64,000 bases of DNA. It comes from Vreelandella lionensis (lineage in GTDB: Bacteria; Pseudomonadota; Gammaproteobacteria; Pseudomonadales; Halomonadaceae). Position numbers and translations under genes: made by a program. Position 1 is the first letter of the stretch; every line of letters begins with the position of its first letter. Positions 1 to 64,000 of the stretch are shown piece after piece. Under the pieces are notes generated by a model that had not been told where the DNA came from, ran no database searches, and saw only the letters and a list, made by a program, of their open reading frames with translations. The stretch spans positions 1 through 64,000 of the forward strand of contig NZ_MWVI01000061.1 in assembly GCF_002087295.1 (NCBI RefSeq). Direction: 5' to 3'.

Positions 1-84
1 CCGGGTTGGCAAGAGGGTTTTGAAAAAAAAGCCGCAGACGATGCCAAAGGCAAGTCTGCCGCAAACCACCGATCAGTACCCTGA
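1..84 (+). CDS. 3' end of an unidentified gene, cut by window start
   Basis: The first forward frame is open from base 1 to a TGA at 82-84. It encodes about 27 residues that are rich in Lys, Ala and Asp and end in NHRSVP. It would converge on the acyl-CoA dehydrogenase at 113. The stretch is too short to assign a family and could be chance. Confidence 0.25.
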   Translation, partial: PGWQEGFEKKAADDAKGKSAANHRSVP

Positions 85-112
85 CCAGAGAGTGCCTGGT
101 AAACGCCTAGGC

Positions 113-1918
113 TTAAATCTCAAAGCCCAAGCCAAAATCTTCGCTTGAGATGGCCATTAAGCTGCCCGCTCCCGCTTGGATCATTGCCGCGTGCGCTTTG
201 GTACGCGGTAACAAGCGCTGGTAATAGAACCGCGCTGTATTCAACTTTGCCTGATAGAAAGCGGCATCATCACCGTCCTGGGAGGCAGCCGCCTGCTTGG
301 CAGCACGTGCGAACAGGTAAGCAACTGTCACATAGCCTGAGTACATCAAGTAATCGACGCTGGCAGCCCCTACTTCTTCACGGTCCTGCATCGCTTTCAT
401 ACCGATGCCCATGGTGAGCTCGCCCCACTCGGCGTTCAGCTTAGCCAGCGGCTCAATAAACTCTTTTAATGCGGAGTTATCCGCTTCTGCTTTGCAGAAC
501 TTGTGAATCTCTTTGGTGAATACCTTCAGCGACTCACCTTGACTCATCAGCACTTTGCGCCCCAGCAGATCAAGCGCTTGAATACCGGTCGTACCTTCAT
601 AGAGACGTGTGATGCGCGCATCGCGCACCAGTTGCTCCATGCCCCACTCCTTAATAAAGCCGTGACCACCAAAAATCTGCACGCCTTCATTGGTACACTC
701 GAAGCCTACTTCCGTCAGGAAAGCTTTGACGATGGGTGTTAATAGACCGAGCAGCGTCTCCGCTCGCTCTTTCTCCTCGCCCGGCGCGCCGTGCTCAACA
801 ATATCGAGCATTTGAGCGGTATACAGCACTAGCATGCGGCCGCCTTCGGCAAAGGCTTTTTGTGTCAGCAGCATACGGCGTACATCAGGGTGCACAATAA
901 TAGGGTCAGCGACTTTATCCGGCGCTTGTACGCCAGACAGCCCACGCATCTGTAAGCGGTCACGGGCATAACTTAGCGAGTTTTGGAAGCTAGCCTCCAT
1001 CAACCCTAAGCCTTGGATACCCACGCCTAAGCGAGCCGCGTTCATCATGGTGAACATGCAGGCCAGGCCTTTATTCGGCGCGCCAACTAGATAGCCCGTT
1101 GCGCCATCAAAGTTCATGACGCAGGTAGCGTTACCATGGATACCCATTTTGTGCTCAAGCGAACCACAGCTGACGCCATTGCGCTCGCCAGGGTTGCCCG
1201 CAGCGTCCGGCAAAAATTTAGGCACAACGAATAGCGAAATACCTTTAGATCCTTCAGGAGCATCTGGAAGTTTGGCCAGCACGAGATGGACGATGTTCTC
1301 AGCGAGATTGTGTTCACCGGCCGAGATAAAGATTTTGGTACCCGTAATGTGATAAGCACCAACTTCAGCGGGCACTGCACGGGTTTTGATCAAACCCAGG
1401 TCAGTACCGCAGTGCGGCTCCGTCAAGCACATGGTGCCAGTCCAAACACCTTCTACCAGCTTGGTGAGGTATGTCGCCTTCTGCTCGTCGGTACCGTGAT
1501 GACGCAGCGCATCCGCCGCACCATGTGACAAGCCCGGGTACATACCCCACGCTAAGTTAGTAGCGCAGATCATTTCAGAGAGCATCATCGCCAATGAGTG
1601 CGGAAGGCCCTGACCACCTTGCTCAGGATCTGCCGCCAAGCTCGGCCAGCCGCCTTCAACATACTGCTGATAGGCTTCTTTAAACCCTTTAGGAGCTTTC
1701 ACCTCGCCCCCTTCCAGCAAACAACCCTCCTCATCACCGCTTTGATTGAGAGGTAGCAGCACCTCACGAGCAAAGCGACCACCCTCTTCCAAAATAGCAC
1801 TCACGACATCTGGCGAAGCATCTTCACCATTGGGTAATGCGGCGTAGTGGCTTGGGTAATCAAACATTTCGTCCATCACGAAACGCATGTCACGCAGAGG
1901 GGCTTGATAGCTGGGCAT
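113..1918 (-). CDS. Acyl-CoA dehydrogenase, long form with C-terminal extension
   Basis: FAD-dependent alpha,beta-dehydrogenation of an acyl-CoA thioester, the first oxidative step of beta-oxidation, passing electrons to ETF. The 601-residue protein has the acyl-CoA dehydrogenase N, middle and C domains, with CLTEPHCGTD in the middle domain and RLYEGTTGIQALDLLGRK, which carries the usual catalytic-base region of long forms. About 130 extra C-terminal residues mark the 600-aa subfamily often annotated as DmdC-like or phenylacyl-CoA dehydrogenase. The start at 1918 (MPSYQAP) is preceded by AGGAGAAG; an upstream in-frame start would add 15 unlikely residues. It is the last gene of a minus-strand run with the ligase and SDR. 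A PsrA-like palindrome lies 50 bp upstream of the start codon. Substrate chain length cannot be read from sequence. Confidence 0.93.
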   Translation of the reverse strand: MPSYQAPLRDMRFVMDEMFDYPSHYAALPNGEDASPDVVSAILEEGGRFAREVLLPLNQSGDEEGCLLEGGEVKAPKGFKEAYQQYVEGGWPSLAADPEQGGQGLPHSLAMMLSEMICATNLAWGMYPGLSHGAADALRHHGTDEQKATYLTKLVEGVWTGTMCLTEPHCGTDLGLIKTRAVPAEVGAYHITGTKIFISAGEHNLAENIVHLVLAKLPDAPEGSKGISLFVVPKFLPDAAGNPGERNGVSCGSLEHKMGIHGNATCVMNFDGATGYLVGAPNKGLACMFTMMNAARLGVGIQGLGLMEASFQNSLSYARDRLQMRGLSGVQAPDKVADPIIVHPDVRRMLLTQKAFAEGGRMLVLYTAQMLDIVEHGAPGEEKERAETLLGLLTPIVKAFLTEVGFECTNEGVQIFGGHGFIKEWGMEQLVRDARITRLYEGTTGIQALDLLGRKVLMSQGESLKVFTKEIHKFCKAEADNSALKEFIEPLAKLNAEWGELTMGIGMKAMQDREEVGAASVDYLMYSGYVTVAYLFARAAKQAAASQDGDDAAFYQAKLNTARFYYQRLLPRTKAHAAMIQAGAGSLMAISSEDFGLGFEI

Positions 1919-1967
1919 GTCACTTCTCCTAAACAGGGGGCCGAAAGGGCTGGGCTTCACCAACGCC

Positions 1968-1987
1968 TTTCAAACACATGTTTGAAA
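1968..1987. promoter_or_regulatory. PsrA-like operator upstream of acyl-CoA dehydrogenase
   Basis: TTTCAAACACATGTTTGAAA has two perfect 8-bp arms around a 4-base centre. It matches the published Pseudomonas PsrA pattern (G/C)AAAC-N2-4-GTTT(G/C). It sits in the 5' region of the acyl-CoA dehydrogenase, where a fatty-acid-responsive repressor would act. A second site of the same design lies before fadD at 32010. The regulator identity is inferred. Confidence 0.6.
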
Positions 1988-2088
1988 ACTAGCGCGCTCA
2001 CACAATCCAGTCAAGCAGTCGTTTGAATTAAGCTAAAAAACCGACTACGACTTTGGTCACCACAAATACAAGCACCTGTTTTAAATAC

Positions 2089-2118
2089 AAAAAAGCCTGC
2101 TCGAAATATGAGCAGGCT
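2089..2118 (-). terminator. Rho-independent terminator after the SDR gene
   Basis: Read on the minus strand, a 9-bp stem (AGCCTGCTC / GAGCAGGCT) with a 7-base loop is followed by a run of six T. It lies 28 bp after the SDR stop codon and separates the SDR from the acyl-CoA dehydrogenase, which therefore probably has its own promoter. Confidence 0.85.
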
Positions 2119-2145
2119 GACCAAGAGCGGTATGCTTAAAGCGGC

Positions 2146-2912
2146 TTACTGCATGCGTATTCCACCGTCCAGACGAATCACCTCTCCATTAAGCATGGAG
2201 TTGGTAATGATTTGCTCTGCTAACAGCGCAAACTCTTCAGGTTTCCCCAAACGCTTGGGGAAAGGCACTGCAGCAGCTAATGCTTGGGCGGCCTCATCAG
2301 GAATCTCGCTCATCATTGGCGTCTCAACCACTCCAGGGGCAATGGCCATAACGCGAATGGCATGTCGGGACAGTTCTCTCGCCGCTGGCAGGCTCATTCC
2401 CACGACCCCCGCCTTAGAGGCGCTGTAGGCACACTGCCCCACCTGCCCATCGAACGCCGCAATAGACGCTGTGTTGATAATCACACCACGCTAACCGCTA
2501 TCACCGGGCGGGTTTTTAGCCATCGCAGCGGCCGCTAGCCGCATCACATAAAAAGTGCCAACTAAGTTGATATTGACCGTGCGTGCATAGCTGTCAAGGT
2601 CGGCAGGATTGCCTTCTCGATCCACTAACTTGGCGACGCTCACCACCCCCGCACAGTGAACCACCCCAGAAACCCCCCTTTCGCCACCCACGCCACCGCC
2701 GTATTCACCGCCTGCTGCATATCAGCGGCAGAGGTGATATCAGCGACACAGGCTTTAGCCTGAGCACCCAGCTGTTCTGCTAGATTCAACACCCGATCAC
2801 TCATATCGCACAGCACTACATTGGCACCAGCGTTTACCAGCCGTTCTGCCGTGGCCGCACCAAGACCTGAGGCAGCGCCAGTAATCAAAAACGTACGATC
2901 CTTTACCTGCAT
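2146..2912 (-). pseudogene. 3-hydroxyacyl-CoA dehydrogenase-type SDR, frameshift plus in-frame TAG
   Basis: Short-chain dehydrogenase resembling type II 3-hydroxyacyl-CoA dehydrogenase (HSD10-like), which would make 3-ketoacyl-CoA with NAD+. The N-terminus has the Rossmann motif TGAASGLG, the middle has NINLVGTFYVMRL, and the C-terminal part has [16 protein letters not shown] (Tyr-x3-Lys) and the family ending [15 protein letters not shown]. The frame is broken twice. One base appears lost around 2684-2700, between TAVA and VSGVVHCAGV. An amber codon at 2491-2493 stands where relatives have Gln in [11 protein letters not shown]. All catalytic segments otherwise survive, so both defects could be sequence errors or recent mutations. 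The start at 2912 has AGGAAGAG upstream. It follows the ligase by 17 bp, as in an operon. Confidence 0.85.
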
Positions 2913-2929
2913 AGCACTCTTCCTATGAA

Positions 2930-4600
2930 TTATGAGTTATCGCGCACTTGCTCTGCCGCTTGGGCACGCAGCTTAAAGCGCTGAATCTTGCCGCTGGGGG
3001 TTTTAGGTAGCTCATCGACAAACTCAATCACCCTGGGGAAAGCGTGGGTAGAGAGCCGTTCGCGCACCTGCTGGCGAATCTCTTCCGCCAGGGCATCGCT
3101 GGGTTCGAAGCCGTCGCGCAAAACGATGTAAGATTTAATCACTTCGCCGCGAATCTCGTCCGGCTGCCCCACCGCGGCGGATTCCGCCACCGCTGGATGT
3201 GTCATCACACTATTTTCAACGTCTGTCGGTCCCACCCGATACCCTGCAGTAGTGATGATGTCATCGTCGCGGCCTGCAAACTGGAACGAACCATCTTCAT
3301 TGCGAATCACCACATCGCCGGTCAGGTAGTAACCGTTAACGAAGGGGTCTTTCTCCTGCCAGGTATAGCCTTGGAAAAAGTGGGCGGGTGAATTCTTGAT
3401 ATCCACCGCTAAAACACCAGGCTCACCGGGCGGCAGCTCGTTATATTCCGCATCAAGAATGGCCAGCCGGTAGCCTGGCATAGGAACGCCCATGGCCCCC
3501 ACGTGTTTTGGGTGCTCAAGAGAGTGGTGGTTATTACAGGTCATCCCGGTTTCCGTTTGGCCGTAATGATCCATCACCGGGCAACCCAGCGATCTTTCTA
3601 CCCAGGTAACAACCTCCGTGTTCAGCGGCTCCCCAGCAGAGCTGGCTGCTCGCAGCGTTAATGCTTGATGGGCGTCATCAAACAGGCCAGACGCTTTCAT
3701 CAAACGGTATGCCGTAGGTGCCGCTGCAAAATTGGTGATGCGGTGGCGCTTCATAAATGCCAGCGCACCCTCTGCACTGAACCCTGCTTCACAGAAATGG
3801 GTTGTAACACCCAGTAAGAGCGGCCCAGCAATAGCGTAATAGAGACCATAGGCCCAGCCAGGGTCCGCCATATTCCAGAAGCGGTCATCTTCACGAAGAT
3901 CAACCGCCAGCTCCATATAGAGCGCAAATGCGGTCATACCCGATAACGGCACCGCTACCCCTTTGGGCTTGCCCACCGTGCCGGAAGTAAACATCTGTAG
4001 AAACGGCTTATCCGGCGACAATCTAGGCGGCCTGTCGCTCATTGACGTATACGTCAACGCAGCCTGCCAGTCGTGATCGTTAGGGTGCTCTCGGGTTGCG
4101 CCGCCCACCGCCAATACCGGTGGACACTGGCTCAAACCATCGAATTTATAGCGGTTTACGCGATCGGTAATCACCAGCTTGGTGTCTGCTCGGCTAAGCC
4201 GATAATCCACGGCGTCCGGCCCAAACGCAGTGAACAGCGGCTGGTAGACGGCCCCAATGCGCCAGGTTGCCAGCACGGTAATCAGCAAATTGACCGAACG
4301 GGGCAACATGCAGGCAATTCGATCGCCCTCACCGAGCCCTTGGCTTTTGAACCAGCCCGCTAATTGGCCGCTCTGCTGATCAAGTTCAGAATAGGTCAGC
4401 GTATGGGTTTGGCCCTGGGTATCTTCATGCACTAGCGCCAATACATCACCACGCCCTTGGCGCACATGCCGGCCACAACAGGCGTCAAAGGCGTTTAAAT
4501 ATCCATCCTGATGGTCGTCAAGCTTGGCGACGACGCTATCAACCGAAAAGCTTTCAAGAAAACTCGAATACGGGGGAAGTGACGTGGATGTTGCTGTCAT
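2930..4600 (-). CDS. AMP-forming acyl-CoA synthetase
   Basis: ANL-superfamily ligase (556 aa) that activates a carboxylic acid to acyl-CoA with ATP. Visible motifs in order: the P-loop FTSGTVGKPKG near residue 170, DHYGQTETGM, YYLTGDVVIRNEDGSFQFAGRDDDII with the hinge Asp-Arg region, AGYRVGPTDVEN, and the C-terminal catalytic Lys in LPKTPSGKIQR. The organisation is closest to medium-chain or acetate-type acyl-CoA synthetases; exact substrate is unknown. The start MTATSTS is chosen because AGAGAG lies just upstream; a longer in-frame version would add 17 residues. It is first in a minus-strand unit with the SDR. A palindrome at 4674-4691 lies in its upstream region. Confidence 0.92.
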   Translation of the reverse strand: MTATSTSLPPYSSFLESFSVDSVVAKLDDHQDGYLNAFDACCGRHVRQGRGDVLALVHEDTQGQTHTLTYSELDQQSGQLAGWFKSQGLGEGDRIACMLPRSVNLLITVLATWRIGAVYQPLFTAFGPDAVDYRLSRADTKLVITDRVNRYKFDGLSQCPPVLAVGGATREHPNDHDWQAALTYTSMSDRPPRLSPDKPFLQMFTSGTVGKPKGVAVPLSGMTAFALYMELAVDLREDDRFWNMADPGWAYGLYYAIAGPLLLGVTTHFCEAGFSAEGALAFMKRHRITNFAAAPTAYRLMKASGLFDDAHQALTLRAASSAGEPLNTEVVTWVERSLGCPVMDHYGQTETGMTCNNHHSLEHPKHVGAMGVPMPGYRLAILDAEYNELPPGEPGVLAVDIKNSPAHFFQGYTWQEKDPFVNGYYLTGDVVIRNEDGSFQFAGRDDDIITTAGYRVGPTDVENSVMTHPAVAESAAVGQPDEIRGEVIKSYIVLRDGFEPSDALAEEIRQQVRERLSTHAFPRVIEFVDELPKTPSGKIQRFKLRAQAAEQVRDNS

Positions 4601-4673
4601 GACGGCTCTCTTATGTTGTTGGTCGTGAGCACCCGGACAGGCAGGATTCAACGTAGTGTTGGCATTATTGTGC

Positions 4674-4691
4674 GTTTACGTTAACGGAAAC
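4674..4691. promoter_or_regulatory. Imperfect palindrome upstream of the acyl-CoA synthetase
   Basis: GTTTACGTTAACGGAAAC is symmetric at 16 of 18 positions around GTTAAC. It lies 74 bp before the ligase start and just past the TetR gene end, a plausible operator for that TetR repressor. No second copy was seen near the tetR-thiolase divergent region, so assignment is weak. Confidence 0.3.
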
Positions 4692-4792
4692 CTACCGATA
4701 GACCAACGCTAAAAGCATTTCCCAAGAGCGCAAGCCACAAGCGCGGCTATGAGGTTAGACGTTGGTCGATTGGGAAGAGACAGCGCCAAGCA

Positions 4793-5365
4793 TTAGCGCG
4801 ACAGGATCATTGCCACAAGCTCATCAGCAAGGTCGTCTGGGGTGCGCGGGCCGTTGGGGTCATACCAACGAACGGTCCAGTTCAACGCGCCTAAAATAAA
4901 GCGGGAAACGAGGAAGCGGTCGCCATGAATCAACCCTGCCGCCAGAGCGTCATCAATCACCTCAACCCACATCGCCTCATAAGCATCGCGTAGGTGGCTA
5001 AGGTGGGCGCTGGCGGCGGGGTCTAAACGCCGCCATTCAAACAGCGCCACCACGTGAGCATTACGATCTGCAAACAGCGTTTCCAGGTGCGCCCTTGCCA
5101 TGGCATGCAGCCGAGCTTCTGCACTGTCGGGGCAAGATTGCAACGCGGCTTTTGCGATGCCTAGTGCGTTCTGGGTGCCCTCCTCAATCACTGCTGCCAG
5201 AATTTCCTGCTTATCTTTGAAGTGATGAAACAGGCTGCCGGACTTGATGCCCATTTCCTGGGCCAACATGCGCACCGTGGTGCGATCAAAGCCCTCTTGG
5301 ACGAATAGCTGAGCTGCTAAGCGCGTCAATTCCTTGCGGCGAGGAGATGCATTCATTACATTCAT
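4793..5365 (-). CDS. TetR/AcrR-family transcriptional regulator
   Basis: A 190-residue repressor. The N-terminal HTH reads LTRLAAQLFVQEGFDRTTVRMLAQEMGIKSGSLFHHFKDKQEIL, the standard TetR signature (split here: HTH core TTVRMLAQEMGIKSGSLF). The C-terminal ligand-binding half is all-helical, with the segment VALFEWRRLDP. It is divergent from the thiolase and upstream of the ligase/SDR genes, so it most likely controls this acyl-CoA cluster with an acyl-CoA as inducer (inference). Two close ATGs (5365 and 5356) are possible, neither with a strong ribosome site. A longer frame to 5443 has no family support. Confidence 0.88.
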   Translation of the reverse strand: MNVMNASPRRKELTRLAAQLFVQEGFDRTTVRMLAQEMGIKSGSLFHHFKDKQEILAAVIEEGTQNALGIAKAALQSCPDSAEARLHAMARAHLETLFADRNAHVVALFEWRRLDPAASAHLSHLRDAYEAMWVEVIDDALAAGLIHGDRFLVSRFILGALNWTVRWYDPNGPRTPDDLADELVAMILSR

Positions 5366-5483
5366 GTCATTTACACTAGCGCTTGCTTGGTTACTTAGGA
5401 GAAGACCACAGCCCCGCGAATGGGTCAACGCATCGCTAATCACTCAGCCAGATAATCACAAAAAATCTATCAGGAGATAGACA

Positions 5484-6672
5484 ATGAGTAGCGCTACCGA
5501 CGTCGTCTTTTTATCCGCCGCCCGCACCCCAATGGGCGGTATGATGGGCAGCCTTTCCAGCATGAGCGCCCCCGAACTTGCCGCAGTTGCCATCCGTGCC
5601 GCTATTGAACGCGCAGGTATCGACGCTGCCGCTATTGAAGAGGGCATCATGGGCTGCGTTTTGCCTGCTGGCGTTAAACAGGGCCCCGCACGCCAGGCGA
5701 TGCGCCAAGCAGGCATTCCCGATGCCAACGGTGCCACCACCATCAATAAACTCTGCGGGTCAGGCATGAAAGCCACCATGCTCGCGCATGATTTGATCAA
5801 GGCCGGTAGCGGAGAGATTTTATTAGCAGGCGGCATGGAGTCTATGTCGAATGCGCCTCATGTACTCACTAAGGCACGCGGCGGCTATCGACTGGGCCAC
5901 GGCGAGCTCAAAGATCATATGTTCCTGGATGGCCTTGAAGATGCCGAAACCGGCAAACTGATGGGCGTCTTTGCGCAGGATGGTAGCTACAGAGCGCGGC
6001 TATACCCGCGAGCGGCTAGACGACTTCGCCATTGCTTCGCTTGAACGAGCGATGGCCGCCACCAACAATGGCGATTTAGACGCCGAAATGGCCCCTGTCA
6101 CGGTCACCACGCGCCAGGGCGACACCGTTGTTTCTCACGATGAACAGCCCTTCCAAGCCAAGCTGGATAAAATCCGTCAGCTGCGCCCCGCGTTTGCAAA
6201 AGATGGCACCATCACCGCTGCCAACGCCAGCTCTATCTCCGACGGAGCGTCGGCCCTGATTCTTGCCAGCCAAGAAGCAGCCCAGCGTCACGGCATCAAA
6301 CCGCTGGCCAGAATGCTAGGACATGCCACTCACTCCCGTCATCCAAGCGAATTTACCATCGCCCCTGTAGGCGCAATTGAAAAGCTGATGAAAAAGCTTG
6401 GCTGGGGCGTTAACGATGTCGATCTGTTTGAGATCAATGAAGCTTTCGCCGTCGTGACCCTCATGGCCATGGACGACCTGGGTTTACCCCATGAGAAGGT
6501 GAACGTGTTTGGCGGTGCTTGCGCTCAAGGCCACCCTATTGGCTCCACCGGCTCACGTATTATCGCCACGCTAATTCATGCCCTGCGCACGAAAGGCGGC
6601 AAACGCGGTATTGCAAGCCTTTGCATTGGCGGCGGCGAAGCCACCGCCGTTGCCGTTGAGCTCATGGATTAA
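5484..6672 (+). pseudogene. Acetyl-CoA acetyltransferase (thiolase), single-base frameshift
   Basis: Thiolase that cleaves or forms 3-ketoacyl-CoA, completing the local beta-oxidation set. The first part has SAARTPMG and the active-site Cys in NKLCGSGMKA near residue 91. The second part has the GxH region FEINEAFA and the C-terminal CxG region GGACAQGHPIGSTGSR. The frame shifts by +1 at about 5982-5983 (GATGGTAGCT). Removing one G restores AQDVATERGYTRERLDDF, as expected for the family, and gives about 395 residues. AGGAGA precedes the ATG. It is transcribed divergently from tetR. A one-base insertion in the sequence is more likely than real loss because both halves are well conserved. Confidence 0.9.
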
Positions 6673-6724
6673 ACACTCACCGCAGCATCACACAGTACAA
6701 TTCCCATCCGCGTCTTGGCAGCCA

Positions 6725-8413
6725 CTATGCCAAGGCGCGCATATCTTCTTTATGATCGCGATCACTCGATTCAGCGCTTGCCATTGCCTGCCAATCCAAC
6801 TGCTCCAGAGGCTGCTCCGCCTCTTCGTCATCATGTACGTCAGGTACTGGGGCCTCCTCAACAATACGGAACTGCCCCGCATACTCACGCATCTGCAGCG
6901 CTTCTTGGGTTAACCCCTCGGCGCTTTGTGCCGTTTGGTTGACCAGGCGCATCGTATCTTGAGTCGTCGCGTCGATTTGCGTGACAGCAACGTTCACTTC
7001 TTCAATACCGCGACGCTGCTCTTCAGAGGCTTTGGCCATTTGAGCCATCAAGTGCTCAACCTGAGTCGCCGCTTGCATGATTGCCCGAGTGTGCTCGCCT
7101 GCCTGTTGAGAAAGTTCGCTACCCTGCTCAACGCTTTTACTGGAGGCCTCAATACGTGCACGAATATCGTGAGCAGCATCGGCACTGCGCGTTGCCAGCG
7201 CCCTAACTTCACTAGCCACTACAGCAAATCCGCGTCCATGCTCGCCAGCCCGCGCCGCCTCTACAGAGGCGTTCAATGCCAAAATATTGGTTTGGAACGC
7301 AATGCTTTCGATCACCTTGATAATGCTTTGAATTTCTTCGGAGTGCTCGTTGATAGACTGCATGGTGGCAATAAACTGAGCGATCACTTCATCGCCCTGC
7401 TGCGCTTTATGAGACACGTCGGTGGTAGAGCGATTTACATGCGCTGCGCTTTCCGCGTTTTGATTCACCGTCGCTGTGAGCTGCTCAAGGCTCGCGGCCA
7501 TCTGCTGAAGCGCCGATACTTGAGAATCGGTTTGTCCAGCCAACTGCTGGCTTTGTGTTGCCATGGCTTGGCTATCGCTATACACCTGCTGGCTGCTGTT
7601 ATTGAGGTGATTCACGGTGGTGGTTAACGAGCGCTGCATATTCGCCAGCTCGCTAAACAGCAGGCCAATTTCATTATTGGCGTGCGCTTCCACCGGGGAG
7701 GATAAATCGCCCTTGGCAATACGCTTGAAGTGTTGAGTAATAACCCGCAGCGGCCGCAGCACGTTACGACGTACCCCCCACACCACCACGCCTACCACCA
7801 GCAGCGCCAGCACGACGACCCCAACTACGCCCATGAAGAGCAGCGATGAGACGTTCTCGAAACGCTCAGACAAGCCAGCGCCACGGGCCACCGAATAGCC
7901 GTAAAACGCTTCTGCGGTGTTAACAAACTGCTGACTGCTATCATCAACCCGAGATTCGCCAGAAAGAAAGCCGCGCACATCGCGCTCTTCTAGCATCATC
8001 ATCTGCAGGCTAAGGTTGTTATTTACCAGGGATTGAAAATTGCTCGCCAACTGGCCGACCAGCTCGGGCTGCTCCCCCTCCGGAAAGCTCGCTTGGAAAG
8101 CTTCAAAATGCGTGGCCGCCGATGCCAGCAACCGATCCGACTCTTCCAGAAGCGGCTCTGGACGATCAAACGAGGGAGTGCGAATCAGCTCAGCTGCCCG
8201 ATTCATCTGTACCCTGGCACGCAACAGCTGTGTGTAAGCGCTATTTAGCTCGCGCACCTGAGCCATGTCGCGCTGCTGCATCGATGTAAAGGCATCGCGG
8301 CCAAACTGGTTGGCAAAAAGCCCTAAGCCACCAATGGCGAGCACAAGGCCAGTAAAAGTCACGAGTACCAGCGTCCAACTCGCCTTGACGCTTAAATTAT
8401 TGATAAATTTCAT
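6725..8413 (-). CDS. Methyl-accepting chemotaxis protein
   Basis: Transmembrane chemoreceptor of 562 residues. A short cytoplasmic N-terminus is followed by TM1 ([20 protein letters not shown]). Then come about 150 periplasmic residues predicted as a Tar-type four-helix bundle, TM2 ([20 protein letters not shown]), a HAMP domain with the LRPL motif, and the kinase-control hairpin with the tip sequence [34 protein letters not shown]. There is no NWETF-type CheR tether at the C-terminus. The start MKFINNL is preceded by GGGGTG. It lies 26 bp behind arsC on the same strand, so the two are probably co-transcribed. This suggests, without proving, a sensory role linked to arsenic or phosphate. Confidence 0.94.
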
Positions 8414-8439
8414 GGTGCACCCCGTCGAGATAGAAATGA

Positions 8440-8850
8440 TCAGCTTTTTTGCAGCGGTAGCCACAGCTGTAAACGTCGGCGGATCTCGAACAGCGCCTGC
8501 TCGTAAGCGTCCAACTTACTGATCAGACGAGGGTCACGGATGTCCCAGAATAGAATTTCGCCTGCTTTCCCTTGCCAATCGCGGCACGCCTGCTGAGCTT
8601 TGTCACACAGCACGATCACTACGTCGAACGTTTCGTTCTCGAACTGATCCAGCGACTTACTGTGCAGCCCATCTGTCGAAAGACCCTGCTTTTTTAAGGC
8701 TTCAAGGGTTAGCGCATGGGGCTCATCGGGTTCAGAGCCTGCACTGAAGGATTCGAAGCGATCACCGGCCATATGGCGAAGTAGCACTTCTCCCATGAGA
8801 GAGCGCGCAGAATTGGCATTACAGAGAAAGAGCACGCGACGCTTCGACAT
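8440..8850 (-). CDS. arsC: Arsenate reductase, thioredoxin-coupled (LMW-PTP fold)
   Basis: Reduces arsenate to arsenite. The 136-residue protein has the phosphatase P-loop C10-N-A-N-S-A-R16 and the two relay cysteines C82 and C89 (LCDKAQQAC), the same three positions used by the pI258-type ArsC. That supports thioredoxin coupling over a plain tyrosine phosphatase. The general-acid region reads WDIRDPR. It is transcribed away from arsH across the operator at 8938-8957 and is followed by the chemoreceptor gene. The window also holds a second, unrelated arsC of the glutaredoxin class at 11492. Confidence 0.92.
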
Positions 8851-8937
8851 AAATAAACAACCTCTTATTTAATTTTACAGCCCAACCATACACCCAGATG
8901 ATGACGGCAATATTGCAACCTGAACGGCCTGCTAGAA

Positions 8938-8957
8938 ATATACGATAAAACATATAT
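8938..8957. promoter_or_regulatory. Putative ArsR-type operator, left copy
   Basis: ATATACGATAAAACATATAT is an imperfect inverted repeat (arms ATATACGA / ACATATAT, 6 of 8 paired). It lies between the divergent arsC and arsH starts. It matches the site at 14544-14563 at 18 of 20 positions, so the same regulator probably binds both. No arsR gene is present in this window. Confidence 0.65.
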
Positions 8958-8998
8958 CATAAGTGTTATTGATCGCATTTACTCACTAAGGAGCCCTC

Positions 8999-9745
8999 AT
9001 GGCCCTACTTGAGGATTTACCCAACCTAGACCCTGCACTCTTCCGCACGCCCAGTCTAGACTCGTTAGGGCTGCCGTCCTCTACCAAACCTGCCCCTAAG
9101 ATTTTGCTGCTGTACGGATCCCTACGCTAGCGCTCATTTAGCCGCTTGGCGGTCGAAGAAGCCGCCCGCCTGCTGAACGCGATGGGCGCTGAAACACACA
9201 TTTTTAATCCGCGCGGCCTGCCGCTTCCTGATGCCGAAGATGCCGAAGATGCCGAAGATGCCGAAGATGCCAGCCATCCTAAGGTGGAAGAGCTGCGCTC
9301 CCTAGCACAGTGGGCAGATGGGATGGTGTGGTGCTCGCCAGAGCGTCACGGGGCGATGACAGGCATTATGAAAGCACAAATTGATTGGATACCCCTGGCG
9401 TTGGGCGGCGTACGCCCTACCCAAGGCAAAACCCTGGCCGTGATGCAGGTCTGCGGTGGTTCACAATCTTTTAACACGGTGAACCAGCTGCGCATTTTGG
9501 GCCGCTGGATGCGCATGGTGACGATCCCTAACCAATCGTCCGTACCCAAAGCCTTTATGGAGTTCGATGACAACGACCGCATGAAGCCATCGCCGTTTTA
9601 TGATCGCATCGTGGATGTCATGGAAGAACTCGTAAAATTCACTCTACTGGTACGAGAGCGCAGCGACCTGCTCACCGACCGATACTCAGAGCGTAAAGAG
9701 AGCGCCGAAGAGCTCTCCAAGCGCGTTAACCAGCGGGCCATCTAA
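8999..9745 (+). pseudogene. arsH: ArsH NADPH:FMN oxidoreductase with in-frame TAG
   Basis: ArsH oxidises trivalent organoarsenicals and reduces flavin. The full frame of 248 residues reads MALLEDLPNLDP, then KILLLYGSLR, then an amber codon at 9128-9130, then [15 protein letters not shown]. Family members have Glu (GSLRERS) at this codon, so GAG became TAG. The rest is intact, including [23 protein letters not shown] and [10 protein letters not shown] second peculiarity is four tandem 9-bp units (GATGCCGAA) at 9230-9265, which insert repeated Asp-Ala-Glu in the loop after PRGLPLP. AAGGAG precedes the ATG. It is first gene of the plus-strand ars run. A start after the stop would lose the flavin phosphate loop, so the protein is probably inactive if the stop is real. 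Confidence 0.9.
9230..9271 (+). repeat. 9-bp tandem repeat inside arsH
   Basis: Four perfect copies of GATGCCGAA plus GATGCC, encoding (Asp-Ala-Glu)n. The period is a multiple of three, so copy-number change would keep frame. Confidence 0.95.
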
Positions 9746-9758
9746 TCAAGGAGCGAGC

Positions 9759-10826
9759 ATGTCACATCAGGAGAAAGCAGCCCCCAGCAGTGCTGACATG
9801 GGGCTTTTCGAACGCTATCTGTCGCTTTGGGTCGCCGCGGCGATTGTGGCCGGTGTTGCGTTAGGCCAGTGGGCTCCCGCCATTCCCGAGGCTCTTTCAC
9901 ACTTTGAATACGCGCAGGTGTCGATCCCGATCGCCGTACTGATATGGGCGATGATTTTTCCCATGATGGCGCAAATTGACTTTAGCGCGATCGCTGGCGT
10001 GCGCCGCCAGCCAAAAGGGCTGGCCATCACCACCACGGTGAACTGGCTCATCAAACCCTTCACCATGTTTGCCCTGGCATGGCTATTTTTTATGGTGATT
10101 TTTAAACCTTGGATCCCTGATGCGCTGGCCAGCCAGTACCTTGCGGGGGCCATTTTGCTGGGCGCTGCGCCCTGCACGGCGATGGTCTTCGTCTGGAGCT
10201 ACCTAACGCGGGGCGATGCGGCCTATACGCTGGTACAAGTCGCCCTCAACGACCTCATCATGCTGTTTGCCTTTGCGCCGATCGTTGTCTTGCTGCTGGG
10301 TATTTCCAATATTCAGGTACCCTGGGATACGGTGCTACTGTCGGTAGTGCTCTACATCGTCATTCCCCTGGCGGCAGGCTACCTCACGAGGAAAACCCTT
10401 ATCGCTAAGCGCGGTGCCCAGTGGTACGACAACGTCTTTATGAAGCGCATTGGCCCGGTCACGCCGATGGGTCTGATCATTACGCTGGTCCTGCTTTTCG
10501 CGTTTCAAGGCGATGTCATTCTGAACAATCCACTGCATATCGTATTGATCGCCATTCCGCTAATTCTGCAGACGTTTTTGATCTTCTTCATTGCCTATGG
10601 CTGGGCGAAAGCGTGGCGCGTGCCGCACACTATTGCTGCACCTGGGGCGATGATTGGTGCCAGCAACTTTTTTGAGCTTGCCGTGGCCGCCGCCATTGCG
10701 CTGTTTGGCCTGCAATCGGGCGCTGCTCTAGCAACGGTGGTGGGTGTACTGGTAGAGGTACCGCTGATGCTGGCCCTGGTGCGCATTGCCAATAACACGC
10801 GTCAGCACTTCCCTACTCATGCTTAA
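9759..10826 (+). CDS. acr3: ACR3-family arsenite efflux permease
   Basis: Ten-helix membrane transporter that exports As(OH)3 or arsenite in exchange for protons. The 355-residue length and sequence fit bacterial ACR3, including the conserved Cys in GAAPCTAMVFVWSYLTRGDAAYT (Cys and following helix), which is needed for transport in characterised members. Also seen are NWLIKPFTMF, the motif VQVALNDLIML and GASNFFELAVA. AAGGAGCGAGC lies upstream of the ATG, 13 bp after arsH stops. It is often named arsB in annotations, although it is unrelated to the classical ArsB family. Confidence 0.95.
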   Translation: MSHQEKAAPSSADMGLFERYLSLWVAAAIVAGVALGQWAPAIPEALSHFEYAQVSIPIAVLIWAMIFPMMAQIDFSAIAGVRRQPKGLAITTTVNWLIKPFTMFALAWLFFMVIFKPWIPDALASQYLAGAILLGAAPCTAMVFVWSYLTRGDAAYTLVQVALNDLIMLFAFAPIVVLLLGISNIQVPWDTVLLSVVLYIVIPLAAGYLTRKTLIAKRGAQWYDNVFMKRIGPVTPMGLIITLVLLFAFQGDVILNNPLHIVLIAIPLILQTFLIFFIAYGWAKAWRVPHTIAAPGAMIGASNFFELAVAAAIALFGLQSGAALATVVGVLVEVPLMLALVRIANNTRQHFPTHA

Positions 10827-10838
10827 GGAGCCTGCTTG

Positions 10839-11492
10839 ATGGCGCACTATTTGATTTTTCTCGGCTCGACCAGAACGTCAACGCCTCCCGCGCCCGCCCG
10901 CCTGGGCGAGCGGGTAGCCAAAGCGTGCTTGCAGTTACTCAGCGCACAGCGCGATACGACGGCGGAGATTATTGACCCGCTCTCACTCGATTTGAGCGGC
11001 CCGTTTAAACCGCATTTTGCCTACTCCGCCTCTACGGTTCCGGATGATCTGGACGCCCTGGCAATAAAAATTGATCAAGCAGATGGCTACGTCATGGTCA
11101 GCCCTGAGTACAACCACGCCATGAGCCCAGCACTGAGTCATTTACTGAATCACTTTGGCGCGTCGCTATTTGCGTTTAAACCCAGCGCCATCGTCACCTA
11201 CTCCATGGGCCAGTGGGGCGGCACCCGCGCTGCGGTGAATATGCGTTCGTTTCTATCTGAGCTGGGCTGCTTGCCTGTCTCAGCGATGATACATATCCCA
11301 AAGGCTCATGAAGCCCTCGATAGCGATGGGCAATTTCGTGCAGAGCAAGAGCGCTGGGAAGGCTATTTTGGCCGCACGCTAGCACAGTTGATATGGTGGG
11401 CAAACGCGGCCAAAGCGCACAAGGCCAAGCAAGATCCTACTAGCCTATCGCCAGCTATTAACCAAACACCCTCTCAGCGTGACGCCCCTTAA
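10839..11492 (+). CDS. NAD(P)H-dependent FMN reductase family protein
   Basis: Flavodoxin-fold quinone or FMN reductase of 217 residues. The N-terminal phosphate loop is LGSTRTSTPPAPARLGERV and the flavin-contact motif is SPEYNHAMSPALSHLLNHFG, followed by YSMGQWGGTRAAVNMRSFL. It is distinct from arsH, which has the WCSPERHG signature. AAGGAG precedes the ATG. The stop overlaps the arsC start by one base (TAATG), so the two are translationally coupled. Its role in arsenic resistance is inferred from position only; it may reduce flavin for redox repair. Confidence 0.88.
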   Translation: MAHYLIFLGSTRTSTPPAPARLGERVAKACLQLLSAQRDTTAEIIDPLSLDLSGPFKPHFAYSASTVPDDLDALAIKIDQADGYVMVSPEYNHAMSPALSHLLNHFGASLFAFKPSAIVTYSMGQWGGTRAAVNMRSFLSELGCLPVSAMIHIPKAHEALDSDGQFRAEQERWEGYFGRTLAQLIWWANAAKAHKAKQDPTSLSPAINQTPSQRDAP

Positions 11493-11899
11493 TGTCAGTC
11501 ACTATCTACCACAACCCCAACTGCGGCACATCGCGCAACACGCTGGCCATGATCAAAGCCTCAGGGGAAGATCCTGACGTGATCCACTACCTGGAAACGC
11601 CGCCCAGCCGAGAGCGGTTGGTAGCGCTGCTGGCGATGATGAAGCTGCCACCGCGAGAACTGCTGCGCCGCAAAGGCACGCCTTACGATGAGCTCACATT
11701 GGATGACCCTACGTTAAGCGATGATCAGCTTATCGACGTCATGCTGGCACATCCGATCCTCATCAATCGCCCTATCGTTATCACACCCAAAGGCGCAAAA
11801 CTCTGCCGACCTTCCGAACAGGTATTGGCGCTGCTGAAGCGGCCAGTGGCGCACTTTGTGAAAGAGGATGGTGAGCATGTTGACTACCCACCCACGTAA
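11492..11899 (+). CDS. arsC: Arsenate reductase, glutaredoxin-coupled
   Basis: Reduces arsenate with glutathione and glutaredoxin. The 135-residue protein has the catalytic Cys11 in NPNCGTSRNT and the arginines expected for oxyanion binding in LLRRKGTPYDEL, INRPIVI and CRPSEQVL. The fold is that of the E. coli R773 ArsC class, unrelated to the LMW-PTP ArsC at 8440. It starts at the ATG overlapping the preceding stop. Having both reductase classes in one island gives two electron sources for the same reaction. Confidence 0.94.
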   Translation: MSVTIYHNPNCGTSRNTLAMIKASGEDPDVIHYLETPPSRERLVALLAMMKLPPRELLRRKGTPYDELTLDDPTLSDDQLIDVMLAHPILINRPIVITPKGAKLCRPSEQVLALLKRPVAHFVKEDGEHVDYPPT

Positions 11900-11916
11900 G
11901 AGGCGCTCAAGAAGCG

Positions 11917-12213
11917 ATGGACCCGATCATTGAAATAGAAGAAAAAGCTGCCGCTTTTATCAAGCAACAAGGGGGCGTGGTCACGGTACGGTTTTCACCC
12001 CGTCACGGCTGCTGCGGAGGCACGTCGCGCATCGCCATCGCCGAGACGTCTGCCCCCAAAGAGACCTCAACGTTTGAATGCCACCAGCTGCAAGGAGCGA
12101 CGCTCTGGATAGCCCCGGAGCTTACCCATCAGGGCTTACGACTCCGGGTGGAAGGGTGGTGGAAGCTGCAGCGGCTATTCGTCGATGGTGCCCCGCTACG
12201 CGCTGGGCACTAG
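11917..12213 (+). CDS. CC/Se-motif family small protein
   Basis: A 98-residue protein with vicinal cysteines C32-C33 in RHGCCGGTSRIAIAE. This matches the small family annotated elsewhere as CC/Se motif (seleno)proteins, in which one Cys can be selenocysteine; here both codons are ordinary Cys (TGC TGC). There is no signal peptide or membrane helix. It is the last gene of the plus-strand ars run, 17 bp after arsC. Adjacent thiols beside arsenate reductase suggest binding or transfer of trivalent arsenic. That is inference; no function has been established to my knowledge. Confidence 0.75.
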   Translation: MDPIIEIEEKAAAFIKQQGGVVTVRFSPRHGCCGGTSRIAIAETSAPKETSTFECHQLQGATLWIAPELTHQGLRLRVEGWWKLQRLFVDGAPLRAGH

Positions 12214-12251
12214 GACACGCCCGCGCCGTGAATCGGCATGGTGCACATCGC

Positions 12252-13475
12252 TCACGCTGCCTGCTTAGGCAATGCAAGGGCCATCATAGAGCTTGCCGCC
12301 ACCAAGGCAGCCGCCACCCAAAGGCAGGCACTCAGGCCGTATTCCATGTAGAGCCACCCGGAGAGCAGCGTGCCGACCAAGCGCCCCATGGCATTGGCCA
12401 TATAGTAAAACCCTACGTCCATCGAGACGCCGTCAGCGCGGGCATAGTGAACGATCAGATAACTGTGCCAACTGCAGTTCACGGCAAACAGCACGCCAAA
12501 CGCCAACAGGCCCACCACCAGCCAGCCCACCTGCGCCAAGGGAAGTAGCGCTAGCACAATGGCCAAAACGGCCAGGGCGGCGGCCCAGCCAGCGGTGATG
12601 GTTCTCGCATCGCCTTTTAGTAAGGCAGTGAGCTTCGGCGCTTGGGTTTGCACTCCGCCGTACCCAATAATCCAAGCCGCTAATAGACCGCCCACGGTCC
12701 AGTGGCTCCAGCCGTGCTGATCATAAAGAAAGACCGGCAGCGCCACGACAAACCACACATCACGAGAAGCAAACAGACAAAACCGCGCGGCAGAGAGCAC
12801 GTTGATAGCACGGGATTTTGAAAAGATCTCGGAGAACTTGGGTGTGACTTTTTGCTTGCCCAAATCCGCCTTGAGGCGCCAGAGCGATAGTAGCAGCACA
12901 GCACCCAGCATGATGGCCATGGCAATGACCGCCCCACGAAAGCCAATCAGCGTGAGCAGCACACCGCCAACAAAAAAGCCCAGGCCTTTCAGGGCATTTT
13001 TAGAGCCGGTCAACATAGCGACCCAGCGGTATAAGGCGCTGTTGGCATTGGCACTCGTGGCCGGCACCAGCACCTTCACGGCGCTTTTAGCGCTCATTTT
13101 ATTGAGGTCTTTGGCAATGCCCGACAGCGCCTGGGCGGCCATTACCCACACAACGGTCAACATACCAGCAGGGACCATTAGCATGGCGAGCGCCACAATT
13201 TGCAGCCCTAGCCCCACATTCATAGTGCGGTTCAAGCCCAGTCTCGCCCCTAGCCAGCCGCCCACCAAGTTCGTTACCACACCAAACGCTTCATAGAACA
13301 GAAACAGCATGGCGATTTGCAGCGGCGAGTAGCCGAGCTGGTGGAAATACATTACCACCAGCATCCGCAGCGCCCCGTCGGTAATGGTGAACGCCCAGTA
13401 GTTGCCGGTAATCAGCATGTACTGGCGCACCTCGAACGGTAGCGCCCTGACTTTATCCAGCAGCGATTCAGCCAC
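12252..13475 (-). CDS. arsJ: ArsJ organoarsenical efflux transporter
   Basis: MFS permease of about 407 residues with 12 predicted helices. The hallmark opening is [24 protein letters not shown], with [19 protein letters not shown] after it. ArsJ exports 1-arseno-3-phosphoglycerate made by the partner GAPDH, completing an arsenate-specific efflux route. The gene directly follows and overlaps the GAPDH gene. I prefer the GTG at 13475, which is just inside the GAPDH stop region with GGGGAG upstream; a GTG at 13493 is also possible. It converges on the CC/Se gene. Confidence 0.92.
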
Positions 13476-14499
13476 GGCCAACCGGCTCCCCACCCACCAT
13501 ACGTGCCAGCTCGGCGGTACGATTGGCGTAACCCCACTCGTTGTCGTACCACGCGTAGAGCTTTAACTGAGTGCCGTTCACCACCATGGTAGAGAGGGCA
13601 TCAATAATTGAGCTGCGCGGGTCGGTGCGGTAGTCGATCGATACCAGCGGGCGCTCTTCATAGCCCAGAATGCCTTTGAGGGGGCCATCGGCGGCAGCCT
13701 TGAGCACTTGATTCACCTCCTCGACGGTCACTTCCCGCTCAAGCTCGAACACCATATCGGTGAGAGATGCGTTAGCCAGCGGTACGCGAATCGCGTGGCC
13801 GTTTAGCTTGCCTTCAAGCTCAGGAAAAATCGCCGTAATGGCTTTCGCTGAGCCCGTGGTGGTGGGGATTAGGCTCATACCGCAGGCGCGGGCCCGGCGC
13901 AGGTCTTTGTGGGGTGCATCCAAAATGGTTTGGGTATTGGTAATGTCATGCACGGTGGTCATGGAACCGTGACGAATACCAAAATGCTCAAGAATCACTT
14001 TGACGACCGGCGCTAGGCAGTTAGTGGTGCAGCTAGCGGCCGTGACAATACGGTGCTTGGCTGGCTCAAACAGGTGGTCGTTCACACCCACCACCACATT
14101 GAGCACGCCCTCCTCTTTCACCGGCGCACTCACCACTACGCGCCCAACGCCTTGATCCAGGTAGGCCTGTAGCTTGTCGGTACTTTTCATTTTACCAGAG
14201 CACTCGATGACCACATCGCAGCCCGACCAGTCGCTCTCTACAATGGTTTGATGGGCACTAAAGGCCACCTCATGACCATCAATGACAATAGCATCCTGAC
14301 GCGCCGTCATGCCCTGCCCTGGCATCCATTGGCCGTGGACGGAATCAAACTCCAATAAATGGGCAAAGGTGGCCGCATCACCACCAGGGTCGTTAATACG
14401 CACCAACGCCACCTCGCCTGCCGCCACCTGCGGCCAAAGGCTGCGCAGCGCTAAACGTCCAATACGGCCAAATCCGTTAATACCGATGCGAAGTGACAT
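13468..14499 (-). CDS. ArsJ-associated glyceraldehyde-3-phosphate dehydrogenase
   Basis: A 343-residue GAPDH with the NAD loop [10 protein letters not shown] and the catalytic Cys157 in [11 protein letters not shown]. In ars operons this enzyme uses arsenate in place of phosphate, giving 1-arseno-3-phosphoglycerate for export by ArsJ. Position immediately before arsJ, with overlap, identifies it as this paralogue and not the glycolytic enzyme. Start MSLRIGIN has GGAGGG upstream. The operator-like palindrome at 14544-14563 lies 45 bp before it. Confidence 0.93.
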
Positions 14500-14543
14500 A
14501 GGTCGACCCTCCAAATGTGCAATAAAGCCAAAGCCTATCGCTT

Positions 14544-14563
14544 ATATACGAAAAATCATATAT
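14544..14563. promoter_or_regulatory. Putative ArsR-type operator, right copy
   Basis: ATATACGAAAAATCATATAT is an inverted repeat with 7 of 8 paired arm positions (ATATACGA / TCATATAT) around AAAA. It lies in front of the GAPDH-arsJ unit. It shares 18 of 20 bases with the left copy at 8938, which argues for one regulator controlling both ends of the island. Confidence 0.65.
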
Positions 14564-14571
14564 TGGTAGAT

Positions 14572-14621
14572 AAAAAAACGCTGCTTGGAGGCCCGCTACG
14601 GTAGCGGGCCAACAAGCAGCG
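14572..14621 (-). terminator. Strong terminator of the pst operon
   Basis: Read on the minus strand, a long two-part hairpin (outer arms CGCTGCTTG / CAAGCAGCG, inner arms GGCCCGCTAC / GTAGCGGGCC allowing the shared loop) is followed by seven T. It begins a few bases after the pstB stop and insulates the ars promoter at 14544. Confidence 0.9.
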
Positions 14622-14627
14622 ATCTAT

Positions 14628-15467
14628 TTAGCCGTAACGGCCAGAAATATAGTCTTCGGTTTTCTTCTGTGCCGGGGTCGAGAACATCACTTTCGTGTCG
14701 TTATACTCGATGATTTCACCCAGGTGGAAGAACGCCGTGTAGTCCGCCACGCGCGCCGCCTGCTGCATGTTGTGCGTCACGGTCACGATGGTGAACTGCT
14801 CTTTCAGCTTATCCATCAAGTCTTCGATGGTGGCCGTGGAGATCGGATCCAGTGCTGACGTCGGTTCATCCATCAAAATGACGTCAGGCTGTACAGCGAT
14901 CGCCCGAGCAATGCACAAACGCTGCTGCTGACCACCAGAGAGCGAGGTGCCCGGCTCTTGCAGCTTATCCTTCACCTCGTTCCACAAACCGGCATCGCGC
15001 AGGGCTTTTTCCACTAGCTCATCCTGGTCGGCTTTACGGCTCACCAAATCGTGCATACGCGGTGCGTAGGCGATGTTCTCGTAGATAGAATTCGGGAACG
15101 GGTCCGGCTTCTGGAACACCATCCCTACCCGGCGGCGCAGCGCCACTTCATCCATCTTGCCAGCATTCACATCCTGGCCGTCCATCTCTACCAGACCTTC
15201 AATATGCACGCTGGGAATCAAGTCGTTCATACGGTTCAAGCAGCGCAAAAAGGTCGACTTACCGCACCCCGAAGGGCCAATCAGCGCGGTCACATTCTTC
15301 TGAAACAGGTCGATATTCAGCCCTTTCAACGCTTGGCTCTTGCCGTACCACAGGTTGAGGTCGCGAACACGAATGCTGAGATCGTGGCATGCTTGCTCAT
15401 TACGTGTGTAAGGCTGGGCAACATCTGGTGTATGCTGCTGATTCATAACGGGTGCTTGGCTATTCAT
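14628..15467 (-). CDS. pstB: Phosphate ABC transporter ATP-binding protein PstB
   Basis: ATPase of the high-affinity phosphate importer (279 aa). Walker [11 protein letters not shown]-loop VFQKPDPFP, signature LSGGQQQR, Walker [14 protein letters not shown] and the switch His in VTHNMQQA are all present. The N-terminus is about 25 residues longer than E. coli PstB. It is the last gene of pstS-pstC-pstA-pstB; no phoU follows before the terminator and the ars region. Confidence 0.97.
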
Positions 15468-15490
15468 AAAGTGTCCTCTTGGGCGCCGGC

Positions 15491-16657
15491 TTACCAGCGA
15501 CGCTCGAATTTCTTGCGTAGCACAACGGCAAAGGCGTTGAGCGAAATCAGCACAGACAGTAGCACTAGGATGCCACCAGCGGTTTTTTCAACGAAAGCCT
15601 GTTCCGGCTCACCTGACCAGGTAAAGATCTGTGCAGGCATAACAGTTGCTGCCTGAGTAAAGGAAGCGCCCACATCCGGAATAAAGGCCACCATCCCCAC
15701 AATGATCAGCGGTGCAGCTTCACCCATGGCCTCGGCCAAGCCGATAATCGAGCCTGTCATGATACCGGGCATCGCCAGCGGCAGAACGTGGTCGCGCACC
15801 ACTTGCCAGCGCGAGCAGCCTACACCAAATGCCGCGTGGCGAATGGAATCCGGCACGCTACGCAGAGCGGTACGGGTGGCAATAATGATGACCGGAAGCG
15901 TCATCAGCGCCAGCGTCATACCACCTGCCAACGGAGATGAGCGCGGCACGCCGAAGAAGTTGATGAAAATCGCCAGACCCAGCAAACCAAACAGAATTGA
16001 CGGAATCGCTGCCAGGTTGTTGATATTGATCTCAATAATCTGGGTAAAACGGTTATCCGGGGCAAACTCTTCTAGGTAAATAGCCGTCATCACGCCGATG
16101 GGGAAAGAGATCAACAGCGTCACGATCATGGTCATGATGGTACCGACCACCGCCGACAAGATACCGGCGTTCTCGGCGATTTTCGAATCCCCCGAACCGA
16201 AGAACGTTTTGTTGAAACGCAAATCAACCTGACCTGCAGCAACGCGCTCATCAATCTCCGCTTTTTCTTCGTCGCTTAGACGGTTCCGATGCCCTTTCAG
16301 GTACTGGTCCACTTCGCTGGTGGCTAGCATCCAGCGCTGCTCAGAGGTGCCGATCATTTCTGGGTTGTTGCGCAGCTGTAGCGGAATAACGCGTACCACC
16401 GTGCGGCTAATAAGTGGTATCAAATCCTGGTCAAACGCTTGGCGGCCATCGCGGCTCGCTTCTTCAGTGTAGCGAACTTCGGTATTGATATAAGCCTGCT
16501 GAAAAGCAGGTAGGCCTTTGCTCAGCATGTCAGCAAAGAACAGCACTAAGAATAGTCCTGCTAAGCCCAGCGCGCCCATGGAGGCCCACTTCAGGCGTGC
16601 CGACTTACGGTGACGCCGCTTAAGCTGCTGGCTGATCTCGTCAAAAGAGTGGCTCAT
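15491..16657 (-). CDS. pstA: Phosphate ABC transporter permease PstA
   Basis: Inner-membrane permease of the Pst importer, 388 residues. That is longer than the E. coli protein because of a periplasmic insertion of over 100 residues between the first helix and the core. The binding-protein-dependent permease core begins near [25 protein letters not shown] and carries the EAA loop [23 protein letters not shown] (split view: [16 protein letters not shown]). It lies 23 bp upstream of pstB and 18 bp downstream of pstC. Confidence 0.95.
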
Positions 16658-16675
16658 CGAATCAGTTCCTCGGCG

Positions 16676-17812
16676 TTACAGGTTGTTCACGCGGTATTTT
16701 TCGCGGAAGCGGCGAATCATTAACACAGATACCAGGTTGAGCGTCAGGGTCACGACAAACAGCACAAGACCCAGCGCGAATGCAGAGAGCGTTTCGGCAC
16801 TCTCGAACTCTTGGTCGCCAGTCAGCGATGCCACAATGCGTACGGTCACGGTGGTCATATCTTCTAGCGGGTTGGCCGTTAGGTTCGGGCGCATACCGGC
16901 CGCCATCACCACAATCATGGTCTCGCCCAGCGCTCGGGACATGCCCAGCAGTGCGGCAGAGATAATACCGGGCAGCGCCGCAGGTATAACCACGTCACGG
17001 ATGGTTTCACCTTTCGTCATCCCTAGTGCCAGCGAGCCTTGGCGCATGCTGTCAGGTACGGAGTTGATCACGTCATCAGAGAGCGACGAGATAAACGGGA
17101 TGATCATGATGCCCATCACGATGCCAGGGGCAACGGCGTTGTTATAAGAGGCATCCAGGCCAAAGAAGCCGGCGATGTTGACGATGATAGGCGCAACGGT
17201 AATGGCGGCGAAGAAGCCGTAAACCACCGTGGGAATACCTGCCAACACCTCGAGCACTGGCTTAGCGATCGTACGCACCCGCTGAGGAGCATACTCGGAC
17301 ATATAAACAGCTGACAGCAAGCCGATAGGCACTGCCACCAACAGCGCAATGGCAGTGATCATGAAGGTACCCGCGAACAGCGGTACCGAGCCAAATTCAG
17401 CGCTGCTACCGTCACCGCGTCCGGCGGCGGCTAGGAAGCTAGCCCCGGGGTTCCAAGTAGTGCCAGTAATGAAGTCCCAGAAGCTGTGCATTTGGAAAAA
17501 GCGCAGAGCTTCCGAGATGATCGAAAACAGAATACCGAAGGTAGTGAAGATCGAGATCATCGCCGCGCCGGTCAGCACCCAACGAATCACCCGTTCAATA
17601 GCCTGACGAGCATGAAAATGTGGCTTCACTTGAGCCACACCAACTGCCAAACCAGCCGCAGCGACCACTAAACTCGCTGCCAGCAAATACATTGGCGGAA
17701 TATCCGCTCCTAACAACAGTAGCAGCAGTGAACCCAGCGCCCCCACCAGCACCGCAGGCCCTGCCGTTGAGAGAACAGCAAACCACGCATACTGATCAGG
17801 CTGTGCATACAT
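16676..17812 (-). CDS. pstC: Phosphate ABC transporter permease PstC
   Basis: Permease partner of PstA, 378 residues as opened by the ATG at 17812. The core has YMSEYAPQRVR, GIPTVVYGFFA, and the EAA loop SMRQGSLALGMTKGETIRDVV. In-frame upstream sequence to 17926 encodes a good hydrophobic N-terminus (next feature) ended by a TAG directly before this ATG. So the native protein is probably about 416 residues and interrupted at codon 39, or this ATG is used for re-initiation. The long form with an N-terminal extension fits marine and halophile PstC proteins. Upstream is a strong hairpin after pstS. Confidence 0.93.
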   Translation of the reverse strand: MYAQPDQYAWFAVLSTAGPAVLVGALGSLLLLLLGADIPPMYLLAASLVVAAAGLAVGVAQVKPHFHARQAIERVIRWVLTGAAMISIFTTFGILFSIISEALRFFQMHSFWDFITGTTWNPGASFLAAAGRGDGSSAEFGSVPLFAGTFMITAIALLVAVPIGLLSAVYMSEYAPQRVRTIAKPVLEVLAGIPTVVYGFFAAITVAPIIVNIAGFFGLDASYNNAVAPGIVMGIMIIPFISSLSDDVINSVPDSMRQGSLALGMTKGETIRDVVIPAALPGIISAALLGMSRALGETMIVVMAAGMRPNLTANPLEDMTTVTVRIVASLTGDQEFESAETLSAFALGLVLFVVTLTLNLVSVLMIRRFREKYRVNNL

Positions 17813-17926
17813 CTACGCGCCAGAAGCACGCACTCGCGCAGCCTTCGCTCGACCTACAAAAAAAGCCACTAGCCCAAGCAGCAAGAGCACTGTGCAAAAG
17901 AGTAAAAGTAGCTGGTTAGTTTGCAT
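17813..17926 (-). pseudogene. pstC: N-terminal segment of pstC cut off by an in-frame TAG
   Basis: Codons from the ATG at 17926 encode MQTNQLLLLLFCTVLLLLG and a basic stretch ending RVRASGA, then TAG, then the ATG of the main pstC frame without any shift. A transmembrane anchor plus basic loop is typical of the start of long PstC proteins. GAGAG lies upstream. The amber codon probably replaces a Lys, Gln or Glu codon. Confidence 0.7.
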
Positions 17927-18012
17927 CGAATTTCTCTCGCATCACCTAATGAAATCGTGTTGGCTGCTACTTTGGATTAAAAACATGACAGCAATATGAC
18001 AAAGGCAGCACA

Positions 18013-18051
18013 CCCCAAAACAAATGGCCGGTAGCATTCGCTACCGGCCAT
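18013..18051 (-). terminator. Hairpin between pstS and pstC
   Basis: A perfect 12-bp stem ATGGCCGGTAGC / GCTACCGGCCAT with loop ATTC is followed on the minus strand by TTGTTTTGG. It probably lets most pstS transcripts end or be stabilised here, so that the binding protein is made in excess over the permease genes. Confidence 0.75.
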
Positions 18052-18072
18052 GTACTCGCTATGTGCTAGCGA

Positions 18073-19086
18073 TTATTTCAGGTCAGCCGCCACCAGCTTG
18101 GTGCGGTCAGCCACTTTCTGACGCGATTGCTCACGCTCTGATTCCGGCAGCGGAATCAGGCCGAGGTCGATCAGGTAACCATCGTCACCGATCATCTGAT
18201 CTTCCATGAACATGTTGGCATATTCGTACATCGGCGGTACTTCGTCAGCGTGCTGGTTCTTCAGGTAGAACCACAGTGAACGAGCAACCGGGTACTCACA
18301 AGAGCTAAGGGCTTCTACGTCAGGCTCAACACCGCCAATGGTCGCACCCATGATGGTGTCCGGGTTTTCGACCAGGAAGGAGTAACCGAAGATACCGAAG
18401 GCGCCAGTGTCTTCCGCCAGACGCTGAACGATCAGGTTGTCGTTCTCACCCGCGTCGATATAAACGCCGTCGGTACGAATGTCGGTGTAACCTTCTTCAC
18501 CATAGATATCCATCTCGGAAGAAGCGGCTTCCATGACCAGCTCTTCGAACGCGTCACGGGTACCAGAAGTGCTGGGCGGGCCATAGATAGAGATGGCGCG
18601 ATCCGGCAGAGAAGCGTCGATGTCGCTCCAGTTGGTGTAGGGGTTTTCTACCAGCTCGCCGTCTACCGGCACCTGTGCAGCTACCGCCAGGAAGATTTGC
18701 TCAAGCGTCAGGTCGATCGGTTCATTAGTAGCGGCTAAGCCCAGAACGATACCGTCAGAACCGATTTTCGCTTCGGTGATATCAGTTACACCGTTCTCTT
18801 CGCAGCGCTCAAGCTCAGAAAGCTTCATGCGACGAGACGCGTTGGTGATGTCCGGCGTACCTTCGCCAACACCGTTACAGAACAGACGAATACCACCGCC
18901 AGAACCTGTAGACTCGATAACCGGCGTCGGGAAGTTGGTCAGCGCGCCAAACTCTTCAGTAACGTAGCTGGCGAACGGATAAACAGTACTGGAGCCGACG
19001 ATACGAATCTGGTCACGTGCTTGTGCCACACCGGCAACGCTCATTACAGCCGCCGCGATAACGGTGGTTTTTAGAATACGGTTCAT
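18073..19086 (-). CDS. pstS: Phosphate-binding protein PstS
   Basis: Periplasmic phosphate receptor of the Pst system, 337 residues. A Sec signal peptide (MNRILKTTVIAAAVMSVAGVAQA, cut after AQA) precedes IRIVGSSTVYPFASYVTEEF, the first phosphate-contact loop. Other binding segments are ESTGSGGGIRLFC and GPPSTSGTRDAFEEL. The family is the longer marine type, not the E. coli type. The start at 19086 has AGGAG upstream. The Pho box at 19148-19165 indicates induction by PhoB in phosphate starvation. Confidence 0.95.
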   Translation of the reverse strand: MNRILKTTVIAAAVMSVAGVAQARDQIRIVGSSTVYPFASYVTEEFGALTNFPTPVIESTGSGGGIRLFCNGVGEGTPDITNASRRMKLSELERCEENGVTDITEAKIGSDGIVLGLAATNEPIDLTLEQIFLAVAAQVPVDGELVENPYTNWSDIDASLPDRAISIYGPPSTSGTRDAFEELVMEAASSEMDIYGEEGYTDIRTDGVYIDAGENDNLIVQRLAEDTGAFGIFGYSFLVENPDTIMGATIGGVEPDVEALSSCEYPVARSLWFYLKNQHADEVPPMYEYANMFMEDQMIGDDGYLIDLGLIPLPESEREQSRQKVADRTKLVAADLK

Positions 19087-19147
19087 GCGAAATACTCCTG
19101 TCGATTTAGGGTTCTGGCCTTCGCATGACGTACTTTGCACTGCTTCG

Positions 19148-19165
19148 ATGACATCTTTATGACAT
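19148..19165 (-). promoter_or_regulatory. Pho box of pstS
   Basis: On the minus strand ATGTCATAAAGATGTCAT has two TGTCAT repeats spaced 11 bp start-to-start, the PhoB arrangement. It lies 62 bp before the pstS start codon. No phoB or phoR is in the window. Confidence 0.85.
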
Positions 19166-19203
19166 CGAAAAAAACAGCCAAACTTTTTGTTCGGCTGCTT
19201 CGC

Positions 19204-19935
19204 CTATAGCAGTAAGCCAAGCGCTGCGAGGGTGCATAACCCCAATGACAAGCGCTGCAGCAGTTGTTTATCCAATCGATGGGCGATGGTATCGGCCAGT
19301 GCATTGCCCAGTAAGACAGCAGGAAGAAAGGTAAGCGCCAGCTTGAAATGCCAAACGCTGATCTGCCCTGCCAGCGCCAGCGTCAGCAGGGTTAATAGAG
19401 AGGTCAGGACAAAAAAGGCTGCTAAGTTGCCGCGCATGCGGTCAGGTGAAAAACCATGCATCAGTAGCACAATGGGCGGCCCGCCGATGGCCGCCACCGT
19501 CCCAAAAACGCCGGAGAGAATACCCGCCACAAATAGCGTGAAGCGGTTCACCGGCAGTTCGAAGCGGCATACCGTGACCAGCACAGCAAATAGCACGATG
19601 GCGGCAATTAACTTTTCCAGCACAACCATCGGCGCTGCCAGCAACAGCCAAATGCCCAATCCGTTACCCGGTAAGCGTCCAATCAGGGCAACGCCTATTT
19701 CCCTTAACCTCACCTCATGCCAGTAACGGCGCACCATCATCAAAGAGACGGTGAAACCAAACAGCACCAAAATCACCGGCACCAGCCGTGGCTCTATCAT
19801 CAACAGCAGTGGCGCACCCACCACCGCCAAGCCAAAGCCCGTGGCCCGCTGTACAAAGGCACCTAGCAGCAGTACAGCTGCGCAGGCTAACCAGCTATCC
19901 AAGGGCACCTCTAACCACTGCAGCAGGCTATCCAT
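19204..19935 (-). CDS. TauE/SafE-family membrane transporter
   Basis: Putative anion or sulfite exporter of 243 residues with about eight predicted helices. It has the two half-repeats typical of the family (GAFVQRATGFGLAVVGAPLL and the second repeat GILSGVFGTVAAIGGPPIVL). The start overlaps the stop of the upstream MFS gene (TAATG), so both are probably made from one message. Substrate cannot be told from sequence. Confidence 0.88.
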   Translation of the reverse strand: MDSLLQWLEVPLDSWLACAAVLLLGAFVQRATGFGLAVVGAPLLLMIEPRLVPVILVLFGFTVSLMMVRRYWHEVRLREIGVALIGRLPGNGLGIWLLLAAPMVVLEKLIAAIVLFAVLVTVCRFELPVNRFTLFVAGILSGVFGTVAAIGGPPIVLLMHGFSPDRMRGNLAAFFVLTSLLTLLTLALAGQISVWHFKLALTFLPAVLLGNALADTIAHRLDKQLLQRLSLGLCTLAALGLLL

Positions 19936-21128
19936 TACAACGCGTCATCCACCTTTGGGGCTTGGGTTAGCATTCTCACACCGATATTACCCAGCAGGGC
20001 AGCACCTAACATGGTCAGCACCATGGGCCATAAGTGCTCAACCTGGAACAGCCCTACTAAGACACCTGCCAGCGCCCCACAGCTAAACTGTATGCCACCC
20101 AACAGCGCTGTCGCGGTGGCACTTATATGGCCAAAATGATCCAACAATGAAGAGATGGCGTTGGGCGTAATCAGACCAATCATGCCCGTAAACATCATCA
20201 CCAGCGGCACCACCACATAGAGCGACGCCACGTTAAGCGCCGTGGCCAACACAAGACCCAGGGCGGCCACTAGTTGAACAGCCAGACCTAAGCGCAGGTT
20301 CTGCTGTGGTGTGCGATTGCGCAGCAAGTGAATATTGACGCGGTTGGAGAGCGCAATCACCACTACGTTCACCCCAAACACCAGTGGGTAGACGCTTGGC
20401 GAAAGCGAAAAATAGTCCAAGTATAAAAATGGCGATGCGGTCACAAAGGCAAATAGCCCGGCAAACGAAGCGGCTACCGCACAGATATAGCCCATGCCCT
20501 CTTTGTGGCGCAGCACGCTTGCATAGTTGCGGATCACTTGCCGAGGCGAGGCCGCAGGCAAGTTGGTATCGCGGGTTTCAGGTAAGCGCGTACCTAACAG
20601 CCAAAGTAAGAAACCGGCATAAACAGCCAGGAAAATAAAGATGAGCCACCAGCCAGCAATGTGAAGCAGCAGGCTACCCACCGCCGGTGCCACCAGCGGG
20701 GGCAGCATCATGATCATGGCCATGGTGGACATCACCTTAGCCGCCTCACGCCCGCTGAAACAGTCACGCACGATGGCAGCCGAGTTCACCACACAGGCTC
20801 CGCCCCCTAACGCTTGAATAAAGCGCCAAGCCAATAGCGACGTTAAGCTATCGGCGGTGGTAATCATTAAGCTGGCCAGCATAAAGACCCCTAGCCCACT
20901 TAACAGCACCGGCTTCCGGCCTAACCGATCTGATAACGGCCCAAAGCAGAGCTGGCCCAATGCAAACCCAAACAAAAACATACTGATCGAGAGTTCAGTA
21001 TGGTGAATGCTGGCATTAATACTCTCGGCCAGTATGCCGATGGCAGGCAGATAGGCATCAATCGCGAAAGGCGAAAGCGCTGTGTTGGCGGCCACCAACC
21101 AAGCCACCCGACGAGGATTAAGTTCCAT
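19935..21128 (-). CDS. Bcr/CflA-family multidrug efflux MFS transporter
   Basis: Twelve-helix drug:proton antiporter of 397 residues. It starts NPRRVAWLVAANTALSPFAIDAYLPAI, the usual Bcr opening, has the MFS motif GPLSDRLGRKPVLL between helices 2 and 3, and FIQALGGGACVVNSAAIVRD in helix 4-5. An AAGGAGG sits three bases before the ATG at 21128; the in-frame ATG at 21149 is an alternative start. It is followed by, and overlaps, the TauE-like gene. Confidence 0.9.
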   Translation of the reverse strand: MELNPRRVAWLVAANTALSPFAIDAYLPAIGILAESINASIHHTELSISMFLFGFALGQLCFGPLSDRLGRKPVLLSGLGVFMLASLMITTADSLTSLLAWRFIQALGGGACVVNSAAIVRDCFSGREAAKVMSTMAMIMMLPPLVAPAVGSLLLHIAGWWLIFIFLAVYAGFLLWLLGTRLPETRDTNLPAASPRQVIRNYASVLRHKEGMGYICAVAASFAGLFAFVTASPFLYLDYFSLSPSVYPLVFGVNVVVIALSNRVNIHLLRNRTPQQNLRLGLAVQLVAALGLVLATALNVASLYVVVPLVMMFTGMIGLITPNAISSLLDHFGHISATATALLGGIQFSCGALAGVLVGLFQVEHLWPMVLTMLGAALLGNIGVRMLTQAPKVDDAL

Positions 21129-21278
21129 AAGCCTCCTTAAAATGGGCATAAAAAAAGCGGCGCGTGCCGCCGAAAAGGTAGGCCGCTAATCATAATCGAT
21201 TTCAATTCATTTGTCGGTGTCTGTTCGTCACGCGCGGCCCTTGCTAAAGTAACCCACAGGACAACCAAGGAGCATTGC

Positions 21279-22217
21279 ATGGCCACTAGCCTATTAAGCC
21301 AATTAAAAGAAATGACCACCGTGGTTGCTGATACGGGCGACCTTGAGGCTATTCGCCGCTTCCAGCCCCAGGATGCAACTACCAACCCCTCGCTCATCCT
21401 TCAAGCTGCCCAACAGGAAGAGCGCCGCGCTCGCTTGGCAAGCATTGCCAAAGAGAGCACCGATCTCGACGACGCGGTAGACCGTGTCGCGGTGGATATT
21501 GGCAGCGAGATTAGCAAGCTGGTGCCGGGCTATGTGTCGACAGAATTCAGCGCCCGCCTCTCGTTTGACCGTGATGCCACCATTGCCAAAGCGCACTCGC
21601 TAATTGAGCGCTATGCCCAGCATGGTGTCGGCCCTGAGCGTATTTTGATTAAAATGGCGTCCACCTGGGAAGGCATTCAAGCGGCCCGCCAGCTTGAGCG
21701 CGATGGCGTTCACGCCAACCTGACGCTGCTGTTTGGCTTTGCTCAGGCGCAGGCCTGTGCCGATGCTGGCGCTACGCTGATTTCACCGTTTGTGGGCCGT
21801 ATTCTCGACTGGCACAAAGCGCGCTCGCCGGAAGCTGACTTCAGCGGCGCCAATGACCCTGGCGTACAATCGGTTAAGCGTATTTATGACTACTACAAGG
21901 AACACGGCTATCCAACGATTGTGATGGGAGCCAGCTTCCGTAACGTAGGCGAAATACAAGCCTTGGCAGGTTGTGACCGCCTCACTATATCCCCTGCGCT
22001 GCTTAACGAGTTAGATGAATTACAGGGCGACCTTCCCCGCCAGCTAACGCCCATGGGTGCCAGCAGCTCAGCAGAGCAGGCGCTAGCCCAAGCAGATTTT
22101 CGTTGGGAAATGAACGAAGATGAAATGGCGTCTGACAAGCTGGCTGAAGGCATTCGCAAGTTCATGGCCGACCAGCGCAAGCTTGAAGAGCTACTCAGCA
22201 CGCTACGCAAACACTAA
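21279..22217 (+). CDS. tal: Transaldolase
   Basis: Pentose-phosphate pathway enzyme moving dihydroxyacetone units between sedoheptulose-7-P and glyceraldehyde-3-P. The 312-residue length fits subfamily 1 (TalB-like). DATTNPSLI is at the N-terminus and the Schiff-base Lys125 is in [18 protein letters not shown] precedes the ATG and a terminator follows. It converges on the STAS gene. The neighbourhood of tal, STAS protein, response regulator and mlaA is also found in Pseudomonas. Confidence 0.96.
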
Positions 22218-22246
22218 GTATATTAATACTCACAGCGACGTAGCAG

Positions 22247-22280
22247 CGCCCTCTTATCTTTAGGGATGGAGGGCGTTTTA
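22247..22280 (+). terminator. Terminator after tal
   Basis: Seven-bp stem CGCCCTC / GAGGGCG with a 15-base loop is followed by TTTTATTT. It overlaps the last bases of the convergent STAS gene. Confidence 0.75.
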
Positions 22281-22796
22281 TTTATGAACGGTAGAGGATT
22301 GCGATTCAAGCATTTCAACCAGCGGCTGAAACTGCTCGCGATTATGCTCATTCATGTGCATTAGAATGCGGTGAGCTTCTAAAATACGATCGCGCAAACC
22401 CTCTTCATCTGCCGGTACTTCTGGCAAATCTTCTAATGCAGAACTTAACCCCTCAGTTTGGTTTAATGGCGCTTCCATCAAGGTAAAAAAACGCGCAAAA
22501 CCCATGACGTCCAGCATCTGACGCACGTCGGGGTTATCGGCAATAATCGTCGGAGGCTGTTCCAGCCGCCCTTTAACCGCCATGGCTACTTTGGCCAGAA
22601 AACCCAGCGCCGTTGAGTCGACATTGGTCGCTTCGCGCAGGTCAATCATCACCGCCTGAAGGCCAGGGGTTTCAGCAAGACGTTGCGCTTGGGTATCTAG
22701 CGTGGCACATAGCGTTAACCGCACATCGCCACAGAGCTTTAACACAAAAACACCAGAGTTGAACGCCGCTTTAATGCGGCCCTCTTCAATCAGCAT
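22278..22796 (-). CDS. STAS-domain anti-sigma-factor antagonist
   Basis: A 172-residue protein whose first 100 residues form a STAS domain. The phosphorylatable Ser region reads NVDSTALGFLAKV, as in SpoIIAA-type antagonists. About 60 helical C-terminal residues are extra. Its start overlaps the end of the RR-phosphatase gene by 11 bp. Partner-switching logic (inference): the upstream PP2C dephosphorylates this protein, which then sequesters an anti-sigma factor or another target. No kinase partner is in the window. Confidence 0.9.
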   Translation of the reverse strand: MLIEEGRIKAAFNSGVFVLKLCGDVRLTLCATLDTQAQRLAETPGLQAVMIDLREATNVDSTALGFLAKVAMAVKGRLEQPPTIIADNPDVRQMLDVMGFARFFTLMEAPLNQTEGLSSALEDLPEVPADEEGLRDRILEAHRILMHMNEHNREQFQPLVEMLESQSSTVHK

Positions 22797-23980
22797 GACC
22801 AAATCCGCTCACCATCATGATTGTCAGGTCATCGGGTAAAGCATCGCGGTCCTGGTTCGCCTCATCATCCTCATCGCCCTCTATCAAAAGCGAATTGGTT
22901 TTGGCTAGCCGGTCGCGCAACTGCTCAAGCGTGACACTTTCGCTAACGAGTTGCTCAAGTTCCGTGAGCCGCGTGTCGAGCGTTTTACCCGGCAAGCATT
23001 CCAATACACCGTCTGAACACAGCCACAAACGAAAGTTGGCCGGTAAAGCACAGCTAAGCGCAGGATACTCCACATCTGGGAAAAGGCCTACCGGCATTCC
23101 CTCCCCGGTTAAGCGCTCCAGCTTACCGTCAGCCGCCAACAGCGGCATCGGTAGCTGTGCGCCGAGCGAATAGTGAAGAGTATGCGCTTCATGGTCAATA
23201 ACACCGACGAATAACGTGGCATGCTTACCAATGTTGGTATCCTGAAGCTCACGATTCATCGCCGCTAACCAATCAGGCGGCAGCCGCTCTGGCGCTTGGC
23301 CATCCCACTCGCTTAACCATCGGTTGCACAAATACTTCAGCAGCACCGTGACAAAGGCCGAACGACGCTCCATGCCCAGAGACATCGGCAAAATAGAACG
23401 CGCTAAAACGGTCGTTATAACGCTGATAGTCGAGAAAATCCCCCGACAAATAAAGCGACGGCGCAAACCAGTAGTCGTAATAAACGCCGTTGATCACTTT
23501 AGGATGCGCTGGCAACAAACGCCGCTGAATATGCCCCCCGCTTTGCTGGTCCATCCGCAGTAGCGCGAGGTGAGTCTCAAGGCTCTCATTGAGTTCAGCG
23601 AGACGTTCACGATCACGATCACGCTCTTGGGCCAAGGTGTGAAGCTCAATCGCCTTACGAATCATTCGGCGCAGCAGTTCGGTATGTCGCAGAGGATGAA
23701 CGATGTAGTCCACCAACCCCACATCAATGGCCTTAATCAAGTCAGCATCCTGACGAGAGTCGCTGACGACCAGGGTTGGCAACCGGTGGGTCAACTGAGA
23801 CCACTGTTGACGCGGCACTGCCCGAGCATGCGCGACAATCAGCGCCGTGCCACTAGGCAGATGGTCAATATTATCTGCAGCAAACACCCACATACCGTCA
23901 CAGGTAATCGCCTCAGCAAGCGCGTCACGCTCTGCGCCGGGCTCGTCGATTACCGCGATCAACTGCTTAGCGTGATCCAT
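22786..23980 (-). pseudogene. Response regulator with PP2C phosphatase domain, frameshifted
   Basis: A receiver-like N-terminus of about 120 residues with TLVVSDSRQDADLIKAIDVG, a coiled coil rich in Arg, Asp and Glu, then a SpoIIE-type PP2C domain with FADVSGHG (metal-binding Asp) and later LWLCSDGVLE and DDLTIMMV. The frame breaks at about 23361. One extra base in GCGTCGTTCGGCC separates SGHGAS from SAFVTVLLKYLCNRW; removing it gives about 397 residues. The first Asp cluster of a typical receiver is degenerate (VIDEPG), so phosphorylation is doubtful. The gene lies between mlaA and the STAS gene with tight spacing, matching the HsbR/HsbA style of partner switch. Confidence 0.85.
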
Positions 23981-23988
23981 GTTAGGCC

Positions 23989-24810
23989 TCAATCGGCGAA
24001 ATCGTCGTCACCGAAGTCGGTATCGTCGAAATCAAAATCATCTGTGGCAAACGGGTCTTCGCCAAGCACACCGTCATTCACCTCAAACTGGCGGCGCTGC
24101 AAATAGGCATCACGGACAAACCGATAGCGATCCCCCGAAATCAACGATTCTTGGTCTAACAAGCCCGCGCGAAGGTGAATAATATCGAGTGCCGTCAGGC
24201 CTGCACGTAGCTGGTGATCGTCCATATACGTAATGGGATGCGCTGCGAAATCGGCTGGCAAGCCAGAGGCATCCCTGAGCGTGCGCGGACCTAGCAGAGG
24301 TAACACTAAATAGCGCGAGTCCTCCCAGCCCCACACGGCCATGGTTTGACCAAAATCTTCTTTATCCGCGGTAATTTCCATGAGCGTGGCATAGTCAAGC
24401 AAGCCGCCAATACCCACCGTCGAGTTGATCAAGAATCGTGATGTTGCTAAACCCGCATTGGCGGGTTTGCCCTGCAGCAGGCTATTGAGCGCGGTACGCA
24501 CTTCGCCTAAGTTGGAGAAAAAGTTGCCCACCCCAGTTTGCACCGGCTCAGGAGTGACCGCCTTATACCCTCGTGCAACGGGCTTGAGGGCGTAGCGATC
24601 CAGCACATCATTAAACGCGAACACACGCCTGTTGAAGCCCTCCCAAGGGTCCTGCGGGTCAGCCGCTACACGCTCTTGCGCAGTGTCTCCCTCTTGAGAA
24701 GACCCCGTACTGGCGCACCCTCCCATGCTTAACGTGGCTAGCAACACGATAGGCAATAGCTTCTGCCATGTGCTTAGACCCTCTTTTTGCGGTGCCAACA
24801 GCTTCAGCAT
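23989..24810 (-). CDS. mlaA: MlaA (VacJ) outer-membrane lipoprotein
   Basis: Outer-membrane component of the Mla pathway that removes misplaced phospholipids. The 273-residue protein has a lipoprotein signal (LPIVLLATLSMGGC, lipidated Cys32), then DPWEGFNRRVFAFNDVLDRY, GNFFSNLGEVRTALNSLLQGK and GPRTLRDASGL, all family landmarks. The C-terminal tail of about 25 residues is extremely rich in Asp and Phe (repeated DFD/DDTDFGDDD), in line with a halophile. GAGGAAA precedes the ATG at 24810. Confidence 0.95.
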   Translation of the reverse strand: MLKLLAPQKEGLSTWQKLLPIVLLATLSMGGCASTGSSQEGDTAQERVAADPQDPWEGFNRRVFAFNDVLDRYALKPVARGYKAVTPEPVQTGVGNFFSNLGEVRTALNSLLQGKPANAGLATSRFLINSTVGIGGLLDYATLMEITADKEDFGQTMAVWGWEDSRYLVLPLLGPRTLRDASGLPADFAAHPITYMDDHQLRAGLTALDIIHLRAGLLDQESLISGDRYRFVRDAYLQRRQFEVNDGVLGEDPFATDDFDFDDTDFGDDDFAD

Positions 24811-24875
24811 GCGATTTCCTCTTTCAACATAGAACGCTATTTCTAACATAACCGGTGATAGGCAAAATCGGCCTA

Positions 24876-25997
24876 TTACTGGCGACGTAGCACCACACTA
24901 CCTGCACTGTACCCCGCCCCAAACGAGCAAATAACGCCGATATTCCCTTCCGACAGTGCCTCACGGTGAAGGTGGAAAGCGATAATCGAGCCCGCAGAGC
25001 TGGTATTCGCATAGCGATCTAAAATAATCGGTGCCTGTGCTTCGCTGGGCTCTTCACCCAATACTTTACGTGCAATCAGATCATTCATATGGCGGTTGGC
25101 CTGATGCAACCACATCCGCGTCAAATCCGCCCCCGACAGCTCTAATGAAGCGAGATGGTCAGTGATAAGCTTAGCGACCATAGGGCACACCTCTTTAAAA
25201 ACGCGGCGCCCTTCCTGAACGAACAGCTTATCTAACGCCTGCGGATCGCTATCGGTCACGCGGTTTAAAAAGCCCGCGTTATTGCGAATCGCATTGGAAA
25301 ACTTCGTCACCAGTCGCGTTCCCAGAATTTCATAGCGCTCATCGGCCACGGCAACATCGCTATTTTCTAGTACCATAGCCGTACAAGCATCGCCGAAAAT
25401 AAAGTGGCTGTCACGGTCTCTAAAATTCAAATGGGCAGAACAAATTTCAGGATTCACAATCAGCGCACGTTTAACGCTACCTGACGCAATCGCGTTCGCC
25501 GCCGTTTCCAAGGCAAAGGTGGCAGAACTGCAGGCCACGTTCATATCAAAGCCATAACCCATTGTTCCTAGGGCCTGCTGTACTTCTACCGCGACCGCCG
25601 GATAGGCACGCTCTAGGTTTGAACAGGCCACAATCACCAGCTCAATATCAGCGGCATCAACCTGGGCCGTTTCTAGCGCCTGACGCGCGGCCTGAGTCGC
25701 CATCTCGCACTGAATAGACGGTTCATCGTTATGACGTTGAGGCAGTTTAGGCCGCATACGCTCAGGGTCAAGGATCCCTTGAGCATCGAGCACATAACGA
25801 CTTTTAATTCCCGAGGCTTTCTCAATAAATTCACTGCTGGAATAAGCCAGTGCTTCTTGCTCTCCACGCGCGATGGCATCCGCATGCTGGGCGTTATGGA
25901 GATCAACCCACGCGTTAAAAGCAGCGACCAACGCCGCGTTATCAATGGCGTTTTCCGGTGTATAGAGTCCTGTACCGGTGATCACTACATTGGTCAT
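24876..25997 (-). CDS. Beta-ketoacyl-ACP synthase III-type enzyme
   Basis: Thiolase-fold condensing enzyme of 373 residues, about 50 longer than housekeeping FabH because of an N-terminal insertion. The catalytic triad is visible: Cys156 in MNVACSSATFAL, His in WLHQANRHMN and Asn in RYANTSSAGS. It resembles the longer KAS III paralogues of Pseudomonas that draw on beta-oxidation intermediates (family recollection). It stands alone on the minus strand after hrpA, with its own promoter region of about 100 bp. Acyl specificity is not evident. Confidence 0.9.
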   Translation of the reverse strand: MTNVVITGTGLYTPENAIDNAALVAAFNAWVDLHNAQHADAIARGEQEALAYSSSEFIEKASGIKSRYVLDAQGILDPERMRPKLPQRHNDEPSIQCEMATQAARQALETAQVDAADIELVIVACSNLERAYPAVAVEVQQALGTMGYGFDMNVACSSATFALETAANAIASGSVKRALIVNPEICSAHLNFRDRDSHFIFGDACTAMVLENSDVAVADERYEILGTRLVTKFSNAIRNNAGFLNRVTDSDPQALDKLFVQEGRRVFKEVCPMVAKLITDHLASLELSGADLTRMWLHQANRHMNDLIARKVLGEEPSEAQAPIILDRYANTSSAGSIIAFHLHREALSEGNIGVICSFGAGYSAGSVVLRRQ

Positions 25998-26104
25998 GCC
26001 TGTCTCCTTATTACGGCCTCAAGGCAAATAGCCGAAACCGTCAGTAAAATAGCGTATGGCGAGGTTGTCCACCCCGCTCTATCTAAGCGCTTTCTTGTGT
26101 AGCA

Positions 26105-29100
26105 TTAAACGCTGGTAATTTCTTCCCAACGCTTTTCCAAGCGCTTCACGGATACCGGCATCTGAGTGCCTAGCTGCTGGGCGAAGAGCGATACGCGCAA
26201 TTCTTGTATCCACCAGCCAAATGCCACGAGTTCAGGGTCTTCAGCGGCGCCTCTACGTTCGCTTTTTCGCCGCGCATCAAAACGTGCCTCTAGGGCTTGG
26301 ACATCCTGCATCATCATTTGGTCACGGCCGCGTTCACGGGCCGCTTTTTCGAGGCGGATGAGAGCTGCTTCGGTATAGCGTGGATACTCGCTAAGCCATT
26401 CCCCTGCGTCACGAATAAAGCCAGGATAAACCAAGCGCTGCATCTGCGCGCTCACATCGCTGTAAACGAGCGCTAGGGCAAAGTTAAGCTTCCCTTTAAG
26501 CACTTTGGTCACCGCTAGATGCCCTTTAAGCGCCTCTTCAATGCGCGTCAGTAGCGATGTTGCATAGGGAATCAGCTCACTTTCGGTTGCTTTAAGCCGC
26601 TCGGTGAGCTCATTGGCAGAGCGTGGCAACGGATGTGTTGCCACCACCTGCGTGAAGACCGCCAGCAGCAAATCATCCACTAATGCTTGTTTACTACCCA
26701 CTTTAGCAAAGAGTAGAGCGCACTTTTCCACGCCAGGTAAGCGCTTGATGGCTTTGACCTGTTCCGGCCGCTTGGCGATGGCCAAGCGTGCCACGCCTTC
26801 CTGGTGAACCGCCGCCGCCTTCGCGGGATGATCAAAAAGCGCCACTTTAAAGCTATGGGCCTCGGCCATTAGTGCTGGGTAGGCTTCCACTCGGATACCG
26901 GCCTGAGTCGTTACCCGCGACTCGGGCAGCGGCGACTCTGGTAACTCATCCAAGGCGGGCGCTTGGCTTGCCTGATCGGCCAGCGCCTGGGCGCCTGCAC
27001 TCGCCGCCTCTTCGAAACGCCGCTCCAGCGCACGCACATCTCGTCCTTGGCCTAACGTTTTACCCGCATGATCAACGACCCGCACGTTCATAATGAGGTG
27101 CGGCGGCAGCAGATCGAGACGCCAATCATCCGGGTGAACGCGGGTAGCAGTGCGGCGGCGGATAAACTCCCCCAGCGCTTCGGTGAGCGGCCGCTCATCG
27201 GGCACGAGGGTCTCCAGCGCGGCATCGACCCAGTCGGGAATGGGCACCACTTGGCGACGAATACTTTTCGGCAGCGATTTCAGCAGCGCAATGCACTTTT
27301 CACGCAGCAGCCCCGGCACCAGCCACTCCAACGCATGCACCGGCAGCTGCGGCAGCATGGCGGCGGGCACCGTAAGCGTCACGCCATCATCGTCGGCATC
27401 CGGGTCGAAGTGGTAGCTCACTGGGTAAGCCACCCCAGAAAGCGTTAGATGATCAGGGTATTGCGCCTGAGTAACGTCGTGGGCATCCCGAGCTTTTAGC
27501 GCTTCGATGTCAAACTTCAGCAGCGTGGAGTCTTGGCGCTCTGCCTGCTTGCGCCAGTGTTCAAAGCCCTTGCCGTTAACGATATCGGTAGGTATCCGAT
27601 CGTCATAGAAGGCGAACAGCGTCTCTTCGTCGACCAAGATATCCCGTCGGCGGGCACGATCTTCTAGCGCCTCTACCTCTTCGATTAGCGCACGGTTATG
27701 GGTGAAGAATTCTCCTTTGGTTTGGAACTCGCCTTCCACCAGCGCCCGGCGAATAAACAGCTCCCGCGACTCCTGGGGCGCAATGGGCCCGTAATGGACG
27801 CGACGACGCGCCACAATCGGCAGGCCAAACAGGGTGACCTGTTCAAACGCCACGACCTGAGCGCGCTTCATTTCCCAGTGAGGCTCGCTGTAGCTGCTTT
27901 TCACTAGGTGCTGCGCTTGTGGCTCGATCCACTGCGGGTCGATCTTGGCAACGGTGCGCGCAAACAGCTTGGTTGTTTCAATCAGCTCGAAGGCCATGAC
28001 CCACTTGGGCGTTTTCTTCGCCAACCCAGAACCGGGGTGAATCATGAACTTGCGGTTACGCGCGCCGAGGTACTCTCGGTTCTCAAGCAGCGTACCCAAA
28101 TTGGAGAGCAGGCCAGACAGCAGCGCCTGATGCAGCTTGCCCGATGTTTTTCGCCTTGCCTGCTTGGCCTGCTCTTCGCTCTCGTTCTCATCACGAGGCA
28201 GCGGCGCAGGCACCTCAATGTCCATATCCCGCAGCAGTTGGCGCAACTGGCGGAACGTATCGTGCCACTCGCGCATGCGCAGGTAGTTAATGTAGTGGTC
28301 ACGGCACCAGCGGCGAAGTTGGTTGCCCGATAACGCTTCACGAGCATTCTCGATGCCATGCCATAAATTTAGCAGCGCAACGAAATCGGAGTCTGGGTCA
28401 TGCCAGCGCTGGTGAGCTTGGTCAGCGGCTTGGCGCTTGTCGGCGGGCCGGTCACGAGGGTCTTGAATCGCCAGCGCAGAGACCACGACCAGCACGTCCC
28501 TCAGGCTGCCTCGCTCTGCACCGGCCAACACCATACGGGCCCAACGCGGGTCCATGGGTAGTTTCGCCAGCTTACGCCCCAGGGCGCTAAGCTGTTGCTT
28601 ATCATTTACTGCGCCCAGTTCAAATAGCAGCCGGAAACCATCTTTGACAAAGCGGCCATCGGGCGGATCAACAAAGGGGAAGTCTTCAATATTACCGAGC
28701 TTGAGCGCCAGCATTGAAAGAATGACCGATGCTAAGTTGGTGCGCTGAATCTCCGGGTCGGTAAACGCGGGGCGTGACAGGAAATCCTCTTCGTCGTAAA
28801 GGCGAATGCACACGCCTTCCGCAATCCGCCCGCAGCGGCCTTTACGCTGGTTGGCGCTTGCCTGGCTGACCGGCTCAATGGGCAGCCGCTGAATTTTTGC
28901 CCGGTAACTGTAGCGGCTAATGCGTACAAGGCCAGGGTCAATCACGTAGCGAATCCCCGGCACGGTGAGGGAGGTTTCAGCCACGTTAGTCGCCAGTACG
29001 ATGCGACGCCCCCGATGGGGAGCAAACACACGGTTCTGCTCCTCATTAGAGAGGCGCGCATACAGCGGCAGAATCTCGGTGCCCTTTAAATCCGCGCGGC

Positions 29101-30106
29101 GCAGCGTATCGGCGGTTTTGCGGATTTCCCGCTCACCGGGTAGAAACACCAGCACATCACGGGGGCCATGCAGCCAGCCTTTTTCACGCTCGATTGTTTC
29201 GATCTCACGCACGGCATGCAAAATCCCCTCCTGCAGCGTGCGGTCATCCTCGTCCTCTTCGCTGCGCACCAGCGGGCGGTAGTGGACATCTACCGGGAAC
29301 GTGCGGCCTGACACCTCGACCACCGGCGCAGGCGTTTTCGTCGAGCCGAAATGGGCCGCAAAGCGCTCCACATCGATCGTTGCGGAGGTAATGATGACTT
29401 TCAGATCAGGACGCTTGGGCAGTAGCCGCTTGAGATAGCCCAGTAAGAAATCAATGTTGAGGCTGCGCTCGTGAGCTTCGTCGATAATCAGCGTGTCGTA
29501 GCGCAGCAGCAGCGGGTCGTGCTGCGTCTCAGCCAGCAGGATGCCATCGGTCATCAGCTTAACGAGTGTGCTCGGCGAGCTTTGGTCGTTAAAGCGCACC
29601 TGATAGCCCACCTGCTCGCCAAGCGGCACGCTTAGCTCTTCCGCCAGCCTCCCCGCGACACTGCGTGCCGCCAGCCGTCGTGGCTGCGTATGCCCAATCA
29701 GGCCTTTCCGGCCACGGCCAAGCTCCAGACACATCTTGGGCAACTGAGTGGTTTTACCCGAGCCGGTTTCCCCCGCCACCACCACCACCTGGTGGTCGCG
29801 AATCGCGGTGAGAATATCCTCACGGCGCTCTACCACCGGCAGCTCTGCCGGGTAATCCAGCGTCACGCGTAGGGCTTCGCGCTGTGCCAGCAGTTGCTTA
29901 GCTTTGTCGACTTCTCGCTCCACCTCGTTCAAGCCGCGGTCGATCGGCTTCTTTTCTCGCTGCCGACGCCGCAGGCCCGCCACACGACGCGAGAGCCGCT
30001 CCTGATCACGCAGCATAACGTGGCTCAGCGACTCAGTGAGCGCTGTTAGCGAGGAGGCGTTGTCTTGTGGGGTATCGATGCGGGGTGAGTGCGTGTCGGT
30101 GGTCAC
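26105..30106 (-). CDS. hrpA: ATP-dependent RNA helicase HrpA
   Basis: DEAH-box helicase of 1333 residues, full length for HrpA. In order: N-terminal helical segment (MLRDQERLSRRVAGLRRRQ), Walker A GETGSGKTTQLPK, DEAHERSLNIDFLLGYLK, SATID, the helicase C domain with NVAETSLTVPGI and QRKGRCGR, the HA2 and OB regions, and the long C-terminal HrpA-specific domain. Characterised HrpA resolves stalled ribosomes in E. coli. The start is a GTG at 30106. The frame is intact over 4 kb, unlike many neighbours. Confidence 0.96.
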   Translation of the reverse strand: MTTDTHSPRIDTPQDNASSLTALTESLSHVMLRDQERLSRRVAGLRRRQREKKPIDRGLNEVEREVDKAKQLLAQREALRVTLDYPAELPVVERREDILTAIRDHQVVVVAGETGSGKTTQLPKMCLELGRGRKGLIGHTQPRRLAARSVAGRLAEELSVPLGEQVGYQVRFNDQSSPSTLVKLMTDGILLAETQHDPLLLRYDTLIIDEAHERSLNIDFLLGYLKRLLPKRPDLKVIITSATIDVERFAAHFGSTKTPAPVVEVSGRTFPVDVHYRPLVRSEEDEDDRTLQEGILHAVREIETIEREKGWLHGPRDVLVFLPGEREIRKTADTLRRADLKGTEILPLYARLSNEEQNRVFAPHRGRRIVLATNVAETSLTVPGIRYVIDPGLVRISRYSYRAKIQRLPIEPVSQASANQRKGRCGRIAEGVCIRLYDEEDFLSRPAFTDPEIQRTNLASVILSMLALKLGNIEDFPFVDPPDGRFVKDGFRLLFELGAVNDKQQLSALGRKLAKLPMDPRWARMVLAGAERGSLRDVLVVVSALAIQDPRDRPADKRQAADQAHQRWHDPDSDFVALLNLWHGIENAREALSGNQLRRWCRDHYINYLRMREWHDTFRQLRQLLRDMDIEVPAPLPRDENESEEQAKQARRKTSGKLHQALLSGLLSNLGTLLENREYLGARNRKFMIHPGSGLAKKTPKWVMAFELIETTKLFARTVAKIDPQWIEPQAQHLVKSSYSEPHWEMKRAQVVAFEQVTLFGLPIVARRRVHYGPIAPQESRELFIRRALVEGEFQTKGEFFTHNRALIEEVEALEDRARRRDILVDEETLFAFYDDRIPTDIVNGKGFEHWRKQAERQDSTLLKFDIEALKARDAHDVTQAQYPDHLTLSGVAYPVSYHFDPDADDDGVTLTVPAAMLPQLPVHALEWLVPGLLREKCIALLKSLPKSIRRQVVPIPDWVDAALETLVPDERPLTEALGEFIRRRTATRVHPDDWRLDLLPPHLIMNVRVVDHAGKTLGQGRDVRALERRFEEAASAGAQALADQASQAPALDELPESPLPESRVTTQAGIRVEAYPALMAEAHSFKVALFDHPAKAAAVHQEGVARLAIAKRPEQVKAIKRLPGVEKCALLFAKVGSKQALVDDLLLAVFTQVVATHPLPRSANELTERLKATESELIPYATSLLTRIEEALKGHLAVTKVLKGKLNFALALVYSDVSAQMQRLVYPGFIRDAGEWLSEYPRYTEAALIRLEKAARERGRDQMMMQDVQALEARFDARRKSERRGAAEDPELVAFGWWIQELRVSLFAQQLGTQMPVSVKRLEKRWEEITSV

Positions 30107-30128
30107 GTTAGGCTCGGTTCCATCTCAG

Positions 30129-30161
30129 AATAAACGTCGGCCCACTCGTAAGTGGGCCGAC
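30129..30161 (-). terminator. Terminator after fadD
   Basis: An 11-bp perfect stem GTCGGCCCACT / AGTGGGCCGAC with loop CGTA is followed on the minus strand by GTTTATTCT. It separates fadD from hrpA. Confidence 0.7.
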
Positions 30162-30219
30162 CATTGTAACGCTTTCGCGAACGAGACGCCTAACGCCTAC
30201 TTGACCGAGTGTTCAACCC

Positions 30220-31894
30220 TTACGGCGCATGGGTTGTTTCCTGGTCGCGCAGTTGGCGACGCAGCACCTTACCGACGTTGGTTTTCGGTAGCTCGTCGCG
30301 GAACTCGATGTACTTGGGTACTTTATAGGCCGTTAGTTCTTTCTTACACCAAGCACGCAGCGTTTCAGCGTCAAGCTGACTGTTTTTGGACACCACAAAC
30401 AGTTTAATAGCTTCACCCGCGTTTTCATCGGCAACACCGACGGCCGCCGCTTCCAACACATCGGGGTGGGCGGCTACTACGTCTTCAACCTCATTGGGGT
30501 AGACGTTAAAACCTGACACCAGGATCATGTCTTTTTTACGATCAACGATCTTGATATAGCCATCGTCCTGCAGCACGGCAATATCGCCGGTATGGAACCA
30601 GCCGTTTTCATCAATGGCGTTGCGCGTCTCTTCCTCACGCTGCCAGTACCCTTTCATGACCTGCGGGCCTTGCACGCAAAGTTCGCCCGGCTCACCAAAC
30701 GGTACATCGTTACCATCAGCATCAACCACTTTCACCGAGGTGCCCGCTACCGGCTTACCAATCGTCCCCAGTTGGATCGCATCGTTAGGGTTGAAGCTGA
30801 CAATCGGCGAGGTTTCCGTTAGGCCATAGCCTTCGGCGATCGGGCAGCCAGTGGTATCTTCCCAGCGCTGGGCAGCCGCTTTGGTTAACGCCATGCCGCC
30901 TGAAATAGTCAGCTTCAATTTAGAGAAGTCGAGCTGCTTGAAATCGTCCCGATTGCACAGCGCGTTAAACAGCGTATTGAGGCCGATAAACCACGTGAAC
31001 GGCAGCACCTTCAGCTCTTTAACGCAATTAGGCAAGTCACGGGGGTTAGTGATCAACAACGAATGGTTGCCAGTTTCCATTAAGAACAGGCAGTTAACGG
31101 TAAAGGTGTAGATGTGATACACGGGCAGCGGTGCAATCACCAGCTCTTCGCCGTCCGTGAGATGCTCGCCAATCGCTGAGCGCGCCTGGAGCATGTTGGC
31201 CACCAAGTTACGGTGGGTCAGCACCGACCCTCTTGGGCATACCGGTGGTGCCGCCGGTGTACTGAAGCGCCGCTAGGTCATCCATATTGCGCTCGACGGG
31301 GGTGTGCTTCAGCGACGCCCCCTTCTTCAGAGCATCTCGGAAACCGACGGCACTCGGAAGCGAATAGGCAGGCACCATTTTTTTAACGTGCTTCACCACC
31401 GCGTTCATCAACCAGCGTTTAGGCGCATCGTGCAGATCAGCAAGCTGTGTGACTAAGACGTGCTTGATATCCGTTTTATCGAGCACTTTTTCTAATTTGT
31501 CGGCCATATTAGCCAGAATCACAATGGCTTTGGCATTGGAGTCTTTAAACTGATGCGCCATCTCCCGCTCGGTGTACAGCGGATTGGTGTTGACCACTAC
31601 TAACCCCGCCCGCAAAGCACCAAATACGGCGACAGGAAACTGCAGTACGTTCGGCAACTGAATGGCGATTCTGTCGCCCGGCCCCAAATCGGTTTCATGC
31701 TGCAGCCACGCAGCAAAATCAGCTGAAAGACGATCAAGGTCGGAAAAGCTCAGCGTCTTGCCCATGCAGGTGAAGGCGGGCTTGCTGGTAAAGCGCGAGA
31801 CGGCTGACTGAAAAACATCCGTAATAGAGCTGTACTGTTCCAAGCCTTCAAGCGCTGGGCCGCGTAAAATGGGGGTGCTGGCGTGTTCGCTCAT
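30220..31894 (-). pseudogene. fadD: Long-chain fatty acid-CoA ligase FadD, single-base frameshift
   Basis: Activates long-chain fatty acids for beta-oxidation. The N-terminal part (to about residue 220) ends in the ATP loop LQYTGGTTGMPK. The remainder continues in another frame with LTHRNLVANMLQAR, EGYGLTETSPIVSFNP, GWFHTGDIAVLQDDGYIKIVDRKKDMI and the catalytic Lys in LPKTNVGKVLRR. Deleting one base at about 31232 (AAGAGGG to AAGGGG) fuses both as TGMPKGSVLTHRNL and gives about 557 residues. The start at 31894 has GGAG upstream. A PsrA-like operator lies 116 bp before it, consistent with fatty-acid control. Likely a sequence error or recent mutation. Confidence 0.93.
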
Positions 31895-32009
31895 GGTCAA
31901 TCTCCGCTATCCGTGTCGATGTTTGACCGACCTTGTTATTGTGGCGAGGTTATTTAAAGAGACTAAACGCCAACGATATACGACGTTCAAGATACTGTAA
32001 AACGATCGA

Positions 32010-32027
32010 TTGAAACTTACGTTTCAA
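32010..32027. promoter_or_regulatory. PsrA-like operator upstream of fadD
   Basis: TTGAAACTTACGTTTCAA has perfect 7-bp arms around TTAC and fits (G/C)AAAC-N4-GTTT(G/C). It is the same design as the site at 1968-1987. It lies between the fadD start and the end of the glutamine amidotransferase gene. Confidence 0.6.
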
Positions 32028-32059
32028 CTTTAGCTTATAACCCATAGAAATGGATAACA

Positions 32060-32839
32060 CTATGGGCAGTATCGAGCGTGAATTTCTCCTTCCCGCCATA
32101 CCAATAGCTCCCCAGGCCCCATCCGATGCCACGCCTCGTTTTGGGTTAGCGGCTCAGTGGCAATAACAGAGACAATATCGTGTTGGGTCGTATGCTCGAT
32201 GAAGTTCACGGTTATCTCCGCATCGGATAGCTCCGCCTCTCCAAAGGGAGCACGCCGGGTGATATGCGCTAACTTGGTCGAGCAGTAGCTATAAAGATAG
32301 ACGCCGTCAGAGAGGAGTAGATTAAAAACGCCCAGCCCTCGTAGCTGCTCGCAGAGGTCATGGAGCTTTTCCCAAAGCGCTTCTGGGGCAGCCGGTGGCG
32401 TTGGAAACACCTGGCGCAACTCGCCCATTAACCAGCAAAACGCGTGTTCGCTATCGGTATTGCCATCCGGGGTGTAAACCCCCAAAGGCAGTTCCTGCCA
32501 ATCACTTAATTGCCCATTATGGGCATAGCACCAGGGCCGCCCCCACATTTCACGAGTAAAGGGGTGCGTGTTGGCCAATCGCACGCCGCCTACGTTGGCT
32601 TGGCGAATATGGCTGATGACGACATTGGACTTAATCGGGTAATCACAGATCAAGCGGGCAATCGGTGAGTCCACGGAAGGATGCGGGTCTCTAAATTCGC
32701 GATAGCCGCCCTCTTCAAAAAAGGCGATGCCCCACCCATCGCGATGAGGGCCTGTACCGCCACCGCGATGTAAAAAGCCTGAAAAGCTGAAGCAGATATC
32801 GGTAGGCACATTGGCACTCATGCCCAGTAGCTCACACAT
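32060..32839 (-). CDS. Class II glutamine amidotransferase (YafJ-like)
   Basis: Ntn-hydrolase glutaminase domain of 259 residues. Cys2 (MCELLGMS) would become the N-terminal nucleophile after Met removal. GWGIAFF, SHIRQANVG and WCYAHNGQL are the glutamine-binding motifs and NTDSEHAFCWLM follows. There is no synthetase domain, so the acceptor of the ammonia is unknown, as for other YafJ-type proteins. The start is fixed by the Cys2 requirement. Confidence 0.92.
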   Translation of the reverse strand: MCELLGMSANVPTDICFSFSGFLHRGGGTGPHRDGWGIAFFEEGGYREFRDPHPSVDSPIARLICDYPIKSNVVISHIRQANVGGVRLANTHPFTREMWGRPWCYAHNGQLSDWQELPLGVYTPDGNTDSEHAFCWLMGELRQVFPTPPAAPEALWEKLHDLCEQLRGLGVFNLLLSDGVYLYSYCSTKLAHITRRAPFGEAELSDAEITVNFIEHTTQHDIVSVIATEPLTQNEAWHRMGPGELLVWREGEIHARYCP

Positions 32840-32866
32840 TGGCCCACTCCCTTGATGCCAGTCGCA

Positions 32867-33292
32867 TTAACGGATAACCGGTTCGCGGCGGCGAGTAGGC
32901 TGTGGGTCCTCCTCCACTTGGCGGCGGGCAGGCGTGTCTTCAACAGGCGCAGGACGACGCCACCACCACAGCGCTACACCAATCCCCGCGCCTAGGGCTA
33001 TCCCTAAGACTAACCAGAGCAAGCCGTTGCGCAGAGCACTGGCACTGTTCTCAAAAACACCCACGGCGGCGACCATAGCGGACGGTGCCCAACCGCTATA
33101 GAACCCACCCTCTTCGACCAGTGGCAGCCGATAACTGGCAGGCATCCACATCGCCCCCGCCACGCCCCATGTCATGATGAGCCGAGGCAAACGCGGCAAA
33201 AATGCCATTCCAAAGTAAACCGCTAGCAGCACCAGCAGCGAAAGACCGTAATAACTGAACCACAGCAGTGACATTGAGTCTGCAAACAGCAT
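32867..33292 (-). CDS. Small membrane protein of unknown function
   Basis: A 141-residue protein with two clear helices (LLWFSYYGLSLLVLLAVYFGMAF and LLWLVLGIALGAGIGVALWWW), a linker of about 60 residues with a possible re-entrant hydrophobic part (MTWGVAGAMWM), and an Arg-rich cytoplasmic tail. I recognise no family. GAGGGG precedes the ATG at 33292; an ATG at 33304 is less well placed. It is upstream of the amidotransferase on the same strand, 27 bp apart. Confidence 0.75.
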   Translation of the reverse strand: MLFADSMSLLWFSYYGLSLLVLLAVYFGMAFLPRLPRLIMTWGVAGAMWMPASYRLPLVEEGGFYSGWAPSAMVAAVGVFENSASALRNGLLWLVLGIALGAGIGVALWWWRRPAPVEDTPARRQVEEDPQPTRRREPVIR

Positions 33293-33354
33293 AATACCCC
33301 TCATGTGGGTGGAAGCACCCGACGTTGATTTCCCGTTATGGTACCTATCAATTT

Positions 33355-35426
33355 ATGAAAGCACAGCCTGGTATGCACGAAGGCTCGCCCGTAGCGCGCT
33401 ATTATCGCGCCGATGACCCTGAATGGCACTGGTTAGAAGACCGCGAAAGCGCTGATGTCAGCGATTTCCTTACCGCAGCTAACCAGCAGCATGCCGACTG
33501 GTTTGCACCGCTCTCGCCCCTGGCGGACACCCTCTACCACTCGCATTTAGCGCGCCGTGAATTGGCGGTGAAAAGCTTAGAGACAGCGCTTGACCACTTT
33601 ACGTTCTGGAGCGAGACCGGCGCGGAAGATGATTACCACTGCTGGTGGCGTTACCCCAACGGCCAACCTGAGCAAAAAAGCTGCTTTTTAGACGTTCGCG
33701 CGCGCGCTGCCGAGCAGCCATTCTACGATATGGGAGATATGGCGCTCTCCCCGGATGAGCAGTGGCTCGCCTGGACCGAAGATACCCAGGGCGACGAACG
33801 CTTCACACTCTGGTTAAAAGCACTGCCAAACGGCACGCCGCGCCAACTGCTTAGCGATATCGGCCCCAGCGTTTGCTGGGCAGAGGACCAAAACGCTGAC
33901 GGCGCCACGCTGCTGTTTACCCGTTTCGACGATACCCAGCGCCCTGACAGCTTATGGCGTTTATGGGTCGCGTTCGCAGAACATGTGCCCATGCAAACAC
34001 CGAACCTGGTGTTACGCGAGGCAGACCCAGAGTTTTGGGTAGGCGTGGGTAAAACGCGCTCTAAAGCGTGGTTGATCATCGAGAGCGGCTCAAAAGACAC
34101 TACCGAAGTTCTCGCCCTGCCTGCCGATCAGCCCGAAACACCCCTCATTTGCCTGCATGCCCGCGAGCCGGGTGTGGAAGTCAGCATTGATCATCGGCCA
34201 GGAGTCTTTTATCGCCTGCACAACCAGACGGGCCCTCACTTTCAGCTGGATATGCGCGCCGAAAGCGATAACACCAGTTGGCAGCCGCTGATTGCGCATC
34301 GCGATGACGCTACGCTTGAGGGGGTTGATGCATTTGAGTGGGGCTTAATACTCGCTGAGAGAAGCCATCAGGATGCGCAGGTACTGTTGCGGCGCTTGGA
34401 GCTGGATAGCCACCATCAAACGCTGCTTGATAGTTACATTGACCTGCCCGAAACGCCCTGCTCACAGCTGCTGGAAGACTCGCCACACTTTAATGCGCGC
34501 ACGCTGCACCTGCGCGAAGAGTCGTTTACCCACCCACCGAGCTGGTATGCCTTAGACCTCGATAGCGGTGTACGTACGCTGTTAAAACAGGTGCCCGTTC
34601 ACGGCAACTTGGCACCTGAACAGTTAGTTAGCCGCAGAGTATGGGCCACCAGCCACGATGGCGAGCAAGTCCCGGTATCGGTGGTCATGCGAGCAGATTT
34701 GGCAGACCAGCCACTGCCCACCCTGTTATACGGTTACGGTGCTTACGGTGAAGCGCTGGACCCCTGGTTTTCTATTGCCCGCCTAGAGCTACTGGAGCGC
34801 GGCGTGGCCTTTGCTGTGGCCCATGTGCGCGGCGGCGGTGAGCGCGGCGAACCGTGGTACTTAGCAGGCAAGATGGCTCATAAAGAGAACAGCTTTCACG
34901 ACTTTTTAGCCGCCCGTGAAGCGCTTGTGGCCACCCATATCAGCCAGCCTGAGCGGATAGTCGCCTGCGGTGCCAGTGCAGGCGGGTTGCTGGTGGGTAC
35001 GTGCATCAACCGTGCGCCGGAGGCCTTCTGCGCGGCGGGTTGGATGTGCCTTTCCTAGATGTGCTGCGCACCATGCAGAACCCAGAGCTGCCGCTCACCA
35101 CCGCCGAGTACACCGAGTGGGGTAATCCTGAAGCACCCGATGTGGCTGAACGCATCGCCGGTTATTCACCTATCGATAACATCCGCTCGCAGCGCTACCC
35201 AGCGCTTTGGATTGAGGGTAGTTGGTTCGATACCCGCGTTAGCTACTGGGAACCCGCTAAATTCTACGCCCGAGTGAGCCAGGCACAGCAAGGGGCTGCG
35301 CCTATTCTGCTGCATACCGATATGAGCAGCGGCCACGGCGGCGCATCGGGAAGGTTTAAGGCGTGGCGCGATACGGCCCGCCAGGATGCGTTTATTCTGT
35401 GGGCGCTAGGGTTAGCGGAGGCGTAG
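33355..35426 (+). pseudogene. Protease II-type prolyl oligopeptidase (S9A), frameshifted
   Basis: Serine peptidase of about 690 residues that cleaves short peptides after basic residues if it follows E. coli PtrB. The N-terminal beta-propeller is followed by the alpha/beta hydrolase domain with YGYGAYG, HVRGGGERG and the nucleophile Ser in GASAGGLLVG. After a frame break at about 35037-35042 come LDVPFLDVLRTM, the Asp region SWFDTRVSYWEP and the His in SSGHGGASGR. One base appears lost in CGGCGGGTTGG. All three catalytic residues are present once the frame is joined. The first in-frame ATG is at 33355; an upstream TTG at 33325 is an alternative. The 3' end overlaps the convergent heme oxygenase gene by 35 bp. 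Confidence 0.9.
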
Positions 35427-36006
35427 CCGTCGCTGGCAGAGAGTCCGTTAACGCCTTAGTAAAACCACTAAACGCTTGCTGTGCGCCCCGCAATATCTGG
35501 GGCCATGAACCCGATGGGCAAATGGCCTCGGCAAAGCGCCAAAAACCCGCCCACCCGGCGGGTGTTAGCGGCGTCTCGGTAAAGAATCGGCAGGGAATCT
35601 GTTCACCAAGGCAGCGTTTGGCGTGTCGGCCTATCACTTCGCCTCCCAGGCGAGAACCTTCTAGCACGTATAACATGCCTACCATTTCATAAACGCTAGC
35701 TGGCACTGCAAAACACCATGCAGGCAGCAACGGCTGATTTAACTGCGTTAGATCGTGACGTAATAGCGGCTCACGCAGCGTCAGTGCATAGCGGCTGTTG
35801 CGCTTCTCTATGGCTTGACTTAACGCATTCTCAAGCCCCGCTGTGGCAGGATATAAGCAAGCTAGCGCTGCGCCGTAGGTAGCCATAGTCACGTCGGGAC
35901 GTAGAAGAGCCCTCAATGCTGGATGATGATCCACCCGATGATGGTCTGCTTGTGTTTCCTGTTTTAACCAGTAGGCCAGCGTGACGGAAGAATCACTCTC
36001 CATCAT
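35392..36006 (-). CDS. bphO: Heme oxygenase (biliverdin-producing, BphO-like)
   Basis: Cleaves heme to biliverdin, the chromophore of bacteriophytochromes. The 204-residue protein has the heme-oxygenase helical fold. The proximal His is probably in TQADHHRVDHHPALRAL, and the distal-helix motif VGMLYVLEGSRLGGEVIGR has the conserved Gly-rich kink. It begins inside the last codons of the phytochrome gene (ATG within GGAATGATGGAGAG), so the two are translationally coupled. This partnership of chromophore maker and photoreceptor is well known for BphO-BphP pairs. Its 3' end overlaps the peptidase gene by 35 bp. Confidence 0.92.
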   Translation of the reverse strand: MMESDSSVTLAYWLKQETQADHHRVDHHPALRALLRPDVTMATYGAALACLYPATAGLENALSQAIEKRNSRYALTLREPLLRHDLTQLNQPLLPAWCFAVPASVYEMVGMLYVLEGSRLGGEVIGRHAKRCLGEQIPCRFFTETPLTPAGWAGFWRFAEAICPSGSWPQILRGAQQAFSGFTKALTDSLPATATPPLTLAPTE

Positions 36007-37481
36007 TCCTCCATGGCATACTTTTCGCCTGCTGCAGTAAGGTACGTAACTTCAACAAATAGAGCCGAGTGCTCGCTGACCAAGGTCGGCTATAGCCAAC
36101 TCGTTGCTCAATCCAGGATTCAAATGGAGCGTCTTGGCGAAACCGTCCTACTACCTTCCCGGTAGTCAACGGGCTTATCAGGGTTACCGCCCCAAACCAC
36201 TTCGTAAAGATGTTCAACACGGCATAGGTAAAGATTGACGAAATGGTGCTGATCTAATGGCAAATCACTGATTAGAGCCACACCGGCCACCTCACTCAAT
36301 GGCATATCGCTACAATCACGCCGCAAGCAATCACTGATCCATACATTAGAGGACGCCTGAGCCGCCTGTTGCGCCACTATCTGCATTACATTGGGCGTCA
36401 AACCAACCCCTTTCTGATAATACTCACCACCCAGTTGCAACATCACTCCATCTGCTGCAACCGTCTCCATTAACGACGCGCTGAGCTCGTCCCAGGCACT
36501 CTCAAGCTCGCCGTGGCGCATCAATACAGCTTTCGCATGGTCAAAATAGTGCTGAAGACCATCGATAACATCCAGGCGTCTGCGCGCTTTATAATCACGT
36601 AAGCGCAGCTTAAATCCCTCACTTAGCGAACGCATGGCCTGCAACTGGCTAACGGTGAGCTGCCGAGGCTGTGCACAGTGGCAGGAAATCAACGCATCCA
36701 ACTCTCCCGCTTGAATAATCGGTAGAGAAATCGCCCCACTCACGCCCATATTGGCCATATATTCCAAGTGAACGGGTGAAACGCTGCGCAAATCGACATA
36801 ACTTAAGTCAGGCGTTACATTGGCCTCTGCCGCGAAAATAGGTACTGGCGCAGCAGTAGCGTCTGGAATGGTTCGCCACGGGTTCTTTAGATAAAGTTCG
36901 CGAGCAATATAGGGAATGTCGCTCGCCGGAAAGCGCAGCCCTTGATAGCTTCCTGTCACTCCCTCCCGGCGGGCCTCCGCCAGCACTTCACCATCACCTT
37001 CAGGCATGAAGCGGTAATAGAGCACCCGATCAAAACCACTCAGCGTTAATAGTGCCTCTATAAGTGACTGGCACTGCTCTGCCAGCTCATCCGCGCTTAC
37101 TGGCACTGGAATAACGCCATTAAGCATCGCCATGGGGTCTGGGTGAGTTTCCACCGGATAGAGCTCATACACCCATCCGCCCTCATTGGGCGTGACCACC
37201 ACATCAAATTCTTGCTGTGGGCTATCGCACTGGCCCACATAACGCCCACCAGGGGGTAACGCAGGCAGCACCGAGGCAATGTCGCGCAGCATCGCTGGCA
37301 AAAACTGGCCAAGTGAAACGCTGTCAGCAGCATCGTCCAGTAGCGTTTTACAGTTGGCGGAAAGGTGCGTAACGATGCCTGATGAATCGGTTATGATCAG
37401 TGCACCGTGGGGCTGAATAGCCCCAGATAGGTGGAGCTCTTCCTGCTCGCACTGATGTATAAAACCACGGGGTTGGTCCAT
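35993..37481 (-). pseudogene. bphP: Bacteriophytochrome photosensory core (PAS-GAF-PHY only), frameshift in PHY
   Basis: Red/far-red photoreceptor. PAS: Cys11 (HQCEQEELHLSGAIQPHGAL), the usual biliverdin attachment position. GAF: PASDIPYIARELYLKNPWR and SPVHLEYMANMGVSGAISL, the chromophore pocket. PHY: VWGGNPDKPV and the tongue motif PRRSF. The tongue is split by one extra base at about 36125; removing it joins SPRRS to FESWIEQRVGYSRPW and gives about 495 residues. The protein then ends after the last PHY helix (LRTLLQQAKSMPWRNDGE): no histidine kinase, GGDEF or other output domain is encoded. It starts at the ATG overlapping the stop of the CheB-CheR-GGDEF-EAL gene (TAATG) and is followed by bphO. 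Light output probably passes to the neighbouring protein (inference). Confidence 0.9.
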
Positions 37482-40400
37482 TAAGTCGCATCCTGCGGGT
37501 GGTATTCGGTATTACTACCATTGACGGAAATTAAAGCGGCAAAATCAGCCAGCGCTAGTGGTATGGACAGCAAATAGCCTTGAACAAAGTCGCAGCCGTT
37601 TTCAACTAGCCAAGTAAGCTGCGCCTGCGTCTCGACCCCTTCGCCAACAGTACAAATACCGAGTGCTTTTGCCATCCCTAAAATAGCTAGGGCAATCGCT
37701 TGATCTCCTTCATCTTTTCCGCCTAACCCATCAACAAAACTTTTATCAATTTTCAATTCTGCCAAGGGCAAGCGTTTCAAGTACGCCAGCGACGAGTAGC
37801 CGGTACCAAAATCATCTACCGCTAGCTTGATACCTGCTTCGCGCAATTTTTCGATGTTGCCAAGCGCTGCACTGGAGCGATCTACCAAAGTACTTTCGGT
37901 GATTTCAACCTGCACCAGCGAGTGCGGTACTCGATATTGCTTCAAGCAATTAAAAAGATGCGTCACAAACCGCTCTTCCTGAAAACTACGCGCTGAGACA
38001 TTCATAGCAATAGGCGGTGGGTTGAGCCCCTCATCTCGCCATGCGGCTAACTGGCGTATCAATAGCAGGGCTACATAGCGGTCGAGTTCCAGTAGCAACC
38101 CAGTGGCCTCGGCAACGGGAATAAAATCGGCGGGACTCACTGCGCCCAAGACCGGGTCGTTCCAACGCAATAGCGCTTTCGCGCCAGAGAGTCGCTGCTC
38201 AGACACGCAAGAAAATTTAAGTTGGTACACTAACCGTCACCGTTTGTTCTCCCTGCCTTCACGCAGCGCCTGCTCAATGGCTACATCGCGCATTAAACGT
38301 GCTTGAAGCTCGGGCTTGAACAGCTCAAAACGGTCACGGCCGTTCTCTTTGGCCCGATACATGGCAGTATCAGCTGCTTTGGTCAGCCCTGCTACGTCAT
38401 CACCATCATCAGGGCAAAACGCCAAACCAATGCTGGAAGTCACAAACAACGCATGTCGACGAACATCAAAGGGTTTTGAGAGCGCTTCCACAATGCGCTT
38501 GGCAACCTGCTCCGCACCTTCGATGGTGGTATCCACGAGAATAATCGTGAACTCGTCTCCCCCCAGGCGAGCCACGGTATCCATATCGCGCACTAATTCC
38601 TTTAACCGGCTTGCCACCTGAATTAAAAGTTCGTCGCCAACGTCATGCCCTAAGGTATCGTTGATGCTTTTGAAGTTATCCAGGTCAAGAAACATCAATG
38701 CGCTTAGTTGCTCACTACGCTTTGCATGAGCAATCACAACCTGCAAACGGTCCTGAAACAAGGTGCGATTAGGCAACCCAGTGAAAGCATCATGGGTAGC
38801 CAGATATTCGGCTTGGCGTTGAGACTCTTTAATATGTGTAATATCTGAAAAAACAGCCACATAAAGTGCATCATCATGGCTATCGGGTGCAATAATGTTA
38901 AGCGTTAACCATTGCGAAAAGAGCGTCCCATCACGACGTTTGTTGAAGACCTCACCCTGCCAATAGCCGTGTTGCTGTACGACATCCCATAAGACATAGC
39001 AAGTTTCAGGAGTTTGACCTCCTCCTTGGTTCTCTTCATCACAGTACAATAGGGGAAGTGCAGGTTGCCCCTCCACTTCACTAGCAAGAAACCCCGTAAT
39101 GCGACTAAAAGCGTTGTTGACCGATTGCGCCTCACCCAGGGCATTGATCACAACAATCGCTTCTCCAGCCTGCTCAAATACTTTGGCTGCCACTTGCATA
39201 TCCCGCTCAGCGTGCTTACGCGCGGTGATATCCTCTGACTCGGTCAGAATCAAGTAAGGGTGGCCTTGTTCATCACGAAGCACTTGGTGTACACACGACA
39301 TAATACGCAAGCCACCACCCTCGCTTGGTAGCAGGTGTTCTGCCTTGACTATCTGCTGATAGCGAAGTGCTTCTAGATCCCGCGACCACACTGAACCTGC
39401 ATAGGCGTCAGGAAATAACTCAAATACATTCCGCCCAATGAGCTGCTCCTGGGTTAGCCCAAACGTGTTCAAAAACTGGGGATTCGCAAAAGTATATCGT
39501 CCGTTAAGATCTTTCAGCGCAATCATCACCGTGCTGCTTTCCATCAGCGCATGCAACTGTGCCTGGGACTGGCGGAGCTTGGCCTGTACCTGGCTAAGGT
39601 CGGTAACGTCCATTAAAGTGACGACTAATAATTCAACATCTCCATGTTGATTAACTCCAGGTGTAATCAGCCGCTGGAGCAGCCTCCCATCAAGCTCGAG
39701 GATGTTCTCATCTGGCGTTGCCTGATGTGCTACCTGGATCAACGCGTCCTCTAAATCGTTAAGGACAGCAGGCAGTCTAAGCCCAGAGACATGACGCTGT
39801 AATGCCGTCGGGCGAACGCTGAAGTAGCGCGCCGCTGGAGCGTTATAGCGTTTGAGACAAAATTCGTTATCGAATACAAGCAGCGGAAAATCTAGCGCAT
39901 CATAGAGATAGGCATATTCATCATTTAGCTTAGTGAGCTCGCCAGTCTTAATATTAAGCTCTTCATTAAGGCTGATTAGCTCCTCATTGGTGGCCTGCAA
40001 CTCTTCATTGGCAGCCTCTAGCTCTTCGTTAGTTGCCTGCAATTCCTCATTGGAAGCCTGCGCCTCTTCATTGAGTGACTGCATTTCTTCATTGGCCGTC
40101 GCCAACTCTTCAATGAGCGACTGCAAGTGCTCTCGAGTAGCCTCCAACTCCTCCTCAAGGCTCTCAAGACCATCAAGTTGCGGCGGCTCCATGAGCTGGT
40201 CTAATGGCACGTTGGTGGGCTTTTCACTCTCTAAAAGTGGCGACAATACTACCAATATTCGTCGGTCATCTTCTTGCTCAGTGAGCCCCCGCACACTCAA
40301 ACGCCACCACTCGCCCTCATAGCGTCGACGCCGCCCTAGCTGAGGTATCCGTTGCTTTTGGAACTGGTGAAGCAGGGACATTAGCTCGCCACGAAAGGGG

Positions 40401-42035
40401 GCACTCATGACGTCCTGAATGCCTACTTGGGTGCGGCCTGCAGGAAAACGTAAAAAGCGCTCCACATCTCCTGCCGTATGCTGAACATTGCCGCGCGCAT
40501 CGCACAGTGCAACGGTGGCGCCCATATGGGCCACTAGCGCATCAAGCAGTTGCTGCATATCCCGATCACGCCGTTTTAAGGGCGAGGCGGCCCGCTGGGC
40601 AACCGGAGCATGTTCATTGAGTTCTCGACTTTCGCCCTGCTTGGTAAATAAGCGCTCACGTCGATCTAGTGGGGTAAACAGCGTCTCAGAGCGACCAACA
40701 CTCTCGGAGCGCCCCAAAAAGAGAACACCCGTGACTCGCAGCCCAAAATGAAAACGCTGTAGCACTTTCGTCTGAAGTTCATGATCGAAATAGATCAATA
40801 CATTGCGGCAGGTAATCAGGTTTAAGCGCAAAAACGGCGGGTCATCAAAAAGATTGTGTTTAGCAAACACAATCATATCGCGTAGGATTTTGTTGGCTTC
40901 AAAGGTGTGATCATTCTTTACAAAGTAACGCTCTAGCATAGGCTTGAGCAGCGCCTCTAGGGCTGCGCCGAGATAACCGGCCTCTACGAGCGATTTCCAG
41001 CGCGTCTTCATCAATATCAGTGGCAAAAATCTGTACAACCACTTGGCTGCTTAAAATACGCTTTGCCTCAGCGATCATTAGCGCAATCGAGTAGGCCTCC
41101 TCCCCAGTTGCACAACCCGCCACCCAGATTCTCAAAGGCGTGTTGTCCACCTGCTCGACCATATGGCGTACCGCTTTTTCAAGCGCTTCAAACGCGCTAA
41201 TATCACGAAAAAAGGCGGTAACCGATATGAGAATGTCGCGGCCTAGCTGCTCAAGTTCAGCAGGTTCACTTTCAGCTAAGGCAAGATACTGATTCATATC
41301 CGTAACATTTGTTGCTATCAAACGACGGCGTATACGTCGGCTTAAGGTACCCTGCTTATAGCCAGAAAAGTCCAGTTGACGACGCTCTTTTAGCAGCTCA
41401 AGTAGCCGCCTTGGTACCTCAATCTGATTGCCTTCAAGGCTGGCGCATTCAAGCCGGGCAAGCTTGGCCAAGCGTGACGCCATTTCTTCAACATTTAAAA
41501 TGTAATCAATAACTCCTGCGTCTATTGCAGACTGAGGCATCCCATCATATTTAGCACTTTCAGGCGTCTGCACCATGGTCACGCCGCCCGCCGCTAGAAT
41601 AGCCCGTAAACCTGCAGTGCCATCCGACCCGGTTCCTGACAGGACAATACCCACCGAGGCCTCATGAGCATCAGTGGCTAATGACACAAAGAAATCATTG
41701 ATTGAAGGCTTCGGCACTACATGCGGCAAGGCGGGTGTTGTGTAAAACACGCCCTCTTTTATAGTGGCATTGGTATTAGCAGGTACTACATAAATAACCC
41801 CTGCTTCAGGGCGCTGGAGGCTTTCAAGCCGTGTTACCCGTAGCTGGGTTTCACGGCTAAGAATATCCACTAGCATACTCTTATGGGTAGGCGAGACATG
41901 CTGCAGCACTACATACGCCACCGGCAATGCGGGATCAAGCGGACGAATCAATTTCGAGATAGCTTCGAGCCCGCCAGCAGAGGCGCCTATTCCCACCACC
42001 AATGGCGAAACGGAGGCAGAGGTTGCAGCAGTCAT
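37481..42035 (-). pseudogene. CheB-CheR-PAS-GGDEF-EAL composite signalling protein, frameshift and in-frame TGA
   Basis: About 1517 residues when joined. Order: CheB methylesterase (IGASAGGLEA, SGTGSDGTAG); CheR methyltransferase (VAGCATGEEAYSIA, FATDIDE, NLITCRNVLIYF); a long Glu/Asn-rich coiled coil (repeated TNEEL); three PAS domains; GGDEF (ARLGGDEF) followed by an EAL domain. One extra C/G at about 40979-40982 breaks CheR between IARRG and GYLGAALEALLKP. A TGA at 38237-38239 separates GGDEF from EAL in the same frame. The EAL signature itself is KAL (GAKALLRW), while NVSA, VEITES, DDFGTGYSSL, LKIDKSF, GEGVET and VQGYL are kept; loss of that Glu should weaken or abolish phosphodiesterase activity. 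No transmembrane helix. The ATG at 42035 has AAAGGAA upstream. The stop overlaps bphP. Confidence 0.88.
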
Positions 42036-42530
42036 GAGGTTCCTTTGCTAATCGAGAGATCTTTTCGCCAGTCTACACAGCTCGATAGCAAAGCTATACG
42101 GTCTCTTTCGATAAACTATCAACGTTAGCGCTGGTTAGCATATATTCGTTCAGCGCAAGTAATTTATAGGCTACTTTTAGGCGTCTGAAGCACTTTATTC
42201 ACCAACCTATCGGGCAGCTTAAAACCACTGTCTGCATCAAGGAGCACATTGGCAGTTTACGCAATTTTCTAGCTTCACGATCACACTCACCGAACGATTT
42301 GGCCTCTCCAAAGCATCGTGTATCTCATCATACCACTAGGGAGCAGCGGTTCGAAACTTACTAAAACCTTATCAACACCTAAAATTACACAGCCACTACA
42401 AATCAGTGTGATCTATACACATTACATTCATACTGTTTATGCCTTGCCACCTCCCACATTCACTGAGACTATTAGCTTACTACGCTGACAATACTTCCCC
42501 CTCCCACTCTGCCTAGACGACTCTCCCTCA
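42036..42530. other. Divergent intergenic region of the light/c-di-GMP block
   Basis: About 495 bp between the CheB-CheR-GGDEF-EAL and LOV-GGDEF-EAL starts, AT-richer than its surroundings. It must hold both promoters, but I see no convincing gene, strong palindrome or consensus promoter. No ribosome site is obvious before the ATG at 42531. Confidence 0.6.
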
Positions 42531-45500
42531 ATGGATGCACACAACCGTGAGTTAGCACTTCAGACAGGCCTGCTGATGCTACTGACCACCACCGTTATTA
42601 TCGGTGGTGCTAGCCTTGTATTCAGCGTGACACCAAGTCTGCCGCAACCCCAGGCACTGGCCGTGTTGCCCGACAGCTCACTGGTTATCCTTTTATGTGG
42701 CTTAGGGCTTAGTTCGGTCATGGCTAATTTGCCCAAGTGGCGCCGGGCATCCAGCGTTTGTTTAGCCCTCTTGGCTTTTTATACCTTGGTGCATAATGTA
42801 ATAGATGCAGGAACCGGGCACTCCTGGTTGACCGGTCAGCCCCGTCTGCCTTCCCAGGCAGTACCCACTCTCATTCTTGCTGCATTCTGTTTATGGGTCG
42901 GCCCTCAAGGCCAGTGGCAGCATCGTGTATGGCAGTTCGGGGGCGGTTTTTTGTGGCTGATCGGCACTATTACACTGGCTTATCATGCCGGAGCCAAATT
43001 ACCCAGCTGGCTACCTCGTGCGAGTGCATTACTCCCAGGGCTGCTCTGCTTCTCGTTTGGCTTGGCCATGGTCATGGTAAGCCGTAGAGTACCCCGACTT
43101 ACCTCTTCGCTTAGCAAGTCCGCAGTCACGGCAGGGATTATTGGCGTCAGCCTAAGCATGAGTGGCTGGTTTTTAATCAGCTGGAACCAGCACGAAACAA
43201 CACGTTTAGAAGCTCAACATTCACTGGAAAGCGTGACAACCAGCATTGAGCGCACGCTTAATTCACGGGCAATTGTCCTTGAACGCTTAGCAGAGCGTTG
43301 GCAAGAAGTGTTTGAGGATGAGGAGTCACGCCAGCGAGAGGTAGCACGTTACTGGAGTGATTACCCTAGTATCTTAGCGCTCGCCTACTTTAACCCTATC
43401 ACTAGGGATACTTGGCGGCGTGCTCAGCAGGGTCAAGATCTACTATGGCTTGATGACCAGTTGGTTAGCTTACCCGTACTGCGCTGGCTGAACCAACAGC
43501 AGCAATCTACACAATGGTTGCTCCCTGACCCATCGCGCCCTGAATTAGCCCTACTCGCCCTAAAGCCTTCTAATGCGCAGCGTTATCAGCTCGTCGCAGT
43601 CATTAATCTTGCTCGCCTAGTCACAAGTGAAGCCAGCATTGCAGAACAGGCATTCAGCGTTGCATATTAGCCACCACGGCGGCCACTTAGTCACTGAAGA
43701 CGGAGAGCTAACTCCGCATAGCAAGCTGCCAGAAGGGACGCCATTAAGCGAGCAGCACCTTGTTCTTCCTGGTGGGACCACACTGCACTTAAGCCTTATG
43801 CCACGCGTAGATTCGACCTTTGATCTCGCCAATTTTATTGCGGCAGGAGTAGGGCTTTCTGGACTGCTACTGACCTATCAATTAGTGCTTAGCCTTGCTT
43901 TGATGGCTGCACGTACACAGCGCTCGCTGGAGCTTGCGAAAGCAAAGGAAGCACTTGAAGACCAGCACCGAATCCAGGCGATGATCGCTCGGGACGAACC
44001 CTGCAGCGCCACTTTATTGCAGATTTGTCGTCTACTTGAGCAACAAGGCAAGCAGGTACATGTCGCTATTTGGCGCTTAGATCATACAGCCACTTACCGA
44101 GTCGAACTGCTCTCCTGCACCCTCCCATTTGCCCTTCAGGAGTCGATGCCGTTTAACGAAAGCGCTATCTCTCTAGCAACCGAGCTACACCAGCAAGGTT
44201 TAGTGGAAACGACGCTATCACTGACAGACAGCCCAGCGGTCACTGCCTTTGAAAAACTTGCCTATCAGCATGGTTATACCCAAGCGACTCTCCATGTACT
44301 CAATAGTAGCGAAACGCTACCGCTTGGCACCGTAGCGCTGTTAACTAAAGAAGCATCAAACCAACCGCACACCGCCGACGATATTGAGCCCACCCTGCTA
44401 CCAAGCGCATTAAGGTTGATGCGTCTAGCCATAGAGCGCCATAACCATCAACAGACACTACAGGATAGCGAGCAACGCTTTAGGTCACTGTTTACCCAAA
44501 ACCCTGATGGCGTATTTTCGCTGGATATTGATGGCTATTTTCAAAGCGTGAATCAATCACTGCTGACGCTACTCGCCATTAGCGAAGCCGATATTATTGG
44601 CAGTCATTTGTACACCATGGTGCCCACCGAACAATGTGAGGCTATCAATGACGCCTTTAGCCACGCATTAACGGGTATCGCCCAACGGTTTGAAATTGAA
44701 ATAGCCAGCCGGTCAGGCGACCTACATTACGTCGATATCTCATTTTTACCCACTGTGGTAATGGATAATGTTGTAGGTGTGTATGGTGTAGTGAAGGAGA
44801 TGACCGCGTTGCGCCATAACGAGGCACAGCTACGTATTTTTCAGCGCAGCTTAGAAGCAAGCAGCAACGGTGTACTGATTTGTGAAGCACGATCAGATGA
44901 TTTTCCGATCATCTACGTTAACCCTGCTTTTGTAGAGATTACCGGCTACGAGTTAGAAGAAGTACAAAACCGCAACTGCCGTTTTCTGCAAGGCCCAGAT
45001 ACAGACCCTGCTCAGATCAACGACATTCGCCAAGCCCTTGTTCAGCAGCGCGATATCAGCTTGACCATTCGTAACTACCGCAAAGATGGACGCGCCTTCT
45101 GGAACAATGTGTTTATTTCACCTGTACGGGCTAACGATGGTCACGCCACCCACTTTGTAGGCGTTATTAACGATATTTCAGAATATAAAGATCATGAAAA
45201 TGAGTGGGCTTTTCACGCCACCCACGATGCTTTGACTGGGCTTGGCAATCGCGCGCTTTTTGAAGACCGCTTACAACACGATGTAGATTTGGCAAGACGC
45301 CATCACCAACAGCTAGCGGTGTTGTTTATTGATTTGGACGAATTTAAACCTATCAATGACACTCTCGGTCATGCTGTCGGTGACCAAGTCTTGATTCATG
45401 TGGCAAGACGTTTAGAGGAAGCCATCCGCCCTTCCGATACGCTGTGTCGCTTTGGTGGCGACGAGTTTGTACTGCTACTGCCCGATTTAGATGATCCTCA

Positions 45501-46575
45501 CCATGCTCAGGAAGTTGCTGAACGCCTGCTGCTGGAGCTGGCACAACCCTATCGCATTGACCGTCATGAATTATATCTTTCTGCCAGTATCGGCATTGCG
45601 TTAAGTGATGAAGCGCTTGAAAATCCAGCGGCCCTGCTACAGCAGGCGGATATGGCGATGTATAAAGCCAAGCAGCAAGGCCGCAATACGCTGCAAACCT
45701 TTACCTACGACATTAATCAAAAACTCACCCAGCGGGTAACATTGCGCAATGATTTACAAGAGGCCATTACTCAAGAGCAGTTTGAACTGCACTACCAGCC
45801 GCTACTAACCCGCGATGGTGACATACACGGCTTCGAGGCGTTAGTCCGTTGGAACCACCCCGTCAAAGGCCGCATTTCACCTGGGCTCTTTATTCCGATT
45901 GCCGAAGAGACGGGGCAGATCATTGGCTTAAGCCAGTGGGTAATGGAGCGCGCTGCCAAAGATTTTTTAAAGCTACAGCCACTACTACCCAATCATTGTC
46001 GAATGGCGGTAAATCTTTCTCCGATGCAGTTTCATCGTCCCAGCTTTTTAAGCTCGTTACGCAAAACCCTTGAGGTCACCGGCTTACCTCCCACGGCGCT
46101 GGAGCTTGAGCTCACCGAGGGTATTTTAATGAATGACACCGAGGCGGCTATTGATACGCTCCATGCACTGCGCGGCATGGGGATCAGTATTGCCATTGAT
46201 GATTTTGGCACTGGGTTTTCCAGTCTGAGCTATCTGCGCCATCTACCCATCGACAAAATCAAAATAGATCGCAGCTTTATCTTGAATATTGTCGAAAGCA
46301 GCAAGGATGCGGCGGTCGTACATGGGATTATTGCACTGGCGCATCACCTGGAACTGAACGTGGTAGCCGAAGGCGGAGAAACCAGCGCGCAGCAGCAACA
46401 CCTCCTGGCACTGAATTGCGATGTACTGCAAGGCTTCTTATTTGCCAACCCCCTGCCCTTTGAGCCTCTGACCCACTGGTTAGCAGTACAGCAGCAAAAC
46501 GCGCTTTCACACAGCCACCAATACAACCACTCGCAGCGCCAAGGCGCTGCTTTTTTTACGCCATTTATTTTATGA
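42531..46575 (+). pseudogene. Membrane LOV-PAS-GGDEF-EAL protein, single-base frameshift
   Basis: About 1347 residues when joined. The N-terminus has about seven hydrophobic helices (MASE-like, family not recognised), an extracytoplasmic CHASE-like stretch of about 160 residues, another helix (AAGVGLSGLLLTYQLVLSLALM), a GAF-like segment, a PAS domain (RFRSLFTQNPDGVFSLD), a LOV domain, GGDEF (CRFGGDEF) and EAL (GFEALVRW, LELELTEG, AIDDFGTGFSSL, KIKIDRSF, LQGFLF). The LOV domain has the flavin-cysteine motif NRNCRFLQGPDTD plus NYRKDG and FWNN, but FVGVIND where canonical LOV domains have FVGxQxD (Gln to Ile). Both enzymatic domains look complete. The frame breaks at about 43661, where removing one G gives AFSVHISHHGG. 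Divergent from the phytochrome operon. Confidence 0.88.
46533..46557 (+). terminator. Terminator inside the 3' end of the LOV-GGDEF-EAL frame
   Basis: GCAGCGCC-AA-GGCGCTGC is followed by seven T. It lies before the stop codon, so the last 14 residues (GAAFFTPFIL end) are encoded by the terminator itself. The native stop may have been slightly upstream. Confidence 0.85.
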
Positions 46576-46664
46576 AAATACTTTCCATAAAATAATTTTT
46601 ACGGCATACTAGCCATAAGTTTTATATACCAACGTCTATATAGCTGATCATTAGGAGTAACACG

Positions 46665-46822
46665 ATGAAATATCAGGAACAGTTTCCCACCATTTGGGAT
46701 CACCAACGAAGCCCGCTAACACTCAGGCAACCAAAAAAACCGCTGCCAAGCCGCAACCCTCGGCTCTTAAAGAGGCTTTTTTAACGATTTGGGATAGCAG
46801 CAAAACGAAAACCGCTAGCTAA
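46665..46822 (+). CDS. Small protein with repeated TIWD motif, probably frameshifted
   Basis: An ATG with a strong ribosome site (TTAGGAGTAACACG) opens MKYQEQFPTIWDH. Read straight on, the frame stops after 39 residues. A one-base shift near 46701-46709 would instead give a Lys/Ala/Pro-rich linker and the ending LKEAFLTIWDSSKTKTAS (stop 46820-46822), about 52 residues with TIWD at both ends. The motif echo in the second frame suggests that the joined version is real. No family recognised. It is a stand-alone gene in the 313-bp gap before ycgN; the rest of that gap shows nothing. Confidence 0.55.
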
Positions 46823-46888
46823 CAGTGCATTCGCCAGCGGTCTAAGCGTACGCCAAGGAAGGCTACGGCAGGGGCTCAAACATGAAAA

Positions 46889-47347
46889 TCACGACATAGG
46901 AAGAACGGCAATTATATGCTCTTCGAGTTGCCTTTCTGGCACCTCATCTTGGGACACAGCAAACCCTCTGACGCTGATGCCTTTTCGATGGACTCGTTCA
47001 GCATCGTTACTTAGTAATGGATGCCATCCTGCCAGCTTGCGACCTTCCGCCACTCGTCGGTACCCACAGGTTTGCGGCAACCAGGTAAACTCTTTTACCA
47101 GCGCTGGGGTCAGCTGGGTGCAGTCAGGCACGCTCTCAAAGCGGTTTTCATAATCGCTGCACTGGCAGCTATGAGTATCCAGCAGGCGGCACGCTACGTT
47201 AAGAATGGCCAGCTCTTGCGTCTCATCATCATGCAGCTTTAGCAAACAGCACTGACCGCAGCCGTCACACAGGGCTTCCCATTCTGGAGGCGTTAGCTCT
47301 TCCAACGAATAGTGTTCCCAGAAGCGCTCGCGCAACGCGGTTTCCAT
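46889..47347 (-). CDS. YcgN-family cysteine-cluster protein
   Basis: A 152-residue member of the UPF0260/YcgN family. Conserved cysteines occur in LCDGCGQCCLLKL, VACRLLDTHSCQCSDY, PDCTQLT and LPQTCGYR, a metal-cluster-like pattern (zinc or iron-sulfur). Function is not established. The gene is near ycgL and rnd, as in related gammaproteobacteria. Confidence 0.93.
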   Translation of the reverse strand: METALRERFWEHYSLEELTPPEWEALCDGCGQCCLLKLHDDETQELAILNVACRLLDTHSCQCSDYENRFESVPDCTQLTPALVKEFTWLPQTCGYRRVAEGRKLAGWHPLLSNDAERVHRKGISVRGFAVSQDEVPERQLEEHIIAVLPMS

Positions 47348-47406
47348 CGTCTAATCACCTCGGTTAAACGTTAACGTTAGAGGCAGGCTATAGCAGCCGG
47401 CTAATC

Positions 47407-47978
47407 TCAGCTTGTCTTACCATCACTGGTCAGCGCCTCCCGGCACTCACTCCATAACACGCTGAAATCCGCCTCTAAAGCAGTGTAGTCTTCACGCAGC
47501 CAGGGCACTAATTCAGCCAGACGGTTGGAGCCGGAAAGGCGCTGCCCGATGCCCGCCACCGCACGACATGTAAAATCAAAATCAGCGTAACGGCGCAACC
47601 AGTCGTGCTCAACCAGCACCGGCATCATCGTCGCTAGACGTTGTGGCGCGGGCCACGCGCTGAGTAATCGATAGCAGCGATCAATCAGCTGATGTTGATC
47701 AGCCCCCTCCTGCTGGCGAGAAATAAAATGATCCCACACAACATCCAGCGCAATGCCCGCATAGCGTCTTTGAGCCGAGGAGCGCGCTGCTTGGCCATCA
47801 TAACGCTAGGGTGCTGGTCTACCCAGGCATCAACTCGCCGATGGTGGCGAATGCCACAGGCAACGCTTGGCGACCAAGCAGAAAGGTCGCTGCCTTTCAC
47901 ACCATCGGCAATCAAATTACCGTAAAGAAAGCCGTCGTCCCCCGGCTGAGCCAGCCATGCGTGGGCAAGAAAGTTCAT
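47407..47978 (-). pseudogene. acpH: Acyl carrier protein phosphodiesterase AcpH, frameshifted
   Basis: Removes the phosphopantetheine arm from ACP. The N-terminal part reads MNFLAHAWLAQPGDDGFLYGNLIADGVKG and HHRRVDAWVDQHP, the HD-like metal-binding family pattern. After a frame break at about 47764-47773 the second part has RYAGIALDVVWDHFISRQQ and the helical C-terminus. One base lost (or two gained) in CTCAAAGACGCTATG explains the break; the joined product is about 190 residues. It lies upstream of ycgN and downstream of ycgL on the same strand. Confidence 0.85.
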
Positions 47979-48009
47979 CGCTTTTGCGCCACGCTAATGC
48001 GCCGATAAC

Positions 48010-48303
48010 TCACGAGCGATCTGTCGTCTGAGCGCGATGAATGTCCAGTAAGTAGGGCTCTTTGGCAGGCGGCATTTGTAGGTAAAATCCTTGCTCCTCA
48101 ATCGCAGCCATCACATCGGAGGCCTTCACGCGGGCAAGCGGCTTATCAGCGGTCAGAATCATCGTTAGCACAGGAACCGGCTTACCAAAGGTCTCCATCA
48201 GCGCCTCAGGCACTGTCTCCATTCCTTTACGCTTATCCACGTAGAGGTACATTTCGTCTTTGCGCGAGCTTTTAAAAATCTCGCATAGCAGTTTTTCGCT
48301 CAT
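48010..48303 (-). CDS. YcgL-domain protein
   Basis: A 97-residue YcgL-family protein (EIFKSSRKDEMYLYVDKRKG at the start, GFYLQMPPAKEPYL near the end). The start overlaps the rnd stop (ATGA), giving tight coupling to ribonuclease D, an arrangement common in gammaproteobacteria. Biochemical role unknown. Confidence 0.93.
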   Translation of the reverse strand: MSEKLLCEIFKSSRKDEMYLYVDKRKGMETVPEALMETFGKPVPVLTMILTADKPLARVKASDVMAAIEEQGFYLQMPPAKEPYLLDIHRAQTTDRS

Positions 48304-49487
48304 AAAGATGACTCCTCAAGCGCCTGATGAATAGCTTGCGTTAAGCAGGTATCGCGCCAACCACTCAGTTCTTGTAATGGCTGGTGTGCAAGCCGCTGCA
48401 TGACCAGCGCCTCAATATCCCGGCGACGCAGCAACATTTCCGGAGCAATATTAAGAGCCGCTGCTTTTTCGGCAACTACTCCCTTAATCGCCTTGAAACG
48501 GCGCTTAAACGCAGGCTGCATGGGGTCTGGCCAACGCGTAGGTAAGTCGCTTTCTGGACCGTGCTGGGCCTGCTTCACTAGCGCCAGTAGAGCATCGCCC
48601 TCTTTTTTGACCAGCGGCGGCTTAATGCCCTCAACCTCGGCTAGCTCATAGCGGTTTTTGGGCATTTTTTCTGCCACAACGAACAGCAGCTTATCGCTCA
48701 CCAGCCAATTACGCGGTAAATCTCGACGGCGGGTTTCGCCCTCGCGCCAAATCGTCATTAGCCGGTAGGCCTCAAGCTGGCGAGGCGTCAATCGCCAAAG
48801 CTGGCGCTGGCGGGTATACCACTGGCCGTCGTTTTCAACGCTGCGTCCTGCCTGTTCGATCAAGCTGGCGCACTCGCTGTCCAACCACTCACGCCGCCCT
48901 AAGGCGTCGAGTTTTTCCGCTTGAAACTGCCACACCTTAAGCAAGTAAATTACGTCTAGCGCGGCGTACTCACATTGAGAAGACGTTAACGGACGCTCCA
49001 GCCAATTAGAGCGTGTCTCCTCTTTGGGAAGCGTTTCGCCTACCCAGTGCTCTACGAGTTTTTGGTAACCCATGCCAGGATTTTCGCCTAAGAAGGCTTG
49101 CGCCACCTGGGTATCCACCAGCGGCGTAGGCAACACGCCCGCCCAGTGTTGGAAGACTTCTAAATCTTCACTGCAGGCATGCAGCAGCTTCACCGCTCTA
49201 TTTTGCAATAGCGCTTTAAAAGCGTTGGTGCAGCGTGTTGATAACGGGTCGACTAAATATGCCACTTCATGACTGGCAAACTGAATCAGCGCCGGTATGG
49301 GGAAAAACGTATTCTCGCGGAAAAACTCGGTGTCTAAGGCAATAACGCTGGCACCGGAAACCTGTTCACAGGCGGCGTCTAACGCCTCGGCGCTATCAAT
49401 CCATTGATACAAAGCAGAAGTTGAAGAGGACAAAGAAATCTTCCGGGTTGGCACAACCGCATCAGCGCTTGCGTTTATTATCAGCAT
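48300..49487 (-). CDS. rnd: Ribonuclease D
   Basis: 3'-5' exoribonuclease acting in tRNA 3' maturation, 395 residues. The DEDD exonuclease motifs are ALDTEFFRENTF (Asp, Glu), HACSEDLEVFQHW (Asp) and YAALDVIYLLKVW (Tyr/Asp). An HRDC domain follows (LTPRQLEAYRLMTIWREGE). The start overlaps the recR stop (TAATG). The N-terminus is about 15 residues longer than E. coli RNase D; an internal start is possible but lacks the overlap. Confidence 0.94.
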   Translation of the reverse strand: MLIINASADAVVPTRKISLSSSTSALYQWIDSAEALDAACEQVSGASVIALDTEFFRENTFFPIPALIQFASHEVAYLVDPLSTRCTNAFKALLQNRAVKLLHACSEDLEVFQHWAGVLPTPLVDTQVAQAFLGENPGMGYQKLVEHWVGETLPKEETRSNWLERPLTSSQCEYAALDVIYLLKVWQFQAEKLDALGRREWLDSECASLIEQAGRSVENDGQWYTRQRQLWRLTPRQLEAYRLMTIWREGETRRRDLPRNWLVSDKLLFVVAEKMPKNRYELAEVEGIKPPLVKKEGDALLALVKQAQHGPESDLPTRWPDPMQPAFKRRFKAIKGVVAEKAAALNIAPEMLLRRRDIEALVMQRLAHQPLQELSGWRDTCLTQAIHQALEESSL

Positions 49488-50092
49488 TAATCGCTAGCAA
49501 AGGGCTGGCGACCATTAAAAGCGCGGCTTAATGTACCGCCATCCACATACTCCAACTCACCGCCCATCGGCACGCCATAGGCGAGACGAGAAAAGGATAC
49601 ACCGTAATGCGCAAGCTGGGAGGCAATGTAATGCGCTGTCGCCTCACCCTCTACCGTAGGGTTAGTAGCAAGAACGACTTCACGAATATTGCCTTCAGCT
49701 ACACGGCTTTCTAGCAACTCCAGCCCGATAGCTGCCGGGCAAATACCATCTAGCGGTGAAAGGTGACCATGCAGTACAAAATAGCGCCCTTGAAAACCGC
49801 CAGCCTCTTCAATCGCTAGCTGGTCTGCGGGCGATTCAACCACGCACAACAGTGCATCATCACGGCGAGAGCTCTCGCACAGCGCGCAAATATCGGCTTC
49901 GGTGAGCGTACGGCAGCGCTGGCAGTAGCCTACTTCCTCTATCGCCTGCTGAATCACTGCGGCTAATCGCTGGCCACCTGGGCGTTCACGCTCTAGTAAA
50001 TGCATCGCCATGCGCTGGGCCGTTTTTGGCCCAACGCCTGGCAACACGCGAAACGCGTCCATCAATTGCTCAACAAGCGGAGAAAAGCGCAT
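49487..50092 (-). CDS. recR: Recombination protein RecR
   Basis: Loads RecA with RecF/RecO at gaps. The 201-residue length is standard. N-terminal HhH ([18 protein letters not shown]), four-Cys zinc finger (C57, C60, C69, C72: [12 protein letters not shown]), Toprim domain ([13 protein letters not shown]) and C-terminal [19 protein letters not shown]. It sits four bases after ybaB in the conserved dnaX-ybaB-recR order. Confidence 0.97.
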
Positions 50093-50095
50093 GGT

Positions 50096-50422
50096 TTAGA
50101 ACGGCATCTTAAAGCCGGGCGGTAGATTTAAACCGGCTGTTGCTTCTTCCATTTTCGCTTTGGAGTTCGCTTCTACTTTGCGTACAGCATCGTTGACCGC
50201 TGCCGCCAGCAAATCTTCAAGCAGCTCTTTATCCTCTTCCAGCACGCTTGGGTCGATCGTGACATCGCTGACATCATGGCGGCCGTTCATGGTAATTTTT
50301 ACCATGCCCGCACCCGCTTCGCCGTGCACTTCAGCTTTGGCCACTTCTTCTTGAACGCGCTGCATTTTTTCCTGCATTTCTTGGGCTTGCTTCATGATGT
50401 TGCCCATTCCGCCTTTAAACAT
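50096..50422 (-). CDS. ybaB: YbaB/EbfC nucleoid-associated protein
   Basis: DNA-binding nucleoid protein of 108 residues that dimerises through a long helix ([23 protein letters not shown]) and has the family core [19 protein letters not shown]. It lies between dnaX and recR. An ATG at 50422 is preceded by AGGAGA. Confidence 0.96.
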
Positions 50423-50470
50423 GCGGTCTTCTCCTAAATCATTAATAAGCGAGTTGGTAGCCGTCGGCCG

Positions 50471-52350
<1,880 letters not shown>

Positions 52351-52507
52351 TGAGCAAAACTTCCTTAGGCGGGCTGACTGTCGATGCTAAACAGCCTATC
52401 GTAAACCGTAGATGCTAATTGTTGGTGCTTCATAGAGCACCATTCTAGCGGCTGCACCGCAGCCCGCCAACCGCCCGGCAGATGCCGAGCGGCATGAGGC
52501 GTTACGC

Positions 52508-52858
52508 TTAGGCGTTATCGCCACCTTCAGCGGCACCAGCACGTTGGGCGGCTTCTTTTACCAACTTTTCAAGCTCACCGTTTTGATGCATTTCAATCAC
52601 AATATCGCAGCCGCCTACCAGCTCGCCTTCTACCCATAGCTGGGGAAAGGTCGGCCAGTTGGCAATTTTCGGCAGCTCAGCACGGATATCCGGGTTATCC
52701 AATACGTTGACGAAGGCAAAACGTTCGCCGCAGCTCATCAGCGCTTGCACTGTCTGTGCAGAGAAGCCGCACTGGGGCAGTTGGGGGGTGCCTTTCATGT
52801 AGATCAAAATCGGGTTTTCGCTGATTTGACGCTGAATATTTTCGGCAGTGGTGCTCAT
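52508..52858 (-). CDS. grxD: Monothiol glutaredoxin Grx4
   Basis: Iron-sulfur cluster carrier glutaredoxin of 116 residues with the CGFS active site (Cys30), the glutathione-contact WPTFPQLWV and the GGCDI turn. The C-terminal tail is Ala/Gly rich. AGGAGC lies upstream of the ATG at 52858. It stands alone, divergent from argF. Confidence 0.97.
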   Translation of the reverse strand: MSTTAENIQRQISENPILIYMKGTPQLPQCGFSAQTVQALMSCGERFAFVNVLDNPDIRAELPKIANWPTFPQLWVEGELVGGCDIVIEMHQNGELEKLVKEAAQRAGAAEGGDNA

Positions 52859-52945
52859 GATGTGCTCCTAAACAAGTGATGTGATCCAAGTCAGTTTACG
52901 CAATTCGTCAACTGGCTTTAACCCCACGACCTAGTAATGCCATGG

Positions 52946-52963
52946 ATTGGTGATTACACCAAT
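52946..52963. promoter_or_regulatory. Inverted repeat between grxD and argF
   Basis: ATTGGTGATTACACCAAT has perfect 7-bp arms around ATTA in the divergent intergenic region. It does not match an ArgR box that I know. Could be an operator for either gene. Confidence 0.3.
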
Positions 52964-53075
52964 ACCCGAGCAAACTACTCGGCCTTAACGCGTGGCAGCC
53001 ATTCTACGCATGCCGCCCGCGTTGCGCATCCCCTGCCGCATCGCTAGGATGGTGTTTTTGCGCGGAGAGAAGTCC

Positions 53076-53995
53076 ATGGCGACACGCCATTTCCTTACCC
53101 TATTGGATTTGACCCCAGATGAGCTGGCGTATTTGATCCAGCGTGCCATTAAGATCAAGACGGATCTTAAAGCTAATGGCCCGGTGTACACACCGCTACC
53201 AAACCGCACGCTGGCGATGATTTTTGAAAAATCGTCCACCCGAACCCGCGTCTCTTTTGAAACAGGCATGGCGCAATTTGGTGGCCATGCGCTCTTCCTC
53301 TCTCCTCGTGATACCCAGCTTGGCCGCGGTGAGCCAATCGAAGACACCGCACGCGTGCTCTCTGAGATGGTGGATGCAGTCATGATTCGCACCTTCTCCC
53401 ACCAAGGCCTGGAAACCTATGCCAGCGCCAGCAGCGTGCCGGTGATTAATGCCCTAAGCGACGACTACCACCCCTGCCAACTGCTGGCAGATGTGATACC
53501 TGGACAGAGCTGCGCGGCAGCGTCAAAGGTCGCACCGCGGTGTGGATTGGCGATGGCAATAATATGTGCCACTCCTGGATCAACGCCGCCCGCCAGTTCG
53601 GCTTTCATCTGCGGGTCTGCTGCCCGGAAGGCTATGAACCACGCGAAGATATCATGGCCGCTGCGGGTGACTGCGTCACCCTGCTCCACGACCCACAAGA
53701 AGCGGCTAAAGGTGCTGACTTAATCACTACTGACGTATGGGCTTCCATGGGCCAGGAAGAGGAGCAGGCAAAACGAGAAGCCGACTTTGCAGGCTTCCAG
53801 GTAACTGAAGCCCTGCTCGACTCCGCCCAATCTGACGTGCTGTTTTTACACTGCTTGCCTGCTCATCGAGGCGAAGAGATCAGCCTCACGCTGCTGGACG
53901 ACCCAAGGGCAGTAGTATGGCAGGAAGCCGGCAACCGCCTACACGCTCAAAAAGCATTGATCGAGTTTTTGTTGCTAGGCAAAGTCGACGCATAA
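53076..53995 (+). pseudogene. argF: Ornithine carbamoyltransferase, single-base deletion
   Basis: Makes citrulline from ornithine and carbamoyl phosphate in arginine synthesis. Carbamoyl-phosphate motif [13 protein letters not shown], then [10 protein letters not shown] in the first frame; ornithine-side motifs [12 protein letters not shown] and [12 protein letters not shown] in the second. One G is missing between 53497 and 53498: restoring it gives [19 protein letters not shown] and 306 residues, the family length. GGAGAG precedes the ATG at 53076. Arginine biosynthesis normally needs this gene, so an error in the sequence is the simplest explanation. Confidence 0.95.
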
Positions 53996-54016
53996 CCTCT
54001 ATCGCCTAACCTCTAT

Positions 54017-54043
54017 CCCGCCCTGTATGCTTTGCAGGGCGGG
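54017..54043 (+). terminator. Possible terminator hairpin after argF
   Basis: Nine-bp perfect stem CCCGCCCTG / CAGGGCGGG with a nine-base loop starts 21 bp past the argF stop. Only a weak T content follows, so it may stabilise the 3' end more than terminate. Confidence 0.5.
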
Positions 54044-54098
54044 CTTGTGCACAATGCCCTCGAAAGCAAACGCCACTACACCGGGTACAAAGCAAGCA

Positions 54099-54134
54099 TA
54101 AAAAAACGCCACGTTATAAATAACGTAGCGTTTA
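54099..54134 (-). terminator. Terminator of tRNA-Ala
   Basis: On the minus strand AAACGCTACGTTAT pairs with ATAACGTGGCGTTT (one mismatch) and is followed by a T run. It lies just downstream of the tRNA 3' end. Confidence 0.85.
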
Positions 54135-54141
54135 GAAATAT

Positions 54142-54217
54142 TGGTGGAGCCTAGCGGGATCGAACCGCTGACCTCAACACTGCCAGTGTTGCGCTCTCCC
54201 AGCTGAGCTAAGGCCCC
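54142..54217 (-). tRNA. tRNA-Ala (anticodon GGC)
   Basis: Full cloverleaf of 76 nt with encoded CCA. D-arm GCTCAGCTGGGAGAGC, anticodon loop with GGC in CACTGGCAGTG, T-arm GCGGTTCGATCCCGC. The acceptor stem has one G-U pair. It ends in its own terminator. Confidence 0.97.
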
Positions 54218-54392
54218 ACATGCTGCCAGTTTCGTGCAGCGGGGCGAATACTAATTCACAGCACTGTAAGAGTCAAGCATTAAAGCAAACCAGAATCATC
54301 TAATTCTCCTTTGCTGAGAGCTGTGGCACTCTATAGGTTCGCAGCGTGCGTATCGCTTGAGTCCACGATGATTACCTGCAGGAGCCAGACCT

Positions 54393-55043
54393 TTGATCAA
54401 CGTTTTAATTGCCGATGATCACCACCTGGTGAGAACCAGCATCGCCCACCTGCTAAACGAAGAGTCCGATATTAAAATTGTGGGCGAAGTGGATGATGGA
54501 GAGAGCGCCGTCGCCCAGTGCCGACAACTAAAGCCTGACATTGTCCTCATGGATCTTCGTATGCCGGGTATCGGCGGGCTAGAAGCCACACGGCGTATTC
54601 AACGCACCCTGGCTTACATTAAGGTTATCATTCTTACCGCCCACTTAGAGGACAGCGTCCTGAGGCGCATGCTTGAAGCCGGGGCATCGGGCTTTTTAAG
54701 CAAAGGGGCTGATGCGGTGGAAATGACCGATGCCATTCGCCAAGTCTTCCGCAACGGGCGCTATATAAGCCAAGAAATTGCACAGCGGCTAGCACTCGCC
54801 CACTTCACTGACGAAGATAGCCCATTTAACCAGCTTTCTGATCGCGAGCTACAAATTGCTTTGATGATCGTCAACTGTCAGCGAGTACAAGATATTTCTG
54901 ACCGTCTACACCTTAGCCCTAAAACCGTTAACACTTACCGTTATCGCTTGTTTGATAAGCTACATGTCACCAGTGATGTCGAGTTGACCCATCTCGCCTT
55001 ACGCCACGGTCTAGTCGAAGGTTTTGACGCCACTATGGGATAG
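54393..55043 (+). CDS. uvrY: UvrY/GacA response regulator
   Basis: LuxR-type regulator of 216 residues, partner of BarA/GacS, which activates csrB/rsm-type small RNAs. Receiver with ADDHHLVR, phospho-Asp in VLMDLRMPG and Lys in GFLSKGAD; C-terminal HTH LSDRELQIALMIV and LHLSPKTVNTYRYRLFDKL. It begins with TTG, supported by AGGAG ten bases upstream and by alignment with MINVLL of E. coli UvrY. The uvrY-uvrC-pgsA order is conserved with E. coli. Confidence 0.95.
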   Translation: MINVLIADDHHLVRTSIAHLLNEESDIKIVGEVDDGESAVAQCRQLKPDIVLMDLRMPGIGGLEATRRIQRTLAYIKVIILTAHLEDSVLRRMLEAGASGFLSKGADAVEMTDAIRQVFRNGRYISQEIAQRLALAHFTDEDSPFNQLSDRELQIALMIVNCQRVQDISDRLHLSPKTVNTYRYRLFDKLHVTSDVELTHLALRHGLVEGFDATMG

Positions 55044-55089
55044 ACCTACCATCGCAGCTTCTGCCATTTAAGAGCTCCAATGCCCAGCT

Positions 55090-56905
55090 ATGACTTTTGA
55101 TGCCAAGCAGTTTTTAAGCTCTGTCAGCACTTCACACGGTGTTTACCGCATGCTGGATGAGGAGCAAAACACGCTCTATGTCGGCAAAGCGAAGCGTTTG
55201 AAAGCACGACTGGCAAGCTATTTCCGCGGCCAGCTCAATACCAAAACCCAGGCGATGGTGGCACGCATTGCCGATATTCAAATTACGGTCACCCGTAGCG
55301 AAACCGAAGCACTGCTGCTTGAACAAACATTAATCAAGGAGCTTCGCCCGCCCTACAACATCCGGCTACGGGATGATAAATCCTACCCGTTTGTGTTTGT
55401 CACTGACCGCCACCCCTACCCCGCGTTGGAATATAAGCGAGCACGCCAGCGTCGCGACGATGGCCGCTACCTGGGCCCCTACCCCAGCAGCGGGGCCGTA
55501 AAAGAGAGCCTGACGCTGATGCAGAAAATTTTTCGCATCCGTAACTGCGAAGACAGTGTTTTTGACCACCGCTCTCGGCCCTTGCTTGCAGTATCAAATT
55601 CAGCGCTGCAGCGCCCCTTGTGTTGATTACATCTCAGAAGAGGAGTATCGCCGGGATGTGGAACATGCGGTGATGTGCCTAGAAGGCAAAAGCGAGCACG
55701 TGACCCAGCTATTAACCCAAGAAATGGAAGTAGCCAGCCAAGCGCTCAACTTTGAAGAGGCCGCACGCCTGCGTGACCAAATCCAGCAGCTACGCCAGCT
55801 GCAGCAGCGCCAGTTTGTGGATAACGAGAGCGGCGACGCAGACGTTTTCGCCTTAGCCCAACGCCCTGGCGCACTCGGCATCTCCATATTGAGCGTGCGT
55901 GATGGTCGTCTACTGGGTGCTCGGCACCATACGCCAAAGAATGATCTAGACCTGCCGCCAGAAATGCTGCTGACCGAAGTGGTTAGTCAATACTATTTTG
56001 GCCAGCCGCATAACGTACCCGGAGAAGTAATTACTAGCCTCCCGCTGGAAGATAGCACTCTGATTGCCGATGCCCTCTCTCAGCAAGCAGGCAAAAAAGT
56101 CAGAGTAGCAAGCCAAGTGCGCGGGCATCGCGCCCAATGGCAGCACCTCGCCATGACCAACGCCGAGCAGCAGCTTGCATCACAGCTGGTCAATAAAACC
56201 CAGCTCACTCAGCGGTTTGAGGCACTGCAAAAAGCGCTGGGACTGGAAAAACTGCCAGAGCGGCTTGAGTGTTTCGATATCAGCCACAGCCAGGGCGAAG
56301 CCACCGTGGCGTCTTGCGTGGTGTTTGACCATCAAGGCCCGCGTAAAAGTGACTATCGCCACTTCCGCATTGAAGGCATCGCAGCAGGGGATGATTACGC
56401 CGCCATGCAACAAGCGCTGACGCGGCGCCTGAAGCGGGTAAAAAGCGGAGAAGCAGTGGCCCCCGATATTCTGATTGTGGATGGCGGCAAAGGGCAGCTC
56501 AATATGGCACGCGGGGTACGAAACGACCTTTCGGTCACCAACATCATTCTACTAGGCGTTGCCAAAGGAACCACTCGCAAGGCCGGGCTGGAAACTCTCT
56601 TCTTAGAGACCAGCGATAACCCGCTGCCTTTAGATCCGGCTTCTCCGGCACTGCATTTAATCCAGCATATCCGCGATGAGTCCCACCGCTTTGCGATTGC
56701 AGGCCACCGGGCAGCGCGAGACAAAGCGCGACGCACGTCTACTTTGCAGGATATTCCTGGCATAGGCCCTAAACGGCGGCGTGAACTTCTGCGCTTTTTT
56801 GGTGGCCTACAGGGCGTACAAAAGGCCAGCCGTGATGAACTAGCCAGGGTGCCCGGAATTAATGCAGCCCTCGCAGAGAGCATTTATACGGCACTGAATG
56901 GATAA
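55090..56905 (+). pseudogene. uvrC: UvrABC system protein C, single-base insertion
   Basis: Nucleotide-excision nuclease making both incisions. GIY-YIG domain ([25 protein letters not shown]), then UVR domain (NFEEAARLRDQIQQL), RNase-H-like nuclease (ECFDISHSQGEATVASCVVF, ILIVDGGKGQL) and C-terminal HhH (LQDIPGIGPKRRRELL). The frame breaks at about 55582: removing one T (CCCTTGC to CCCTGC) joins [20 protein letters not shown], whose cysteines are conserved. The joined protein is about 604 residues, full length. Confidence 0.95.
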
Positions 56906-57003
56906 ACTTGTTCTTAACATGGATGCAATGCGCTAAGGGGGATAGAATAACCCGCACATTACACTCCGACTTCATGATTCTCCGGCAAGGATCGCGCCCT
57001 GCG

Positions 57004-57552
57004 ATGAATATACCCAACATACTTACACTGGCAAAAATCTTTTTTATCCCGCTACTGGTAGTACTGTTTTATCTACCTTTCAGTTGCAGCATGCCGATTG
57101 CCGCTGGTTTATTTGCCCTAGCATCGGTCACCGACTGGCTCGATGGCTACCTGGCCCGCCGCTGGAATCAGTCGACACCCTTCGGTGCCTTTTTAGACCC
57201 TTTGGCAGACAAACTTATGGTCGCCGTGGCGCTTGCACTGTTAATTGAGCGTTTCGACACGCTGATCCTGACGCTGCCCGCACTGGTGATTATCGGTCGT
57301 GAGATCGTTATTTCAGCCCTGCGGGAGTGGATGGCCGAAATGGGTAAACGCGGCATGGTGGCGGTCTCTTGGGTTGGCAAACTAAAAACCACGCTGCAGA
57401 TGGTCGCCATTCTGGTGCTGCTGGCCTTCCCGCCAGGGCACGAAATCGCGCTACTGGGCGTGGTTGTTCTGTACGCTGCCGCTGCTCTCACGCTTTGGTC
57501 AATGGCTCAGTATCTAAAAGCTGCTTGGCCGCACCTTAGTCGCTCAATGTAG
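57004..57552 (+). CDS. pgsA: Phosphatidylglycerophosphate synthase
   Basis: Makes phosphatidylglycerophosphate from CDP-diacylglycerol and glycerol-3-phosphate in the inner membrane. The 182-residue protein has the CDP-alcohol phosphotransferase motif spread over DWLDGYLARRW, then FGAFLDPLADKLM, with all Asp residues. About five helices. MNIPNILTLAKI is the standard start; AAGGA lies upstream. It follows uvrC by 98 bp and precedes the tRNA cluster. Confidence 0.96.
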   Translation: MNIPNILTLAKIFFIPLLVVLFYLPFSCSMPIAAGLFALASVTDWLDGYLARRWNQSTPFGAFLDPLADKLMVAVALALLIERFDTLILTLPALVIIGREIVISALREWMAEMGKRGMVAVSWVGKLKTTLQMVAILVLLAFPPGHEIALLGVVVLYAAAALTLWSMAQYLKAAWPHLSRSM

Positions 57553-57608
57553 GCAGCATAAATGTCAGCAGCACAGTAGCTCTTTGAACCCGTTGATAAA
57601 TTGATTGT

Positions 57609-57636
57609 TTGACAAGCGCGCAGCGATGCGTATAAT
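57609..57636 (+). promoter_or_regulatory. Consensus sigma-70 promoter of the tRNA cluster
   Basis: TTGACA, a 16-base spacer and TATAAT, both boxes perfect. It is followed by GC-rich bases typical of stringently controlled stable-RNA promoters. Confidence 0.9.
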
Positions 57637-57652
57637 TCGCCCTCGAGTCGAT

Positions 57653-57676
57653 CGGGAATAGCTCAGTGGTAGAGCA
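57653..57676 (+). pseudogene. Truncated tRNA-Gly remnant
   Basis: CGGGAATAGCTCAGTGGTAG plus AGCA is the acceptor-D-arm half of tRNA-Gly(GCC). It is the first element after the promoter, where E. coli has glyW. The anticodon arm, T-arm and 3' acceptor are missing; the next 27 bases up to tRNA-Cys are unrelated. It cannot fold as a tRNA. Confidence 0.75.
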
Positions 57677-57703
57677 TCGCTGGTTAACGCCAATGACTTG
57701 TTA

Positions 57704-57777
57704 GGCTGGATGGCAGAGTGGTTATGCAGCGGACTGCAACTCCGTGTACGCCGGTTCGATTCCGACTCCAGCCTCCA
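57704..57777 (+). tRNA. tRNA-Cys (anticodon GCA)
   Basis: 74 nt with CCA. Acceptor GGCTGGA / TCCAGCC pairs perfectly, anticodon loop GACTGCAACTC has GCA, T-arm GCCGGTTCGATTCCGAC. Middle of the Gly-Cys-Leu cluster. Confidence 0.96.
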
Positions 57778-57816
57778 TTGTCAGTGTAGCGATTGCTGCT
57801 AAAGCGCCGATACACT

Positions 57817-57903
57817 GCCCGGATGGCGAAATTGGTAGACGCAAGAGACTTAAAATCTCTCGGAGGCAACTCCGTGCCGGTTCAAGTCCGGCTCCGGGCA
57901 CCA
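57817..57903 (+). tRNA. tRNA-Leu (anticodon TAA)
   Basis: 87 nt class II tRNA with CCA. Acceptor GCCCGGA / TCCGGGC, anticodon stem-loop AGAGACTTAAAATCTCT with TAA, variable arm CGGAGGCAACTCCG, T-arm GCCGGTTCAAGTCCGGC. Confidence 0.96.
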
Positions 57904-57926
57904 TGAATTGTTAGTAAGAACATGAC

Positions 57927-57959
57927 GCTGCGAGATCTTCTGATCTACGCGGCTTTTTT
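57927..57959 (+). terminator. Terminator of the tRNA cluster
   Basis: GCTGCGAGATC / GATCTACGCGGC stem with one bulged A and loop TTCT, followed by six T, 23 bp after tRNA-Leu. Confidence 0.85.
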
Positions 57960-58105
57960 GTGTTTAACGCCCACCCGATCAGTTACCTTTCGCATTTTTG
58001 CCCACACCATCGCTAAGCGCCAGTGGTCACGCTATGATGCCATCCTCCCTGTGAAAGCGTGTTGCGCGCGCAGTTTTTGATAGCAAAAAGAAGGAGCGGG
58101 CCCCT

Positions 58106-59713
58106 ATGAGCACGCCAACAACCGACCTACTTATTATCGGCGGCGGCGTCGCCGGCCTCACCCTAGCGCTAGAAGTTGCTGACCACTTGTTAGTCACGCT
58201 GGTACGTCCGGCAATGGATGATCAAGGGGCCAGCCGCTGGGCACAGGGCGGCATTGCGGCAGTGCTCTCTCCGGATGACAATCTCGACGACCATGTACGC
58301 GATACTCTCATCGCTGGTGATGGACTATGCGATGAAGACGCCGTTCGTTTTACCGTCACCCATGGTCCTGAGGCGATTCAATGGCTCATTGACAACGGTG
58401 TTCCGTTTACGCCCGACCCGGACCCAAGCGCCCGCTACCCCTACCACCTGACCCGAGAAGGCGGGCACAACGCGCGGCGCATTATTCATGCCGATGACGC
58501 CACCGGTCGTGCGGTAGTTGAAACCTTGGTCAATAAAGTCTCTGCCCGCCCTGGCATTACTCAGCGCAGCGACCTGACGATTCTCACCCTGCTGAGCAAC
58601 GCTGAGGGCCACTGCATTGGCGCCCAAGGTGTCGATAGCGAGCAACGCCTACAAGCGTTTTATGCCCATCACACCATTCTCGCTACCGGCGGCGCAAGCG
58701 GGTTATACCGGCACACCACCACCCCAGCACCCAGCAGCGGCGAAGGTATGATGATGGCGGCTGAGCTGGGAGCAACTCTTGCCAATCTTGAGTTTCAGCA
58801 GTTTCACCCTACCTGCCTATTCGACCCGGATGGCCCAGCCTTTCTGATTAGCGAGGCGGTGCGCGGTGAAGGCGGCCACCTGCTTAACGAAGCTGGCCAT
58901 CGTTTTATGCCCGACCTCGATCCACGTGCCGAGCTAGCGCCTAGAGATGTGGTGGCAAGAGCCATTGATGCACAGATTCAGCAAGGCACGCTGGGGCACG
59001 TCTGGCTAGATATACGCCATTTAGGGGAAGCCTCTATACGCCATCACTTCCCTACAATTTTGGCTCATTGCGCCTCGCGGGGAATGGATATTACGCGCCA
59101 ACCGATCCCCGTTGTGCCCGCCGCCCATTATAGCTGTGGCGGCGTCGCTACCGACCACGCTGGCGCTACCAACGTTGCCAACCTTTATGCCATTGGCGAA
59201 ACGGCCTATACCGGCCTCCACGGCGCAAACCGTATGGCTAGCAATTCGCTGCTTGAGTGTTTGGTTTATGCGCGTAGCTGCGCCCTGCATCTGCTCTCCT
59301 TGCCCTCGCCACCCAATGAGCCGCTGAATACAGGAGGTGATCATCAAGCACCTATCATTCAGCCCAGCATTAACGTGGAACTAGAGGCACTTAGAAAGCT
59401 CCGCTTTAAGATGCGCAGCGTCATCAGTCAATACGTATCGATAGTAAGAAGCGACCAAGGCCTTGCTGCCGCCAGTGAAGCACTGGCAGAAATCAAAAAA
59501 GAATTGGAAAAGCTAGATAAAGCGATGTCGCACCCAGAAAGTATGCGACTAAGGCAAGCCATTATGCTTGCTCAACTCACTGTGCTGGCCGCCTCTCAAC
59601 GCCACGAGTCTCGGGGCTTGCATTACTCTATTGACTGGCCAGAACATCAGGCCACCTCCGGCCCTTCTCAACTGACACTAGATAGTTTGCGTTTAGCAGG
59701 GCTTCCGCACTAA
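58106..59713 (+). CDS. nadB: L-aspartate oxidase
   Basis: FAD enzyme oxidising L-aspartate to iminoaspartate, the first step of de novo NAD synthesis. The 535-residue protein has the dinucleotide motif LLIIGGGVAGLTLALE, SRWAQGGIAA, the succinate-dehydrogenase-family segments FQQFHPTC, EAVRGEGGHL, PVVPAAHYSCGGV and the substrate arginine region HGANRMASNSLLECLVY, and the helical C-terminal domain. AAGGAG is upstream. nadA and nadC are not in the window. It converges on ygfX. Confidence 0.96.
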   Translation: MSTPTTDLLIIGGGVAGLTLALEVADHLLVTLVRPAMDDQGASRWAQGGIAAVLSPDDNLDDHVRDTLIAGDGLCDEDAVRFTVTHGPEAIQWLIDNGVPFTPDPDPSARYPYHLTREGGHNARRIIHADDATGRAVVETLVNKVSARPGITQRSDLTILTLLSNAEGHCIGAQGVDSEQRLQAFYAHHTILATGGASGLYRHTTTPAPSSGEGMMMAAELGATLANLEFQQFHPTCLFDPDGPAFLISEAVRGEGGHLLNEAGHRFMPDLDPRAELAPRDVVARAIDAQIQQGTLGHVWLDIRHLGEASIRHHFPTILAHCASRGMDITRQPIPVVPAAHYSCGGVATDHAGATNVANLYAIGETAYTGLHGANRMASNSLLECLVYARSCALHLLSLPSPPNEPLNTGGDHQAPIIQPSINVELEALRKLRFKMRSVISQYVSIVRSDQGLAAASEALAEIKKELEKLDKAMSHPESMRLRQAIMLAQLTVLAASQRHESRGLHYSIDWPEHQATSGPSQLTLDSLRLAGLPH

Positions 59714-59725
59714 CGCCCTGCCAAA

Positions 59726-60124
59726 CTATCGACCAGGCCGATGGAAACATCGGCGCAGGGCGCGCTGACTGTCGCCTGGGAGACTGTCTGGCCATAACCA
59801 GAGACGCTGTGATCCCATACGAAGCCCTACTAGCCAAGGCCCTAGATAGTCACAGCTAACTCCTAATGTCGGCCCCGCCTCTCCAGTGGCTAGCAACCAG
59901 CATCCCTCTATCTGGCTGCCGTTCTTGGTGAGCTGCAGCGCCCCACATGGCTGCGCACGATAGGAGCCATACACCAACGCCATCCCAATGCTTAGCGTTA
60001 ACACCCCTAACCAATGGCCTATCGCCCAACCTGCTAGTATCGCCAGCCCCAGCACTAACGCCCCGTAAAGCCCAACTGCCAGCTTAGAGCGTGCGATAAG
60101 CAGTGTTATCTGTGGTTTCAGCAT
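59726..60124 (-). CDS. ygfX: YgfX-family inner-membrane protein
   Basis: About 132 residues with two N-terminal helices (LAVGLYGALVLGLAILAGWAIG, LGVLTLSIGMALVYGSY) and a soluble C-terminal part (LQLTKNG, WLWPDSLPGDSQRALRR). This matches the YgfX (CptA) family that is coupled to sdhE. The start ATG at 60124 lies inside sdhE, overlapping by 41 bp. Assignment is by architecture and neighbour. Confidence 0.8.
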   Translation of the reverse strand: MLKPQITLLIARSKLAVGLYGALVLGLAILAGWAIGHWLGVLTLSIGMALVYGSYRAQPCGALQLTKNGSQIEGCWLLATGEAGPTLGVSCDYLGPWLVGLRMGSQRLWLWPDSLPGDSQRALRRCFHRPGR

Positions 60125-60377
60125 GCTCAACGATCATTTGCACAAGATGGCGCAAGTCAGGGTCTTCAGGCCACTCACGATGCATCAGCCAAACGCACAA
60201 ATCTTGATCCTCTTCTTCAATCAAACGCTGATACGTCAACTGCTCCTCTTCGCTCAGCGTGTCCAAGCGTTTTTCTATAAAGGGAATTAACAGCAGATCC
60301 AGCTCCCACATACCGCGCCGGGAGTGCCAGTAAAGCCGCTTACGAAGCACAGCGGCGGGGGAAGTATCGTCGCTCAA
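60084..60377 (-). CDS. sdhE: FAD assembly factor SdhE
   Basis: Promotes covalent flavinylation of succinate dehydrogenase. The 97-residue protein has the diagnostic RGMWELD motif (residues 21-27) and the acidic helix LSEEEQLTYQRLIEEEDQDL, WLMHREWPEDPDL. Paired with ygfX as in E. coli. Confidence 0.94.
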   Translation of the reverse strand: MSDDTSPAAVLRKRLYWHSRRGMWELDLLLIPFIEKRLDTLSEEEQLTYQRLIEEEDQDLCVWLMHREWPEDPDLRHLVQMIVEHAETTDNTAYRTL

Positions 60378-60597
60378 CGTCAGCCTCTCCGAGTAGATGA
60401 AAATGAAAAGCCAGTATACCGAAGCTGTGGGGTCGCGCCAGGGCCAAGCTTCGCCTATGCTGTTAATCAGCTTCGTACTAACTTGCCTAGTACCTTGTTT
60501 TATCTGAATTGTTTTATGCGGTTATGCGCAGTATGCTGATTTCGAAGTTATCGAGGTCGCATGTGCATTACGGCCTTTAAACGCAGGGAGCCAACCG

Positions 60598-60894
60598 ATG
60601 ACCAAGTCTGAACTAATCGAACAAATTGCGATGCGTCAACCGGAGCTATCCGCCAAGGATGTCGAAACAGCGGTGCGTATTATCCTAGATGATATGACCG
60701 ATGCTCTCGCCACTGGAGGACGAGTAGAGATCCGTGGTTTTGGCAGCTTTTCGCTTCATTATCGCGAGCCGCGCACGGGGCGTAATCCTAAAACCGGCGA
60801 CCCGGTAGATTTAGACGGCAAATACGTCCCGCACTTTAAACCGGGCAAGAAGCTGCGCGAACAAGTCGATGCGAGCCGAGCTTTAGGTTACTAA
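60598..60894 (+). CDS. ihfB: Integration host factor subunit beta
   Basis: DNA-bending nucleoid protein of 98 residues. [11 protein letters not shown] start, [25 protein letters not shown] with the beta-arm Pro, and [12 protein letters not shown]. It is usually found behind rpsA; here the upstream 220 bp hold no rpsA, only the divergent sdhE, so the locus is rearranged relative to E. coli. Confidence 0.96.
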
Positions 60895-60993
60895 AGCGAG
60901 TTAATAGCGCCATCCGACCTTCTGCGGGATGACGTCGCGCCCAGACTCAGACACAATAGCATCATCGTGAACGTCACTGACTAGGAAACTCTC

Positions 60994-61299
60994 ATGCGTT
61001 GGATCAAAGGGCTGATTCTGGCCGTCATTTTATTGGTAGTGCTGCTGGTGGGCATTCTGTTTGCTGTGAATAACCAGCAAGCCATTGCCTTAAACCTAAT
61101 TTGGGCTGAACTGCCTGCCGTATCACTCTCCGTATGGCTACTAGCCACCCTAGCGGTGGGCGTCATTGTTGGCATGCTGGCCATGCTGGGTGTTTATGTT
61201 CGCCTGAAAGCACAGCTTGCCCGCAGTGAGCGTCACAATAAACAGCAGCGCAAAGAGCTAGACCGGTTACGCACTCAGGGGTTGAAGGAACTGGCGTAA
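60994..61299 (+). CDS. lapA: LapA-domain membrane protein
   Basis: A 101-residue inner-membrane protein with two helices (GLILAVILLVVLLVGILFAV and VWLLATLAVGVIVGMLAMLGVYV) and a basic coiled tail. In E. coli LapA works with LapB in regulating LpxC turnover and LPS assembly. Its stop is immediately followed by the lapB ATG. Confidence 0.93.
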   Translation: MRWIKGLILAVILLVVLLVGILFAVNNQQAIALNLIWAELPAVSLSVWLLATLAVGVIVGMLAMLGVYVRLKAQLARSERHNKQQRKELDRLRTQGLKELA

Positions 61300-62499
61300 A
61301 TGCATGATGCTGTGCTGCTAGGCGTACTCTTGGCAGCCATTGCCATCGGCTTTGGCCTAGGCATCCGTTACGCCTACCGCCGCCAGCAGCACTCCCCCGC
61401 CTCGCGTACTCCCGGCTTATCACGGGAATACTTCGTCGGGCTGAACTATCTGCTGAACGAGCAGCCCGACGAAGCGATTAACACCTTTATCCATGCATTG
61501 GATGTTAATAGCGACACCATTGATACTCATATTGCCCTTGGCAAGCTTTTCCGTGCCCGTGGTGAAGCAGATAAAGCCGTTAGCATTCATCAAAACCTGC
61601 TAGCCCGCCCAGCACTCTCTATCACGACTAATGAAACCATTCAGCTTGAGCTCGCCCGCGACTTTATCGCCTTGGCTGTGCACGACCGAGCCCAGCGGCT
61701 ACTGCGCAGCCTGCTAGAACACTCGGTGAACGAAGCGCTCCGTCTAGAAGCGAAGCGGCTGCTGATTGATTTACTTGAGCGAGAAAAAGAGTGGCAAGAC
61801 GCGCTAGACGTTGTTCAACCGCTGATTAAGCAGCAACCCGCCATGCGCCGCCCTGCATCACACTGGCTCTGTGAACTTGCCCAACAGGAAATTGATCAAT
61901 CTAGCCGCGCAATAGCGCGTAAGCACCTCAAAAAAGCGCTCCAGTTGGATGAGCGCTGTATTCGCGCCACCTTAATGCTGGCTGAATTAGAGATGGATAA
62001 TGGTCACTATGCAAAAGCTATCGAGCGGCTTGATCATATACCCCAGCAGGATATCGCTCACGTACCGACCATGCTACCAGCACTCCAGCGCGCTTATACC
62101 CGCAATAACAACTTACCCGGTCTGGAAAGCCACCTGTATAAACTACTAGGCCAAGCGCCGTATACCAGCGTCATTGTGACGCTAGGGGAACTCGTTCATC
62201 AAAGAGATGGAGTAGACAGCGCTATCGAGCGAACCGGCGAGTGGCTGAGTGAAGCGCCCAGCCTAGGAGGGCTTGATTACCTAGTTGATCTCTACCTGGA
62301 AAGTGAACGGCTCGCTGGTAAAGCCACACCGGATACCCGACTCCTCTTACTAAAACACCATACCGATGCCCTGCTGAAGGGACGCCCCCGCCATCGCTGC
62401 CGCCGCTGTGGGTTTAGTAGCGACAGCCTGGCTTGGCAGTGCCCCAGCTGCCGCCGCTGGGGCACTATTAAACCAATTACCGGCGTCGAGGGCGAATAG
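61300..62499 (+). CDS. lapB: Lipopolysaccharide assembly protein LapB
   Basis: Membrane-anchored TPR protein of 399 residues that links FtsH to LpxC degradation. N-terminal helix (VLLGVLLAAIAIGFGLGI), GLNYLLNEQPDEAINTF and further TPR repeats, then a C-terminal rubredoxin-like knuckle CRRCGF ... CPSCRRWG. The stop TAG at 62497-62499 abuts the convergent pyrF stop. Confidence 0.95.
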   Translation: MHDAVLLGVLLAAIAIGFGLGIRYAYRRQQHSPASRTPGLSREYFVGLNYLLNEQPDEAINTFIHALDVNSDTIDTHIALGKLFRARGEADKAVSIHQNLLARPALSITTNETIQLELARDFIALAVHDRAQRLLRSLLEHSVNEALRLEAKRLLIDLLEREKEWQDALDVVQPLIKQQPAMRRPASHWLCELAQQEIDQSSRAIARKHLKKALQLDERCIRATLMLAELEMDNGHYAKAIERLDHIPQQDIAHVPTMLPALQRAYTRNNNLPGLESHLYKLLGQAPYTSVIVTLGELVHQRDGVDSAIERTGEWLSEAPSLGGLDYLVDLYLESERLAGKATPDTRLLLLKHHTDALLKGRPRHRCRRCGFSSDSLAWQCPSCRRWGTIKPITGVEGE

Positions 62500-63204
62500 C
62501 TATTGCCCACCTGCCAGCTCGGCCTCAATAGCCGCTAATGCTGCCATAGGGTCTTCTGCTTGCGTGACCGGACGACCTACCACTAGATGCGTGCTACCCG
62601 CCTGCATTGCGTCAGCAGGCGTCATGATGCGCTGTTGATCATTCGCCGCCGCAAAGCTAGGACGAATACCGGGCGTTACTTTTAAGAATGCGCTGCCGCA
62701 CTGCGCTTTGATCTGCGCCGCCTCCTGCGCCGAGCACACCACGCCGTCTAATCCGCTTTGCTGGGTCAGGGCTGCCAAGCGCATGACGTGCTCAGCAGGG
62801 CTTGCAGTAATGCCCACATCCGCCAAGTCTTCCGCCTGCATGCTAGTCAGCACCGTGACCGCAATTAAGTGCGTAGTAAGCTGATGGTCGGATAAGCGCT
62901 TTGCCGCTGCCTCCATCATTTTGCGCCCGCCAGAGGCGTGAACGTTTACCATCCAAACGCCCTGCTCTGCCGCCGCCTGAACAGCACTGGCCACGGTATT
63001 AGGAATATCGTGAAATTTAAGATCCAGGAACACATCGAAACCACGTCCATGGAGCGCTTCCAGTACGGCAGGGCCACTTCGCGTAAACAGCTCTTTACCG
63101 ACTTTGAGACGGCACCGAGCAGGGTCAAGCTGGTCTGCCATGCACAGAGCTGCATCAAGCGAAGGGTAATCCAGGGCAATAATCAGTGGGGAATCGGTGG
63201 ACAC
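62500..63204 (-). CDS. pyrF: Orotidine 5'-phosphate decarboxylase
   Basis: Last step of UMP synthesis. TIM-barrel of about 234 residues with [19 protein letters not shown] and the catalytic [10 protein letters not shown] (Asp-Lys-Asp), VTPGIRPS and [12 protein letters not shown] phosphate loop. The GTG at 63204 has GGAG nine bases upstream; an ATG at 63249 would add 15 basic residues and lacks a ribosome site. Convergent with lapB, whereas E. coli has both on one strand. Confidence 0.94.
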
Positions 63205-63488
63205 GCGCTTACTCCGTGTTCGTGAACGCTTAAAGGGAAATTGCGCCATTGACGCGATGGGTATTGATTAGTGTACCAGCCCCACAGAGCTTGCAGTGTA
63301 AGCGATTGGCCATTTCCCTGTAGCAAAAGGCTTACAAAAACCATCGTCGATGACTTACAGCATTCACTGTTCTAAAAAGCTAATTTCACTAAGGCGGCGA
63401 ATAAAGCTTCACTCCTATCGCTGCGCTCATGGCCTTTCGTGCTGAGTACGCGACTGGCTCAATGGAAAAAAACAGAAGGATGTTAACG

Positions 63489-63773
63489 ATGCAGACAACG
63501 TTTAAGCGTATCGCAGCCGCACTACTTATTAGCCTCAGCCTTGGCCTATCAGGAACAGCGCTGGCTCAAGCCATTGCGCCAATTAACGTCAACAGTGCCG
63601 ATGAGGAACTGCTTGCTGAGCTGCCCGGTATTGGCCCAAGCCGCGCGACAGCGATTATTGAAGAGCGCGAAGCCAACGGTGCCTTTGAAAATGCCGATGA
63701 TCTGACCCGCGTGAACGGCATTGGGCCAGCCACCGTTGACCGTATACGTGATCAAATCAAATTTGAAGAGTAA
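63489..63773 (+). CDS. ComEA-family helix-hairpin-helix protein
   Basis: Small secreted DNA-binding protein of 94 residues. Signal peptide (MQTTFKRIAAALLISLSLGL, cut after ALAQA) then a double HhH domain: INVNSADEELLAELPGIGPSRA and DLTRVNGIGPATVDRIRD. ComEA binds incoming DNA in competent bacteria; many short homologues have no known competence role. AGAAGGA precedes the chosen start. The 240 bp upstream contain only its promoter region. Confidence 0.92.
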   Translation: MQTTFKRIAAALLISLSLGLSGTALAQAIAPINVNSADEELLAELPGIGPSRATAIIEEREANGAFENADDLTRVNGIGPATVDRIRDQIKFEE

Positions 63774-63842
63774 ATTTAAAAAGCAACCCACCACATGCCA
63801 CCGCACGGTTACACATCGGCGGTGGCAGTGCTGACAAGCCGC

Positions 63843-64000
63843 TTAAATTGTATCGCCGGGCACTCGCACTCGCCCTTCCATTAACACTCGTGCACTGCGG
63901 CTCATTACCGCCTGATCAATCTGCCAGCGCCCGTCTACCAGGCTGGCTTTCGCCCCAACCCGAAGTGACCCTGAAGGATGGCCAAACGTCACCGCTTCAC
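63843..64000 (-). CDS. PrpF-family isomerase, C-terminal end only
   Basis: The last 51 codons of a gene running off the window. The sequence FGHPSGSLRVGA and MSRSARVLMEGRVRVPGD is the characteristic end of PrpF (2-methylaconitate isomerase) and related 4-oxalomesaconate tautomerases. Which of these it is depends on neighbours outside the window. Confidence 0.8.
   Translation of the reverse strand, partial: EAVTFGHPSGSLRVGAKASLVDGRWQIDQAVMSRSARVLMEGRVRVPGDTI

Follow-up and report, generated by a model that had tools for sequence, protein, structure and literature searches.

The window, the whole stretch of 64,000 nucleotides analysed here, carries on its minus strand the domain order CheB, CheR, PAS, GGDEF, EAL, followed by PAS_2-GAF-PHY and then by heme oxygenase, as assigned by Pfam. 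The first gene encodes a composite protein that is spread over three ORFs: 40911..42035 with CheB and the start of CheR (Pfam CheB_methylest, CheR_N, CheR), 38237..41038 with the end of CheR, PAS domains, a long helix and GGDEF (Pfam CheR, PAS_10, PAS_4, PAS_9, GGDEF), and 37481..38230 with EAL, a predicted c-di-GMP phosphodiesterase (Pfam EAL, E 4.9e-61). When the V. lutescens composite is matched here in a single frame, the one internal stop is a TGA at 38237..38239. The second gene encodes a bacteriophytochrome (BphP) without output domain, whose main frame lies at 36120..37481 (Pfam PAS_2, GAF, PHY); the remainder of PHY, equivalent to residues 454-496 of the V. lutescens BphP, lies in another frame at 35996..36124. 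The third, at 35392..36006, encodes a heme oxygenase (Pfam PF01126, E 1.2e-6) predicted to make the BphP chromophore biliverdin. Base 37481 is common to the composite stop and the BphP start, and the frame that continues BphP would run 11 bases into heme oxygenase, whose start is at 36006. An earlier note on this DNA had described three minus-strand genes; their content and order are borne out, whereas the stop and the frame changes do not allow three intact genes.

The frame of the composite changes near 40975, within CheR, and the BphP ORF exits the PHY frame near 36124, with its last 43 residues read in the other frame to 35996. These two frame changes, the in-frame stop and a KAL where all 62 composites from relatives read EAL are what a decaying pseudogene cluster without function might display. 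However, the V. lutescens locus has ten ORFs, of which nine were matched in the window, and five of the nine are broken there: the composite, BphP, the two flanking genes and a more distant one. Three of these lie outside the operon, which makes poor draft sequence the likelier cause; the genome is 80% complete. Moreover, composite and BphP are both whole in 11 of 13 relatives of the genus. The breaks are thus likelier to come from draft errors than from real decay, and a cluster that has lost its function is unlikely. Since intact relatives likewise have no output domain, its absence from the window BphP is not an artefact, and a BphP shortened by sequence error is ruled out.

The survey of the genus covered 82 genomes, and the loci of 13 relatives were fetched for gene order. 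BphP was found in 14 of the 82 genomes and the long composite in those very 14. The order composite-BphP-heme oxygenase, which the earlier note had asked to see in related genomes, recurs in all 13 fetched relatives and also far outside the genus. One of the 13 has a composite cut by the contig end and one a split BphP; CheB_methylest and CheR share one ORF in 12, the thirteenth being the one cut by the contig end. A fused output in close relatives would have spoken against the earlier note, and all 14 close BphP orthologs (at least 47% identity) from the 82 genomes lack one. Fused-output BphPs in the genus are only distant paralogs, at about 25-35% identity; one BphP-GGDEF paralog (L046) likewise has an adjoining heme oxygenase. 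The searches showed no natural fusion of an output-less BphP with the composite, and a 981-residue frame in one genome (G633) contains part of a frame-broken BphP.

A wider scan, in which loci were picked by BphP similarity alone, kept 80 loci, at least 9 of whose 58 composite-linked members come from genomes of the genus set. In 76 of the 80, BphP ends just after PHY without an output domain. Fifty-eight of these 76 adjoin a CheR-PAS-GGDEF-EAL protein, in which CheB was also called in 55 cases; two loci (L044, L094) are composite-linked, though their BphP was not called whole. The claim that BphP stops right after PAS-GAF-PHY holds in all 58, where it ends 1-18 residues past the PHY model. 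The composite lies upstream of BphP in 57 of the 58, overlapping it or at most 100 bases away in 56 of these 57, and heme oxygenase lies directly downstream in 39. The linked BphPs span Alpha-, Beta- and Gammaproteobacteria. A single branch (SH-aLRT 99) separates the output-less BphPs (79 rows) from 26 fused rows, so that the output-less ones make up one clade in the set drawn. Tree distances of BphP and CheB-CheR correlate over 65 loci (r 0.67; maximum of 1000 permutations, 0.15). Simple co-inheritance would also produce such a correlation. Chance adjacency of the two genes is ruled out by the co-occurrence in 14 of 82 genomes and by the counts of the scan. Three composites (L157, L158, L159) have no output-less BphP nearby.

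The photosensory protein is a bacteriophytochrome core by its PAS-GAF-PHY domains, N-terminal Cys, DIP motif, chromophore His and PRxSF tongue. The candidate biliverdin Cys is residue 11 in the window, and an equivalent Cys is present in 61 of 61 relatives, which also keep the Asp and both His (61/61), the Ile of DIP (59/61) and the Ser of PRxSF (60/61). With no kinase fused to 76 of the 80 BphPs, the histidine-kinase phytochromes do not accommodate it. In the composite, judged from its domains, CheB and CheR form one chain, and it belongs to the CheB/CheR fusion proteins. All 62 composites examined share the tested CheR, GGDEF and EAL residues, and 61 keep the I-site Arg; some CheB residues are lost (Ser kept in 58/62, His in 59/62, Asp in 57/62, with gaps scored as misses). 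By their GGDEF, I-site and EAL key residues, the composites of relatives are predicted to be bifunctional GGDEF-EAL c-di-GMP enzymes. The window composite itself reads KAL at this place, preceded by the stop.

The operon probably encodes a split photoreceptor, as the earlier note had proposed, in which a stand-alone red/far-red BphP steers the c-di-GMP output of the composite in trans. Gene content, order, conservation, co-occurrence and key residues are observed; photochemistry in the window strain, contact between BphP and composite, the direction of the light effect and methylation are inferred. Heme oxygenase would supply biliverdin, which the output-less BphP would bind at its N-terminal cysteine, switching with red and far-red light. 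The switched BphP may then act in trans on the composite by way of the latter's PAS domains and long helix, and shift the balance between GGDEF (cyclase) and EAL (phosphodiesterase), so that light would set c-di-GMP. The fused CheR and CheB could add a layer of methylation, on the composite's own helix or on a chemoreceptor. Composites that lack a nearby output-less BphP, output-less BphPs with no recognised partner and the missing natural fusion count against this reading.

BphP might instead act on other partners, such as kinases or chemoreceptors, and adjoin the composite only as a light-related, co-transcribed gene. At five loci the neighbouring partner ends in a histidine kinase, encoded in an ORF separate from BphP; in four Chromatiaceae, a PAS-kinase-REC-Hpt protein follows BphP. 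For another 5 of the 76 output-less BphPs (L100, L101, L110, L136, L139), whose neighbours were Pfam-scanned in part, no partner was recognised. Of the 46 loci whose upstream gene is readable, 5 have an MCP gene as the composite's immediate upstream neighbour, a raw count. However, a single composite type adjoins 58 of the 76, nearly always in the tight spacing given above. At one locus (L114), moreover, the output is HisKA-HATPase-REC while CheB-CheR, which groups with the GGDEF-EAL forms, and BphP are both kept. A merely co-transcribed neighbour is thus rather improbable, and the histidine-kinase output of the partner at five loci supports signalling in trans.

The invariance of the tested CheR residues would also suit a composite that chiefly tunes chemotaxis, with CheR and CheB acting on chemoreceptors, BphP adding light-dependence and c-di-GMP being secondary. 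The five upstream MCP genes, which Pfam confirmed in V. lutescens, V. massiliensis, H. salicampi, Nitrincola tapanii and a betaproteobacterial MAG, point the same way. Yet the GGDEF and EAL residues vary no more than those of CheR, an MCP motif is absent from the stretch analysed in 49 of the 58 composite-linked loci, and three loci (L074, L073, L078) retain the operon although key residues of CheB are missing or changed. A mainly chemotactic role therefore seems very doubtful.

An AlphaFold model of a stretch of the V. lutescens composite has a PAS-like fold at residues 25-140 and a helix block with pLDDT 87-96 from residue 171. Mapped onto the window, the model places an extra PAS-like fold, which has no Pfam call, between CheR and the long helix at 40232..40579 (minus strand), and a single helix of 89 residues (model residues 164-252) at 39896..40162, within which repeat counts locate heptad EELxA[ST]N-type repeats at 39989-40069. 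VIA-align rows fall mostly on the second PAS of the model, and Foldseek rows that span both modelled PAS folds have large rmsd.

A bolder reading is that the composite is self-adapting, its own CheR and CheB methylating and demethylating glutamates on its own helix and so resetting the phytochrome signal to GGDEF-EAL. Such a protein would resemble chemoreceptor adaptation, but inside one c-di-GMP enzyme. The methylation consensus, in the accessible parts of its sources, is [ASTG][ASTG]xx[EQ][EQ]xx[ASTG][ASTG] (PMC6829392, PMC6391922). At least one full match occurs in only 9 of 70 CheR ORFs, against 25 of 734 others and 5 of 13 MCP-like ORFs, and no heptad pair of full matches occurs among the 70; by this consensus the helix does not appear to be a chemoreceptor methyl-accepting helix. 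A short motif, [EQ][EQ]xxA[ST], set independently of the published consensus, is repeated in heptads (at least two) in 57 of 70 CheR ORFs and in 1 of 747 others, an MCP. Heptad pairs of a looser three-of-four consensus occur in 68 of 70 CheR ORFs and 4 of 734 others; as just 2 of the 13 MCP-like ORFs have them, real chemoreceptors are not picked out. A low-complexity coiled coil yields heptad spacing anyway, and the shuffle controls for repeats do not preserve heptads. Several unlinked CheB-CheR proteins have 0-1 strict matches within 420 residues past CheR. On these motif counts, methylation of its own helix is weakened, and self-adaptation appears improbable.

Among known systems, PadC and PadC-EAL proteins (e.g. 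IsPadC, BphG1) likewise couple a biliverdin BphP core to GGDEF or GGDEF-EAL, but in the available part of the source sensor and enzyme are one chain with a coiled-coil linker, whereas here they are two genes (PMC9587094). Unlike PadC, the enzyme here bears CheB, CheR and several PAS domains, and the short tail past PHY in the 58 loci rules out membership of the fused PadC family. In Erythrobacter flavus, BPHP-15570 likewise activates a separate cyclase, DGC-0450, raising c-di-GMP, but it has its own kinase and REC and is reported to signal by phosphorylation, whereas the BphP here is kinase-free (PMC12172448). Like other CheB/CheR fusion proteins, the composite has CheB fused to CheR and then PAS domains; unlike them, the composites terminate in GGDEF-EAL and are linked to a BphP without output. 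KEGG K13924 presumably denotes these fusions. The solved structures nearest in sequence to the GGDEF-EAL part are PDB 4rnh and also 5m3c (E about 1e-110), which we take to be MorA-type GGDEF-EAL enzymes; the sensor parts of MorA-type enzymes differ from those of the composite. H-NOX with a GGDEF-EAL partner is a sensor without output joined by a separate signalling protein, and Cph2-Slr1143 is reportedly another such pair. PixD, Cph2-Slr1143 and H-NOX pairs have other sensors and are not known to involve CheB-CheR. PixD, which PMC4053972 names, belongs with these stand-alone sensors acting in trans.

The same source, in its available passages, described in 2013 a BphP without output domain that apparently shares an operon with heme oxygenase, namely Cenrod_2641/Cenrod_2642 of 'Ca. 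Symbiobacter mobilis', with a photocycle at 710/754 nm, a working heme oxygenase and a stated grouping with Methylomicrobium; CheB does not occur in that text (PMC4053972). The end of Cenrod_2641 decoded from a printed primer, NLLRWL, equals 5 of 61 BphP tails here, and this six-residue C-terminal match makes Cenrod_2641 a likely member of the output-less family. The Cenrod primers matched none of the loci compared, among which the Cenrod genome was not found. In the titles, abstract starts and passages of the open-licence papers listed, no description of a CheB-CheR protein paired with a phytochrome was found, and the pairing is absent from the accessible parts of PMC4618731, PMC5907407, PMC2577667, PMC8396549 and PMC8846402.

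Most known routes from phytochromes to c-di-GMP run within a fused chain or via a kinase. In the present case, output-less phytochromes of one clade retain the same kind of separate partner in Alpha-, Beta- and Gammaproteobacteria, and in places have a kinase as neighbour instead. The composite is a candidate for the type of partner used by the output-less BphP that has been linked to light sensing in 'Chlorochromatium aggregatum', and the operon is a test case for roles of CheB-CheR fusions outside chemotaxis. If the in-trans reading is true, it offers a natural two-protein red-light switch.

Outside the source genome, the operon was found intact in most of the close relatives that carry it. 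A bacteriophytochrome (BphP) at 47% identity or more was detected in 14 of 82 genus genomes, and the long CheB-CheR composite (CheB-CheR-PAS-GGDEF-EAL) is present in the same 14. All 13 carriers besides the window genome were examined for gene order, and the composite-BphP-heme oxygenase order seen by the earlier note was recovered in every one. The composite is a single ORF of 1426-1523 residues in 12 of these 13 relatives, and lies in pieces in only two of the 14 carriers: the window and G017, where contig ends cut it. The BphP is likewise a single ORF (484-548 residues) in 12 of 13, that of G048 being split in two. The genus also holds distant BphP paralogs (about 25-35% identity) with GGDEF or long open frames, and the one in L046 is next to a heme oxygenase gene; five more genomes (G055, G003, G068, G076, G074) lack this BphP but contain CheB-CheR proteins that are shorter or partial. 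The 275-genome family set adds G215 and G253 as carriers of the operon; in G216, G243 and G228 a long CheB-CheR-GGDEF-EAL protein is encoded, but the stretch retrieved contains no output-less BphP (PAS-GAF-PHY only). The stretch from G216 carries a fused BphP-GGDEF ORF (L157:1-2018) about 5 kb from its CheB-CheR-PAS-GGDEF-EAL protein. CheB-CheR-PAS proteins of about 850 residues without BphP occur in L060-L062, preceded by a gene of about 200 residues (PAS in L060), and L164, L162 and L063 have CheB-CheR and PAS-GGDEF-EAL as split gene pairs, also without BphP.

The three genes of the window were taken to be intact, which does not hold: against the Vreelandella lutescens operon (L065), the composite and the BphP are each split over two frames, and the composite also has one internal stop. 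The minus-strand ORFs, with domains assigned by Pfam, are heme oxygenase (35392-36006), PAS_2-GAF-PHY (36120-37481), EAL (37481-38230), CheR end-PAS-GGDEF (38237-41038) and CheB-CheR start (40911-42035). Nine of ten L065 ORFs compared were matched in the window, of which three are whole and five broken: a flanking GGDEF-EAL gene, the composite, the BphP, the gene on the other flank, which corresponds to window ORF 33325-35058, and one further gene of 557 residues. The two flanking genes of the operon, at 33325-35426 and 42531-46575, are each split between frames, and the heme oxygenase match shows one stop, inside an upstream extension that is possibly non-coding. The source assembly consists of 100 contigs and is 80% complete, and we read the broken genes as poor draft sequence. 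Less probably, the breaks in the operon reflect real decay. The window composite also reads KAL where relatives read EAL. The same genome has a second PHY locus (L001, contig 100), a degenerate BphP-GGDEF split across several frames, in which the usual N-terminal Cys motif was not visible by eye; the genus commonly holds distant relatives some 670-710 residues long. A passage of PMC9587094 describes Halomonas meridiana PadC without any of the essential motifs.

An alignment of 14 output-less BphPs was used to scan genome contigs, and the best 80 of 363 relatives were kept and annotated with models built for this analysis; some records are doubtfully labelled (MAGs named Mycobacterium, Leptospiraceae, Klebsiella). 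In these best 80 loci, 76 BphPs are output-less, three are fused (L141-L143) and one is unscored (L094, where no whole BphP ORF was called and which adjoins CheB-CheR and GGDEF-EAL pieces). A CheR-PAS-GGDEF-EAL protein lies on the same strand at 58 of the 76, counts that are not independent because L065-L072 and L074 come from genus-set genomes and L073 and L095 from G215 and G253. CheB was called in 55 of the 58 composites, the exceptions being L103 and L137, which are cut by contig ends, and L078. The composite is upstream of the BphP in 57 of 58 loci (downstream in L113); with ORF starts placed at the first start codon, 35 of the 57 overlap the BphP ORF, and counting also those no more than 100 bases away brings the number to 56. 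Among the remaining 18 of 76, the composite is split in L098, L099 and L111, the composite of L097 has GGDEF but no EAL in frame, that of L115 is partial at a contig edge, the partner has a kinase output in L114, L126, L134, L140 and L144, and L082, L084 and L102 are contig-edge cases. No recognised partner was found in L100, L101, L110, L136 and L139, where Pfam scanning was confined to a single neighbour at each of L110, L136 and L139. A BphP passes the threshold in 59 of 399 genomes from the family that includes L130; by open-frame length two of these are output-less, one of them frame-broken. Two 533-residue ORFs on opposite strands, perhaps IS copies, separate a composite piece from a frame-broken BphP in L185 (G633).

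Heme oxygenase directly follows the BphP in 39 of the 58 composite-linked loci. Genome-wide it was found in 8 of 10 genomes searched, including elsewhere in the genome in 5 of 7 picked because none directly follows the BphP. In L114 the output-less BphP is followed directly by another BphP, which is fused to heme oxygenase (11507-14302, 931 residues), and in L126 an output-less BphP is preceded by a 637-residue ORF (7916-9829) that ends in a heme oxygenase domain.

One BphP tree branch (SH-aLRT 99) parts 79 output-less rows from 26 fused ones, in a quick-method tree whose rows were chosen by similarity to output-less queries, with fused BphPs from a few families. Pairwise distances in the BphP and CheB-CheR trees agree (r 0.67, 65 loci; maximum of 1000 permutations 0.15), with r 0.83 for 60 loci after removal of five long or odd rows. 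In the CheB-CheR tree (80 rows), linked and unlinked states need five changes. The CheB-CheR of L114 groups with GGDEF-EAL composites, yet the protein ends in HisKA-HATPase-REC; here BphP and CheB-CheR are retained with a different output.

Key residues were checked in 62 composites (the 58 loci plus L034, L038, L040 and L044). None of the 62 varies at the tested positions of CheR, GGDEF and EAL, and the I-site Arg is present in 61; the CheB Ser, His and Asp are found in 58, 59 and 57. The shortfall comes from gaps where ORFs are cut or short (L103, L137, L078), from one odd residue in L066, next to a contig edge, and from altered residues in L073, L074 and L078. L073 and L074 keep the CheR residues, while their CheB key residues are lost or changed and the helix repeat is reduced too. 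Across 61 BphPs, Cys, Asp, both His, Arg, Tyr and Trp are invariant, with the DIP Ile in 59 and the PRxSF Ser in 60.

Pfam assigns CheB, CheR_N, CheR, several PAS, GGDEF and EAL to the composite. By sequence, its CheR is closest to solved CheR structures, its GGDEF-EAL part to 5m3c and the motility regulator 4rnh, and the BphP to many BphP cores. An AlphaFold model of V. lutescens composite residues 462-835 (22 rows, mean pLDDT 82.8, pTM 0.42) predicts an extra PAS-like fold, a single 89-residue helix and the next PAS; Foldseek aligns this stretch with multi-PAS proteins, among them WalK, DosP and FixL, at large rmsd. The helix holds 18 of the 24 invariant alignment columns of the stretch. It is a conceivable though unlikely methylation target of the fused CheR and CheB. 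A chemoreceptor is an alternative methylation substrate, because 5 of the 46 loci whose upstream gene could be read have a Pfam-confirmed MCP gene immediately before the composite, in the same orientation.

Searches of an open-licence paper library listed no description of this operon type. The reverse primer printed in PMC4053972 decodes to NLLRWL as the C-terminal end of Cenrod_2641, the same last six residues as in L117, L119, L121, L122 and L127 among 61 BphP tails; CheB does not occur in the text of that paper, and the Cenrod_2641 genome was not found among the loci analyzed here. Activation of a separate diguanylate cyclase by a kinase-bearing BphP is described in PMC12172448. The operon type is real and widespread, and the best-supported reading, drawn from genomes alone, is that a stand-alone red/far-red BphP would steer a separate c-di-GMP enzyme, the composite, in trans.
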